This document shows, in pieces, positions 1 to 64,000 of a stretch of DNA of 64,000 nucleotides (positions within the stretch are counted from its first letter, which is position 1; every line of letters begins with the position of its first letter). Source of the DNA: Blattamonas nauphoetae. Taxonomy: Eukaryota; Preaxostyla; Oxymonadida. The notes beneath the pieces are model-generated. The model had not been told where the DNA came from, did not search any database, and was given only the letters and a program-made list of their open reading frames with translations. The stretch lies in the NCBI GenBank assembly GCA_033064195.1, contig JARBJD010000169.1, positions 1 through 64,000 on the forward strand. Reading direction: 5' to 3'. The position numbers and the translations under genes were made by a program.

Positions 1-3000
1 GTGGATTGAATATCACCTTCCACTCCCAAACCAGAGATCTCTATCGGACTCCACTCTGCCAATTCCTCTCCAAGAATCAGATATTCGCATTCATGTCTTT
101 TACACATTTAAACATTGTCAGAAACCAATCACTAGCGATTCAAAAATACCTTCAAACTCCTCGCCACACTCTCAACTTGACTTTTGGATCGAGTCTCACC
201 TCCTAAATAATTGACCAGATCTCTAATTCGCGTTTGTTATTTTCCTTCCTTTTCATTTTCACTCCATTTTCTTCGTTCAGAAGAAGAACCAGTGGAAGAA
301 CTCCTCATCTCACTCCATTCATCAATTTCACAAACAAAACTCCCCAAAAGTCCTTTCAAAGACAATCAACGTAATTCACCAAAGCGGCCCTTATTTGGAC
401 TCACAAACTCTCCGACACGAAGGCATCACTTGATCTTCTCGTCTTGATGTTCGAGTACTCTTTCGGCTTACAGACACAAAGTGGTAGAACTGCTCACATT
501 CAAGACATTTGAGCTCCAACTCCTGGGTTTGGAGTTAGTAGACCAAGAACCATACCAAACCAACCCCATCTCTTCTTCCCTTACTCCTTCTCACAACCAC
601 TCGGAAGAAATTGTCAAACCATGTGGATGATAGCACTACCATCTCATTTATCGCTCAAATTCTAACTCTCGGCATCAAGGCTTCCTGTTCTTTCGTTCAG
701 GCCTCACTCGGCCGTGTAGTGGTAGTGCTTCACTGGACTTGACCCACAGCTAAATCTTACAAACACTGATCTACTAAACAACAGCTCGTTCCTTTCCATC
801 CTCCTCACCCAAATATCTCTACGGCCGACCTAGGCTCCAGATTTCACGACACTTTTGGTCAGCCTGAGCAAGCTCCTAATGTTCACAGTTTTGCCTCTTT
901 CTCTGGACTATTGTTCGAAAACCGATGGGAGGACTTCATCCGGGTGAACAGAGCGATCTTGGCTGTCGTCGAGCGAGTTCAACGAAGGACCAGACTTGAT
1001 TGGTCGTAATTAGCCTTTCCACCGCTCATTCGGAGCCGACATCCTCTCTGAAGTCACCAGGACCCTTCTAAAATGGTTGTAAAAAAGACAGAAGAACATA
1101 CACAAACTTGTGTCAACGGCTATCCAATCATCTCTTACACTCGATATCATCGCGGAGAAATATGAATCGCTCTACGTACTATCTGTTCCGCTTCTGCAAC
1201 GATCTATTTCGTTCCTCCCGCACCTTTGGGCCGGATTCACTTCACTTGTCGAAAGGGAACCCACAACTCTCCTCAGAAAATCCCAGCCAGACACCATCCC
1301 AATATGTCAATATACATCTCAATCAAATGGTTTGAATCCAATTCCCAATAACGAACCATCACTTGCATATGACTCCATCTTCGTCTTCTGGGGCCAGTTC
1401 CACACGATTCAATCAACATCGCCAACAACTCCACAAGCCTATTTTGACACTTCCACCAACAGTTAAACCATCGGAGCGCAATCAAAGAAGCTTCATTAGA
1501 GATCGTAGACCTTGATTCTTCCTCACTTGATAATGTTCAAAGACCAACGAGCACCACCCCATTCCACGACATGTCCAACCCATCCGAATTGAACACTGTC
1601 CTGCCTCAACCAATGATCTCTCTTTTGAGCATCATCTCCTCTTCAAAATATCAAATTGTATCGGGAAGAAACGAACAACTTGTTCTCCAATTAGGGTCGT
1701 CGAGGAAGGTGAACGGCCGAATATGAGACAAGAATCATGACATACATGCGAAGTATCAGGCCTCGCACTCAAAGGATCGTCTAGAGCTGCACAATTCAGG
1801 CTGTTCTCTCCTTCCAGAATGTGTCAGTTCACTTTCTGATCTTCCCTCAAATTTAACTCGTCCATTTCACATCATTTCAAATTTTACTCCCTCATTTGGA
1901 CCGTCTGAGGTAATCTTTGAGAATATTCGAAGACATGGTGACTTTCTTTCGGAGAGACATCGACAACCAATTTGAAGAAAAGGAAGGAAAACCACACCAA
2001 AAAGAGACATCTATGACAAAAACTTGATAAAAACATATTGCGCTGAGTATCAGAGTCTTTCAGCGACTTATAAAGTACAAGTTGGTCATGATGATCGTCC
2101 CGTCTCAAACTCATCCAAACATTTTGTGGAACTCTGGTCTGCCGTCTTTCATGTTCTTTTCTAGCGTGCGAGGTGTTTCCATGGTTCTGAAGCGAATGCA
2201 TGATGAGGATTGTGAGATTGCGGAAAGCACGAACGAAGCCGTTGAGAAATGGTTCTCACAAACAGTGAGTATCTGCATTGGATATCTGTTCAAACAGATC
2301 ATTGAGAAAGAAAAGAAGGCACACATGTAGGTTAAACGACAACAAACATCGAATCAAATCCTCCCTCGCTCATCACAGCAGTCACTCCTGAATATTGGAA
2401 AGTCCATCGATTACGGTGAACCAAAGTGCTGAAGAGATAGTAATAGCGATGAAAAAGGAGAAACAAACGTCCGATGATCATTATTGTCGATTGATCACTT
2501 TCCGGTTTGGACTGACAAGTTCAGCATGTGTAATATGACGTCATTTTCTGACCATGAATCAAACCATGGACGACCAATCAAACAGAACGAAGTGTTATGG
2601 TTGTATGAAGTTGCTGGTGTATGCAAAATAGTCGTTCTAGAATCGTTATCAGAACAGTGATTCATGGGATCGTTTTCGAACGGTCGTTGTTGGGTGCGCA
2701 ACAAGTTGCTCCATCCCCGACGAGGTGCAATGTAGAGTAAACCCCATGTGGACCAACATAGTCGACAAGATTGATTCGATGCTTCGGTTTCGGATGACTG
2801 TTTGGTGATTGGTTCCCGGAACGAGAACAATGATAGAGAACAAGTTCTACGGGGATGATCACGGAACCAGATCTGGGTGGATGTGAAATGATGGGAGTGC
2901 AGGCCACATTCCATTTGTAAGAGATAAACGAGATTTATGTTTGAGATGGTCCAAAAGTCGAGAATGGGAAAGATAATCTGGTCACAATGGATCGTACAGG

Positions 3001-4089
3001 ACACAAGGAATTGTGTGGAGAGAGGACGGTTGACGATGTGACAATCAAAGACAGCCGTGTTGAGAACGACGAACCCAAAAGAGTAACCCACTTCAGGACG
3101 AGTGGAGGTGATCGCATACTCTGTTCGTCTGCGTCAGCAATCAGAGTATTCCAAACATCGAAGGAGAGTCCACGGAAATGAGTTGGAGTCATTCGAGAGA
3201 GGCACTTTCGACGCGTCATTTCAGATGAAATCGGTCACTGCTTCTTCACATTCGATCCCAGTAATTGCGAGATGGAGTGACAATCGCAAACAACTGAGAC
3301 ACTTTAAGCTGGGTCTTTGTCCTTGTACTCCATCTGTTCGAATGTGTTTTCGAACTCTTCCGGAAACAGAGATTACATAATCCGTTTCCCAGATTGGACC
3401 ACTCCTGTATCGGCTCTCATCCAGTCTCCGAGTGCAACGGTGAAGCTTCGGAGATGAACCCAGAGACGATCCATCCCATGAATGGAGAATCGACTAAATT
3501 AAGTCACAAGAACCATTCAGTTAGGGACAAACAAAGAATATCGGGAGGAATTGATTGTGTGAGGTCTGGATTGAATGCCACTATTGACACATTTGGAAAA
3601 ATGACGAAAACCGAAAACAGAGGAATTAACATAAAATGACTCGAGTATCCACTTTAAGAAGAGTGCGCTGCATCACTGGCCAGGAAACGAGAAACGATTG
3701 GGAGACAGCCGAAAGAAGGGAGTTGGAGGACGGCAATGAGTGTTCGATTGATTTTGTTTCGACGCCGTGTTATAAGTGTTGTTCAGCTGACGGCGACACG
3801 TGCTGTTTGATCCAGCTTCCCAAAAGCGTGGAGATATCGCACAATTTTGCTGTTCGGCCCATTCGGAGTGAAAGAGCGGGCGAGGCCTTCCAGCGAGTAT
3901 CCGAGATTGTTGGAGAATGCGGGGCAGGTTTTCGATGTGGGCATGAAGCGAAGGAACATTGCACGTCCAAATGGGAGAAAGTAGCGATTGTGGCCAGTTG
4001 TGAAGTGAAAGATTGTGAGTTGTCCGTTTCGATCTCAGCATCTTTTCGAGAAAATGCGAAGCACATCATGTATGCAGATTGAATTCTCG
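1..4089. other. No supportable gene
   Basis: Only short open frames occur on both strands and none continues across plausible short introns into a recognisable protein. The first 1.5 kb is C-rich on the plus strand and its scattered frames have a coding-like feel, so it could be an old, heavily decayed gene, but I cannot name a family. Between 2.5 and 4.1 kb overlapping minus-strand frames of 90-200 codons look like shadows or relics. I see no tRNA, array or terminal-repeat element here. Confidence 0.5.
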
Positions 4090-5126
4090 TTACCACACGA
4101 ATTCTCTCATATCTGGTGCGATTGGTGTTGGTCTTTGCTGTTCAGCGATTCTGTCAATTCTGAATGATGTGCCTTGCCCAAAAAACGGAGAACTGGAAAA
4201 GAAAATGAAGAACGGTGTGCACACGCCGATTCTGACAGACCGTGGAAGGCCAGACACGAAACAGCGGCCACTTTCGCCATTCACGAAGAATTGGAGTGTT
4301 CGAGGATTTGAGTCCATCTCCACCTCCATCCGCACGCAATCCCCTTCCTTCAATTTGGAGTGGCAAAACGTGCTTTGAGACAGGTGGTACGTGGATGTCG
4401 AGTTCGATCGGAGAGATGAAAATGAGGGAAACACACTCCAAACTTCACACCCAATGGATTCACCCACTTCGGGGATCGGACTTGTTGTGTCGAGAACACC
4501 TATTCTTACAATTCCAGTGAAGACAGATGACGGCATGACCCATCGAAGAGAGGCCATCTGCCGTTCGAGTGATTGTAGTGCAATAAAATGCAAAGTGTGC
4601 AGCGTTCTTGAAGAATAGTGGATATAGAATGAGCAGTTGCGCAGGTGCACTTGCACTCAGGGTTTGTTTGGCGACGGCTGAATGCGATTCTGTCTTCGTT
4701 TTGTTCAGCGAGGATGATGAAATACCCATTCCAGAATATGTTGTGAAGGGAGATATTTAACTCGGGGTGATGAATGTCTCGATCCAGTTCTGAAATCGGA
4801 AGAATAAACGCATGATCAACCCAAACAAATCGTTGTACTTCGGTGAAGAGACAGGTATGGACGATATTGTTCTCAGTATTCATTTGATAGACACCAATCG
4901 CAGGAATTCGGAAAGATGATGGATGGGAGTGAATGAGTGATTGTGAACAAGAGTTGATGAAAAGTGAATTGAGAAGGGCATCGCTGGTGAGAATAACTTC
5001 CATATTTTGGGGAATCTTCACAACAAATGAGCACAAGAGTAGTTTATGGTTGATGTGTGGGTGAAGAGCCGGCCAGTCGTTGATGTCCTCCAAGATGGAC
5101 GCTATGTCAAGGCGATGCCTGCCCAT
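4090..5126 (-). pseudogene. Decayed SPRY-domain gene
   Basis: Minus-strand frames together show a SPRY domain (a beta-sandwich protein-binding module). The order is an ITRTA block near 4590, FTGIVRIGVLD near 4520, a KLKEGDCVRMEVEMDS block near 4310, FFVNGESG, and FRIDRI ending at MREFVW before a TAA at 4090. It is broken in several places when compared with the neighbour at 5266-6380. The intron in the middle of the domain (near 4395-4422) has lost its AG acceptor and reads CG. After the next 32-nt intron a run of six T shifts the frame. The ITRTA block lies in a different frame from the next strand. The upstream frame to 5126 is open for about 150 more codons and may be the N-terminal part, which I do not recognise. 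Likely a tandem duplicate of the next gene. Confidence 0.75.
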
Positions 5127-5265
5127 CGCATGCTTGGTATTTTATCAATACTGTTGGCCTGTATGTGCTCCCAAATGTCCCTCCCACACTTCCGAGCAGC
5201 AATCCATAATTGACACTTCGTCCACGTGAGTGGTGTTCCACTCTTTTTGAGTCATTCGCACAATC

Positions 5266-6380
5266 CTATCTCTCACCATCCATGTCATCTCTGTCACCGA
5301 AATCAACAGAGAATGGACACACATGGCCGAACCACTGCAAGATCGGTCGAATCTGACGGGAGAGAAGAGAAACGAGAGATTGTTGTGTTGTTGTCTTGAA
5401 ACTGCGGCAAATCACTCCACCCGGATTGCCCAATCCAAGATCAAGCAAGTCCATCTCACTCTCTTGCAGTATCCTACACGGAAGACAAGTGTGGTCAAGT
5501 TCTGGCAAGTCAGATCTTGTTGTTTGTGTGTTGTCTGCTCCAATGTCGGATGTCTTCGAAAAATTACAGAAATCACCTCGACACTGAGTCATCCATCGTT
5601 CCCATTCGATTTCTTTCATTTCCTGTGCGATTGGGGTTGGTCCTTGCTGTCGTTCGATTCTGTCAATTCTGAACGACGTTTCTTGCACAAAAACTGTGAA
5701 CTTGAAAGAGAACAACAACGAGAGAAGCAAACACTGATTCTGACAGATGGGGAAAGACCAGAAACATAAGACCGGCCAGCTTTCCCATTCGTGAAGAATT
5801 GGACTGTTGGAGGTGTCGATTCCATATCCACCTCCATCCGCACACAAGCTCCTTCCTTCAAATGTGAGTAGTTTAACGGCAGTCCAGTGACGCGACGGGT
5901 GGATGGGGTGTTGGAGTTGATTCGACCAGTCGATGAAGAGAGTGCGACAGAATCTGGAGACATGAGGAAAAGGGAGACAAACTCTTAATATTACATCCAA
6001 TGATTTCATCCACTTCGGTGTCAGGTGTTGTTGTGTCGAGAAGACTAATGAAGATTTCTCCGGTGTAGGCTGACAACGATGAAGAAGAAAACGAGAAACA
6101 ATCGGTTGCAGGAAGAGAGAGAATCGTCATAGTGACGGATACAATTCCCGTTGTGACAGGGTCTCCAATGAGAATCAAGCTGGTGTTGGTAGATCTTTTC
6201 AGAGTGATGGCACCTGCTGTACGAGTGACGATCGAGGAGCGCACGATGAAGTGGGAAGGAGCAGTGAAGAGTAGTGGAGGAAAGACCATGAGTTGGATCG
6301 GGAAATGAATAGTTCCTTTGAAACCAGATGGAATGTGAAGAATGTGGAGATACGAACTTTCAGAAACTTTTGAACCAGTT
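5266..6380 (-). CDS. SPRY-domain protein, intron-bearing
   Basis: Second copy of the SPRY gene and much better kept. From about 6330 down the frame gives FTAPSHFIV, SSIVTRTAGAIT, GIVSVTMTIL, EIFISLLDTTTP, then after a 29-nt intron (5954-5982) NSVALSSSTGR, LKEGACVRMEVDM, VQFFTNGKAGR, VSGLSPSVRIS, and after a 32-nt intron (5701-5732) FTVFVQETSFRIDRI and IAQEMKEIEWE. Both introns start GT, end AG and restore the frame exactly. In the families I know this domain usually ends near EMREVDW; here the frame runs on about 80 codons to 5266, possibly over an unseen intron. The 5' end is unclear: open sequence continues upstream in more than one frame, so start and any N-terminal domain are not settled. 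Role unknown beyond protein binding. Confidence 0.7.
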
Positions 6381-6952
6381 TCATCGATGAATGATGATTG
6401 AAGAGAGGATTGGAAGCTTGATACGAAGATGGATTTCGCTCGATGAAGCTCTGTTTGTTCTGGACAGGAAGATCATCACCGCTGCTACCACAGTCGAGTG
6501 GAAAGACTCTGAATAAAGCCAGAAGGCGATCTGGTTGAAGAGTGAACGATATAGTCGAAGAAGGAACAAGGTCGATAACGAAGTTCGCTTCTTGTTCTGA
6601 TCGTTTCCATGTTGTGTCGTGTTTCTTTAAAAATCGGACAGCTCTGCCTTGATGGACTTCATCAAACAGGTGTTCAGCTTACACGAGGGCATCAAGCAAG
6701 TAGTGTATTCTCGATTTCCCTCAAACGATAATGTTGTGTTTTCATCGACATTTCGGAAAAACTCACGTTCTGACATGATTCTTCCATCTGCGTCGGAGTT
6801 TTTGGGTATAATAGAACGATGTGGATACAATTCGTGTCGAGATTTTTCTTGTATCGTTGAGGATAGATCGATCATGCCCTTGACGCAGATGATTCTACAT
6901 AAATCAAGGGGAGCATCCAAAATTACTATACGATACGTTTCTCCACTATATT
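6381..6952. other. No gene seen
   Basis: Spacer between the SPRY gene and the LCAT-like pseudogene. It holds only overlapping open frames of 60-120 codons on both strands with no domain I recognise. Part of it could hold the unseen 5' exons of the SPRY gene, which reads leftward from here. Confidence 0.4.
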
Positions 6953-8350
6953 CTACACACCATGTTGGACCAATGTTGAGTAGAAACGGATGGAACTCTC
7001 TGTAAGTACAGAATGGGAAAACAACAGGATTAAGGTGTGGTGGGTTAACAGAGACGGATAAACGTCGTCGGAAGGGTTGAGCAAGTTCTCATAATCCATT
7101 TCCGCAGCGGTTTCCGGCACAATGATGTCCAAAATACGGGCAATGGCGACAGCGTCTGTGATAATGCCCATGTGGTCACTGCCACAGTACGTGTGGAATT
7201 AGACAAGCGATGGGTCTCTCCACTTGTGGAGGACTGTGAAGGATGAGAAAAAGTGGAAAATAAGGCGAGGGAGGGAGAGCGAAAAGGATGGCAAGAAAGG
7301 GCACAGAACGAGAATGAACGGATATGAGACACACCGCTAAGTGAAACATTCGAGACTGTGCCATCGTCATCCATGTAGTAATCAGAATGCGCGTCCGACC
7401 ACCAGCGCGGATTGGTGGCGTTCAGAATCACACCAGCAGTGGTATTGACACCTAACGACGACGAAGAAGACCAGAAAAGAAGGAGACACGAATGACGGGC
7501 AGGAAAGGCACCAAAAACGGAAAAAGACGGAGAGAGTGTGTGAGTTGAAGGAACATGGATAAACACAGACCTATCGAGTACATCACGTGTGTCATCACCT
7601 TCGGCTGCACGAGAGGCTGGTCGGTGATGCTTCGAGTGCGTTGGATGGCTGTCTTCACACCGGCCTTGCCTGCCTGGTCGTATGTCCACGTCCAGTTCTT
7701 CAGTGTGATGTTGCACATATTGTCGCCTTTGGAAGCTGAGAAGGGGAGGGGAGATGATTGTGGATGATGTGAAGATGGTTGAGAAAAGGGTTCATAAGAT
7801 GAAGTATGAAGGGGAAAGCACACTTTTGAGCTGGCCAACGACACAGTCGTCGTCGAAGGTGTTCTTGTTGGGGATCATCCAGTGCAGACAGGCGCAATCC
7901 TGCGTCAGTGTGCTGATTGTGGATGCTCCTATCTGCGACGGAAAGATCAACAAAGAATGAACGAGTACAACAGAAAAATGGTGTGAATCATCAATAATAC
8001 CTAAAGAAGGCTCAGCTCTCCCAGTATCCCCATGAGAGCAGCCACTTTCTTGGAGACGCTGAACACCCATACGTCATTGGAGCACCACCGAAGGGAGCAC
8101 CCGAAGTGATGACAGCAAAGATGTATGTGTCGATCCAGGACTGATCAACGACGCTGCAGGTCACAAAGCGATGGGCGACAATGCCACCAGCACTGTGCCC
8201 TCAGAGCACGATCTTCTTGTTGTTGCTGCTGCGAGGAATGAGGAAGAGGGGGACACACGCACGGAAGGCTGTTTCGACAAGCGTTTTGAGATCCTCGTCA
8301 TATGCAGAAGCGGCGTGGCCGAAGACGTTGACGAGTCGCCAGTCCTACGA
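6953..8350 (-). pseudogene. LCAT / lysosomal phospholipase A2-like pseudogene
   Basis: Minus-strand exons keep the order of the lecithin:cholesterol acyltransferase / PLA2G15 family, alpha/beta-hydrolases that move acyl chains on lipids. Near 8345 the frame reads DWRLVNVFGHA, YDEDLKTLVETAF, then GHSAGG (nucleophile Ser) and SGAPFGGAP. Later exons give MCNITLKNWTWTYDQAG, then YMDDDGTVSNVSL (family GDGTV Asp), then YCGSDHMGII (catalytic His). Introns of roughly 70-100 nt with GT-AG ends separate these blocks. Three defects argue against function: a TGA just before GHSAGG (near 8203), a TAA before FHTYCG (near 7205), and a probable frame change after GGAPMTY. The N-terminal third of the family is not found upstream of the acceptor at 8350. 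All three catalytic positions survive, so decay is probably recent. Confidence 0.75.
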
Positions 8351-9244
8351 ACCATAACGAGCAGAGAAGAATGAAAAGAATAAAAACGAAAGAAAGGGAT
8401 AGAGGAAAGAAAAAATGAGTAAATATGCGAGAGAGAATAGGAAAAAGGTGACAAAAGGACTGAGAAACCGACAAACTGAGATTGATGTGATATGATGAAA
8501 TAGAGAGAATGGACTGTATCCAGGATACAGATGGCAAATTAATCCATGACAACACTGCAGTAGACAGACAGCGAAATCGCAAAACGCTCTTTTCAGAAAA
8601 TCTCGGACATTACGGCACTATTATGGTTCGATCAGACAACTTTTCAGAGAAGAACGATCATGGAGATCAGAACATCAAGAATCTCAATTATAAAATAGAC
8701 ATCATCTTAATAAATGAACGACTTACAGATATTCCAACATTTTTTTGTCACTCGAACTTTTTACGTAGCAATCTATGATGTCAAAAATATTGTCCCTGAT
8801 CTGCATAGTGATGGATGTCAGGAAAGAACAGACTGTGAGAGATGAAAGAGGAAAGAAGACACAGAATGACACAACCATCTTTGATAACTGGATGGCGTGT
8901 CTGGCATCTCCAAAAGAGTCGTTAGACAATCACATGCAAACAGAAACATTGACAGCATTTAAGAGAATGAGTGAGTCAGTGCCGCGGGGACAGACGATGG
9001 CAGAGTGTAGTGATAAGAGTGTTTGGATGGCAACCAAAGGTGGACAATCAATCAGGAAGAGAGGATGGTGGGACGATACGCGACGAGAGGTGCCTGGACT
9101 AGTCGAGGGCGGAGTGTGGTGGATGGAGGAGAGGAGCTTCGATGTGGGCGAGTGTTTGATGAAAGGAATGAGAGATGTGGTTGGAGTGGCTGGGAGGATT
9201 CTGTGAGTACAGTGAAAAGTCGTTCATCACCGGAATAATTTGAG
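8351..9244. other. Mostly empty; one weak plus-strand frame
   Basis: From 8351 to about 8510 the minus strand looks like intron sequence ending in the acceptor of the LCAT-like pseudogene. A 143-codon plus-strand frame (8775-9206) has no domain, membrane helix or signal peptide that I recognise. A perfect 17-bp palindrome (CTGTATCCAGGATACAG) sits at about 8514-8530. I do not call a gene here. Confidence 0.4.
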
Positions 9245-10171
9245 ATGATGGACTTGTTGGATGACATTGGCATATTCCCCATGTTGTGGTCAGATCAACC
9301 TTCAGTCACGCTAATTTCCAAAGATGAAAAACTTTGGTCCACCACGAACTCTCCCTTTCGTTGTACGAAGTCTGATTTTCCTTTGTTCATTCCCCTAGAC
9401 CATCCATGCACTGTTTTATATTTCATCCTCACTCTTCTTGGAATCTCATGCATCGCACCTGCTGTGCTTTTTACCGTACACGATTATCCGATTGCACTCG
9501 TCGCGTGGATCCCTGTCACTATTCAATTTCTCGTTTTTGGCATTGCCCTTGATTTAATCTTCGGAACCAAATTCCAAATCTCAGTCTCCCCTCCTGATGA
9601 AGAAATGACGCTTCACATTACCCCACCTCTTCACGTCCGTCTATTCTGTTGCTGGCGTAATACAAAATCAAGAAATAATGTCTCAATTCCGTTCAGCAAA
9701 GTCGCTTTCATCTACACCAACGTCCGACGAGGAGGATCAGAAGTCGTGATCCATCTCACAGACTCCAAAATCTACAAAACAAAAAGTGCCTTCTCAGATG
9801 AAGATGCGTACCACCTCGCTGCCTGCGTGAATACAGTTGTATCAACAAAGTATCCAAGGAACCAACTCGTCCAAATCGTTGGTGGTCCCACTACTTTTCA
9901 ACAAATGGAAGGATCATCGCTTCTCAACTCTAACAAAAAGATGCTTTCCACGCCTTATTACCCTCTTAATGGTCACCACCAACCATCTCCAAATATGAAC
10001 TCAATAAATCAGCACCAACCGCAGGGAATGTATGGATATCAAACGGAGAATCCTCATGCCTACATTGTCTCTCCGAATCCGGATGTGGAAGACGGCCCAT
10101 ACAATTCAATGGCCACTGCCCCGGAAGAGGATCAAGCTGATGATGCTGGTGCCGTTCCGAAGACTGAGTAA
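9245..10171 (+). CDS. Two-pass membrane protein of unknown function
   Basis: A single uninterrupted frame of 308 codons (an alternative ATG is the next codon, 9248). Residues about 55-77 and 82-106 form two adjacent hydrophobic helices, so both ends probably face the same side of the membrane. The segment from about 115 to 205 has strand-like alternation and ends in a helix (DEDAYHLAACVNTVV), resembling the PH-like fold often seen next to a hairpin of two membrane helices; this is a guess from pattern, not a match. The last 100 residues are rich in N, P, Q and Y and look disordered. The stop is TAA. It lies 116 bp upstream of the kinesin start on the same strand. No intron is apparent, unlike the next two genes. 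Confidence 0.75.
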   Translation: MMDLLDDIGIFPMLWSDQPSVTLISKDEKLWSTTNSPFRCTKSDFPLFIPLDHPCTVLYFILTLLGISCIAPAVLFTVHDYPIALVAWIPVTIQFLVFGIALDLIFGTKFQISVSPPDEEMTLHITPPLHVRLFCCWRNTKSRNNVSIPFSKVAFIYTNVRRGGSEVVIHLTDSKIYKTKSAFSDEDAYHLAACVNTVVSTKYPRNQLVQIVGGPTTFQQMEGSSLLNSNKKMLSTPYYPLNGHHQPSPNMNSINQHQPQGMYGYQTENPHAYIVSPNPDVEDGPYNSMATAPEEDQADDAGAVPKTE

Positions 10172-10287
10172 TCTATCGAGGGTTATATTGGTATTATGTT
10201 CATCGAGATTCTTCTTTTTAATATGTTCAGTCTTTGTTTGTCCAAATGATCGAAGAGAAACCTTTTTTATTTTGTTTTGGGACTGTA

Positions 10288-13200
10288 ATGACGAACACGA
10301 AAGGAAACGTTATTGTTGTGAGTCGATTTCGACCACTCAACAGACTTGAACTCAGCAAGGATGGGACAGTCTGTGTCGAAACGTCGAAAGATCAAAAATC
10401 TGTCACACTCCACGTGTGACAATTCTCTCCACTTTTTCACTCTATTTTCCATTATTCCCAGATGCCCAATGAAAATAAAGACTTCTCTTTCGATCACGTC
10501 TTTCCTCTCTCGTCCAAACAACCTGAAGTGTACAATGTCTGCGCACAAGAGATCTTGGACGGTATTCGATCTGATTGTACACATTGTCATTATTGCGTTT
10601 TTCAGGTGTTTTCAATGGAATTAACGGGACTATACTTGCCTATGGTCAAACATCGTCTGGAAAAACACATACAATGATGGTTTTACACACTTTTTTCATG
10701 ATCACGATTGTTCATCCAGGGACCAGATAATTCAACAGAGAAGACAACAGGCATCATTCCACGGCTTGCACACTCCATTTTCGAACGAGTCGCATCTATG
10801 AACTCAGAGTTCGACTCAACCATTCGAGTCAGTTTCGTGGAGATCTACCAGGAACGGATCCGAGATCTGATTGACAGTATGTATTGTTTCTCTCTGAACC
10901 ATATATTCCATTTCAGACAAACGAACAAACTTGGACATTCGAGAAAGTAAAGAAAAAGGGATTTATATTGACGGAGTGTCAGAACGGCTTTGCGAAGATT
11001 ACCCAGGATTCATGAAATGGCTGAAGATCGGCGAAGGTAATAGAAAGACAGCATCGACAGGAATGAACGAAAGATCAAGCAGATCACACAGTGTTCTGAT
11101 GATCAGACTCGAACAAAAATCATTTGCGACAGAATCGATAAAGACATCGAGGTTGTATTTAGTGGACTTAGCGGGGTCAGAGAAAGTTCGACAAACAGGC
11201 GCCGAGGGCAGGCAATTGGAGGAAGCCAAGAAAATCAACTGGAGTTTGTCAGCACTCGGAAATGTGATTAACTCATTGACTGATGGGAAATCAACGCATA
11301 TCCCATATCGAGACAGCAAATTGACGCGGATTTTGCAGGAGACGTTTGGGGGAAATAGCAGGTTTGACGCAGTACCACATTTGACGCGATCTTGATCTAA
11401 TCCCAAATATACTCTTTATCCCTCAACATTCCTCTCATTACTTCTTTTCATTCTCTTAGAACCGTCTTAATCGTCTGCGCGTCTGGATCATCCACAAACG
11501 CTCAAGAAACACTGTCCACACTTCGCTTCGGTGAACGAGCCAAGAAAGTCCGTAATTCGGTGACAGTGAACGAAGAAAAGAGCCCACAAGAACTTAAACG
11601 GATGTTGGAACGGGCAGAAGAGGAATTACGCATTTTGCGACTCGAATTATCGACTCAGCGAGATGGTCGCAAAAGTGATGGGGCAGCCGGAGAGGAGGAA
11701 GGAAAAAGTGAAGAAAACGAGCTTTTACGGGCTGAAATCAACCGATTAAGGGAAGAAAACCTGAATCTGGAACAGGCAAGGGAGAGAGAGGAGAACGAGA
11801 AGAATCGACTGCAGGACGAGGTGGTGAACAAGGAAAGCGAGCTCAGAGGGAAAGAAGAGGAGAGGGAGGAAGAGGAGAGGCGTCGGATGGAGCTGGAAGC
11901 GGAGAAAGGCTCGCTTTTGACTCAGATCTATGAAATGAAAAAAGAAAGGACGGATCTTGATCGCGAGATTATTGGATGGAAAGAGGAAGGGAGGAGATTT
12001 GGAGTTCGGGAGAAGGAATTAGAGTTGAGTGTGAAAGTGTTAGAAGAGCGAGTGATGTGGATGGAGTCAGAAGAGAAGAGAAAAGCGGAAGAGAAAGAGA
12101 AGAAAGAAAAAGAGGGGCCAGCAGGAATCGAAGACTCCGAAATAGGAATCGAAATCCGCCGTGATACCGACACAAAAATAATTGATGGGATGGATCACTT
12201 CCTTGGGCTGGGATTGAATGAATCAGTGGCTCGTCTTCACAGTTCACAAATGATGATCACTTCAAGCCCACAGAAAAGAAAGATGGAGATTGGGATGGAA
12301 AGAGGGGAAGAGAGGGAATGGAGTGAGATGGAGGGAGAAGAGATGAAGCGAAGAGAGGACGAGAGAAGACAGATTGAGAAATATTCGATTGTTGAGTTGA
12401 GGGAGATCGTGGCTGGATTGGTGATGGAGAAGCGAGAAAGGGAGAAAGACGACAAAAGGAAGGAAGAGGAGAGAAGAGAGATCGATGCGAAGAGTGCGGA
12501 TGAGAGGTTGAAGGAGGATGAAAGGAAGGAGAAAGAAAGGGAACGTGAAGAACGGATCAAGAAAGAGGAAGAGACGCTTAAAATGGAGATTCAAGAACTC
12601 CAACACCAAAACTCCCTCCTCCAATACCAAATTTCGCAAGAACAACAACGCCTCTCACAATTCGTCGTTGCCACAACCCAAACCGATACCTCACTCTCTC
12701 CATCTCTCTCCAAAAGTGAGAATGAAGAAGAGCACTCCCAACGAGCAGAAATCGACCAAAACAGAGAATCTGTCGTCATCGGCACACAAACAGAAGCTCA
12801 TCTCGCTTCTTCACTCTCACAGAGTCAAGCTGAGGAGGAAAGAGCGAACAGGGCGGAACTGGAAGCACTTCGGGAGTCGGTAATTGCAGCGGAAGAGAGA
12901 AGCGACGAATTGACATTCGTGCTGGATGGGATGAAAGAGGAGAACAAAGAAATCCGAACGAAAATGAAAAGAATTGCTTCTGTGATGAAAGAACGAGAAG
13001 AACAGTGGAGAAAGGAACACGCTCAGCAGCGAGCCCACATCCGGAGACTGGAAGACACACTTCTGGCGACACAGGAAGAACTCGTGCTGAATGTGAATGC
13101 AGTGGAAGCGAAGGAGAGGGAGATGAAGGAAAGAGAGGCGATATATCAGTCAGACATTGCTGAACGGTGTAACAAGGTGATGCAGCTGGAAATGACACTC

Positions 13201-14022
13201 GATTCGTCACGTGAAGCGATTGATCTTCTCACAGAATCAAATGAACTCCTCCAACAGACAGGAAAGAAGATTGAGAGGAAGAAGAGACTGTCCGAAAAGG
13301 AATTGTTTGAAGTTGAGATGATTGGAGTGATGAATCGGTTGAAAAAGAGAATCGGACGATTGGAGATGAGTCTGGGGCAGTTGAGCGGCGTGCACGTCGA
13401 AGTCTGTCGATTGAATGGCTGTCTGAGGAAGGAAGTGTGGTTGTGGGAGGAGAAAGAGAAAGTGAACCAAACGAAACTGGAAGCGATGGAGGAGAGATTG
13501 AAGGAGATTGTGGGAAGAGAGAAAACACTCGCTTTGGAATGGGATTCACAGAAAGCTGAACTTGAGAAACGAGTTTCTGTTTTGTGTGACGGGTTGGTGT
13601 CCGGAAGGGAGTGGTGGGAAGTGTTCGATGAATTGTCGCTCCTGACGTCGGACACGATTGTGCCGAATGTGGGGAATGTGAACAACGGACGAGATTCTGT
13701 GGGGATGGATGGGAGTGAGGAGGAGAGTGGGAGGGATGGGAACACGAATGGTGGGGAAGAGGGAGGGAGTGGACGAGAGGACAGGCAGAAGAAGGAGAGA
13801 GATGGAGGCAGACGTGAGAAGGAGGAAGAATGGAGAACAAAAACGCATCGAAGAGACGAGAAGATCGGATCGTTCACTGAAGCAATGTTCGCAATGGCAG
13901 AAACAATGAATTCACATCGAAATCCCAAAAGTGTGAAGACTGAACCGGAAGAGATCGATTCTGAGAAAGAAGCCGAGATTGACCGTTGGGTTGGGGCAAG
14001 CTCGCTTGAAAGCAGTCCATGA
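10288..14022 (+). CDS. Kinesin, N-terminal motor, kinesin-1-like
   Basis: Microtubule plus-strand gene of six exons; introns are 10414-10461, 10562-10605, 10680-10719, 10877-10916 and 11362-11459, all GT-AG and frame-keeping, giving 3465 nt and 1154 aa. The motor begins at residue 5 (NVIVVSRFRPLN), with P-loop GQTSSGKTHTM, switch I NERSSRSHS, switch II LVDLAGSEK, and NVINSLTDG. The motor ends NAQETLSTLRFGERAKKV followed by a kinesin-1-like neck (NEEKSPQELKRML). Residues from about 380 to the end are almost unbroken E/K/R-rich coiled coil. The ATG at 10288 was chosen because it starts just before the first motor strand; an in-frame ATG at 11560 would lose the motor. The frame +1 to the stop continues for 22 coiled-coil-like codons past 14022, so the annotated C-terminus may be the product of a small frameshift. 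Confidence 0.92.
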
Positions 14023-14385
14023 GGAAATGGATTCGTTGGGATTGATGCTTGAGAGGGAGGAAGGAAGCAGGGAAAGATTTTTGGATTGATCGGGAAGTAA
14101 TGGTTTCTTCGTTGTTGAAGGAACGGACAAGTCTCATTTCGCAGAATGCTGAACCATCATGTTGTCAGAAATCTTTCTTTTTCGAATTTGTTTCTACAAG
14201 CTTCTGGACTGTTCTGTCAGAAGTCGATCGGCCCAGATTCAGAAACAAAAGTTCACCATTGACTGTATATGTGATGAAGTCGAACTTTTCGGAACTTGTC
14301 TATTATCTTCGATGTTTTGAGAGGCAAAGAAACATCCTTTAACGCATCAGGAATGACATCCCCATAATAATTTTTTCCATCCTGT
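14023..14385 (+). other. Kinesin-RBR spacer with possible kinesin tail
   Basis: From 14023 to about 14089 the frame shifted by one base from the kinesin reads VHEEMDSLGLMLEREE and then stops, which looks like more of the same tail. The rest is spacer without a gene I can support. Confidence 0.45.
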
Positions 14386-16153
14386 ATGTCATCGTCAGAG
14401 TGTGAGGAAGAGTACGAAGAGGAGTACGAAGAAGTGTCTGATGATGGTAGCGAGGGTGAAAGTATTCTTGATGATCAAGCCCTTGAGATTGCCCCTTTGC
14501 TGGTCTGTTTTTTCATCATCACCATTTGTCACCATTTTCGCAGAATGACTTTGAATTCATCAACATTCATGATATCCTTCCAAGAGTGAATCGAATCATT
14601 GACGAGAATTGCAGTATTTTGAACCGTTCACGAGATGACTTGATTCGTGCGTTGATGCACAAAAAGTTTGATCCTATCCCTTGAATTAAAAACCCTCCCT
14701 CCTCAGTTGGTTTCAGGACACTGTGTGCAATGGTTTCATCGAACAAAAGTCCAAATTTGAGATAGAATGTGGAATCTCGGTGAAAAAGAAGGCCAAACGG
14801 ATCAAGTATCCCTTCGAATGTCCAATCTGCTACTGCCCCATCAAGGAATCCGATGGTATCTATCATCTTCTCTCACTCAGTCCTTCTATTTCATTATCAT
14901 CACTCAGCATGCGTTTTGCCGTGTGGGCATGCTTTCTGCAAAGATTGCATTGCCATGCATTGTACCGCTTGTCTTTCTGTCGTCCATCCATCGGGGATAA
15001 TCCGTTGCCCACAGGAAGGTTGTTTGTTTGTCCTCCCTGAATCAGTGATTTCCTCATCAAATGGTCTGAATTTTCATCGATTTCACTTTTGTCTCCAGAA
15101 AACCGAGCGAAATTCGAAAAGACAATGACCCAACGATATATTGCTCAGCAGAAGACCTTACAGTTAGTTATTTCTTCAAATTCATATTTCATCACATCTA
15201 TCACTCAGATTCTGCCCAGCTCCTCACTGCAATTGGGTGTTGAAGAAAGTCGGATTAAAATCAACAGCGTCCTGTCTGTGTGGTCGAAAGTTCTGGTATA
15301 CATCATTACTCTGCTCTCATATTCTCAATTTTGCTGTTATCGCAGTTTTTATTGCGGAGAAGATCCGCACGAACCGTGTCCCTGCAAATTCGTCGAAAAA
15401 TGGAACGCCGATCAGAAAACGGACTCCACATTCAATTACTGGATCACAGCATACACGAAGAAATGTCCAAAGTATGATATTCTCAATCTGTTCATTATTT
15501 CCAGATGCAACAAGTCCATCGAAAAGAACGGCGGGTGCAATCACATGACATGCTCGATGTGCCACCACGAGTTCTGCTGGATTTGCATGGGTCCGTGGAG
15601 CGAACACGGATCGAGCACGGGGGGATATTACTCGTGCAACCGACCCAAAAAGAATTCTGGGGAGGATGCTGCAGCAACAGCTATGGAAAGGCTGAAGTAC
15701 GCCGAGCATTATCTGGAACGATTCCAAGCACAAGCGCAAAGTGAGAAGTTCACGCGAGAGGAAATATCGAAACTGGATCCGAAGATGGAAGAATACAAGA
15801 AATTTGTGAACTGCACGATCGAGCAAGCACAGTTCATTGCGGAAGCTGTCGAATTGCTTTTGGAGTGTCGTGTGGTGCTGAAGAACACATATATCGTTGG
15901 ATATTACATGAAGAAGGGGGCGAAGAAGGATCTGTTCGAGTTCATGCAGCAGGACTTGGAGGGAAGCACAGAACGGCTGAGTGAATTGACAGAACGGACA
16001 GTGGACCAGATTGAAAGGCAGGAGACTGTGAATTACACGACACACACACGACAGGTCTGCACTCGCTCTTTTCTCGTCACTCTGATTTAGTTCCTGAACA
16101 ATCTGCTTGAGGGCATGCGGGAGAATGTGACAGACCTCCGCACCGATTTGTGA
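14386..16153 (+). CDS. Ariadne-type RBR E3 ubiquitin ligase
   Basis: Nine exons; introns 14503-14543, 14666-14706, 14856-14907, 15064-15098, 15163-15208, 15296-15345, 15472-15504 and 16055-16090, all GT-AG, giving 1434 nt and 477 aa. The acidic N-terminus (EEEYEEEYEEVSDD) and helical region precede RING1 (CPICYCPI, CGHAFCKDC, CPQEGC), the IBR (FCPAPHCNWVL, CLCGRKFCFYCGEDPHEPC) and RING2 (KKCPKCNKSIEKNGGCNHM, CHHEFCWICMGPW). The Cys in NGGCNHM matches the catalytic Cys that takes ubiquitin from the E2 before passing it to substrate, as in ARIH1. A helical Ariadne-like tail (residues about 320-477) follows, the part that in the family holds the enzyme inactive until a neddylated cullin binds. 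Start chosen as the first ATG before the acidic stretch; stop TGA at 16151. Confidence 0.92.
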
Positions 16154-16333
16154 GGTGTAACAGCAATGCACTGTGATGTCACTTCGCTTTTCATGAACCA
16201 CGCTCTTTGCCTGCTCTCGTTGTCCACTTCATCTGAAATCGCACACTCACTTCAAATTCTCATTACGTGACGTTATCTTTTGTTCAGTTCTGATGTTTCT
16301 CAACTGATTCAAAACTTCAAATAAAGGGCAATA

Positions 16334-19300
16334 ATGAACACGCAGTTCTTCCTTCTGCTCACATGCGTATCGGCATGTTTGAACTCATTAATATTGCCAC
16401 ATCGCCTCTCCACTTTTATGTACCCCAACTCCGACTTTTCCAACTCTAAACAAAATAAAAAGTTGTCTATCTCGTTGCCAGAAGGAAAATACATTGGGGA
16501 CTACATTGATATTGCCCACAGATGGATAGAACTGACTGGAGAGCCACCGAACGAAAACAAAAATTTGAAGACAGAACTGATTGCTTCATCGAAATCAGAA
16601 ATGAACTGGAATACCGACAATACACGGAAACAGAATGTTGAAAATTACATATTCTTGTTGACAAACTCAACGCTGTCGTTGAAATGGATGCACATTTCAC
16701 TGATCGACAATTCTTTCGAAAGAAGACAGAAAATGAACGAAGCAAGATCACCAAGGCTGGCAATTGTTTCAAGCAGCATGCTGACGATATCTTCAAGCAG
16801 AATGGAAGTGTCACCATGGACAAGTGCGATTGTGATATCTTCATCTGCATTGGAGGAATCAGGAAGAGAATCGTCAGTTGTGATTTCGAAGAGCTTGCTG
16901 TGGAATGAAGTTGGGTCGATGCGTGGTGTTGTTGAAACATCGTTATTTCCATCATCTGTCGGGTCAGTTTGGGTGTCGATTGTTGGATGCTCGTTTGACT
17001 CTTCTCGGATTCTGGGAAAGGACGGGATTGGCCTCTCACTGACACGAACACCTCGAAAGAATGTGGAATCGGTTGGAAGACTTTCGTCATCGCTGATTGG
17101 GTGCTCGTTTGTGAACATGAGTTCGATTGGGTCTTCGCACTCGCCACGCCTTCGGCATTTGGATCAGAAGATGTTGGGATGTGTTGTATCGCTGACAAGC
17201 TCGCATTTGTCGGGATCGACGATTCGGGACGTGAACACTGGAGGATCCGTTTTGTGCTCGAATTCCTCCTTCTCCTCCCTCCTCCCCTCCCCCAATGCCG
17301 CCTCCACGCCGGGCACAGTAAAACTTCCTAGCGGAGCCACGGAAACATTCGTTGATGGCTCCGAATATTTGTTCACGGAAGAAAGCGGTCACACAACATC
17401 CACAACCCGCTTTTCAAACTGCCACTTCACTAGCACAGGATATCAAATAAATGATCGACCAATCACGCTCAGTATGTTCCGCGGCACTGTCTCCATCCTC
17501 TCCTGCTCCTTCACAAACATTCTCAGCGATAGCGGCTCTGGTGGAGCAATATATCTCTACAATGAGGATTATTTTAACCGCACTTCTTTCACAGTCGATT
17601 CGTCGAACTTCACGAACTGCTCGACAACCAAGTTTGGTGGAGCGATGTCCGTTCACTGCAGGGATGATATTCTCATCACTTCGTGCAGATTCGAGGCATG
17701 TTCAGCAAAGTCTGGAGGAGGATTGTCTCTTTTTGGCTTCGGCTTCGCTGGTCGCCCCCCGTTGATGCCAATCGTTGATTGTGTAATCGCTGACTGTACG
17801 GCCACCCAATATGGAGGCGGAGTGCATGCTCAGGGAGAAACAGAGCTGTCAGTTGTCGACTCGAAGTTTGAACGTTGTGAGTTGATCGGCGCACCTGACA
17901 GCGCACTCGGAGGAGGGATTAGTGTGTATGGATATATCCCGTTGACAGTGGAGGGAAGTCACTTCATCAAATGCAGGTCCGAAGATTTGGGAGGCGCGAT
18001 TGGAACGGAAGGCACGGAAACTCTCCGAATCTCCGACACTCTCGTGAAGGAGTGCTCGTCAGGAACGACTGGCGCAATCTACATACGATGCTATGGCACG
18101 AGTGGGCCTGTGTCGTTCTCGCAAGTCTTTTTTGATGGGAATTGGGTTGGTGATGACACCACTTCCTTCACAAACATCAATGGTTTTCATCCAGGTATCC
18201 CGTGGTTCACTGATCTCGCATTCAGATGCACTGAGTCAACTTCCATACCCCCAACACTCACGATTGTCGACTTCTTCACCGCAACCATTCTTCAATCAAT
18301 TGGAATGGTCGTTGATGTTTATGATCCAATGATCGGTGATTACAACTACGAACGAAAGATGCTTGACGAGTTCGACAATATTGGTCCACTTCTGACAGCT
18401 GCACCAATTGCGAGAGTCAATGAGGAAACAGGAAAGATTGAATTGGAGATGGAGGGAGAGACTCCGCTGACCTCGCAGGAATATGAAGTGACAGTGAAAG
18501 AGGACAAAATTGGAACAGAAACACGATTGAGAATGTTGTTCTCGGATGGGATTGGGACTCTGGTGTCTGGATCAGAAGTCAATTTGAAATACAGCACTGG
18601 TTACACGATCATCTCGATTGTGGGAGTTGTTCCTGAACCATCTTCTTCTCGAATGACGAATGCCATCGAAGTGCCTGTCGCCGCGTGGGCCTTCAACCTC
18701 GCAGTGACTCCCGACATCCTCACATTCACCACTCCTACAGAGCCACCGCCCTCTCATCCTTCTCTCACAATAGCAACTGCCTATCTCCTCTCAAAGGAAC
18801 CTGAATGTGCGTATATCGTTCTTGTGTTTGACAAAGACGTGTTTGGGTCGTTCGACATCGTTGTGGAAGAAGAAGGGACGGATGTGACGATCACTGTCCC
18901 AATTATCGGAACTACACTGACCGGCGAAAGCGACAAGATGGTTGTGGTTGGTGACGATCGTCTGCTCACACACGACACAACATACACAATCAAGTCGATC
19001 ACTCCAACGCCCAACATCACCACCACAACTGTGTGGATGAGTAATCCAGTTTCATTCCACATCCCCAAATCGTCGTATGTTCCTCCTGAAGAGCCAGAAG
19101 ATCCCGAAGATCCCTCAGAACCACTTCCAGAGGATCCTGAAGAGCCGGAAGACCCGACGGAACCAGAACCAGAGGATCCCACAAACAAAAAAGCTCTTTC
19201 AGCAGAAACGAAGAAACTGCTGAGCTGGCTGATTCCGCTGGTTGCGTGCCTGCTGGTTGCACTTGTGCTGGCGATCATCATCATCGTTCTGCTGCGACGC

Positions 19301-20242
19301 CAACAGAAGAAGAACGCTGAACCAGCTCAGAAAGAGATGGAAGCGCAAGAACCAATTGATGTCGAGAAAGTGGAAGAGTTTGGAGTTGATTGCTCAGATG
19401 GAATGATTCGGACGGATGGACACGACCACTCTGCGTTTGTCACTTCCGACGATCATCAAACAAAGATAAACCCGTCAGAGGCAGCCAAGAGCTCGCTTTC
19501 GAGGAAGAAAGGAGAGCTGGTGGAGGTGATGGCGTGCAGTGGAGATTTTGGGATCTCGACTGTTCCGATGACGAACACACTGTATTCTGTGTTGCACAAA
19601 GAACACCGCGAGATTGGGAAGCGAGGAGTTGGGATTCAGATTGTGAATGGATTGAAACAAGTTGTTGCTCATCGACCAGCGAGTGATGTTCTGACTCGTC
19701 TGTCGTCTCACTGGATTCTGATTGATGGATCTGGAAATGTGCAACTGAAACTTGAAATGAATGCATCAGAAGCGGAACAGGAAGCAGCTCGAGCACTATC
19801 TCACTCACAACCACTCCCAAACTTGGAAGGAAACAGTAATCAACCATCTGAGCATACACAAACAACAAACATAAACAAGTCAGGGATGGATGGTCTCAGA
19901 TGGCGAGCACCTGAAGTTGTGGCGGCAGATGGAAAAAGTGGAGTGGAATCGGTGGATGGGCACAAAGCGTCAGTTTTTAGTCTTGGCCTGGTCTTGTGGG
20001 AAATCGAGACTGGACAAGTTCCGTTTGGAGAACTGGATGCCGTGAATGCTCAACGACAATCGGGAACAGGAATTGGACCAAACATAGAGTCATTGAAGAA
20101 CGAGGAGATCATCGCTCTGATCCATCGTTGTCTTTCAGTTGATCCGAAACAACGACCAACACTTTCTGAGATTGGGGAGTTCCTTTCTTCTCATCCCGAC
20201 GACTCTCAGATTGCCTTTGGAAAGGAATTGAAGGAACCTTGA
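16334..20242 (+). CDS. Surface protein A: beta-helix ectodomain, membrane helix, pseudokinase
   Basis: A single intronless frame of 1302 aa and the only complete type 1 member here. Residues 1-17 are a signal peptide. About 30-650 are beta-helix repeats with the recurring pattern S.F..C.....GGA, like bacterial Pmp repeats. Two Ig-like strand modules cover about 690-915, then a P/E/D repeat stalk (918-950), one membrane helix (about 963-990, WLIPLVACLLVALVLAIIII) and a basic stop-transfer. The cytoplasmic part from about 1058 ends in a kinase-like C-lobe (WRAPEVV, SVFSLGLVLWEIETGQVPF, CLSVDPKQRP). The catalytic loop is degenerate (SSHWILID, no HRD), there is no DFG and no VAIK lysine, so it should be a pseudokinase. 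Likely a receptor or adhesin; ligand unknown. TTCAAATAAAGG lies directly before the ATG. Confidence 0.9.
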   Translation: MNTQFFLLLTCVSACLNSLILPHRLSTFMYPNSDFSNSKQNKKLSISLPEGKYIGDYIDIAHRWIELTGEPPNENKNLKTELIASSKSEMNWNTDNTRKQNVENYIFLLTNSTLSLKWMHISLIDNSFERRQKMNEARSPRLAIVSSSMLTISSSRMEVSPWTSAIVISSSALEESGRESSVVISKSLLWNEVGSMRGVVETSLFPSSVGSVWVSIVGCSFDSSRILGKDGIGLSLTRTPRKNVESVGRLSSSLIGCSFVNMSSIGSSHSPRLRHLDQKMLGCVVSLTSSHLSGSTIRDVNTGGSVLCSNSSFSSLLPSPNAASTPGTVKLPSGATETFVDGSEYLFTEESGHTTSTTRFSNCHFTSTGYQINDRPITLSMFRGTVSILSCSFTNILSDSGSGGAIYLYNEDYFNRTSFTVDSSNFTNCSTTKFGGAMSVHCRDDILITSCRFEACSAKSGGGLSLFGFGFAGRPPLMPIVDCVIADCTATQYGGGVHAQGETELSVVDSKFERCELIGAPDSALGGGISVYGYIPLTVEGSHFIKCRSEDLGGAIGTEGTETLRISDTLVKECSSGTTGAIYIRCYGTSGPVSFSQVFFDGNWVGDDTTSFTNINGFHPGIPWFTDLAFRCTESTSIPPTLTIVDFFTATILQSIGMVVDVYDPMIGDYNYERKMLDEFDNIGPLLTAAPIARVNEETGKIELEMEGETPLTSQEYEVTVKEDKIGTETRLRMLFSDGIGTLVSGSEVNLKYSTGYTIISIVGVVPEPSSSRMTNAIEVPVAAWAFNLAVTPDILTFTTPTEPPPSHPSLTIATAYLLSKEPECAYIVLVFDKDVFGSFDIVVEEEGTDVTITVPIIGTTLTGESDKMVVVGDDRLLTHDTTYTIKSITPTPNITTTTVWMSNPVSFHIPKSSYVPPEEPEDPEDPSEPLPEDPEEPEDPTEPEPEDPTNKKALSAETKKLLSWLIPLVACLLVALVLAIIIIVLLRRQQKKNAEPAQKEMEAQEPIDVEKVEEFGVDCSDGMIRTDGHDHSAFVTSDDHQTKINPSEAAKSSLSRKKGELVEVMACSGDFGISTVPMTNTLYSVLHKEHREIGKRGVGIQIVNGLKQVVAHRPASDVLTRLSSHWILIDGSGNVQLKLEMNASEAEQEAARALSHSQPLPNLEGNSNQPSEHTQTTNINKSGMDGLRWRAPEVVAADGKSGVESVDGHKASVFSLGLVLWEIETGQVPFGELDAVNAQRQSGTGIGPNIESLKNEEIIALIHRCLSVDPKQRPTLSEIGEFLSSHPDDSQIAFGKELKEP

Positions 20243-20688
20243 CAGAAGGCAGTCCACCCTTTTCAAAATGTTCACTCTTCATACTCAACCGACCTTCACT
20301 CACACTTCACACAGAGAAACGGACTGTGCAGTTTCATGTCCCCCTTGACTGTCACTGCAAGTTCCTGTTTTCATCGTTATTTCTCGAATCTTGAGTCTCT
20401 TCTCCGACATGCTCATTCTTATTCCGCATCACCTCTTTTCTTTCCGTTTGTTTCTCATATTCGTTCAAGCTCCGCTTCCATCTCTTTCCACATTCAACTC
20501 GCTTTTGGGTTTCGGGCTGTGGATGTGTGGAAGCATTCATGATCTCTGGAGTGCTCTTCTCACTTCTGTTTCTTTCCGTTTCTCGTTTCGAACTTTCTTG
20601 AAGTTTTTCTGGACTGTATGTACCCTTGAAGGATGAAATGGGTGTATCGGTTGTATTCAGAATGGGATATGAGTTGAACGCCATTCGA
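20243..20688. other. Duplicated 3' flank of surface gene A
   Basis: No gene. On the minus strand about 20395-20530 matches the sequence downstream of gene E (34950-35100), including the frame stretch containing PQPETQKRV. The match shows that A and E were copied together with their 3' flanks. Confidence 0.6.
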
Positions 20689-20711
20689 TTCAAATAATGG
20701 ACGTGATCAAA
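20689..20711 (+). promoter_or_regulatory. Shared upstream motif of the surface-gene family (B)
   Basis: TTCAAATAATGG followed by ACGTGATCAAA, ending 50 bp before the ATG of B. Closely similar sequences sit 50-56 bp before the starts of H, J and E and about 20 bp before I. It could be a family promoter element, or simply conserved by duplication. Confidence 0.5.
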
Positions 20712-20760
20712 ATCTCCATCATCAGCGGAAACGTTGTTGAACGTTTCTGTGTTAACCATC

Positions 20761-23700
20761 ATGAACACACAATTGTTACTTCTGCTTACCTGCTTGTGGA
20801 CCTGTTTAAACTCGTCTGTGTCGCCCGGTCGCCTCTCCCATGTTCTAAACACCAACTCAGACTTTTTCAACTCTAAAGAATGTGAAAATTTGTATGTATC
20901 GTTATCAGAAGGAACATACATTGGGGACAACATTGACATTGCACACAGATGGATAGAACTGACAGGAGAACCAACGAACGAAAATGGCAATCTGAAGACA
21001 GAACTGATTGCTTCGTCCAAATCAGAAATAAACTCGAAATCGGCCGATAGAAATAATCAGAACATTGGGAATTGCATGTTCTCCTTGACAAACTCAACGC
21101 TGTCGTTGAAATGGATGAACTTTTCACTGATCGCCAATTCTGAGGAAGGAAAACAGCAGATGAACGAAGCAAGATCACCAAGACTGGCAGTTGTTTCAAG
21201 CAGCAAGCTGACGATATCTTCAAGCAGAATTGCAGTATCGCCATGGACAAGTGCGATTGTGATATCTTCATCTGCATTGGAGGAATCAGGAAGAGAATCG
21301 TCAGTTGTGATTTCGAAGAGCTTGATGTGGAATGCTTTTGGGTTGATGCGTGGTGTTGTTGAAACATCGTTATTTCCATCATCTGTCGGGTCAGTTTGGG
21401 TGTCGATTGTTGGATGCTCGTTTGACTCTTCTCGGATTCTGGGAAAGGACGGGATTGGCCTCTCACTGACACGAACACCTCTTCAGAATGTGGAATCGGT
21501 TGGAAGACTGTCGTCATCGCTGATTGGATGCTCGTTTGTGAACATGAGTTCGATTGGGTGTTCGCACTCGCCGCGCGTTCGGCATTTGTCTCAGAAGATG
21601 TTGGGATGTGTTGTATGGCTGACAAGCTCGCATTTGTCGGGATCGACGATTCGGGACGTGAACACTGTCGGATCCGTTTTGTGCTCGAATTCCTCCTTCT
21701 CCTCCCTCCTTTCCTCCACCAACACCGACCCCGACCGCAGCAATGAACCTCTCCCAGTCTCCCCAGCTGGTGATTTCACTCCGGACACTTTCGTCGATGG
21801 CACCGCATATTTCTTTGACGAACGGTCCGGTGACCAAACGACTTCAGCCACTTTTACGAACTGCCGCTTCACTGGAGACAAGTATCAGCCATCTGTTCGT
21901 CCTCTCTCATTCGAACAATACCCAGGCACCATCTCCATCCTCTCCTGCTCCTTCGACAACATTACTTCCACCAACAGCTGGACTGAGGCTGGTGGTGCTA
22001 TCTATCTCCATGTGTGGGATCAGTTCAACCGCATCTGTTTCACCGCAAAATCGACGAACTTCACATCCTGCTCGTCCAGGGGCTATGGTGGAGCGATGGA
22101 TATTAAAGTTGTGGATGATATCCTCATCGATTCGTGCCGATTCGACGACTGTTCCGTCACTGATGATCATCTCTCTCGTGGAGGAGCACTCTGTCTTTAT
22201 GGATACAACACGGAAGGTCCCATCAGTGAAAAGCAGTTCAGATTGGTTGCTTGTGTCTTCGAAGACTGCACAACGGTCACAGACGGGGCTGGACTCTTTT
22301 TTCAGGGACATCTCGGTCTGTCGATTATCGACACAACGTTTGAATACTGTGCTGTCATGGATACATATTCGTTCTCCATTGGCGGAGCAATTTCTGTGGT
22401 AGGAGAGGGAGCATTGACAGTGGAACGAAGTCACATCATCGGATGCTCGTCCAGAAATGGAGGAAGCGCAATATCATTTCGTCACTCCACTATGCAGCCC
22501 TTGACATCTCCGACACTCTCGTGAAAGATTGCTACTCGGGAACGACTGGCACCATTTTCATCTTGAGCTATGACAAACATCAGCATCATTCGTTCTCACA
22601 TGTTTTGTTTGTCGGGAATTCGGTTGGAGATGACACCGCCTTCTTCACGGATTCCTTTGGTTTAGCAGAAAATACGACAAAGTTCACTGACGTGACCATT
22701 ATCTGCATTCATTCCGATTCCCTTCCCCCCACTCTACAGTTTGCCAATTGTTTCACCACAGTCAGTTCTGACTCAAGTGGAATGCTCAAGATCGGAGCTT
22801 TAAATGAATCGTCATATTTGTACGACCATGAGCGAATTATGGATCCCGCGTTCAATTTGATCGGTCCACTTTTGACAGCCTCAACAACTGTGAGCATGAA
22901 TGAAAAGACAGGAAAGATTGAGTTGGAGATGGAGGGGAAGACCCCGCTTGCATCGCAGAAATATGAAGTAACTGTGAAAGAGAACGATGGAACGGAGACA
23001 AAATTGAGGATGTTGTTCTCAGATGGGACAGGGGTTTTGGTGTCAGGGTCAGAAGTGAATCTTCTCTCCAGCACCACATACACGATCATCTCGATTGTGG
23101 GAGTTGTTCCTGACTCCTCTTCATCTCGGATGGCGAATGCCATCGAAGTGCCTGTCGCAGCGTGGGCTTTCAACCTCGCTGCGACTCCTTCTTTCGTCTC
23201 CTTCTCCGCACCCGATCAGCCACCCATCCTTCTCGCCTCCACAGCCCACCTGACCAATCCAAGCCAGCCATTCGCATATGTCATCCTGATGTTCGATCGA
23301 CAAGTGAGTGGGTCGTTCGACATTGTTGTGGAGGAAGAGGGGAAAGATGTGACTATCACTGTGACAGTTATCGGACCGTCCTTCGAAGGAGAGAGCGAGA
23401 ACTTCCGCGTTGTTGGAGACGATCGTCTGCTCACTCACGACACAACATACACAATCAAGTCGCTCTCTCCAACACCAGGAACAGAGTCAACAACAACACC
23501 GGTTGGGATGAGCAAGACAATCACATTCTTCATACCCAGATCATCTTTTGTTCCTCCTGAAGAACCTACAGACCCAGAAGATCCGACAACACCCGAACCA
23601 GAAGATACTATCACTGTTGTGGTTGCTCGTGGTGGGTCAGACTCGATTGCTGAGTGTGGAGGTGAAGACTCGCCGTGTAGGACAGTGTGGACAGGACAGA

Positions 23701-24767
23701 TGTGCGGAAAGGGGAAGGGAGGAGAATGGATGAATGTGTTGGTGCGAGGGGAGGCGGAGATGGGAGAGGGCTTCTGGATTTTGGGGAAAGTGGGGATGTT
23801 GCTTTCGAGCGAGTCGTCGACACAAAGAAGCCGTGTTGTGATTGGAAGACCGTCGTTCAGCTCGAATGATGGAATTGTGTCGATCTCGTCAGGAACTGTC
23901 CAAGTCCGGAATCTGAACCTGATTTTACCATCATCAGAAGAACGCTCGTCGTCTGGATGGGTGTTCGTTGTTGAATCGGAAGGGGATCTTGAAATGAGTT
24001 CGATTGGAGTGATTGGGGAAGGAGAGATTGGGATTGGACTGGCTCAAGTGAAAAGTGGGATTGGCCGATTCAACTCTGTTTCGATGTCGTCAGGATCGTT
24101 TGTGTCTGGAATTGGGATGATTGTGGGAGAAGGGAAGTGGAACTCGATTTCGATGTTGATTTGTGATTTTGTTGTTCGCGACTCAACGACATCGAACTCG
24201 CCTCTGATCTCCTTCTCCTCGCTTTCTCCAGAGTCTTCATTCTCGATGGAAGGAAGCCGTTTTCAGAAGACTCGCCGAGTGATTGGGTCATCGTTGTCAG
24301 ATGGAGAAGGTCTGATTGAGGTGTCGATCGCTCAATCTCGAACTGAGATTTCTGACTGCGTCTTCGAATCGAGTGGGGTGACAGATGGAACAGGAACAAT
24401 CACTCGCTCTGCTCTGCTCATCACACTCAACTCATCGTCTACGTCATTACGCACGCTGGTGATCTCATCTTGTTTATTTTTGGATTCGCATACAACGTTG
24501 CCACTGTCAGGGTCACTGCACATCCGAGTTGTATCTGGCCACACCACAATTGTACTTCAAGACTGCTGGTTTGAGTCCACGACAGCAACTCGATTGTGGA
24601 AGCGCTTTTCGTCTGGAATTGCTTGTCTGGACTGGTCTCGCGGAAGAATTAACTCTCCGTCGAATATGAATGGGGCACTGATTGAATATTGGGATGGACT
24701 TCCCATTGTTGTTCGTCGTCAGGTGGTGTTCTCGAACTGCAAGCTCGTGATGTCCAAGAAGTCGTAA
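20761..24767 (+). pseudogene. Surface protein B: type 1 ectodomain with swapped C-terminus, one frameshift
   Basis: Starts like A (signal peptide MNTQLLLLLTCLWTC; an in-frame ATG at 20734 is less likely by homology) and matches A through the beta-helix. Near 22490 the frame shifts by one base, between AISFRHSTMQP and ALDISDTLVKDC. The second frame then follows A through the Ig-like modules and the P/E/D stalk. Instead of the membrane helix and pseudokinase it continues into another beta-helix that opens with AECGGEDSPCRTVW, the Cys-rich start also used by gene I (CGDRTRPC). It ends with DGLPIVVRR, SNCKLVMSKKS and TAA. With no membrane helix, the product would be secreted. One break in 4 kb suggests recent loss, or an assembly or sequencing error. 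Confidence 0.8.
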
Positions 24768-25474
24768 AACAGAAATTATCTTCATTGTTGTCTTTTCTTT
24801 GTCATCCTTTTCTTGTGTTCTTTGTCTCATTTCATTGTTCTTATTTCATAAACGAAAAGAGAGCGAAATAATGTTCACCAATACCCTCGAACAAGTTCTT
24901 CACGATCGAGTGATTCCAGGAATGTTCTGACGGATATCATTTTTACAGAAGAAAATCAGTCAAAGGATGGAGGGGAAGAATGAAATGAGATGTGTTCAAC
25001 GTGAGATGACGAGATGAAAAGCGAGATATGAAGTGAGTGCAGTGTGTAAGCAATGAAGAATGGGTGACCCCGATGTCCAGCAAGAAGCACCTCGCCTTCG
25101 AAGTGCGGCCAACACAACTGCAACAGAAACGATGACTAAACGAAGAAATAGTCCCTCACGATGAGGCAATTATGATTCAAGAAACGATGAAAAGTGTGGT
25201 TTGTGATGTCAAACGAGGATTGGCTGGTGAGAAGTCTGGGCGACTCAGAAGCACGAATAATGGAAGTGGTTGGTGTGAAATTGTGAGAATAAAGAAGTTT
25301 CTCGTGACGTAGGGTAAGATGAGAGAATGAAGAATACTTGAAGATTCCAGTGTTGTCTGAGTGTGACATGAAAAGTATGACGAGATGAAATGGAGTGGCT
25401 GTGGGGAAAGGAACAATCAGACGAGTGAGATGAGATGAGTGTGATAAAGTGAAGTGATTGATGAGTTCCTGTAT
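24768..25474. other. Spacer between convergent genes B and C
   Basis: Short frames only. The first 80 bp downstream of the B stop is nearly repeated at 56476-56560 after a copy of the B 3' end, marking a duplicated tail. Confidence 0.55.
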
Positions 25475-27417
25475 CTATTCTGCTTTGTTGTTCTGCTGGC
25501 TCAGTGTCGGTTCAGACCCAGACGGAGAGAAGCACTTGATCAGTCGATCGTTCACATTCTGCAACGTCGGCCTCTTCTTCGCCTCAATCTGCATGCAATC
25601 CTCAATCAACTCCCGCAGTGCCTCGTTCTCCACTGCGTCTATCTTCAGACCAACTCCCAACACGATCTGACAGTGTGCGTTCAGACCGTCGTGTTCAGAA
25701 TACGGCACCTGTCCAGTCTCAATCTCCCACAAGAGGAGGCCAAGCCGAAAAACCAATCCAGCTTCTTTGTTCGCTGGAGGGTTCTGTTCAGATTCTGTTT
25801 TCTGCTCAGTCTCTTCAGGTGGATTCCATCGCTGAGTATCTCCTCCATTTGGATTGTGCATTTTGTCTCCAAGTGATGGAATCTTCGTCGGGTCATTCAC
25901 CAGTTTGAAATGAACTTCGGCGTCGTCCCCCAAGATCACCCAGTGCGGGTTCATATTCTGTAAAATCGACGCTGTTGGCATCTTCTGCATCACAAGCAGC
26001 AGTTGTTCCGTGAGAGCCTTTTGGAACTTTTGAGTGTTTATCGGTTTCGGATCCTGGGCTTCGTGCAGTCGGTGGAAGAGTGTCTCTTTCGAAGCCAGGA
26101 ACTTCGTTTCCACGATGTCTTTCTGGTCGATGTCCTTCATGCAAATCACTTCCACAACTTCTTCGTGGAGTGTTGAAGGGATGCTGAATTTCGACTCATT
26201 GTTTGTTTCAACTTTGTGCTGATTCACCGCAACGATGTTGTTCGTTTCACCCATCCCATCGTTCACGGCATCTCCTTTCACCAAAACATCGTCTCTCTCT
26301 TGCCCTTCGACCAGTTCTGTCTTTTCTTCCTGCTTCGGTTGACGTTTTCGTCGCCACACCAGAAAGATGATGAGGAGGATGACGAGAAGTAGCAAAATGC
26401 TGAGGACAAGTGGAAGGACCCAAGAAAGAGTCTTTCCGAGGGGTGTTTGGCTGAATTTTAGTTTCGGTGGTTTAGCGTCCGAGAATTTGAACCAGTTGGA
26501 AGTTCGGAGGTTGTCTCCAAACATCAGTCGGCATCGGAGCTCTTTTTTCTGATCCAATGCAGCGATCTCTTCTTGTTTGATGATGAGTGTCACCGAAGTC
26601 TCAGACGATGTGTGGTTCAGTTCGAATTCCACTGATTTGCCATCAGTTGTGTTGTCCGATTCGATTTCAAACACTTTCAAGAACAATCCACACGGAATCA
26701 GTCGAGATCCAACGATGCTCACTGTGTACTGTTGAGTGGTTGTGTCAACCACACTCTTCGACTGTTCCTTGTCCAGCTGAGGAACAAACAGTGGAGAGTC
26801 TGGCTGGGCTGCATCTCCGTTCATCGCGCAGTCTTCAATCGACGCCCATAAAGACGATCCGTTGGATCCATCTCCTCCATTCAGACTTCCAATCATGATC
26901 GTCCCTTCGTCCGAGCAGTGGATGTTGTGACGAGAAGATGGAAATGAGGAGGACGAGGCGGAGTTTGAAACGAATGACGACGTTTGAATGTCAAGCGATC
27001 CATTCTTCATGTTGATCGCTCCTTGAGAGAGTCGAAGGAATTGTGTGGTCCTCAGTTCCGTGTCGCAGTTGATGAGTTGGAGAGCTCCTGACGACCAGCT
27101 GCAGACTCCATTGGAGTCGTCGTTCATCGTAATTCCATTGATTGGCCCAACGAACTCGACGTTACGAAACTCGAGCTCGGAGTTCGTTCCATGAATCAGA
27201 ACAAACGATGGCGAGACTGACAGGACGTGAACATTCACGTTCCTCAACTCGAGAAAGGCGGAGTGAACAACAATCATGCCCAACTGTCCTTCGCTCAGAT
27301 CACGCGAGGCGATGTGGAGTTTCGGTTCGATCAAGGTGTCATTCGTCACAATCACACGCATCCCTTCCATCACGGCAATCGGCGAGTCCAGCGTGGCAGA
27401 GTCCATGAGGAGGAGTG
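25475..27417 (-). pseudogene. Surface protein C: 5'-truncated, membrane helix plus pseudokinase
   Basis: A 643-codon frame from an ATG at 27406, but the homologous frame continues to the edge of the transposon at 27420, so the ATG is internal and the signal peptide and most of the ectodomain are missing. What remains is the end of a beta-helix (SFPSSRHNIHCSDEGT), a strand-rich module, a membrane helix (about residues 330-357, LSWVLPLVLSILLLLVILLI) with basic stop-transfer, and a kinase-like tail (VFRLGLLLWEIETGQVPYS, KKRPTLQNV). Where HRD should be it has NPHWVILGDD, and DFG is absent, so it is a pseudokinase of a different branch from A. The lost 5' part is not on the far side of the transposons: there the strand is opposite. 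Confidence 0.8.
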
Positions 27418-27419
27418 TA

Positions 27420-28431
27420 TAGGGGGTGCATTAATTACGTCCCCTCAGGTTTTTTCAATATCTGTTAAGTTAACATTACTGGATTTTTCGTGAATGTCTT
27501 AAACATTGGTAAGTCATGTTTCTGTTCAAATTTTCGATATTTTGTGTGATAGATCTCTCAATTCACTCATTTCTGATGGTGATTGACGAATATTTTCAGC
27601 TATGAGAAACACTTCCAGAAATCATTTCATTTTCAGAGTTCTTTTCAACTCTTTTATCGTGCAGTGTTCTAAAAATGTAAAATAAGAGCCTCATTCACAT
27701 GTGTGGTGGAAAAATGAAAAGTCATTCGTTTTTCATTGGAAGGTATGAAAGTTGAGTTTTATCACCGATATCACTTATGTCATCTTCTTATAATCTTAGA
27801 AAGACGTAAAAATGTTCAAAATGAGACTTGAATCGAATCACTTTCAAGATCCACGAAAAAGTCAGTGAAAACTCGAACCATGGTTGAAAATTCCATATGT
27901 TGAGGAAACGTGTATTTCTTCCCCTATTTCCAGAAACGAAAACTGATTTTGAGAAATGAAAATCGCAATACCTCTTTCGAGAGGATCGATTGATGAAGCG
28001 AACGAAAAGATGCATGGTTTCGTTGAAATCGACTGTCATTGACTTTAATCATCTTTGAAGCATGTTTTGAGAGTGTCTTTCGGAATGGAGATGTGGATAG
28101 ACATATGGGAATCTGTGTTGTTGACGGTGGTGTGGATCCTCCACTTACCTTCCAATGGGAAGATATTTGTTTATTCTTCAACAATTTGTGTCTTTTTCAT
28201 GTATTTGAATCCGTAGAATGGACATCCTCTTAAAATAATGTGATAGTTGATTGGGATTCGTGTGTCTGAAACAGGAACTCTGCTGAAAATCGTAAATTAA
28301 GAAGTATCATTGTGAAATGTGTTCACTAATCTGAGCATCACAGATGTTTATGACTCATATCGGTATTGGTCATTGTCTTCATTCATCATATATCGAGAAA
28401 ACCTGAGGGGACGTAATTAATGCACCCCCTA
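27420..28431. mobile_element. Mariner-like non-autonomous element, TA duplication
   Basis: 1012 bp with perfect terminal inverted repeats of about 35 bp beginning TAGGGGGTGCATTAATTACG, extending imperfectly to about 47 bp. It is flanked by TA at 27418-27419 and 28432-28433. TA duplication and end style fit Tc1/mariner. The AT-rich middle holds short frames only and I recognise no DDE transposase, so it is probably non-autonomous. Confidence 0.85.
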
Positions 28432-28433
28432 TA

Positions 28434-28764
28434 ACAAACCGAGGTACCTCTTGATTGCCTGCTACCACAAGCCGCGAGGGGCAGGGGACTAGTTTCTACT
28501 TCCTTTTGGAACACTCTTTTACAAGACTTGCAACAGTTTTTTGTTCTCCGTTGGAGATTTTCTGTTACAAGCACTAAAACAATTTTTGTTACCTCTTTCG
28601 TCGCAAGCGACAGTCCCTTTCATCATTGGTTCGCCCTGATGATTGGAAAGAGTAAGGATACCAAGCGTTTCTAATTATTGAAATGTTTCGTCATTATGTT
28701 GGCTCTCTATTGACCAACCCATTACTCACGACCACTTCTCATTATCAGAGGTACCTCGGTTTGT
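28434..28764. mobile_element. Second TA-flanked MITE, abutting the first
   Basis: 331 bp with 18-bp perfect inverted ends (ACAAACCGAGGTACCTCT), flanked by TA at 28432-28433 and 28765-28766. The left TA is the same dinucleotide that flanks the previous element, so one inserted into the target duplication of the other. No coding content. Confidence 0.8.
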
Positions 28765-28766
28765 TA

Positions 28767-29217
28767 CAAGATCATCGAATCTAGTCAGGACATCATCGTC
28801 AAACAGGATCTTCTTCCTCCCACACTTGTTATCCCCTCGACTGCCTCCTTTGGCGACTCACCTGGTCTGGTCTCTGTGGTTGGGACACTCGTTTTGAAGG
28901 AAGTGAACATCGATGTCCAGGTCAACATTATGTCGTTCGTGTTGTTTGATGTGAAGGGTGGCGAGCTGGTGATGGACTCTGTGCACCTTTCTGGTGTTCC
29001 ATCGTCGTCTGATGTGGTGGATGGGATTGAAGGGTTGTGTTCGTGGGAGACTGGATTGATCAAACTTCACGATGCAGAGATGGAGACACACTCGTGTGAG
29101 TTCTCGTCAATTGACATGGGAGAGATTTGGATGGAGTCGAGTAATCTGTCGCTGATCTCGTCGCAGATCCTGAGCAATGGAGCGCGATTCTCATTATTCC
29201 CATCAGCTCAACAAGAT
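28767..29217 (+). pseudogene. Surface-protein beta-helix fragment
   Basis: Plus-strand frame from the transposon edge (KIIESSQDIIVKQDLLPP) to SLFPSAQQDV, homologous to the second beta-helix of gene I and to gene C. It is cut on the left by the TA element and on the right by the start of a TIR element at 29218. Gene C, across the two transposons, is cut at nearly the same point of the same domain but lies on the other strand. Confidence 0.75.
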
Positions 29218-29826
29218 GTGCGAATCCACGATGACTTCGCACTATCTGTATTTTTCCACCAGACTGAGTCATGACCAGTACAATGAAGAGGAGATCACGT
29301 AGCATACCTTCGTTTTTCCATTTCATTCCTTGTTCATGACATTTCTCTCACCCATTTTAGAAAAGTGATCGTGACTGCATTCTCTTTTGAGAAAGAATCC
29401 ACCGCAGCGAACGACAGTTTCGTTTCCAATATTCCGAATACATCACATTCTAATCGCGATCTTTCGATAAATCCGCCTTTCTCGTTCAGTTTTACTCTGG
29501 ACAAAGCTTGATATCTGGATTCCAACATGAGATCCAGCAACTGATGTGGTGGTCAGAATATACACCGTACGAAAAGTGGTACCTATTTTTCTTACACCTT
29601 CTGTGACAACATTCTCTCCACAAATCAGTCCCCTCAATCACATGCAGTTTCATGTTTCTATTCCATTCGAGGACCATGACGAATCTTGAAATTGCACAAT
29701 TTTCAGTCATTATTAGTCTTCAGACATTAAACGATGGGTTTCACTGTCTATCTGAAGGGAAAAACCCTCACGTTTACATGGCACGTCGATTCATCGTTCG
29801 TTTGTATTTCGAGTCGTGGATTGGGC
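29218..29826. mobile_element. Probable diverged copy of the 4-bp-TSD element found in gene E
   Basis: The left end GTGCGAATCCACGATGAC is identical to that of the element at 45854 and the next 170 bp stay similar, including a minus-strand frame reading RDLLF and IVRSHRGFAH. The right end is less certain; a degenerate inverted end (GTCGTGGATT) sits at about 29813. No target duplication is visible because both flanks are gene fragments. The body is shorter than its relative (about 609 against 1098 bp). Confidence 0.55.
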
Positions 29827-32800
29827 CTTCCACTTCAAGATCAAAAATCAACCCTGTTTTCACGTTGTTTGAGAATGTGGGGTGAATTGTTTTCACACGA
29901 ACATTCGAAGGAACTTTGAGGGTGACATCATCACAGACGAGGAAATCGGAACCACTGGAAACTGAGGCTATTAGGTAAGTCCCACCGAACTGCAATGAAT
30001 CGGACGAGTCAGACTCGTCCACGTTGAAAAGCGCGGAGAATGACGTGCCTGACAATCGGTCTGCGGAGACGAAGACCGAAGTATCTTTTTCAGCGATGGC
30101 GACTGAAGTGATGGTGGGTGGAAGCGCGCGGGCTCGGAATGTCACTTCAACCTCATTCTTGGCATCGTTCAGTGCGGCTGAAACGACCTTCTCAACACGA
30201 GCTGGTTCAGGCGGAACATCGAAGTGCAGATTTGGGATGAGTGTTGGTTGATTGTTGTCTGAACATGTGATGTCTGTGATTGTGTACGTCTTTTCAAAAA
30301 TCAATTGGATCGTTTTGCTTCCATCCATCGAGTAAACAACAGCTGTGGCTTCTCCATTCACTCCATCAGCATCGAAGACAGCAGTCAAAGTGGATGTGGT
30401 TGATCCATCAGTGACAGTGAGTGAGTACGGATTTGCGAAAAGGGCTTCTCCAACCAGTTTGATTGTGATTGTGTCTTTCTTCGAGTCCGAAAATGAGACT
30501 GCACCCACACTCTTCAATATTGGAGGGCTCGGAGTGGTGAAGAAGAGGCGAGGAGGGTCGAGGATCAGAACCTTGCTTGTGGTGACTTCGATCACCTCAT
30601 CAATTTCATATGTCGTCTCGAAAGCCAGAATCGCGTCGTCACCCTGAAGCTTCAGTCCAGCTTTCGTTGAGAAGAGATTGCCTCCTGATGGGTTGTTCAC
30701 AAAATCAACAACCATTGAGAAATCTGAAATGTCTTTCACAGTCACTTTGTACGAGCCTGTCGCAAGCGTTCGCCCTTTCAGAGAGAAGAAAGTGTTGAAT
30801 TCAGAGCTTCCACCTTCACACATCGCTCGCACAATTCGTGGTGGATTGGGTGTTGTGAGGATTGCTCCGTTTGTGTCGACGATTGATTCTTTCCATCCAA
30901 ATGTGACCAGTGAGTAGTTCGATTCGTATTGCAGAACTTCCCATTCTCCAAAAAAGAGGTCGGATTCGGATGAAGTTGAATCTGAAGAGAAGTCGAATGA
31001 GACCAGTCTGGTGATTGGAGGAGGAGAGTCGTCGTTCGGCATTTCGTACGCGTCGGTGTTGTCGACTAACACCAGCACCGTTCCACTGATCTGTCGATCA
31101 ACTGTCAGTGTCGCTTTCGCTGTTCTGTTGTCCGAGCTAACGAGGCGAGTCACTGACGAAACAACCAAACGATTCAGGGTGGGTTCCAAGTTTGGAGAGA
31201 TTGAGATTTTGGGGAAAACAACTTCAATGATTTCTTGATCAGTGTCGCAATCTGTGAACGACGAGACAGCCGTTGTCCCAGTGGTTTGGTTGACGCAAAG
31301 ATCGTGTCCTTCCGAAATGACTTCGGCACTGTTCTCTCTGAAGCGGAGGGAGGTGAAGGTAAATCCACTCTCCCAGACGAATACAGCTCCTCCAGAACCC
31401 CATCCGCCGACCCTTCTGCATTTCTGGAAAAGACAGTTCGAAACTGTGACTGTATGAGTTCGAGATTCCGTCAGCACCAATCCTCCTCCATCACCTTCTG
31501 CGAGGAGGTCGTAAAACACACAATCTGTGATCGATCCCTGTTCGCAATCAGAAAGGTCAACACCTCCTGCGTAACCAGGGGAACTTCCGGAGACAAATGA
31601 ACAGTGCGACAGAGTGACGGGACATGTTTTTGGTGAAGGACGGAAAAAGATGCTTCCTCCACTGTCTCCGGTAGTGCACCGAAAGAACGAGCATTTGGTG
31701 ACGCTGAGTGAGGTTCCGACATCACAAGAGTCGATCGCCCCACCTCCGTACCCAGAGTGGACGACTCGGAAGGTGCACGTGTCGAACGTAGTGAATGCTG
31801 GAGATTGTGAGCGATCGAATTGGGTTGCTCTGTGTTGGAGATACACGACGGGAGGGCCTTCCGTTGGTTCGCTGGTCTCGCAATGAGAGAACGACGAATT
31901 CAGACAGCAAAGAGAACTCCCAAAATTCATGTCCAACGATCCTGTTCCATAAAGATGGTTCGTGCAGTTCGACATTGACAAAGAAATCACTCGTTGAGAC
32001 ACCTGAGGGAAGCGGACAGTGTCAGAAATGAAGCGACGACGACTCGTCACGTTTGTCATCGCTGAAGTCGTCAAAGAAACAGATACCGCCGATATTGATT
32101 GCTGGGTGTTGTCTGATTTGAACCCAAAATCAAAAAGAGGGCCAGTCGCGAGAGGTATCGCTGTATTCGCAAATGTGAGTCCGCTCCCAACAATCGATAA
32201 AAGACCCCTTGCTTGATCAGTTTCCCTTCCCAAAAGACTGTCCTCCGACAGTTCAGTCACCAGAGACTTGTGACTCGTTGGTATCGTTCCAAAAAGTGGC
32301 AATGATGTGGGTTGTTTCCAGTTCACTTGGGTGTCGACAACGATCAACATAGAGTTGTATGTGGGTGTCCACATCGATAAAAACGGACTCGTGCTCGGAG
32401 CAGCACGAATTTCGCAGTTTGAGACGGACAACAATGACTTGCTGATTGTCGCGATAGAACTATGCTCTCCACCGCAAATCAATCGAAGCGACGACAGGGC
32501 AACTGTGCTGTTTGATACAATCAGCATCGAAGACTAGTGAGAGTTCGAAAGGGCTTGCTTGTTTTCTGCTCGGCACGAAACGATCGACGAAGAGTGACCC
32601 CCAATAATCGATATGTTCTGTGATCTCAGAATATATTCCAACACATGATATTGTCCATGGAGACGGACTGGTTCGTTTCTGAATTCGAGGTTTGAGCTTC
32701 CAGTTTTCGTCAATTCATTGAGAATTGGTTTTAGGTTCAACAAACTTGCATCGGGGATTGTCTCAGCAGTACACGCCAGATGGAACAAGGAAACGATGAG

Positions 32801-32839
32801 GGGAATCGCAACAAATGCATAAGGACACATTTTGATCAA
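29774..32839 (-). pseudogene. Surface protein D: second subfamily, one in-frame TAG, 3' end cut
   Basis: A 1022-codon frame with one internal TAG (32534-32536, after RAENKQALSNSH). Residues 1-24 are a signal peptide (MIKMCPYAFVAIPLIVSLFH). About 100-460 are beta-helix repeats with Cys and GGA/GGG turns, and the rest is a string of about four Ig-like strand modules (TLTVDRQISGTVLVLVD, ITIKLVGEALFANPYSL, VEVTFRARALPPTIT). N-terminal layout matches gene I. There is no membrane helix or cytoplasmic part: the frame enters the probable transposon end near 29826 and stops at 29774, so the 3' part is lost. The TAG lies in an otherwise open 3 kb, so it is a recent nonsense change or a programmed or artefactual stop. 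Confidence 0.8.
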
Positions 32840-34085
32840 CTCATTATTCGGATTTATCGGACTTGGAAATCCAATTCGAAGATTTTAGACTCTATTTCTG
32901 ATGAATTGGATGGCATACAACTTTGTCCAGGTTCTTCCGGCATCAGAGTGTTTGAAAAGGTTTGGATTATGAAAAGAGATACAGCGCCAAGGTAAAACTG
33001 CAACATCGACATGAGAAAGCTACGGAGATCATACTTGGTTTATCTTCTTCCTTGGAGAGAAAAGAGGAAACGGACAAATGTAAACTGGTATCTCACTCAC
33101 ACCCCTCGCCATTTTGTCACTTTCTTCAAGTTTAATAGCGAGAGACAGTCGCTGTGATTTTGGATTCGAATTTTCTGTCTTCAAAATGGAGTTTGAGAAT
33201 TTTATGACAGAATATTCTCAGACAATGTATGCTTGAGTCAGGATGCAGAGCTGAAAGGTCAATTGGCTCGAATAAAGAACGATCCTATCTTTTCCTGTTT
33301 GCACAGAAAACTCTTCTGTGACGTCCGGGGCAATCCTCAAAATTATCTGATTCGACTGTGTGACATATTTCCGACAGAAAGAGTTTCGAGATTTGTCAAA
33401 GCAGGAACAATTTCAGCTATAGTTGTGAGAGAGGAAGAAAGCAGTGCAAGAGAATGGCGAGAGAAAAACATACAGTCCAAAATTGTTGAGAAAAAGTGAG
33501 GACACACCATGAAAACGTGAAGCTTTGCTTGGTTCCATTGAAAAGCAACTTAATGTGAACTGTCGGCAAGCGTCGTTTTCGCTTCAGCTGGACTGTTATA
33601 CTTGTCTGTCGGGAGAGAAATTCTGAAAAAAGCAGGATAGTTATCGGATGTTCAAAGCAAAGTTGAACAGAAAAACAATACACTCCTTGAATTGGCCGAA
33701 AAGTGACATGTGTCGATTTTGGCTGAATAGATTGTCTGATTGTGGATGAAATTTGAAAAACAGTTTGAAAGAGTGAATTAAGTCAAACTGTGAAAGGAAA
33801 AGCGACTGGACGCGATTGGAGGAGATTGAAAGGAAGATCAAACCATGTTGTTTCTTTTTCTCGTCAACTCAACAAGATTGTTTCTCAGCGTTTATTTTCT
33901 GAAACGATCAGATGGATAAAAATAGTGAAATGGAGGCAAAATGGAAAACGTACGCATCTGTCAGCGTTGCAGTTTTGCCTTTCTCACTGTACAAAAGGTT
34001 GATTCTGACAGATACCAGTCAGACATTGTTCTGAATTTGTCTCGACACCTCATTGCTTGGATGGCATAAATGGGTTAACGTGTGT
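32840..34085. other. AT-rich spacer, no gene seen
   Basis: Short frames on both strands, none with a domain, signal peptide or sensible splice partners. No terminal repeats found until 34080. Confidence 0.5.
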
Positions 34086-34521
34086 GGGCAAACTGCAACT
34101 TGGCGGGACAGATCAAAATGGACTCTAACAGTCAAAAACACACTATTAATATCTTTCTAGGGAAGATATGTTGCTCTAGGATTCCGAAAAAAAGTACAGA
34201 AACCTCGGAGGAAATCATAAAAATAAGGGTCGGATCAAACCATGAAATCTAAAATAGGAAATCTCAGAAATATATAGACCTCTAGAAAGTTCCAAGCCTT
34301 GATATTAAAGGAATAGGTGTTCTTTGAAGATAAATGAAGGTTTAATGACAGAGAATCAACCAATTCTTTTTCAAGATCGCCCTAATTCACTATCAGAAAT
34401 TTTGAGAAAATGAAGTTTTTCCGAATCTCTTATCGCTTCGATTCTCCTTATTTCCTAGAAAATCACCAGTACAATCACTCATTGACTGAATAGGTCTGTC
34501 CGACCAAGTTGCATGTTGCCC
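34086..34521. mobile_element. MITE with 6-bp duplication
   Basis: 436 bp with imperfect inverted ends: the left reads GGGCAAACTGCAACTTGG then CGGGACAGA, the right in reverse GGGCAACATGCAACTTGG then TCGGACAGA. It is flanked by GTGTGT at 34080-34085 and 34522-34527. The simple repeat nature of the duplication makes its length uncertain. No coding content. Confidence 0.65.
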
Positions 34522-34602
34522 GTGTGTGAAAATACAGTGAAGAAATATCAGAAACTTGTGTGAAATGGCTTCAAATTAGCGAAGAACGCGCACAACGGAA
34601 AC

Positions 34603-34860
34603 CTGCATGCGTTTCGCCTTCCACGGATGCAATGGACGAGATGCGAATCCACAAATCAGACCAGCGACGATCCCGATGACTACTACGAAATTCGCAGGTA
34701 GCGATGTTGTCAGTGCGACGAGGCGGGCTGTTGCGTCTTGGAGGGTGGAGAAGGAGGGAGTTTCAGGTGGGGTGAAGGATGATTTCTCTGGAGATGGTGG
34801 AAGATAGTTCGTTGCTGCAGCAACGAAGGCACATAGACAGTGTTCAATGGGATAAAACAG
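34603..34860 (-). other. Small conserved membrane-helix exon, copy 1
   Basis: Minus-strand frame with a Ser/Pro stalk (PPSPEKSSFTPPETPSFS), one membrane helix (VALTTSLPANFVVVIGIVAG) and a short basic tail (SRPLHPWKAKRMQ) before a stop. Similar copies lie downstream of genes H (47762) and J (56640). It could be the last exon of a small membrane protein or a second 3' module of the surface genes. No 5' exon found. Confidence 0.5.
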
Positions 34861-35504
34861 TTCAGAAAAAATAGCTCAAGAAATCACAAAACGAGAAATG
34901 GTGGAAAAAGAAGTCAGAAGTACAATCCACAAACCGACAATCCTTCCAAACAATCCACAAACCGAAACCCAAAAGAGAGTCGGCGGGGAGACAGATGGAA
35001 GAAGAGATTGGAATGAGGACAAGAATCAATCAGAAAGAAAAGATGGCAGAAAGCACAGGAACACGATGAGAGCACGACAATCAGTCGACTCCATCGCCAA
35101 CAGCAAGGTTGAATCCACTGTCGCCAAACCATGAGCAAGTGGACTCAAACAGCAACAATGAAGTGAATCAACATCGATGCAGTTGGGGCCACAGCGTGAA
35201 TGACGAATGAACAGAACGACAGAATCACAAAAGCAAAACTGAACAAGGTGGAGTGAACGAACAAACAAGTCATTGCCTCGAAGGTGACGTGGATGAACGA
35301 AGTGTCTGGTGCAGAAGCAGTGATTCACCATTCGAGAAAGGGTGTTGGAAACACGAACTGGCAGGCATAGTTGAGAGTGACATGAAACTGCACAGCGAGT
35401 GTCTCGTTGGAAGAGGGTGAGTGAGTGAAGTGGATGAGATGAGGACGAAACAGATTGAATTGAATGAGTTGAGATGATGAGATCAGCGACGAGTTGGAGT
35501 GATG
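34861..35504. other. Duplicated 3' flank of surface gene E
   Basis: No gene supported. About 34950-35100 is the inverted counterpart of sequence downstream of gene A (20395-20530). The segment nearest the E stop also resembles the A downstream sequence (CATGAAACTGCACAG). Confidence 0.5.
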
Positions 35505-36322
35505 CTACGGTTCAGGTTCCTTCATCTCGTTTCCAGATCCACCAATCGTTTCATCAGGATGAGAATAGAGGAACTCCCCAATCTCAGAAAACGAAGGGCG
35601 TTGTTTCGGATCAACTGAAACACAACGATGGATCAGAGCGATGAACTCCTCGTTCTTCAAACTGTCCATTTTCGGTCCAATTCCAGTCGCGGACTGTCGC
35701 TGAGCATTCACAGCATCCAGTTCTCCAAACGGAACTTGACCAGTCTCAATTTCCCACAACACAAGGCCAAGACTAAAAACTGATGCTTTCTGACCATCCA
35801 CTGCACTTCCTCCACCAGCAACCACTTCAGGAGCTCGCCAGCGAAGACCATCCATTCCTGTCTTGTCTTTCTCCGAGTTTTCTGTTCGTCTCGATGTATC
35901 ATTTTGGGTCTTCTCCAAATTTGGGAGTGGCTGCAGCAGTTGGGGGTGCATCTCAGCTGCTTCCTGTTCCGCTTCTGATGCATTCATTTGAAGCTTCAGT
36001 TGAACATTCCCAGATGTGTCAATCAGAATCCAGTGAGACGAAAGACGAGTCAGAACATCACTCCATCCTCGGTTTGCCACAACTTGCTTCAATCCATTCA
36101 CAATCTGAACTCCAACTCCTCGCTTCCCAATCTCGCGGTGTTCTTTGTGCAACATCGAGTACAGCGTGTTCGTCATCGGAGCAGAACTGATTTCAAATCC
36201 TCCACTGCACGCCATCACCTCCACCAGCTCTCCCATCTTCCTCGACGGTGACTCCTCCACTCCCGACGATCCGTTCATTCGCGTCGCATGGTCCTGAGAA
36301 GACCCAAACCCGGACTCATCAT

Positions 36323-36843
36323 CAGGCATCTGAGTAGTCCCATCAAAATAGGTAAAACTGGGATCAATTGATGTCAGTGCCTAAATTTGGACTGAGATCA
36401 AATTTCAACTCTTTTCCTTTGAGATTTTCTCATTATCACTTCATTAATCATGTTCAATTCACTTCTTGTTTTCACATAATGCTCTTCAATATTTCAGACA
36501 GCTCTTATTTCCCAAAAACACGCACGATCACAATCACCAACACTTCTTTTTTCGATGTATTCCCTTCATTGACTTTAGTCAGTGAGAAAAAACCATCAAA
36601 GAAGACATAATAACGCAATATCGACTTGTTTTTATAATTATTGTTGTAGAACAAACTGAAACAGCAGCACCCAAAGTTTGCATTTTCATGATCTATGAAG
36701 TGACCATTTTCCTTTTTACTTTTTTTTCCATTCAAATATCATATATAAGAAGACTTTTTTGAAATGAAAGAAACGAAATGGTATTGTAGGTATTTAGTGG
36801 GATCAGATCCGACTGGGATCACTGGGATCAAATCAGAAGCCTG
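36323..36843. mobile_element. hAT-like MITE in gene E, 8-bp duplication
   Basis: 521 bp. Inverted ends CAGGCATCTGA (left) and CAGGCTTCTGA (right, reversed), with TGGGATC motifs near both ends. Flanked by CTCATCAT at 36315-36322 and 36844-36851. It splits gene E between the juxtamembrane segment and the pseudokinase. The 8-bp duplication and CAG start fit hAT. No coding content. Confidence 0.85.
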
Positions 36844-36963
36844 CTCATCATTTCCATCTGTCCGAATCACTCCATGCGAACAATCCACCCCGAACTCTTC
36901 CACTTTCTCAACTTCAAATGCCTCTTGCACTTCCATCTCTTTCTGAGCTGGTTCAGATTTCTT

Positions 36964-37133
36964 GGGTGTTGCTACGCGCAGTCCGCGTAATGACTAGGGG
37001 CAGTCCGTTTTTTTGTGCTAGGGGCAGTCCGACTTTACTAGGGGCAGTCCGGACATTGCTGGAGGCAGTCCGTCGTTTTCTGGGTTACTAGTGCAAGTTT
37101 TCACTCTTTTATTTGCACCATGAGCACAATTAC
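36964..37133 (+). repeat. Left TIR of the Mutator-like element, five CAGTCCG units
   Basis: Five units spaced roughly 20-25 bp; the outermost reads CGCGCAGTCCGCG, the next three are CTAGGGGCAGTCCG, and the innermost is CTGGAGGCAGTCCG. The inner part TTCACTCTTTTATTTG is also shared with the right end. Repeated binding sites for a transposase would explain the spacing. Confidence 0.8.
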
Positions 37134-38399
37134 ACATCTTCGAAGTCAGAAGCAGCGAAATCAAGCAGATTTGGAAATTGATGGCGAGAAAGAGGTCATT
37201 TTGTTAGATCTGATCGAAAATTAGGGATATGAGATAGAAAGTGTCAATACTATCCGAATCGCACCAACGATGAAGGATGAAACACAAGAAGGAGATGATG
37301 AACAAGCTAAGATCCATTTCAATCCAGGATTGACCACACAAAGTTTTGGATCTCCAACCACTCTCTCACACATATCTCCACGTTATCGTCGTAATTTTCA
37401 CCCTTTCGGCTGCAATCAACTCTCTTTCCTAAAATCTATTTCCTGTTTAGTAGTTGATCATGTCAGAATTAATGCACAACTGCCGCGTGTCATTGTGCTG
37501 CCAGCAGAAGCGACGAGGACCAGTGAAGGGAAAGAAAGGAAGGCGGAGGGAGAGGAGCGTCGCTTGATGTGTGGTATCATTTGGCCGGGTCGTTGGAAGG
37601 AGTGGGGGAGGCAGAGAGGAACAAGTCGGAGTTCGAGGAGATTGGGACCAGGTGTGAGAGGGAAGAAAAAACCTGAGACGAGGAAGGGGACGAGAAGGAA
37701 TGGAGAACATTCACTTAACGGATGGGAAAAGGAAAACTAGAGAGAGAGGGACAAGTGGATGGAGGGCGAGCTGTGGTGGATGGCGTCGGCGGTGAAGATG
37801 GAAGAGGAGGGGGAGGTCGGATTTCGAGAGGCGGAAGAAGAGTGGGAGGGAGTGAGGGGGAGTGGGGTGTTGGCGGCACAAATGTCGTCGACAGAGAGGG
37901 AGAAGATCAGGAAGACCAGAGGAGACACCACAAGATCTAGCGAAGAAGAGAAGGAGATGGGGAGAATAAAAGAAAGCGGGAAACTGCAGATTCTCCGAAT
38001 CCTTCTTCGGTTTAAGCATGCCGGATTGGTGAAGTTGAGGGAAGGCTGCGAGGAGAACGAGGCGGAGAGAGACGAGAGAGAGGAGGATCGAGAACAAAAC
38101 TAATCATCAAAATCAGGAGAGAAATGGAGAAATGAAAGATGTTTGCAATTTTTTTCACGATTCCCTTCATACATTTCAAGAAACAAAGTCTGTAAGAAAG
38201 ATGTTCACCATACCTTGAAATGGTCGTAATATGGTACACCATCTCTACATCGCATCTTTCTCTACTCTATCAATGACATTTCGATTTGATTGACCGTATC
38301 CATCTCATATCTCTCACAATCGGTCAGATCAAACAAAGGCCCTCATTTACAGTCATCAATTCACTAATCCTTTAACATTCACTGAATTTGAATTAAAAT

Positions 38400-38572
38400 A
38401 TGTAGAATTGTGGTCATGGTTCAAATAAAAGAGTGAATATTTCCAATAATAGCCCAGAAAACGATGGACTGCCTCTAGCAATGGACGGACTGCCCCTAGC
38501 ATAGTCGGACTGCCCCTAGCACAAAATAACGGACTGCCCCTAGTCAAAACGCGGACTGCGCGTAGCACTACC
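38400..38572 (-). repeat. Right TIR of the Mutator-like element, five CAGTCCG units
   Basis: Inverted copy of 36964-37133 with the same order of five units (the innermost is CTAGAGGCAGTCC) and the same inner ATTCACTCTTTTATTTG block, differing by scattered substitutions. The two ends are clearly diverged, so the element is not brand new even though the flanking duplication is perfect. Confidence 0.8.
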
Positions 38573-40408
38573 CAGATTTCTTCTTCTGTCTTCGACGCAG
38601 CAGAACGATGATGATGATTGCCAGCACCAGTCCAACCAGCAGGCACGCAACCAGCGGAATCAGCCAGCTCAGCAGTTTCTTCGTTTCCGGCGACAGCGAC
38701 ATCTTTGGAACATACGACGATTTCGGAATGTGGAATGTGATCGTCTTGTTCATCAACACAAACGGCGAGTCTGTTCCTGGAGTTGGAACAATCGATTGGA
38801 TTGTGTAAGTCGTGTCGTGAGTCAGCAGACGATCTTCACCAACAACAATGAACTTCGAACTTTCTCCACCCAGCGATTCCACCAAATTCGATACTGTGAT
38901 CGTCACATCCTTCCCATCCTCCAAAACAACAATGTCGAATGATCCACTCACTTCTTTGTTGAAGTGAATAATCACATACGCGAATTTGGGATCGTTTGAG
39001 ATGAGGTCGGAAGTGGCTGAGAGGAGAGTCGACGGCTTTTCGGGGGTGGTGAAGGAGAGGTAGTTGGGTGTCACGGCGAGGTTGAACGGCCACGCAACGG
39101 CAGGGATTGTGAATCCATTCGTCATCTGAGAAGACGAGGAGTCAGGAATAACTCCCACAATCGATGTGATTGTGCAGTTCGTGTCGTATGGAAGATTCGA
39201 GTCTGATCCAGACACCACATTCCCTGTTCCATCCGAGAACAACATTCTCAATTTTGTTTCTGTACCAGTCTCGTCTTCTTTCAATGTCACTTCATATTCC
39301 TGCGAGATCGGCGGTGTCTTCCCCTTCATCTCCAACTCAATCTTTCCTGTCTTCTGGTTCACTATCCCTGTTGGCTTCGCTGTCAGAAGCGGACCAATCT
39401 TTTCGAATTCTTCATGGAAATATAATTCAGGTTCATATTTGTATATCGTTGTATCGTAAATTATTCCGATGACCATTCCATTCGAGTCAGGAATGATGTT
39501 TGTGAAACAGTCGTCAAGTGTGAATGCGGGCACAACGTCTTCGAATGACGGCCACAGAAGAGCGAAATCACGGAACTTGTGCGTACTCTCTGCGAGACCT
39601 GTGTATGCTGGGAAGAACTTCTTGTCCTCACCCATCGAATTCCCAACAAAGTACACATGCGACAACGAAAAAGGTTCTGCATCTGAATAACGCCTGATGC
39701 AGATGGCGCCTGTTGTTCCAGAGTAGCAGTTCTGCACGAGAATGTCTGAGACGCTGACTTCTGCATCGTAAAACATCGAAAATGCACCTCCCCCGTGTGC
39801 AGACTGGCATCCGATGAAATGAGTTCTCTCCACTGTCAATGGTAGATTTACATCCATGTGAATTCCTCCTCCAAACGAGTAGGTACCTTCAGTAGCCATG
39901 GACTCACAGCGTTCAAACCTCGTGTCAACAACTGAGAGAGCAAGATCTGCGGTATTGTACAGCCCGCCTCCACGTGCAACCGCAAAGCAGTCAGCGAGCA
40001 CACAATCAACCACTTTGGCTTGCTTGCCACTGACGTCCTTGTTTGCCGAGTCAATAAAAAGGCCTCCTCCAAACGAATACACTTCCGAGATCGAACAGTC
40101 GTCGAACCGGCACGAATCGATGAGAACATCATCCAGAATTTCAAGGTAGATCGCTCCACCACGGAAACGAGAGATGCAGTTTGTGAAGTTCGACGATCTG
40201 GCGGTGAAATACGTGCGGTTGAGCTCTTCCTCGAGCACGACATTGATGGCTCCCCCATAGTAGTGATAAAACGTGGCGTTAATGTTTGTGAAGGAGCAGG
40301 AGAGGATGGAGATGGTGCCTGGGTAGTTGTAGAAGAGGAGAGGGCAGTCAAATTTGCCAAATGCTTCTCCAGTGAAGGGACAATTAGAGAAAATGACGGA
40401 TGAGTCTA

Positions 40409-40804
40409 CTGAGGTTACACAATTCATGGAATTTGGAACTTTCCTGCAAGATGACAAGAAAAATTGCGAACCTTTCTTCCAGCTTCGATTCGTGTCATGT
40501 CACCACTAGACCATAATAGTCGTCGAGATGTTGAGAATCGTCCGTGAGGAGGACTGGTCATCAGATGTTGATCTCGCGTTTGAATCTGCGTTCGACTGTC
40601 AACCCGACGGAAAAGGTCGTTTCAATGAGATGGAATTTTGCAGAGCGTGCTGACAACGATATTGAACTGTAGATTGTGGATGACGTGACTCGGTCTCGTA
40701 ACAGGATGTGATGGTGGAAAGAGGAGATCAATCAATCCAATAATAAACAGAGTATCAACAAGTTTCAAACAAAGTTCCAAATTCCCTGAGCCATGTAACC
40801 TCAG
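40409..40804. mobile_element. TA-flanked MITE in gene E
   Basis: 396 bp with inverted ends CTGAGGTTACA, then a mismatched stretch, then GGAATTTGGAACTTT shared again. Flanked by TA at 40407-40408 and 40805-40806. It cuts gene E between DDTSGG and DSSVIFSNC in the beta-helix. The interior has no gene. Confidence 0.8.
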
Positions 40805-41149
40805 TAACCCACCGCTTGTGTCGTCAAATTTATATTGTTTGCCATCGGCGAACGTGTCGGAAGTGAAGAGACCAGCTTTGGTGATTGAATAATCAGGTGC
40901 GACGTCGGAGTTGGGGGAGGGGAGGAGGGAGGAGAAGGAGGAATTCGAGCACAAAACGCACCCGACTGTGTTCACGTCCCGAATCGTCGATCCCGACAAA
41001 TGCGAGCTTGTCAGCCATACACAGACCTTTGATACATGAGATCGATCAAGCAGAAACAGAGATCGATCGATCTCAGTTCCGGTTTTTGGGACTGAGATCA
41101 ATGACTTAATTAGGCGTATCTATATTTGTCTCATTGTTGTGTCAATTGG

Positions 41150-42620
41150 TCAAAATAAGAATCTTGAAAAAGCGAAATGGTTGTAGTGCGATAGAATGAA
41201 CACTGAAAAGAGGGGAAAAAACGTCTTCTCTCCTTTTCGCACTCTTCTCGAAGTTGCTTTCGTTGCATAATTATTCAGTCCATGCGATCGCCACGTGTTG
41301 CTCATTCCACCTCTCGCTGTCCATCCATCAGACGGAGAAGGCGTCGATTCAGGAAGAATCGATCGTTCTTCCGACAGTTGGATCCAAATGAGAATGGAGT
41401 GCGTAACTGGATCGGTTGATGTCTCTGGAATAAAAAGGATGGATTGCTCTGTCACAACTCCTGTTTGGTCTAAAACACTTTGTGCTGGATGAAGATCGGG
41501 ATTTGGAGATACTCGTAATTCTCGTCTTTCAGATGCAGCAGAGGGAGATAATCGTTGATCGAACTGCTTTTCGACTCCTTCTCGAAGACACTTTGATAAG
41601 TCGGCGAATCAGAGGCGATCAGAACAATCTTTGGAAGATCCAAATTTCGAGACCATTCGGGATGGCCTTCCACTTCGATCTGTTTGGATGGAGAACCATC
41701 ATTCGACGACATCGTGCTATTCGACCAGCTCTTCTCCGTAGATAAATGGACCACCATTCGACATTGGCAACGATTCGAACTGAACACTCCCAACATGCAA
41801 CCAATCTCCGTCGAAGAAGATCCCTCCTCCCTTCACAGCGACATAATTCGAGGACATGGTTGCAGGGATGTTGATTGAGAGTAGGTCGACATATCCGGGA
41901 TGAGTCAGGGTCAGTGAGGAAAAGCGAGACACGTCGAGAAACATTCAGCCACCGAGTTTGGCAGAACACTCGATCAGAGTCGGTTGAAGGTTGAGATCGC
42001 TATTTTGATCGAGCGAGGGGATGAAGTAGTCACCGCCTCTGGTCTCCGCTGAGCAGAGCGTAGCGAGCATCCGATTGACGTTGATTGTGTGACACTCCTC
42101 GAAGAAATGCGCTTTTGTCAGTTCAACAAACGCATTTCGGCAACTCAGCACGGCTCCATCGCCAGTCGTTGCGACGTTAGCGATGAGAACAGAATTTAAA
42201 TCACGGGCGAGTAATAGTTTGACAGATCCTCCATCGAATTCGAAACCCGAATGATCGGCGAAGGCCATATTGGATTCCTCCATCTGATGTGAAGGCACAA
42301 AGCGAGATGTCGACCACACCCTCCGAACTGATATTGATGAGAAGCTCCGTGATTGAGGAATCGAGTTGGTGGAAGAAAAACCACAAAGAGAGAGGCTTCG
42401 TCAGACACGGTGAAGAGAGAGCTGGTAGTGTGAGGAGGACACACGAACGGCTGAAGAGACGACTGAAACTGGCCTTTCAGAGAGACTGCTTTGGCCTCAA
42501 AGGTGAATGGGGGGATGGTGACTGGAATAGCCAGCTTCGACCTGATGCTGACTTCAAGCCAATCGCTTCGGGAGATCAAATTGCCTCCTCTTCTCGTAAA
42601 ACAGCTCCCACTCAACTCGC
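41150..42620 (-). pseudogene. Captured surface-protein fragment inside the hAT-like element
   Basis: Minus-strand frames in sequence: TFEAKAVSLKGQFQSSLQPF, SSEGVVDISLCAFTSDGGI, HSGFEFDGGSVKLLLA, VLSCRNAFVELTKAHFFEEC, SNYVAVKGGGIFFDGDWLHV, then a strand-rich tail to about 41300. The V..GGGIF..D pattern is beta-helix-like but differs from A-K, so it comes from another surface family. At least one frame change (near 42280) and an in-frame TGA (near 41945) show that it is decayed. Confidence 0.6.
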
Positions 42621-42759
42621 CTTCTCACTTTCCGTTCTTCTTCCTTTCTCCATCTCTCTTCATCCACCTTCTCTTCTTTCATCCTCCCTCCAACCCACCT
42701 CGTCCCTTCTCTCCCTCCCAATCTCCTCACCGAATGATCAGTCGTTACACAGATCCTAG

Positions 42760-44366
42760 TTAGGGCTGTCGACGATGCACATATTTGTCATCCATCTCGT
42801 CGCCCTCTTCGATCTCGCTTTGGTCATTGCTTTTGTTGACTTGTCTCTCTTCGTCGGTCTCTCCAGGTCCGTCTTGTTCATCTTGGCTGTGTCGACTTGA
42901 GTCTTCTAAACTGCTTTCTTGTTCAGCCACGCGAGATGTCTCTCTTCTTTCTTCTTCAAAAACAATCGACGAGCCTCGTGTGCTTCCAAGTGAGTCGGAG
43001 CTTCTCCTCGTATCTCTTCTTTCATTTTGATCCAAATTCCGAGATTGTGGTGAGTGTCTGCACGATGTCACACGATCTGTCTTGTCACGGTTGGAAGATG
43101 CGTGTGATGACGATTCAGACTTGTGTTGGGAAGGAGAAGGAGTGTGAAGTGCGGATGAGAGTGGAAGAGGCGAGGTGGAGTGAGAATCGAAATGTGAAGA
43201 GTCGATGGTTTGCGGCAGAGGAGAGCGGAAGTCGGTGATAGAGTGGTGGGAGGATGGTGGGGAGGGTGAGTCTGGGACAGCCAAGTGTTGTGAGTGAGGT
43301 GGTGTCAAGAGTGGAGAATGATGCGAATCCGACGAAATCGAGTCGGGTGATGTTTCTGTGTGCTCCAAATCGCTTCGATTTGTTCGTTCCAACCATCGCT
43401 CGTTCTCCATTTCCAACTTCACTCCAATCTCACGCTTTTCCGATAGGAAGTCTGTTCTTTCCCATTCAGCGTCGTTTTCGGGGCGGGAATGCACAAGACC
43501 GCCACTCAATCGCCCAAATTCAACATCGCTCATCCGAAGCTGGTCCTGTGAAAAATGAGTGTGAATTCAAAATGAAAAGTTACAAATTGAAGGCAAAAAA
43601 CGATGAAAAGTCGAGAGAGACCGAATAGGGTCAATAGAAGACAAGAAGGTTTGCAACACAAACTTGGATCAGTTCCTCACTCTAAATGTCCTGCTTGTCA
43701 CTAAAACGAGTGTCGTTTGCACTCTCTCCGTCTTCTGAGATGTTTTCTTCGTCAATTTGTCCGATATCACGACTTTTGGGACCATCCCGTTTTGACAGTT
43801 CTTCGCTCATCTTCGACACCCGTCTTCGGCTCGGCATGTCATGGAGCGTCACTTGCTGGACATGTTGAGACAGATCCACTGCACATCCCAAATGCTGCCT
43901 GATGTGGGTATGGTAGAGCAGAATCAGCAACGAAAAGAAAGAAGAGCGAGGACTGTTGGAAACGATAAATGAAATGTGCGATTGTTCAGAAAAGGAGAGC
44001 ACACATTCAGTCAGGAGGGTCTGTAGAGACTGGTTCTTCAGTGTGAACAATTTCCGGACCTTGAACAGAAGCGACGCGGAGACAGAGTGGAGCGACAGAT
44101 ACGAGTCGTGGAAGAGAACAGACACCAGATTCGGAATTTCGAACATCATATTCAGCCACTGCACCAAGCGGTCAGAGAAAAACAGCGTGACATGCCAGAC
44201 AGCGAGTATCCAGTTTTGTTCAGAATGACAATCCTAAAGATAAGAAAATAAAACAATCGATGAGAAAGAAAATAAAAGAATAAAGTCAAAAGAGTTCGGA
44301 GGAAGGAAACAGGCAAACAAACCGTGAAGAGAAACATCCAGTTAGGCCAGAGATTTCGTTTCCAGA
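42760..44366 (-). pseudogene. Captured intron-bearing gene fragment inside the hAT-like element
   Basis: Minus-strand exons 44366-44323 (WKRNLWPNWMFLFT), then about 44234-43680 (DCHSEQNWILAVW, LVQWLNMMFEIPNLVSVL and a helical region), then about 43545-42760 (Ser/His-rich, acidic). Introns with GT-AG ends separate them and the first junction keeps frame. The middle exon ends in TAG just before a good donor (GTGAGG). The helical part could be HEAT-like but I do not recognise the gene. Retained introns show DNA-level capture, not retrocopying. Confidence 0.5.
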
Positions 44367-44934
44367 CTTGAACGAAGGGAGAATTTGAAAGATAAGGAAA
44401 TAAAAGGAAATGAAAAAGAGAAAATGGAATAAGAATGTTGAAATATAGAAGAAAAAGGATATAATGAAAAGAAATCTCGAAGACTAATAAACAATTGAAC
44501 AACGAATGTAAACCTGCTGAATAAATCACTCTAAGAGAGAAATAATCGTCAAGAAATGGTATATGAGATCCATCACGGTGGAATTAATAATTTTTTCGAT
44601 AAACAAGCGTGATTCATCCAGTTCTTCAATCGGATCGGGAAGAAGAATTATTGTGGGACGATTCATCTCGAGATTTCAATGAAAGTACTTCTAAACAAAA
44701 AACAACACGGATAGTGGGTCTTTTACTTCGTTATTTCGAGTTTTATGAGAATTTGAACACTAGTTATTTTCTGAGATCAAAAAAGCTGAGATCGATGAGA
44801 TCAGTCTCAAAGGTCTGGCCATACAACACATCCCAACATCTTCTGATCCAAATGCCGAAGGCGTGGCGGGTGCGAACACCCAATCGAACTCATGTTCACA
44901 AATGAGCATCCAATCATCGATGACGACATTCTTC

Positions 44935-45604
44935 GGCATGGATTACCCCTGTAGGTTTTCGGAACCCTGTAGGTTGTTGAGCAACTGTGTGAGAGTGAGG
45001 TAGGATGAAAGGGGGGATTGTGGAAAAGTTCAAACCTCTGATTGTGTTGTCTCGTTTTCTGATTTCTTTTGAAAATCGGTTCGGAGGAAATTGTGTGCTT
45101 TCCCAAACACTTTTGATCAAATGCACTTTTCACGATCTATCAGGAAAATGAGTTGAACAGAAGGAGAAAGGAAAGAGAAAAGGTGAATATATGAGAAATG
45201 AAATGGAATTGGTGACAATAGTGTCCATTTTAGTCGACAATCTCTGACTTTGTTGTTGTGGTTTTGATCGAGGATCACGACCAGTTACGATTTTTACAAG
45301 TAATTGAGTAGCATTTTGAGGGTGATATGGCAAAAGAATGAGAAGATGAAAGGAATGAAAGCTGAAAAGGGAGTACTTCAGAGTAAGGGTGAATGTGGAA
45401 CGATCTGAGCTGTCTGTATCTCGTTGATGTCTTTTGGATGTTTTATGGACAGGGATGTGTCGAGAACACAGTGTTGAGTCACAACCTACAGAGTTCCAAA
45501 ACAACCTACAGGCTTCCATTCACAACCTACAGGGTTCCTTTACGCAACCTACAGAGTTCCTACAACCTACAGGGTTCCGATAACCTACAGGGGTAATACA
45601 TGCC
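44935..45604. mobile_element. 8-bp-duplication element with subterminal repeats in gene E
   Basis: 670 bp, flanked by CATTCTTC at 44927-44934 and 45605-45612. Inverted ends of about 42 bp with two mismatches begin GGCATGGATTACCCC on the left and GGCATGTATTACCCC on the right (reversed). Only two repeat units lie in the left end, but the right side holds six. Duplication length and clustered subterminal repeats fit hAT; the GGCATG terminus is not the usual one. No coding content. Confidence 0.85.
45481..45597 (+). repeat. Six tandem AACCTACAG units
   Basis: Spaced copies of AACCTACAGGGTTCC and close variants (CAGAGTTCC, CAGGCTTCC) at 16-28 bp intervals near the right end of the element. They also occur inverted twice in its left end. 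Probable transposase binding sites. Confidence 0.75.
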
Positions 45605-45853
45605 CATTCTTCAAACCGATTCCACATTCTTTCGAGGTGCTCGTGTCAGTGAGAGGCCAATCCCATCGTTTCCCAGAATCCGAGAAGAGTCAAACGAACA
45701 TCCAATAATCGACACCCAAACTGACTCTCCAAAGGATGCAAATGACGATGTTTCAACAACACCACGCATCGACCCAACTTCATTCCACAGCAAGCTCTTC
45801 GAAATCACAACTGATGATTCTCTTCCTGATTCCTCCAATGGAGATCCAGAAAT

Positions 45854-46951
45854 GTGCGAATCCACGATGACTTCGCACTATCCTCAAAAACGCACCAGAT
45901 TGAGTCGTGACCAATAGAAGGAAGAGGAGATCTCGTCTCATACCTTTCTTTTGCCATTTCATTCCTTGTTCGTTTCATTTCGCTCGCCCATTTCAGAAAA
46001 TTGGTTTCGATTGCATCTTCTTTTGAGACCTTATCAATCGCAGAAAGTCAGTCTTCCACTTATAAATATCAGATTATGTCACCTTCTCATCAAATATCTC
46101 ACAAATTCAGCTCTCTCGTCGAATATTGGTTCGCAAGAAAAGGAAGTCCATTCTTTTATCCTGATCTCCAACAAGGAAACTAGTGATCAAACCAAACACC
46201 ACATCATCGGTGTTGACAACTCATTTCACACATTTTTTCGGACAATACACTCCTCAAACCAATCCGGTCAAAATCAGGCGATTTCTATCTTCAATCTCAT
46301 CCAAAGGACATGGTCAATCAAACAATCGCACAAATCTTATCTGTTTTCAGGAATCGTCTCCCAACCTATGCCATTCTGGGTCAATCACAAGAGAAACAGA
46401 CTCCAATCGACAGTTCACTGCGATTCGCATTTAGATGGAACCAGACATATTTATCCAACTTGGTCGTGTTTGATCCCTTTTTATCAACATTTTCAGACAT
46501 GACAATAGTCAGTCGCCATTCAGTTCCCGTGTTTGCTTCGAACCATCTTTTGAAGTCGACCATATCCTTTGCGAGAATAAACTCGGGACGTTATATCACT
46601 AAAAACAAGAACAAAGTCGAATAAGATTCTTTTGAATGACACACGAGACATTGGGAAGTCATTTTCTGCGATCTGATCACATTGTCGGATATCACCGTGT
46701 TTTGGTTGTTTGTCCTTCAAGCTCCAGTTTCAGCATCAAAACATTCACTGTCTGATAATTTCCAGTTCAACAAAACCGAAACCTTACATGTTCGTAGATA
46801 ATGACGACATAAGAAAGTTGTGACCGTTTATCACTATAGAGCTCGTTAGAAGAGAAATTTAGATGCGTCGTATGATCTCACTTCTTATTTGGTTTTGTTG
46901 TCTGATTTATTTCAAAAAATTCGAAAGTGTGTAGTCATCGTGGATTCGCAC
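45854..46951. mobile_element. 4-bp-duplication TIR element in gene E
   Basis: 1098 bp with perfect 18-bp inverted ends GTGCGAATCCACGATGAC, flanked by AAAT at 45850-45853 and 46952-46955. Comparison with intact paralogs (AIVISGSPLEESG) fixes both edges. Plus-strand frames (45951-46502 and 46310-46624) are open for 100-180 codons but I recognise no transposase. A shorter relative lies at 29218. Superfamily not assigned; a 4-bp duplication narrows the choice. Confidence 0.85.
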
Positions 46952-47511
46952 AAATCACAATCGCACTTGTCCATGGCGACACTTCAATTCTGCTTGAAGA
47001 TATCGTCAGCATGCTGCTTGAAACAATTGCCAGCCTTGGTGCTCTTGCTTCGGTCATCTGCTGTCTTGCTTCTTCAGAATTGTCGACGAGTGAAAAGTCC
47101 ATCCATTTCAACGACAGAGTTGAGTTCGTCAATGAAAACATCCACGTCCCGGAGTCATGTCTTTGTTCTTCGGCTGGACTTGTGTTCACTTCTGACTCAG
47201 GCGAAGCAATCAGTCCAGTCTTCGGACGACCATTCTCGTTCGTTGGCACTCCTGTCAGTTCTATCCATTGATGTGCAATTTCAATGTTGTCTCCAATGTA
47301 TGTTTTTTCGGGCAACGAAATAGACAACTTTTCATTGTTTTCAGAGTTGGAAAAGTCTGAGTTGGTGTTCAGAACAGAGGAGAGGCAACGAGGCGACACA
47401 GACGAGTTCAGACATGCCGATACGCAGTTGAGAAGAAGTAAAAATGGCGTGCTCATGATTGTTCAACAAATAAATGTCAATCAAAGTTGTCTCGAAGGAC
47501 AGAGAGAAAAC

Positions 47512-47531
47512 GATCTAACCCATTGTTTGAA
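47512..47531 (-). promoter_or_regulatory. Shared upstream motif of the surface-gene family (E)
   Basis: On the minus strand TTCAAACAATGG then GTTAGATCG, ending 55 bp before the E ATG. It is a diverged form of the motif before B and H. Confidence 0.4.
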
Positions 47532-47554
47532 GAGATTAGAATCTCCTTGAACCC

Positions 47555-47650
47555 TTTCAGTTTCTGTTTCCCACAAGGCGAGGCCGAGCCGAAAAACCAA
47601 TGCATCTCTTAAAAAGTCTCCTTCAATATTCCACCGATAGTCACAGGCGA
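47555..47650 (-). pseudogene. Relic of a C-type pseudokinase
   Basis: The minus strand reads RWNIEGDFLRDA then LVFRLGLALWETETERV, matching gene C (RWNPPEE and LVFRLGLLLWEIETGQV). The spacer between the two halves is shorter than in C and nothing of the gene is left on either side. It lies directly upstream of the E start, so E and this relic are separate copies. Confidence 0.65.
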
Positions 47651-47761
47651 GTGAGGAGAAAATGAGAGAAACAATGAATCAAGAACAGAAATCATTCTGG
47701 AAATGACTGAAGAAACAACAAAAAGAAGTGTCAAATGACATTAAATGAGCGTAAATGAGCG

Positions 47762-47885
47762 AATACCGTGCAAAAAGGTGATCTGAACGTGTTTCGCTTT
47801 CTCCGGATTCCACGGACGAGATGTAAATCCATAAATGAGATCAGTGACATCTCCGATGATGATTCTGAACAGCGTGTGTTGGGTG
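47762..47885 (-). other. Small conserved membrane-helix exon, copy 2
   Basis: The minus strand reads LFRIIIGDVTDLIYGF then TSRPWNPEKAKHVQ, close to copy 1 (GIVAGLICGF, SRPLHPWKAKRMQ). DNA downstream (TATTCGCTCATTTACGCTC) is nearly identical to copy 3. It begins about 100 bp after the end of gene H. The helix is less hydrophobic than in copies 1 and 3. Confidence 0.5.
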
Positions 47886-47981
47886 ATCGATCTGAAGAGA
47901 ACATCGAAAATGAGTGATGTGAAGAAATGAAGGATGAGTGACTGGCTTAATGACGGAGTGGTGAAAGAGCAAGTGAGCTGA

Positions 47982-50900
47982 TTATTGCGTTTGATCCTTC
48001 ATTGCTTTGTGAGACTGATGGTTGGAGTCTCCTGGATGAGATGAGAGAAATTCATCAATATCAGAAAGCGAGGGGCGTTGTTCAGGATTTCAACCAGATC
48101 CCCATTTGTCATGGATTTTGAGTTCTCTCCATCTTGCGAATGGTTGAGGTTGGTTCGGAGTGCACTCGACGAGTCGAACGCCGAATGAGTTCTTCGTTCT
48201 GTGTGAATCACCCCTCCCGTCTTGTCGACTGCGGAAATTTCTGTCTGTTCTTTCCATTTGATCTGATCCTGATTTTCCATTTCTCTCTGAGCAGGTTCAG
48301 ATTTTTTCGTCTGTCGTCGTCGCAGCAGAACGATGATGATGATCGCGAGCACAAGTGCAACCAGCAGACACGCAACCAGCGGAATCAGCCAGCTCAGCAG
48401 TTTCTTCACTTCTGCCAACTTCGATTTCTTTGGATCTTCGGGTTCTTCCGGTTCTTCGGGAGGAACATACGACGATTTCGGAATGTGGAATGTGATCGTG
48501 TCGTTCATGAACACAAACGGCGAGTCTGTTCCTGGAGTTGGAACAATTGATTGGATTTTGTATGTCGTGTCGTGAGTGAGCAGACGATCTTCTCCAACAA
48601 CAATGAACTTCTCACTTTCTCCAGCCTGAGCGTCCACCAAGATAGGCACAGTGATTGTTACATCCTTTCCGCCCTCCAAAACAACAACGTCGATCGATCC
48701 TTTCACTTTCTCGTCGAAGTGAAGAATCAAATACGCGAATTTGGGATCGTTTGAGATGATGTCGGAAGTTGCTGAGACAAGAGTGAGGGGCGATGGTGTG
48801 GTGAAGGAGAGGTAGTTGGGAGTCACAGCGAGATTGAATGACCATGCGGCGACAGGCACTTCGATGCCATTCGACATGCAAGAAGAAGAGGAAGAAGATG
48901 GTTCAGGAACAATTCCCACCATCGATGTGATCGTGTAACCAGTGTTGTACTGAAGATTTGATTCTGACCCAGACACCAGAGTTCCTGTCCCATCCGAGAA
49001 CAACATTCTCAATCTGGTTTCTGTTTCGTTCCCATCCGCTTTCACTGTCACTTCATATTCCTGCGAGATCGGCGGTGTCATCCCCTCCATCTCCAACTCA
49101 ATCTTTCCTGTCTTCACATTCACTCTCACTGTTGGTGCAGCTGTCAGAAATGGACCAATATTGTCGAACTCGGGATCGAAATGTCGTTCAGGATCGAACA
49201 AATGTGTCGATGAATTGTAAGCACCTCTGACGATCATTCCAACAGAATCAGAGACGAGTGTTGTGAAGCAAGTATCAAACTTGAGTGTGGGTGAGTTGGG
49301 ACAGTAGACACAAACGATCGTGACGTCAATGAATGTGACTGCATTCTCTTCTAATTCGAAGCGGCGTGTGAATTGAAGAGTGTCATCACCAATCGAATTC
49401 CCATCAAACAAAACACGAGTGAATGAAAAAGTCGCAGAACCATCATAGTTTCCGATGCAGATGGCGCCAGTCGCTCCTGAGTGGCAGTCTTTCACGAGAG
49501 TGTCGGAGATGTTAAGGCTGGTCCCTCCATCATATGAAATGGCGGCCCCTGAATGTTGAGACGAGCATTCGATGAAGTGAGCTCTCTCCACTGTCAACGC
49601 GATATATCCATACACACTACTCCCTCCCCCGATTGTGTAGTAAGATCCACCAATTGCCTCGCAGTGTTCAAACTTCGTGCCGACAACTGACAGACCGAGT
49701 TCGCCCACAAAATACACCCCAGCTCCGTCGGTGACCGCCGTGCAGTCAGCAAAGACGCAGTCAACTAAATTGTATTTGCTTCTCACGGATGTTACCATCT
49801 TCGTAGTTTCCAGCAAGAAGGAGCCCTCCGCCATGCGCCGAATATGCGCCATCAGTGACGGAACAGTCCTCGAATCGGCATGAATCGATGACAGCATCAT
49901 CCAGAATTTCAAGGTAGATCGCTCCACCACGGAAACGAGAGATGCAGTTTGTGAAGTTCGACGACTTGGCTGTGAAGTATGTGCGGTTGAACTGATCAAC
50001 GACGAAGACAAAAACTGCTCCACCCCAGCCACCGTTGGCGATGTTGTCGAAGGAGCAGAACTTGATGGAGATGGAGCCTGGATACATGTTGAATGTGAGA
50101 GGGCGAGCTGATGGTTGATATTTGGCTCCAGTGAAGCGGCAGTTCGAGAAAATGATGGAGGATAGAGTGGTTCCACTTGATTGGTTAAAATAATACTCGG
50201 TGCAATCAACAACAGTGTCCGGAGTGTATGCACCAGCAGGGGAGACTGGGAGTGGATCATTGCTGCGGTCGATGTCGGTGTTGAGGGAGGAGAGGAGGGA
50301 GGAGAAGGAGGAATTCGAGCACAAAATGGACGCTTCGTTGTTCACGTCACGAATCGTCGATCCCGACAAATGCGAGCTTGTCAGTGATACAACACATCCC
50401 AACATCTTCTGATCCAAATGCCGAAGGCGGGGCTCTTGCGAACACCCAATCGAACTCATGTTCACAAACGAACAGCCAATCAGCGATGACGACAGTCGTC
50501 CAACCGATTCCACATTCTTTCCAGGTGCTCGTGTCAGTGAGAGGCCAATCCCGTCGTTTCCCAGAATCCGAGAAGAGTCAAACGAGCAGCCAACAATCGA
50601 CACAGAAACTGACCCTCCAATCGATGCAAATGACGATGTTTCAACAACACCACGCATCGACCCAACATCATTCCGCAGCAAGCTCTTCGAAATCACAACT
50701 AACGATTCTCTTCCTGATTCCTCCAATGGAGATCCAGAAATCACAATCGCACTTGTCCATGGTGATACTTCAATTCTGCTTGAAGATATCGTCAGCATGC
50801 TGCCTGAAACAACTGCCAGCCTTGGTGCTCTTGCTTTGGTCTTCTGTGATCTTCCTTCGGCAGAATTGTCGATCAGAGAAAAGTGCATCCATTTCAACGA

Positions 50901-51703
50901 TAATGTTGAGTTTGTCAATGAGAACATGCAACTTCCAACGTTCTGTTTCCTTCTATCATCTGAATTCCAGTTCACTTCTGATTCGGATGAAGCAATCAGT
51001 TCGGTCTTCAGATTTCCACTTTCATTATTTGTGTCCCCTGTCAGTTCCATCCATCTGTGTGAAATATCAATGTTGTCCCCAATGTATGTTCCTTTTGGTA
51101 GCGAGATTGACAACTTTTCATTTTGTTTAGAGTTGGAAAAGTCTGAGTTAGTGTTCAGAAGTGATAGTGGTCGGACAAACCCGTTAGAGCGGATAAACCC
51201 GTTAACCATTCCACATGAGCATAGCAGTCCCCCCTCTTCACTAAAATTATCCTTCCACTTCCCGTTCATTACTCTCTTCATTATTTTTAAAATAGGAGTT
51301 ACTGTTGAAAGAATGATTGTGAAATGGAATGAGAAAAATGTAAGTCGAAATGTGCTCGGAACTTAGCCAATATCTTCCCAGGCGTCCAAGGGATGGTACA
51401 TTGAGATACGACCTCTTTGTACTCAGCATCACATACAGGGTGTCGTGGCTGGTCATTCATCGATTTGAACTGACCCATTGACCTCGATCAAACATCTGAA
51501 CAGGGGACAAATCATTTCAGAATTCGAACAATAACTTTCTTTCAAGCACAACATATCAGTCGTCATAATAAAAGTTTCAATGTGAAGTGGGGTATGTTGG
51601 GAACGGGTTTATCCGGGTACTATGAGGAGAGGCGATGTGTCGACACAGGCGAGTTCAAACAGACCATCATGCCAGAAACCAGAAGTAACAATTGTTTGAT
51701 CAT
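47982..51703 (-). pseudogene. Surface protein H: transposon in signal peptide, one frameshift, pseudokinase deleted
   Basis: ATG at 51703 (MIKQLLLLVSGMMVCLN). A 455-bp element (51167-51621) cuts the first exon-like segment after RLSS; the mature part resumes SLLNTNSDFSNSK. The beta-helix frame runs to about 49780, shifts by one base between REKQIQ and LVDCVFADC, then continues through Ig-like modules, a P/E stalk (PEEPEEPED), membrane helix (WLIPLVACLLVALVLAIIII) and juxtamembrane tail. Near 48085 GDLVEI joins directly to EQRPSLSDIDEFLSSHP, so about 200 codons of pseudokinase are deleted; the end is also out of frame with what precedes it. Type 1, closest to J and E. Confidence 0.85.
51167..51621. 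mobile_element. MITE in gene H signal-peptide region
   Basis: 455 bp. Inverted ends are imperfect: the left reads AGTGGTCGGACAAACCCGTT, the right reversed AGTACCCGGATAAACCCGTT, with a further AAACCCGTT inside the left end. Flanks fit a 2-bp AT duplication (51165-51166 and 51622-51623), the choice that keeps the H frame; TA read one base over is the alternative. No coding content. Confidence 0.7.
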
Positions 51704-51753
51704 GACTGTTCAACAAAGAACTGCTCAGAAATGATTTAGCAAAGGAGATTGAG

Positions 51754-51776
51754 TTTGATCATGGCCTTTATTTGAA
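51754..51776 (-). promoter_or_regulatory. Shared upstream motif of the surface-gene family (H)
   Basis: On the minus strand TTTCAAATAAAGG then CCATGATCAA, 50 bp before the H ATG, the same spacing as in B. Confidence 0.5.
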
Positions 51777-51895
51777 ACTATTGAAATCTAGACAGGACTT
51801 CACAACCTGAATGGAGAGTGGTGTGGATATGTCAGAGGATGATGATGATAACATGAAGAGTAACAACTGACGAAATCGTTCCTTCCGGATACTCT

Positions 51896-51916
51896 CCATT
51901 TTATGGGTCGATCAAA
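51896..51916 (+). promoter_or_regulatory. Shared upstream motif of the surface-gene family (I)
   Basis: CCATTTTATGGGTCGATCAA, about 20 bp before the ATG of I. It keeps the ATGG and GATCAAA halves of the B and H motif. Weaker evidence than for B and H. Confidence 0.35.
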
Positions 51917-51934
51917 TCCTGATTTCGTCCGAGT

Positions 51935-54900
51935 GTGTCAATGAACCGTTTTCTCGTCATTGTCGCTGTCTTCCTGTGTATCCACTCACGCATACCAAAT
52001 TTCCAAACCTCCATTCCATCCCTTCTCAGCACTGAAACCGAAATTGGAATCGAAATGAATCATCCCGAATCGAAGATATTGCGATTCAACAAGGATATCA
52101 TCATCTCCGCACCCATACCAATCAGATCAGAAAACGTCTCCCTGATTGGCAATCGTACATCGTTCATATTCACTGGACTCGTTACACCGAAGTCAAGCCA
52201 ATCTGTGTCGTTTCCGAACGAACCGTCGACACTAAGAACATCGCCCGCATCTCCAAACTCCATGGATTGTCGTGCGCTTGCCCCGATTTTCATGTTTGAG
52301 GTCCAGAATAGCACATTTTCTGTGGCTGGAATCGACTCGATCATCAATTCCGACCAGGAATCGATATGCTCCATCGATGACTCGATTGTTCGTTTTTCAG
52401 ACAGCTCGATCACATCAAGCAGCCGTATTTCCCCTTTCATGATCAAATCATCACATTTTGAAGGGACGAAAATCGGATCGAACATTATCTTATCCAACGT
52501 TCAACGCTACTCAACAACCAACTCGATCGCACCGTTTGTGGATTTCCTTCCTCCACACCCGCAATTGGTCTCTTCTCCCTTTCCCAACTTGTCTGATATA
52601 CCTCCCGCTCAAATGGAAACGATCACCGTCGTTGGAGTTGATCTCTCGCTCGACTCAAAGCATCTGGTTCCCGGAACTGGCCCTCTCTTCTCGTTTGGCT
52701 TCTCGGAACAAGTCTGAAGAACATGTCAAGCTCATCAGTCATCTGGCCAGATAAACAGCTATTTGGGAGTGAAGTGTGTCAGCAAGTGGTTGGGTGTTGC
52801 GTGGAGTCTTGCACGAACCACGACAGCGGGACAGAAATGCTATCGCCGAACTTGGGAGGGAACTTGATGTGCCAGAACACCTCCATCTCATCCTGCATCC
52901 GCGAACACAACACCGTTCTCGACTTCTCATTCGAAAACCGAACCCAACACACCAATCCTAGTCGTCTGAACAACGTAACATCAGATGTGACTTCCGTCTC
53001 CTTCACTTTCTGCACTTTCAGCACCTTCCAAGTCAAAGCTGAATCGAACCATGGGGGAGGAGCGATTTTGCTCCACTACACTTCTTCCTCTCTCACCATC
53101 CACACCTGCTCCTTCCACAACTGCACGTGCTCTGGCAGTAACATCAATGGAGGAGCAGCGTTCTTCACCTGTTCATCCCCCAATGATCGTCCTCTCACGG
53201 TCTCTCACTCGTCGTTCTCCGAGTGTGCAGCAACCACAGAGGGAGGAAGCATCTACGCTGTTGGTCCCTCCTCATTATCGGTGACCAGCTGCTTCTTCTT
53301 CCTCTCAAAGTCAGGTCAAGGGGGTGGTCTTTACATCTTCTCACTGCACGACACGGTATCAAGCTGCTCCTTCGTTGAGTGTAATGCGACGGGTGGGGGT
53401 GGTGGTGCTTTGCTCTTCCTCCAAGTCGAAACATTCTCGCTCTCGTTCTCGCAGTTTCGACGGTGCTCCTGCCCCTACACACCCGCCAGCAGAGACATCT
53501 ATTTCTACGGTCTCCCTCCCGAAACCGCACCAGACATGATCCAATTCTGTGACTCCACTTCGGGTGCACCAAACATCTATTTCTTTTCTGACAACAAACC
53601 AGACAGCACACTCATCCCACAACTCCAAGCCACTCCCAGATTCATGCCACTCAATATCACGTTTGATGGAGATGAAGCAATCGTCACATTGGATACAGAA
53701 GATGAATTGATACAAGGAACACTGAATCTGCTTCTGTACGGACCGAATGTTCCTCGGCTGGTTTATCTCGTCTACGACAATCAACGCTTGTTCCGTTCGC
53801 ACCTTCCAAAATCACTGTTGTGGAGTTCGTCTTCTCGAACACCCAACACACAGGCTGTTTTGTGGTTTTGTCAGGAACAGGTCTGACTGTTGGAAACGCG
53901 CTTAAGATCACATTGAACTCCTCACTCTCCTTCATCGCCACTGTCACCTCCGACACTGGAGCCAAATCGACAGAACTCCAAATTGGATGGCCAACAACAC
54001 TCCAACACAACACACAATACACCCTCACATCGGTTGAAGCAATGGACGAAGCAGATGGACCAACATTGTTCGCTCCAGCGACATCCAACACAACTGGTTC
54101 GCTTCCTGATGATGTTGTCATCTTCATTGATTCTGAATCGTCTTCAGAATCGAGTTTGTTCTGTGGAGATCGAACGCGACCGTGCACTTCGATTGAGGAT
54201 GGTTGGAAGATTGTGGAAGGGATCGGTATTTTATCGTTGTCACTGTCCATTCTTCACAACACGACACAGACAGAACAAGTGAGAATCTTGTCTGACCATC
54301 AAGTTGTGATTGAATCAGGACGTTCCACAAATCCAGCACTGTTTCTGTCTCCTTCTTCGTCATCGTCGTCGAAGTTGGACGGAGAAGGCATGGTTGAAGT
54401 TACTGGAGGTCACCTCTGGATTCGTCAAGTTGATGTTGTTCTTTCCAACTCGCCTTCGCTGATCTTCATTCGAATGGTTGGAGGACATCTGATGCTCAAA
54501 ACATGCTCTCTCACCTCGACATCACCCCGACTGTCGAATTCCGATGCCTCGATCTGCTTGTGGAAGGGAGGAGCGATTGTTCTTGAAGATGCAACAACAT
54601 CCATCTCGTCATCAACATTCTCGGAGCTGCCCTTTGGAGCGATCAACATCAACGGAGGCAACCTGACCATCGACTCAACAACGTTCCGTGAAAACTCGCC
54701 CAACCACTCTTCGTTCCCCTCAGCTCGTCGGAACATTCGCTGTTCAGGAGAAGGGACTTTGATGATTGGGAGTCTGAGCGGAGGAGACGGACAAGCGACA
54801 CTGTCAGCGTGGATCTCAGCGAGTGATTGTGAGTTGAGTGGGGAGGATGTAAATGTGAATGCTCCGTTCTTCATCCCAACCCTCTCGTCATCGTCGATAA

Positions 54901-56288
54901 GCAAGCTGAACAAGAAGGAAAAGACATACATCTTGACGATCAATGGAACAACACTGATACCTTGCTCACTCTTCCTGGAAGTGTTCGAAAAGCAGTCTGA
55001 TGGGATGGACGGACAGAAGGTTCTGATTCCTCTCTCAGAAAACTCAACAACATCTTTCACAGAAACAACAATTGTCCTTCCTCTGCCTCTCTCCACCGTC
55101 TCCTCTTTCGACGATTCTCTGGAATGGCGTGGACGTCTTGTATATGGAAAAGATCAAATCACAAACACGTCATTTGTGGTCCAGAAGAACGCAGTGGAGA
55201 GGAAAGCCCAAGCACTGAAGGAGACAATGATGTGGTTGCTTCCTGTTGTGATCTCTCTCACCGCTTTGTTTGTGATTGTGTTGGTGATTGTGATTGTCTG
55301 CTGTCGGCGAAGAAGAGAGCAGAAGAATGGACAGAAAGATGCGGAAATGAATGAATCTGACGAACAGGCAATTGACGAGCAAAAAGACGAAGGAACAGAA
55401 GAGAATCAAGAATGGACGGAAAAGACTCTGATCGAACGAGATTGCTCGTCCGATTTGGTTGGCCCAGGACTGATCGTAGCTGAGGCAGGAGAGAGCCGGG
55501 AGAAAGACGAGCGCATCCCAATCGATGAAGATGAGACGAACAAGAAGGAAAACCCTCGCTGGACACGTCCAGGTGATGACACAATTGAGGAGGTGAAGCG
55601 AGATTCACAGGGAGTTGTGAAAGATGAGGGAGAGGCAATGGAAGAGATGAAGGAGAGACCACACAAGAAGAAGAGAAAGAAGATGAAGTCAGCGGAAGAA
55701 TGCGAAAAGGCGGAAACAACAGAGCCAACACCACAAAAGGAGGAACAAGAAGGAGTTGAGGGACTGGAGGAAGGAAGTGGAGAAGGAATGAAGAAGAGAA
55801 AGAAGAAAAAGAAAGGGGTGGAGGAAGTGAACACTGATCTGCTGATCGTTGACGAACAGAACGGAGAAACAAGAACCGAAGATGAGATATCACAAACAAA
55901 AGAAGGAGATGCGGTTGAAGGAGAAAAGGAAGTGAAGAAGCAGAAAAAGAAGAAGAAGAAACAAGAAGTAGTTGTGGAAGACGAGAACACGGAGACAGCT
56001 GCAGCTGAAGAGATTGAGGGGACGATGATGCAAGACGAGCCCAACACATTTGACAACTCGAACATTGTGGAAGAGGTTGAAAGGCCGAAGCGAAAGAAGA
56101 AGAAGAGGGTAGAAGAGATGAGAGAAGAAGAACAAGAGACGAGAGGAAAGTCGGAGGTTGTAGAGATTGGTGGGGAAGAGACCCATCATGTAGAGGAGGA
56201 GGGCACAAAAAAGAAGAAGAAAGGAAGAACACGTGGAAAAGAAGAAAATGAAGACCAGACAGACAACCGTGAAGATGCTGAATTCTGA
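51935..56288 (+). pseudogene. Surface protein I: second subfamily with Lys/Glu-rich cytoplasmic tail, two frameshifts
   Basis: Three consecutive frames: 51935-52717, 52723-53886 and 53820-56288. The signal peptide (MSMNRFLVIVAVFLCIHS) and N-terminal region match gene D. A Cys-rich beta-helix (SLTIHTCSFHNCTCSG, GGALLF) runs to about 53500, then an Ig-like module, then a second beta-helix opened by CGDRTRPCTSIEDGW and ending SFPSARRNIRCSGEGT, as in C. The membrane helix is at about 55227-55305 (WLLPVVISLTALFVIVLVIV). The tail of about 330 residues is E/K-rich with repeated KKKRKK-type clusters and no kinase. Frame changes lie near 52700 and 53810; homology continues across both. Lysine clusters could bind membrane lipid or filaments, but that is a guess. 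Confidence 0.8.
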
Positions 56289-56291
56289 GAA

Positions 56292-56560
56292 GAACTCGAT
56301 GAAGAAGTGTGCAAAGGGAAGAATTGCTTGTCTAAACTGGACTCAAAGAAGAGTTGGTTTGTCGTCGTCTGATTTAAATGGTGAGCTGATTAACTATTCG
56401 GATGGACTTCCGATTGTTGTTCGTCGTCGCGGGATGTTCTCAAACTGCAAGCTCATGGTGTCCAAAAAGTCGTAAAACTAAAATTCTCTTCATTGTTGTC
56501 TTTTCTTTGTCAGCATTTTCTTGTGTTCTTCGTCTCATTTCATGTTCTCTCTGATGAATT
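56292..56560 (+). pseudogene. Duplicated 3' end of gene B
   Basis: Reads RIACLNWTQRR, then DGLPIVVRRRGMFSNC and KKS before TAA, nearly the last 50 codons of B, and the next 80 bp match the B 3' flank. It begins 4 bp after the I stop, so I appears to have arisen by joining a charged tail onto a B-like gene. Confidence 0.75.
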
Positions 56561-56639
56561 ATCGTTCTCAGTTAGGAAAGGACGGAATCAGCAACAGAAT
56601 CAAGTGTGAAATGACATCAAATGAGCGTAAATGAGCGAA

Positions 56640-56867
56640 TAACGCACAAAACGGAGAACTGCACGTGTTTCGCTTCTCCAGACTCGACTGACGAGATGAA
56701 AATTCATAAATCTGACCACTGACAATCCCGATGACGATGACGAGCGTCGAAGAAAGCGATGTGGTCAGAGCGACAATCACTTCTGGAGTCCCTTTCATTG
56801 TGACGAATATGTTTCCTCGTGACTTGCCTTCTCGTGGTTCCTCTCGACGTGCGAGATCTGTTGACAT
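56640..56867 (-). other. Small conserved membrane-helix exon, copy 3
   Basis: The minus strand has VALTTSLSSTLVIVIGIVSG then EFSSRQSSLEKRNT, close to copy 1. After SSRQS the frame departs from copies 1 and 2, although the DNA stays similar. The open frame in the window extends to 56568. It lies 0.6 kb downstream of gene J. Confidence 0.5.
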
Positions 56868-57444
56868 CGTCTGTAAGGATCTTTTTGATCACTCCACACC
56901 GACAAGATGAAGACAAATGGAGGAGTTGGATGTTCTTGTGATGAAAATCCAGTTTGCAGTGCTGCCGGAGTTGTAGTTAGTAATGTTTCGCATTTTGGAC
57001 TCTGCACAACAAGTGGGATTGTTGGATTGGCTTGGCGCTGTGGTCACGAGAGCCTTGGTTGAATGAGGTTGTCGTGGAGAGTGTAAATGAAAACACGAAC
57101 AAACAAAGAGTTCTGATCTGGAATTCTGCAAAAGAAGGAGGAATTCGGATGATTCACTCATTCCTGACACACTCCTCGCATAGGAGATGAAAATGAACTA
57201 GTGGGATTCGGAGTGTGTGAAGAACGAGGTTTGTCGAATGTAGTGTGTGGTTGGTGAGGTTCATTCAGTTAGTGTGTGTTGTGTTTGGTGTCCGATCTCA
57301 GATCGAGATCGAGAATGAAGAGAACAATGAAGATGAGTGATGTGTGAAGAAAGGAATGGTGAGTGGGTTGTGCAGTGATGAAGCGAATGAAATTTCATGT
57401 TGATGATTGGGTCTGATCCTTCAATAGTTCCGAGATTGTATGTT
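56868..57444. other. Spacer downstream of gene J
   Basis: Short frames only. The minus strand could hold 5' exons of the small membrane-helix gene (the stretch around STANWIFITRTSN, 56900-57000), but I cannot place splice sites. Confidence 0.4.
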
Positions 57445-60400
57445 CTAATCTTCAGAGTGAGAGGAGAGGAATTCCCCAATCTCAGAAAGCGAAGGGCGTT
57501 GTTTAGGATTCGCCGACACGCATTGTTGAATCAGAGCGATGAACGATTCGTTCTTCAGAGTGTCCATTTTCGGTCCAACTCCAGTTGCAGACAGCTTTTG
57601 AGCATGCACAGCATCCAGTTCTCCAAACGGAACTTGACCAGTCTCAATTTCCCACAACACAAGGCCAATACTAAAAACTGACGCTTTCTGTCCATCAACA
57701 GCACTCCCTCCACCTGCCACAACTTCAGGCGCGTGCCAGCGAAGACCATCCATTCCTGCTTGCTCCACATCCTTCGGCACATTGTGAACGGTTCCATTCC
57801 CTTCCAATCCTCCATCTTGTTGTTTCGTCTGAGCTGCTTCCAGTTCTGCTTCTTCTGATGTCATTTGCAGTTTCAATTGCACGTTTCCAAGAGGATCGAC
57901 AAGAATCCAATGAGACGACAGCCGAGTCACAACATCGCTCTCTGGTCGCTTCGCAAGAACTGCCGTCAATCCATGTACCACCTCCATTCCAACCTTTCGC
58001 TTAGGAATCTCTCTCTTCTCTTTATGCAGCATCGAATACAGCGTGTTCCTCATCGGTGCTGTTGACACTTCGAACCCTCCGTTGCACGCCATCACCTCCA
58101 CCCACTCCTTCTCCGTCTGACATGGCAGTCCATCTCGCGACTCGTTGAGGTTGGCTGGGAGTTCATGGGACGACACAAACTCAGAAGTGGATTCCATCTC
58201 TTTCTGTGCAGGTTCACCTTGCTTCTTCTGTCGTCGGCGAAGCAGAACGATGATGATGATCGCCAACACCAGTCCAACCAGCAGACACGCAACCAGCGGA
58301 ATCAGCCAGCTCAGAAGTGCCTTTGTTTCAGGCGACAGCGACTTCTTTGAGTCAGACGACGGTTTGGGAATGTGGAAGGTGATGGTGCGATTCATGAACA
58401 CAAACGGCGAGTCTGTTCCTGGTGTTGGAACAATCGACTTGATTGTGTATGTCGTGTCGTGAGTCAGCAGACGATCCTCTCCAACAATGATGAACTTCCC
58501 ACTTTCTCCAGCCAGTGCTTCAGCCATGATAGGCACTGTGATCGTAACATCCTCTACCTCCTCCAAAACAACAGTGTCGAACGATCCATGCACCTTTTTG
58601 TTGAAGTGAAGAACAACAAATGCGGATTGGTGGTCGGATTCCACGAGTTCGCAAGTGGCCGAGACGATAGTTGGGGGCGCTTTTGGTGTGCTGAACGTGA
58701 TGAACGATGGAGTCGCGTGGAGGTTGAAGGCCCACGCAGCGACAGGCATTTCGATGTCGTTTGTCATCCGAGAAGAAGAGGAAGAAGATGGTTCAGGAAC
58801 AATTCCTACAATCGAGAGGATCGTGTAACCAGTGTTGTATTCAAGACTGCCTTCAATCACAGAGACCAGAGTTCCTGTCCCATCCGAGAACAACATTCTC
58901 AACTTTGTTTCTGTTCTGGTCGAGTCTTTCACTGTCACTTCATATTCCTGTGATGTCAGCGGTGTAATCCCCTCAATTTCTAATTCAATCTTGCCTGTCT
59001 TTTCATTCATTCTCACTGTTGGTTTTGCTGTCAGAAGTGGACCAATCTTGTTGAACTCGGGATCCATAATTCGCTCAATGGTGTAAGAATCTGTCTCTGA
59101 GTGATATATCCCGTCCAACATTCCTGTTGAATCAGGACTGACTGTTGAGAAACAGTCTTCAATTTGAAGAATGGGTAGAACTGTGGAATAGTCGCAGTGA
59201 ATGGCTACATCAGGGAAATGGGGTTCAGTCGCCTCTTCACCCTTGTCGTCCGATGTGAGGAACGTGGAATCATCACCGATTGAATTCCCAACAAAGAAAA
59301 CGTGCGAGAACGAAATGTGCTCAGAAAATGACGAGCATCCGATGCAGACTGCGCCAGTCGTTCCCGAATAGCAGTCCTTCACGAGAGTGTCGGAGATGTC
59401 GACTTCTTTACCGAAATCATAAGAAAGCGCACCTCCTGCTCCACTCGCCTTGCATCCAACGAAGAGACTTCTTTTAATCGTCAGTGTTGAATCTGTGGAT
59501 AAAAACATCCCGGCTCCAGCTCCAGGGGAATAGTAGGAGAGTATCTCGCAGCGTTCAAACTTCGAGTCAAGTACCAACATATCGACTTGTCCTGTAAAAT
59601 ATATCCCGGCTCCAAATGTGGCCGCAGAACAGTCAGCGAAGACACAATCAACCAATATGTTCTGTTTCCCACTGATTGGTTTGAATGAAAGAAGATAGAC
59701 TGATCCTCCTTCAGACCAACAATCTTCATTCGTTATTGAACAGTCCTCGAATCGGCACGAATCGATGAGAACATCATCCATAACAAACAGATGCATGGCC
59801 CCACCGCTCTGATAAGTAAAGAGCTCCACCTTCGTCGTAAGAATCGGGGAGGATAATGCTCTCGAAGGAGCAGGAGAGGATGGAGACGGTGCCTGTGTAT
59901 TCGTTGAACGTGAGTGGGCGAGCAGACGGTTGATTCTTGGTTCCAGTGAAGTGGCAGTTCTCAAAACAGGTGGATGTTGATTCGACTCCACTGGTTGCGT
60001 CGAAGAAATACACTTTATCATCGTCGACTGTGTGAGAAGTGTACTTGCCAGACGGGTCGGCAGTTGGTTCTGGGTCAGTGTTGGAAGAGGGGAGGAGGGA
60101 GGAGAAGGAAGAATTCGAGCACAAAACAGACCCTCCAGTGTTCACATCCCGAATCGTCGATCCCGACAAATGCGAGCTTGTCAGCGATACAACACATCCC
60201 AACATCTTCTGATCCAAATGCGGGAGGCGTGGCTGGCGGGATGAGTCAATCGAACTCATGTTCACAAACGAGCACCCAATCAGCGATGACGACATTCTTC
60301 CAACAGATTCCACATTCTGAAGAGGTGTTCGTGTCAGTGAGAGGCCAATCCCGTCGTTTCCCAGAATCCGAGAAGAGTCAAACGAGCATCCAACAATCGA

Positions 60401-61042
60401 CACCCAAACTGACCCTCCAAGGGATGGAAATGACGATGTTTCAACAACACCACGCATCGACCCAACATCATTCCACAGCAAGCCCTTCGAAATCACAACT
60501 GAAGATTCTCTTCCTGATTCCTCCAATGGAGATGGAGAAATCACAATCGCACTTGTCCATGGCGATACTTCAATTCTGCTTGAAGATATCGTCAGCATGC
60601 TGCTTGAAACAACTGCCAGCCTTGGTGATCTTGCTTCGTTCTTCTGCTGTCCTGTTTCTTCAGAATTGTCGATCAGTGTAAAGTGCATCCATTTCAACGA
60701 CAGAGTTGAGTTTGTCAATGAAAACATGCAACTTCCAAAGTTCTGATTCTTTTGGTTGTCTGAAGTCCTGTTTACTTCTGACTCGGACGAAGCAATCAGT
60801 TCAGTCTTCAGATCGTCATTTTCGTTCGATGGCTCTCCTGTCAGTTCCATCCATCTGTGCGCAATATCAATGTTGTGCCCAATGAATGTTCCTTCTGGTA
60901 GCGACATAGACAACATTTCATTTTGTATAGAGTTGGAAAAGTCCGAGTTGGTGTTTAGAACTGACGAGAGGCGACGTGGCGAAATGGACGAGTTTAAACA
61001 GATCCATACACCAGTAAGCAGAAGTAAGAATTGTGCGTTCAT
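57445..61042 (-). pseudogene. Surface protein J: type 1 receptor pseudokinase with one internal deletion
   Basis: ATG at 61042 (MNAQFLLLLTGVWICLN) and TAG at 57445. It matches A throughout: beta-helix, Ig-like modules, membrane helix (WLIPLVACLLVGLVLAIIII), juxtamembrane segment and pseudokinase (WHAPEVVAGGGS, SIGLVLWEIETGQVPF, NPKQRPSLSEIGEFL). A single lesion near 59810 removes roughly 26 codons (the NRTYFTA.SSNFTNC repeat of its relatives) and shifts the frame: ALYLSE is followed by QSGGAMHLF in another frame. The P/E/D stalk is absent. The HRD position reads SSHWILVD, and DFG is missing. Confidence 0.87.
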
Positions 61043-61097
61043 GACTGTTCAACAAAGAATTGCTCAACAATGTTTCGATGTAGAGAAAAGAGAGATG

Positions 61098-61119
61098 TTG
61101 ATCAGACCCTTTATCTGAA
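61098..61119 (-). promoter_or_regulatory. Shared upstream motif of the surface-gene family (J)
   Basis: On the minus strand TTCAGATAAAGGG then TCTGATCAA, 55 bp before the J ATG. A second, closer match to the H motif (CAAATAAAGGCCATGATCAA) lies at 61246-61266, inside a stretch that also matches the H upstream region. Confidence 0.45.
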
Positions 61120-61301
61120 CATGGTGACACGATGAGTCTTTGATTCTCTAATGATTTTAGGCGGACAATTGACATTGTGTGTTGGGAGGAGATATCCACG
61201 TTCAAACAAAACGAAAATGACTCAAATTGAAAGTAAGAGAGAAACTTTGATCATGGCCTTTATTTGCTCAAATTAGTGATCTAGATCGGACTCCGCGGCT
61301 T

Positions 61302-61621
61302 GAATGGAGAGTGTTCGTTCGATTTGGTTGGCCCAGAACAGATCGTGGCTGAGACAGGAGAGAGAGGGGAGAAAGACGAGCACATCCCAATCGATGAAGA
61401 TGAGATGAACAAGAAAGAGAACACTCGCTGGACACTTCCAGGTGATGCCACAATTGAGGAGATGAAGCGAGATTCACAGGGAGATGTGAAAGAAGAGGGA
61501 GAGGCAATGGAAGAGGTGAAGGAGAGACCGCACAAGAAGAGGAGAAAGAAGATGAAATGAACGGAAGAATGTGAAAAGGAGGAAACGACAATGACACCAC
61601 AAAGGGAGGAGCAGGATGGAT
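61302..61621 (+). pseudogene. Duplicated fragment of the gene I charged tail
   Basis: Frame from 61300 reads FDLVGPEQIVAETGE, DEHIPIDEDEMNKKEN, EMKRDSQGDV, KERPHKKRRKKMK and stops, against SDLVGPGLIVAEAGE and KERPHKKKRKKMK in gene I (about 55450-55750). Similarity continues past the stop to about 61621. There is no membrane helix or start of its own; it begins abruptly where sequence shared with the H upstream region ends. Confidence 0.8.
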
Positions 61622-61650
61622 GAATCTGACAGCGAGCCACAAAGTTTCCA

Positions 61651-63534
61651 ATGAGAAAAAACCCTTTCTTCTTTTCAATGATCCACATCTCAATCATCTT
61701 CTCACTCTTCTCCTTATTCATGCAGCCAATCCGTCAGTGTGCTGACAAAGGGGAAAGAAAGGGATTGATCTCTCCTCATCACTCTCTCCTTTATCAGATC
61801 GAGACTTTACAGACCACTTACTGTCATGTTCTCCATCCCCCTCATTCTCTACCTTTTTCAATATCCCTTCGCGACTTCCTCCCCCTCACACCAACCTCAC
61901 AAAACCACAACCAGTCTGAAAACAGAAAGAATGGAACATATGTTGGTCGCAACATCAAAATCACTCATCAATCTCTCGAACTGTCAGGCGAGCAATCGAT
62001 CCTTCAGAATGGGCCTGAAACACGAATTGTCCCTTCATCCGTACGGAATGGAGAGTTCAGTGAAGGTTTTGACAACATGCAAGCTGGGGATTGTTCGATA
62101 TTCAGCTTGAAAAACTCAACACTGTCATTGAAATGGTTCCACTTTTCGCTGATGAACAATTCCGAAGAAGCAAGACAGCAGAAGAACGAAACAGGAGCAC
62201 CAAGGTTGGCAATTGTATCAAGCAGCATGCTGACGATATCTTCAAGCAGAATTGAAGTATCGCGATGGACAAGTGCGATTGTGATTTCTGGATCTCCATT
62301 GGAGGAATCAGGAAGAGAATCGTCAGTTGTGATTTCGAAGAGCTTGCTGTGGAATGATGTTGGGTCGATGCGTGGTGTTGTTGAAACATCGTCATTTGCA
62401 TCCCTTGTCGGGTCAGTTTGGGTGTCGATTGTTGGATGTTCGTTTGACTCTTCTCGGATTGTGGGAAACGACGGGATTGGCCTCTCACTGACACGAACAC
62501 CTCGAAAGAATGTGGAATCGGTTGGACGACTGTCGTCATCGCTGATTGATTGTTCGTTTGTGAACATGAGTTCGATTGGCTCTTCCCACCAGCCACGCCT
62601 TCCGCAATTGGATCAGAAGATGTTGGGATGTGTTGTGTCGCTGACAAGCTCGCATTTGTCGGGATTGACGATTCGGGACGTGAACACTGTCGGCTCCGTT
62701 TTGTGCTCGAATTCCTCCTTCTCCTCCCTCCTCCACTCACCCAATACCGACTCCTACCCCAACGAAGATCCATCCATCATCGACAACGACTCATCACAAG
62801 GAACTGTAACCAAACCTGACGGATCTACAGTGCCATTCATGGAGAACACGAAATATGAATTCGACAATACAATGGGACCCTCATCAGTCATTTTTACGAA
62901 CTGTCGCTTCACTGGAGACAAGGATCAACCAGATGTCCACCCCCTCTCATTCTATTACTATCCAGGCACCATCTCCATCCTTTCCTGCTCCTTCGAGAAC
63001 ATTTCCTCCACTGGTGACGATGGTGGGGCCGTGAATGTCCGCGCATCCGCTCATAGTGACAGCGTATATTTCACTGCCAGATCTTCGAACTTCACGTCTT
63101 GCTCATCAACCTGGTCTGGTGGCGCGATGTACATTCAAGTTCGTGATGATGTTCTCATCGATTCGTGCCAATTCGAGGACTGTTCAGCAGGTGATTCATA
63201 TTCAGCCGGAGGTCTCTTTCTTGAAGGCTACAATTGTCACGCGGATTTCGTTGACTGTGTCTTCACAATCTGCACGGCAGGAGGAAGTGGAGCTGGGATG
63301 CATCTTGATGGATACCTCGATGTTTCTGTTGTTGACTCGAAGTTTGAACATTGTGGGTTTCACAGTGGATCTCTCTACGTGTGTGGAGGGGGACTGTGTA
63401 TGAATGGCGATCAATCACTGACAGTGGAGAGAAGTCACTTCATCGAATGCTCGTCCAGACACGCAGGAGGTGCAGTTTCATGTGATGGCGAGAACAGCCT
63501 AAACTTCTCCAACACTCTCGTGAAGGACTGCTAT
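61651..63534 (+). pseudogene. Surface protein K: type 1 ectodomain cut by a transposon
   Basis: Open from 61651 (an ATG at 61681, MIHISIIFSLFSLF, gives a better signal peptide). The N-terminal 110 residues differ from other members; from STLSLKWFHFSLMNNS on it follows A, through SSFASLVGSVWVS, beta-helix repeats (VLIDSCQFEDCSAG) and LVKDCY at 63534. There the homologous frame ends at the start of an element (CAGACTTGTAA). The Ig-like modules, membrane helix and tail are not seen before the window ends and may lie beyond the element. Confidence 0.8.
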
Positions 63535-64000
63535 CAGACTTGTAAAAAGACCAATTCTGGGGGTCGATCGAATTGGCCAATTGGATTAACAATTTGTCCA
63601 ATTGGTCAATTCGATCAACAATTGTTACAAGTCCTCCAATTCACTGTTTGTTATGAGATTTTTTGGGAAAATTTGTTTCAAGAGAAATAGGTTTGTGGAT
63701 AAAGAGATGAAATGGTTGAAAAGATGATGAAAGGGTCGATCGGACCTGAGAACTACGCTTGATCCTCGGTTGGGGAGAAAGTATAGATCCCAAACAATCT
63801 AATCTTACAACATCCGCTGAGTTAAAGACACAGTTTGACAGAGAATCTTCTTTTTTATTGACTTTTCTCTTTGATCTCCCCCATTTTTCATCTTCAAGTC
63901 ACGATTCGAGAAATCGTCAGAAAAGAGTGGTGAAACGGTATAAAAGCAAGGATAAATGACAAAAATATCGTGATGAAGTGGCAATGATCAGATTAGAGTG
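63535..64000. mobile_element. Element inserted in gene K, right end outside the window
   Basis: Begins CAGACTTGTAAAAAG where gene K homology stops. The first 100 bp fold on themselves: ACTTGTAA (63538) with TTACAAGT (63625), and GATCGAATTGGCCAATTGG (63565) with CCAATTGGTCAATTCGATC (63598). The CAG start is hAT-like, but the other end and target duplication are not visible. No gene in the visible part. Confidence 0.55.

Follow-up and report, generated by a model that had tools for sequence, protein, structure and literature searches.

How can a gene that is interrupted by six different DNA elements still be read in one frame? This question is raised by gene E, which lies in a stretch of 64,000 nucleotides (the window) from Blattamonas nauphoetae, a cockroach-gut protist. 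It belongs to the oxymonads, a group in which some members have no mitochondria. A sequence-only reading of the locus had offered three options: recent insertions, selection until very recently, or IES-like removal of the elements at the DNA or RNA level. The first two are supported by our analysis, the third is not.

Gene E and its joined reading frame

Recomputed from the window sequence, gene E runs on the minus strand from its ATG at 47456 to its end at 35505, a span of 11952 bp. Subtraction of the six elements together with one copy of each target-site duplication (TSD) leaves 3822 nt, an in-frame run of 1274 codons that closes with TAG and is broken once, by TGA at codon 248. Every figure first read from the sequence was reproduced here. 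Inverted ends (TIRs) and TSDs are found on all six elements, and all six TSD pairs are perfect. The features are listed below in the order of the gene, followed by its intact relative in the window.

46952..47456, minus strand: exon piece 1, with the start ATG and signal peptide, ending with the first copy of the E1 TSD
45854..46951, minus strand: E1, 1098 bp, TIR GTGCGAATCC, 4-bp TSD (ATTT on the gene strand)
45605..45849, minus strand: exon piece 2, with TGA codon 248, whose T stands directly before the E2 TSD
44935..45604, minus strand: E2, 670 bp, TIR GGCATGTATTACCCCTGTAGG, 8-bp TSD
44818..44926, minus strand: exon piece 3
41022..44817, minus strand: E3, 3796 bp, TIR CAGACCTTTGA, 8-bp TSD
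40805..41013, minus strand: exon piece 4
40409..40804, minus strand: E4, 396 bp, TIR CTGAGGTTACA, TA duplication
38573..40406, minus strand: exon piece 5, from the beta-helix region to the transmembrane segment
36964..38573, minus strand: E5, 1609 (or 1610) bp, with 9-bp TSD
36844..36953, minus strand: exon piece 6
36323..36843, minus strand: E6, 521 bp, TIR CAGGCWTCTGA, 8-bp TSD
35505..36314, minus strand: exon piece 7, with the kinase-like C-lobe and stop TAG
16325..20242, plus strand: gene A, intact and uninterrupted member of the gene E family (1302 codons from its ATG, stop TGA)

Five of the TSDs stand as originally given; for E5, three siblings correct the 10-bp CAGATTTCTT to the 9-bp AGATTTCTT. 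Divisibility by three alone is a 1-in-3 event, and the weight is carried by the full-length paralog match. The collinearity with gene A that had been claimed from signal peptide to pseudokinase is found, and it extends to a second intact paralog, L069 (74% identity to gene E in a whole-length alignment). Throughout the alignment, gene A and L069 each stay open in one frame. The HRD triplet is absent from gene A, and its DFG triplet stands at residue 1071, before the stretch matching the kinase model. The family architecture consists of a signal peptide, a beta-helix ectodomain, a transmembrane segment and a kinase-like C-lobe without HRD. At least 97 family matches are found among the top 8,000 candidates scored (94 from Blattamonas, two from Monocercomonoides and the window's own protein).

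In its genomic form gene E is disabled by the insertions and one nonsense codon. The TGA acts as a real stop in this family, because gene A's own terminator is TGA. A ciliate code (TAR=Q) was dropped, since genes E, A and L069 terminate with TAG, TGA and TAA, respectively. Rfam and tRNA scans of the 64-kb window gave no matches.

Six element families and the age of their insertions

All six elements are members of multi-copy families in the same genome, with the same ends on the fetched siblings. Since each is a repeat present elsewhere, the six-element pattern is not due to chance, and E1–E6 are DNA-transposon families. Sibling copies of E1 carry 4-bp TSDs of the form ANNT, those of E2 and E3 8-bp TSDs, and those of E4 the TA duplication (all 12 copies examined, with the gene E copy among them; 28 more are listed). 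Each of the three E5 siblings shows a 9-bp TSD, GATTCAGAG in the first and GAACATCTG in the other two, whose flanks are the same, and nearly all E6 copies have the 8-bp TSD NNNATNNN; L050, which is cut by a contig end, was left out of the E6 counts. From this TIR and TSD anatomy we take E2, E3 and E6 to be hAT-like (8-bp TSD, short TIR), E5 to be Mutator-like (9-bp TSD, long TIRs) and E4 to be a Tc1/mariner-like MITE (TA duplication, TIR), while E1, with its 4-bp TSD, is left unassigned. The inverted repeats of E5 are about 297 nt each with 78% identity. E3 contains a piece of sequence related to a different host gene, and none of its eight tested ORFs matches a transposase. A hAT transposase C-terminus gives 61 genomic matches, some in frames of 700-895 aa.

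A separate observation concerns the E2 family, which measures exactly 670 bp in 23 of 25 complete copies while pairwise differences are near 29%. The nearest sibling of these 23 copies is 0-78 bases different. Perfect 8-bp TSDs are found in all 25, and no copy bears the marks of an old landing (L023, L024, L025, L033 and L035, with ends missing and TSD absent, were left out of these counts, though the family-proximity count, with its 30 loci, includes them). Coding capacity was rejected as the cause of the fixed length, as the three codon positions vary to almost the same degree (0.140, 0.147, 0.162); none of the six frames is open for more than 129 aa (23 copies, oriented alike). The length of each element with its TSD, taken modulo 3, was also rejected as a sign of translation, with values varying among elements. 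A literature search on length-locked MITEs found no report under those exact terms, and the exact length makes a separate, testable puzzle.

Every element copy in gene E is young. Close copies exist elsewhere: E2 and E4 have 100% identical copies on contigs C779 and C82, E5 has three full siblings at 99-100%, the best of the 39 further matches listed for E1 (partly incomplete) reaches 99%, and the 40 other E6 matches listed from 419 candidates are each 100% (rounded). Changes private to the gene-E copy number 7/1098 in E1 (compared with 6 of 39 other matches), 0/670 in E2 (1 of 40), 3/3796 in E3 (those absent from the 3 siblings fetched, of 10 other full-length copies), 0/396 in E4 (6 of 39), 2/1609 in E5 (3 of 3 full-length) and 1/521 in E6 (28 of 40). 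These 0-7 changes per copy, 13 in 8,090 bp altogether, bear out the claim that all insertions are recent. E1 is older than the other five (7 changes versus 6 in 6,992 bp, p = 0.0007). At its age about 1.1 stops are expected and one is observed; frameshifts are absent from gene E, a point against a recently dead gene (chance about 0.2 at that age, assuming that indels are one tenth of substitutions). The argument that further decay should normally accompany six insertions is thus inapplicable, as about one stop is expected since the oldest insertion and one is seen. The reading frame is clean because there was too little time for decay.

Selection until very recently is also borne out. The dN/dS value is 0.50 for gene E versus L069 and 0.48 between the two intact members L069 and A, and changes at codon position 3 make up 121/268 on the gene E lineage and 99/217 on that of L069. 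With such values, resembling those of intact members, gene E did not evolve like a dead gene ahead of the insertions, and it was still working until very recently.

We therefore regard gene E, with a probability of roughly 0.87, as a surface-protein family member that died very recently, broken by six independent recent insertions from six DNA-transposon families. What we infer is that the gene lost its function, that the insertions came in a certain order and that the later ones were neutral. A working gene under constraint would have received the insertions and one stop. E1 would have come first and probably killed the gene, the other five would have followed once this copy was dispensable, and a G-to-T change beside E2 would have created the TGA. 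The gene family is large, so one loss is tolerable. A transposon insertion that makes a TSD deletes nothing, and for this reason the frame is restored on subtraction. That the frame is kept at every junction is true; it says nothing on removal, because subtraction always restores the older frame. Young insertions explain the survival of the frame, and removal of an IES-like or splice-like kind is not needed. Precise removal at the DNA or RNA level would have been an attractive claim for an oxymonad; its place is taken by a dated history, of a working gene followed by six insertions and one stop. Several non-autonomous DNA-transposon families are also shown to have been mobile very recently in B. 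nauphoetae.

Crowding, open frames and other readings

Six insertions in one 3.8-kb gene are extreme. A scan of the window recovered five of gene E's six elements (E4 was missed) and three other plausible elements outside it, so that 5 of 8 scanned elements lie in 7% of the non-element sequence (p = 8e-5, post hoc). Insertions were looked for in the intact gene A and none was found. General clustering of the families was rejected as the cause: among 185 listed copies, 10 pairs lie within 12 kb versus 4.6 expected, and cross-family pairs number 3 versus 3.8 expected, while gene E alone has 15 (even placement gives the expectation; best copies only, with a selection of E5's partial matches). A local insertion hotspot would be an alternative cause of the crowding.

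Across the genome, 26 of 54 E2 and E6 insertion points (gene E's two included) fall in open frames that reach 300 aa or more, versus 40% of 324 controls; 20 of these 26 host frames were submitted to Pfam comparison. Open frames are thus hit by these two families no less often than other sequence. This speaks against a recently killed gene, since purifying selection would deplete such sites unless all were very young. Youth of the elements explains the lack of depletion equally well as IES behaviour.

The insertions may instead be partly or wholly heterozygous or polymorphic, with an uninterrupted allele from which some cells of the culture still make the protein. Such a state is compatible with a recently killed gene E, and we consider it unlikely. 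The extreme youth of all gene-E insertions fits it, and the assembly does retain at least one stretch that is either duplicated or allelic (C445:10119 and C548:22464, with the same flanks and one common E5 insertion). Against it, no second exon piece 5 above 78% identity is assembled; and for 14 E2/E6 sites elsewhere an empty copy of >96% identity was not found among the 40 of 786 candidates scored, the best empty-site matches looking like paralogs.

It is quite improbable that Blattamonas runs an IES-like economy without ciliate nuclei, in which frequent clean excision restores genes and gene E is a crowded snapshot. Such an economy would fit the undepleted landings in open frames, the lack of any old E2 landing in 25 copies and the locked element length.

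Precise removal at the DNA level as in ciliate IESs, with one TSD copy left and a working gene, is highly improbable. The TSDs are exact, the join is in frame and E2/E6 insertions are undepleted in open frames, as with Paramecium IESs. Three host frames with insertions (L017, L058, L063) are open for about 1000 codons, and the copies in L017 and L093 have no full-length sibling above 95% and 94%, respectively, yet sit in open host frames. However, the TGA persists in the joined frame, the assembly carries the uncut form, and the gene-E copies are all young, so that frame survival is explained without removal. Harmless insertions should spread, whereas they crowd in gene E and none was found in gene A. 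A search with exon piece 5 found no near-identical second copy in the assembly (best other match 78%). Also against it, oxymonads, unlike ciliates, are not known to have a germline/soma division or nuclear dimorphism.

Splicing of the elements out of RNA, like introner-type transposons, is the least probable reading: E2 has repeated CTGTAGGTT/AACCTACAG motifs near both ends as candidate splice sites, and with one choice of GT..AG a remnant of 27 nt would stay in gene E without shifting its frame (by eye), but 5 of 9 E2 insertions in long frames have a phase that places TAA in this remnant (by eye), on which ground the E2 model was rejected; the missing strand bias relative to host frames (6 same, 9 opposite, n = 15) speaks against splicing of E6; and no fitting GT..AG pair was found by eye for E5 or E6. 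The deposited model BLNAU_16293 seems to take E4's CTCAG end as acceptor, but this model has the look of a prediction, its first exon being in a different frame, and gene A and L069 are read without any interruption.

Comparison with known systems

Listings of published papers gave no description of these elements in Blattamonas, and 'transpos' begins no word in the main text of PMC10703272. Introners (PMC9860276) have DNA-transposon anatomy with TSD and TIR and lie inside genes, and the gene E elements share this anatomy. Unlike introners, E2 has no splice-compatible phase preference and E6 no strand preference; splicing near the ends that would leave an open frame is not supported across the copies of these two families. 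The IESs of Paramecium and Blepharisma, as described in PMC3464196 and PMC9942856, are transposon- or MITE-derived insertions inside coding sequence, and there, as in gene E, taking out the element with one repeat copy restores the frame. The equal frequency inside and outside coding sequence expected of IESs is also seen here (26/54 E2/E6 sites against 40% of controls). A functional frame after precise excision is not, with TGA at codon 248 and an uncut assembly; no evidence of removal is seen, and the gene E elements, in contrast to IESs, are repeats of full length for which near-identical siblings exist.

MITEs and Pack-type non-autonomous DNA transposons resemble E1–E6 in their TIRs, family-specific TSD length and near-identical copies, and E3 adds a host-related fragment and no transposase domain in the eight ORFs tested. 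The E2 family differs from them in holding its exact length over large divergence. A young transposon-interrupted pseudogene in a surface multigene family shares with gene E the intact paralogs, recent insertions, intact TSDs, a nonsense change and prior constraint. Compared with such pseudogenes, the load of gene E is unusually high, with six different families in one gene.

Gene E, its joined reading and its relatives

Blattamonas nauphoetae is an oxymonad living as a commensal in the cockroach gut. The observation on its gene E is genuine and precisely stated, but what it shows is a recently killed gene holding six young transposons, for which no new mechanism is required. The genes compared are:

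Window 47456-35505, minus strand: gene E, a surface-protein gene holding elements E1-E6 with target-site duplications
Window 16325-20242, plus strand: gene A, an intact family member
Contig C590: L069, an intact paralog of gene E

We searched 88,311,006 bases in 837 contigs; the published description gives 88,537,989 bp, 879 contigs and 44.96% GC (PMC10703272). The GC content of the window is about 45%. Removal of the six elements from gene E leaves exactly 3822 nt with one internal TGA, as the sequence-only reading had claimed; this TGA is codon 248. All six elements were recovered with their ends and the duplications listed there, except that for E5 the siblings show a duplication of 9 bp. 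The reading of the older gene E is sound, because L069 (residues 1-1273, 74% identity) and gene A (residues 1-1271, 61% identity) align along the whole of it. The in-frame sum is explained by a gene that was once intact and by the short time since, as an insertion with target duplication never changes the older frame. In the deposited protein of gene E, BLNAU_16293 (contig C78, 158,341 bases), part of exon piece 4 is read in another frame and the end of E4 is apparently taken as a splice acceptor (window 40905-41018 and 38826-40409).

Gene E shows no sign of relaxed constraint. The dN/dS values are 0.50 (E-L069), 0.48 (E-A) and 0.48 (L069-A), and changes at codon positions 1/2/3 number 75/72/121 on the E lineage and 65/53/99 on the L069 lineage. 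For 3822 bp, an age of 0.64% predicts about 24 substitutions and 1.1 stops, and an age of 0.16% predicts 0.27 stops; one stop is observed. Its codon is GGA in gene A and GAA in L069. Judged from these codons, the TGA would most simply be a G-to-T change from GGA, at the base adjoining the E2 duplication on the near side (before it). Three other family members in the window (20758-23606, 48059-51227, 57439-61045) show frame changes within their match to gene A and no large inserts. Decay by frameshift probably occurs in this family, with small introns or assembly errors as alternatives for these three.

Six repeat families and the age of the insertions

Each of the six elements is a repeat family within the genome.

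Table. Matches to the six elements (first-look candidates, 40 scored per element; counts refer to the matches listed and exclude gene E's own copy)
E1: 39 other matches among those listed (40 of 83 candidates scored); best 99%
E2: 40 other matches among those listed (40 of 90 scored); one identical
E3: 10 other full-length matches (3,796 bases) at 99-100%, and many partial, among those listed (40 of 211 scored)
E4: 39 other matches among those listed (40 of 109 scored); one identical
E5: 3 full-length at 99-100%, and partial ones, among those listed (40 of 118 scored)
E6: 40 other matches among those listed (40 of 419 scored); all printed as 100%

Fetched siblings of all six families sit elsewhere in the genome, each with a perfect duplication of its own: ANNT for E1 (6/6), 8 bp for E3 (3/3), TA for E4 (6/6) and 9 bp for E5 (3/3, two of them at one common site). 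With gene E's copy counted, 8-bp duplications flank 25/25 E2 copies with both ends intact and 29/29 E6 copies (L050 set aside). The common E5 site has the same insertion and flanks on C445:10079-11761 and C548:22424-24100 (loci L084, L085), and is therefore a duplicated or allelic stretch kept in the assembly. At C778:382225-383274, two E6 copies stand head to tail, 8 bp apart, with the same duplication sequence flanking both.

Private changes of the gene E copies against fetched siblings are 7 (E1), 0 (E2), 3 (E3), 0 (E4), 2 (E5) and 1 (E6), together 13 in 8,090 bp; they are upper limits on the time since insertion, as some may predate it or be present in copies beyond those fetched. E1 is significantly older than the other five (p = 0.0007). 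Only 1-2 bases separate 28 E6 copies from that in gene E, and across 200 positions of E2 duplications there is no mismatch, which puts the upper limit at about 0.75% per copy.

Crowding, and removal against youth

A scan of the window recovered five of gene E's six elements, missing E4, and is therefore incomplete. Further candidates with terminal inverted repeats and duplications lie outside gene E:

Window 27420-28431: candidate element
Window 28434-28764: candidate element
Window 34079-34528: candidate element

A doubtful fourth (50608-51476), whose span runs into the start of a family member, was left out of the count, and we take the matches at 59-63 kb to be two inverted paralogs. Five of eight elements thus fall in 7% of the target (p = 8e-5; 2e-4 with the doubtful candidate), or six of nine with E4 counted (p = 9e-6), all post hoc. 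The simplest explanation is that a dead gene, set among densely packed genes, served as a neutral target. Gene E may also be a local insertion hotspot. Among 185 listed copies elsewhere in the genome, no clustering across the six families was found (3 cross-family pairs within 12 kb vs 3.8 expected); all pairs within 12 kb number 10 vs 4.6 expected, mostly same-family.

Precise removal of the elements from DNA or RNA, restoring gene E, is not needed. In its favor, E2 and E6 do not avoid coding sequence: 26/54 insertion points (E6 17/29, E2 9/25) fall within frames of 300 aa or more vs 40% of 324 control points from the same flanks, frames being scored after taking the element out. We read this as youth, because E6 copies are near-identical and E2 duplications mismatch-free. 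The best leads for removal are two copies in fully open host frames without close full-length relatives. L017 (E2, C832:137050-137719; 996 codons) has its closest full-length relative at 95% and a partial copy on C89 that matches at 99% along 360 bases; its perfect 8-bp duplication and this partial relative argue for recent landing. L093 (E4, C379:132945-133340) has its nearest relative at 94%, and its TA duplication gives no measure of landing age. Both are possibly older insertions in intact genes. Against removal, the TGA remains in the joined frame, six families crowd into gene E with none found within intact gene A, and splice-like removal failed the phase (E2) and strand (E6) tests. Host frames interrupted by E2/E6 often belong to families: relatives without insertion span the junction at 7 of the 14 empty sites queried, with best identities of 83-96% per site and none above 96% among the 40 of 786 candidates scored. 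Pfam matches came from 4/20 host pieces scanned (beta-helix, RRM, Peptidase_S74, integrase core (sub-threshold)).

The fixed length of E2 and the cargo of E3

Twenty-three of the 25 E2 copies that have both ends and perfect duplications measure exactly 670 bp; the other two measure 649 and 671 bp. The family keeps this length (window 44935-45604 and loci L009-L038) despite base differences of about 29% between distant pairs; the 30 most distant pairs have on average 194 substitutions and only 2.7 gap events (24 copies with strict ends, 22 at 670 bp). Each of the 23 670-bp copies has a 25-bp near-palindrome 1.5 bases off its exact centre. Coding capacity as a reason for this length was rejected, as there is no coding periodicity. 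The nearest sibling of each 670-bp copy differs by 0-78 bases (n = 23). E2 copies seem to be old lineages at newly occupied sites, because siblings have diverged yet every duplication is perfect. Gene-E family members are found no more than 1.5 kb from the insertion at 10/30 E2 loci (L009-L038) vs 2/29 E6 loci (L039-L068; p = 0.02; gene E counted in both).

Testing eight E3 ORFs gave no transposase match; one of them hit Crr6, with a score under the Crr6 cut-off. An E3 fragment (window 41350-42576) has 40-58% protein identity to the host gene frame at L027. Pack-type elements carry host-gene fragments, and E3 likewise carries one, related to the L027 host gene family.
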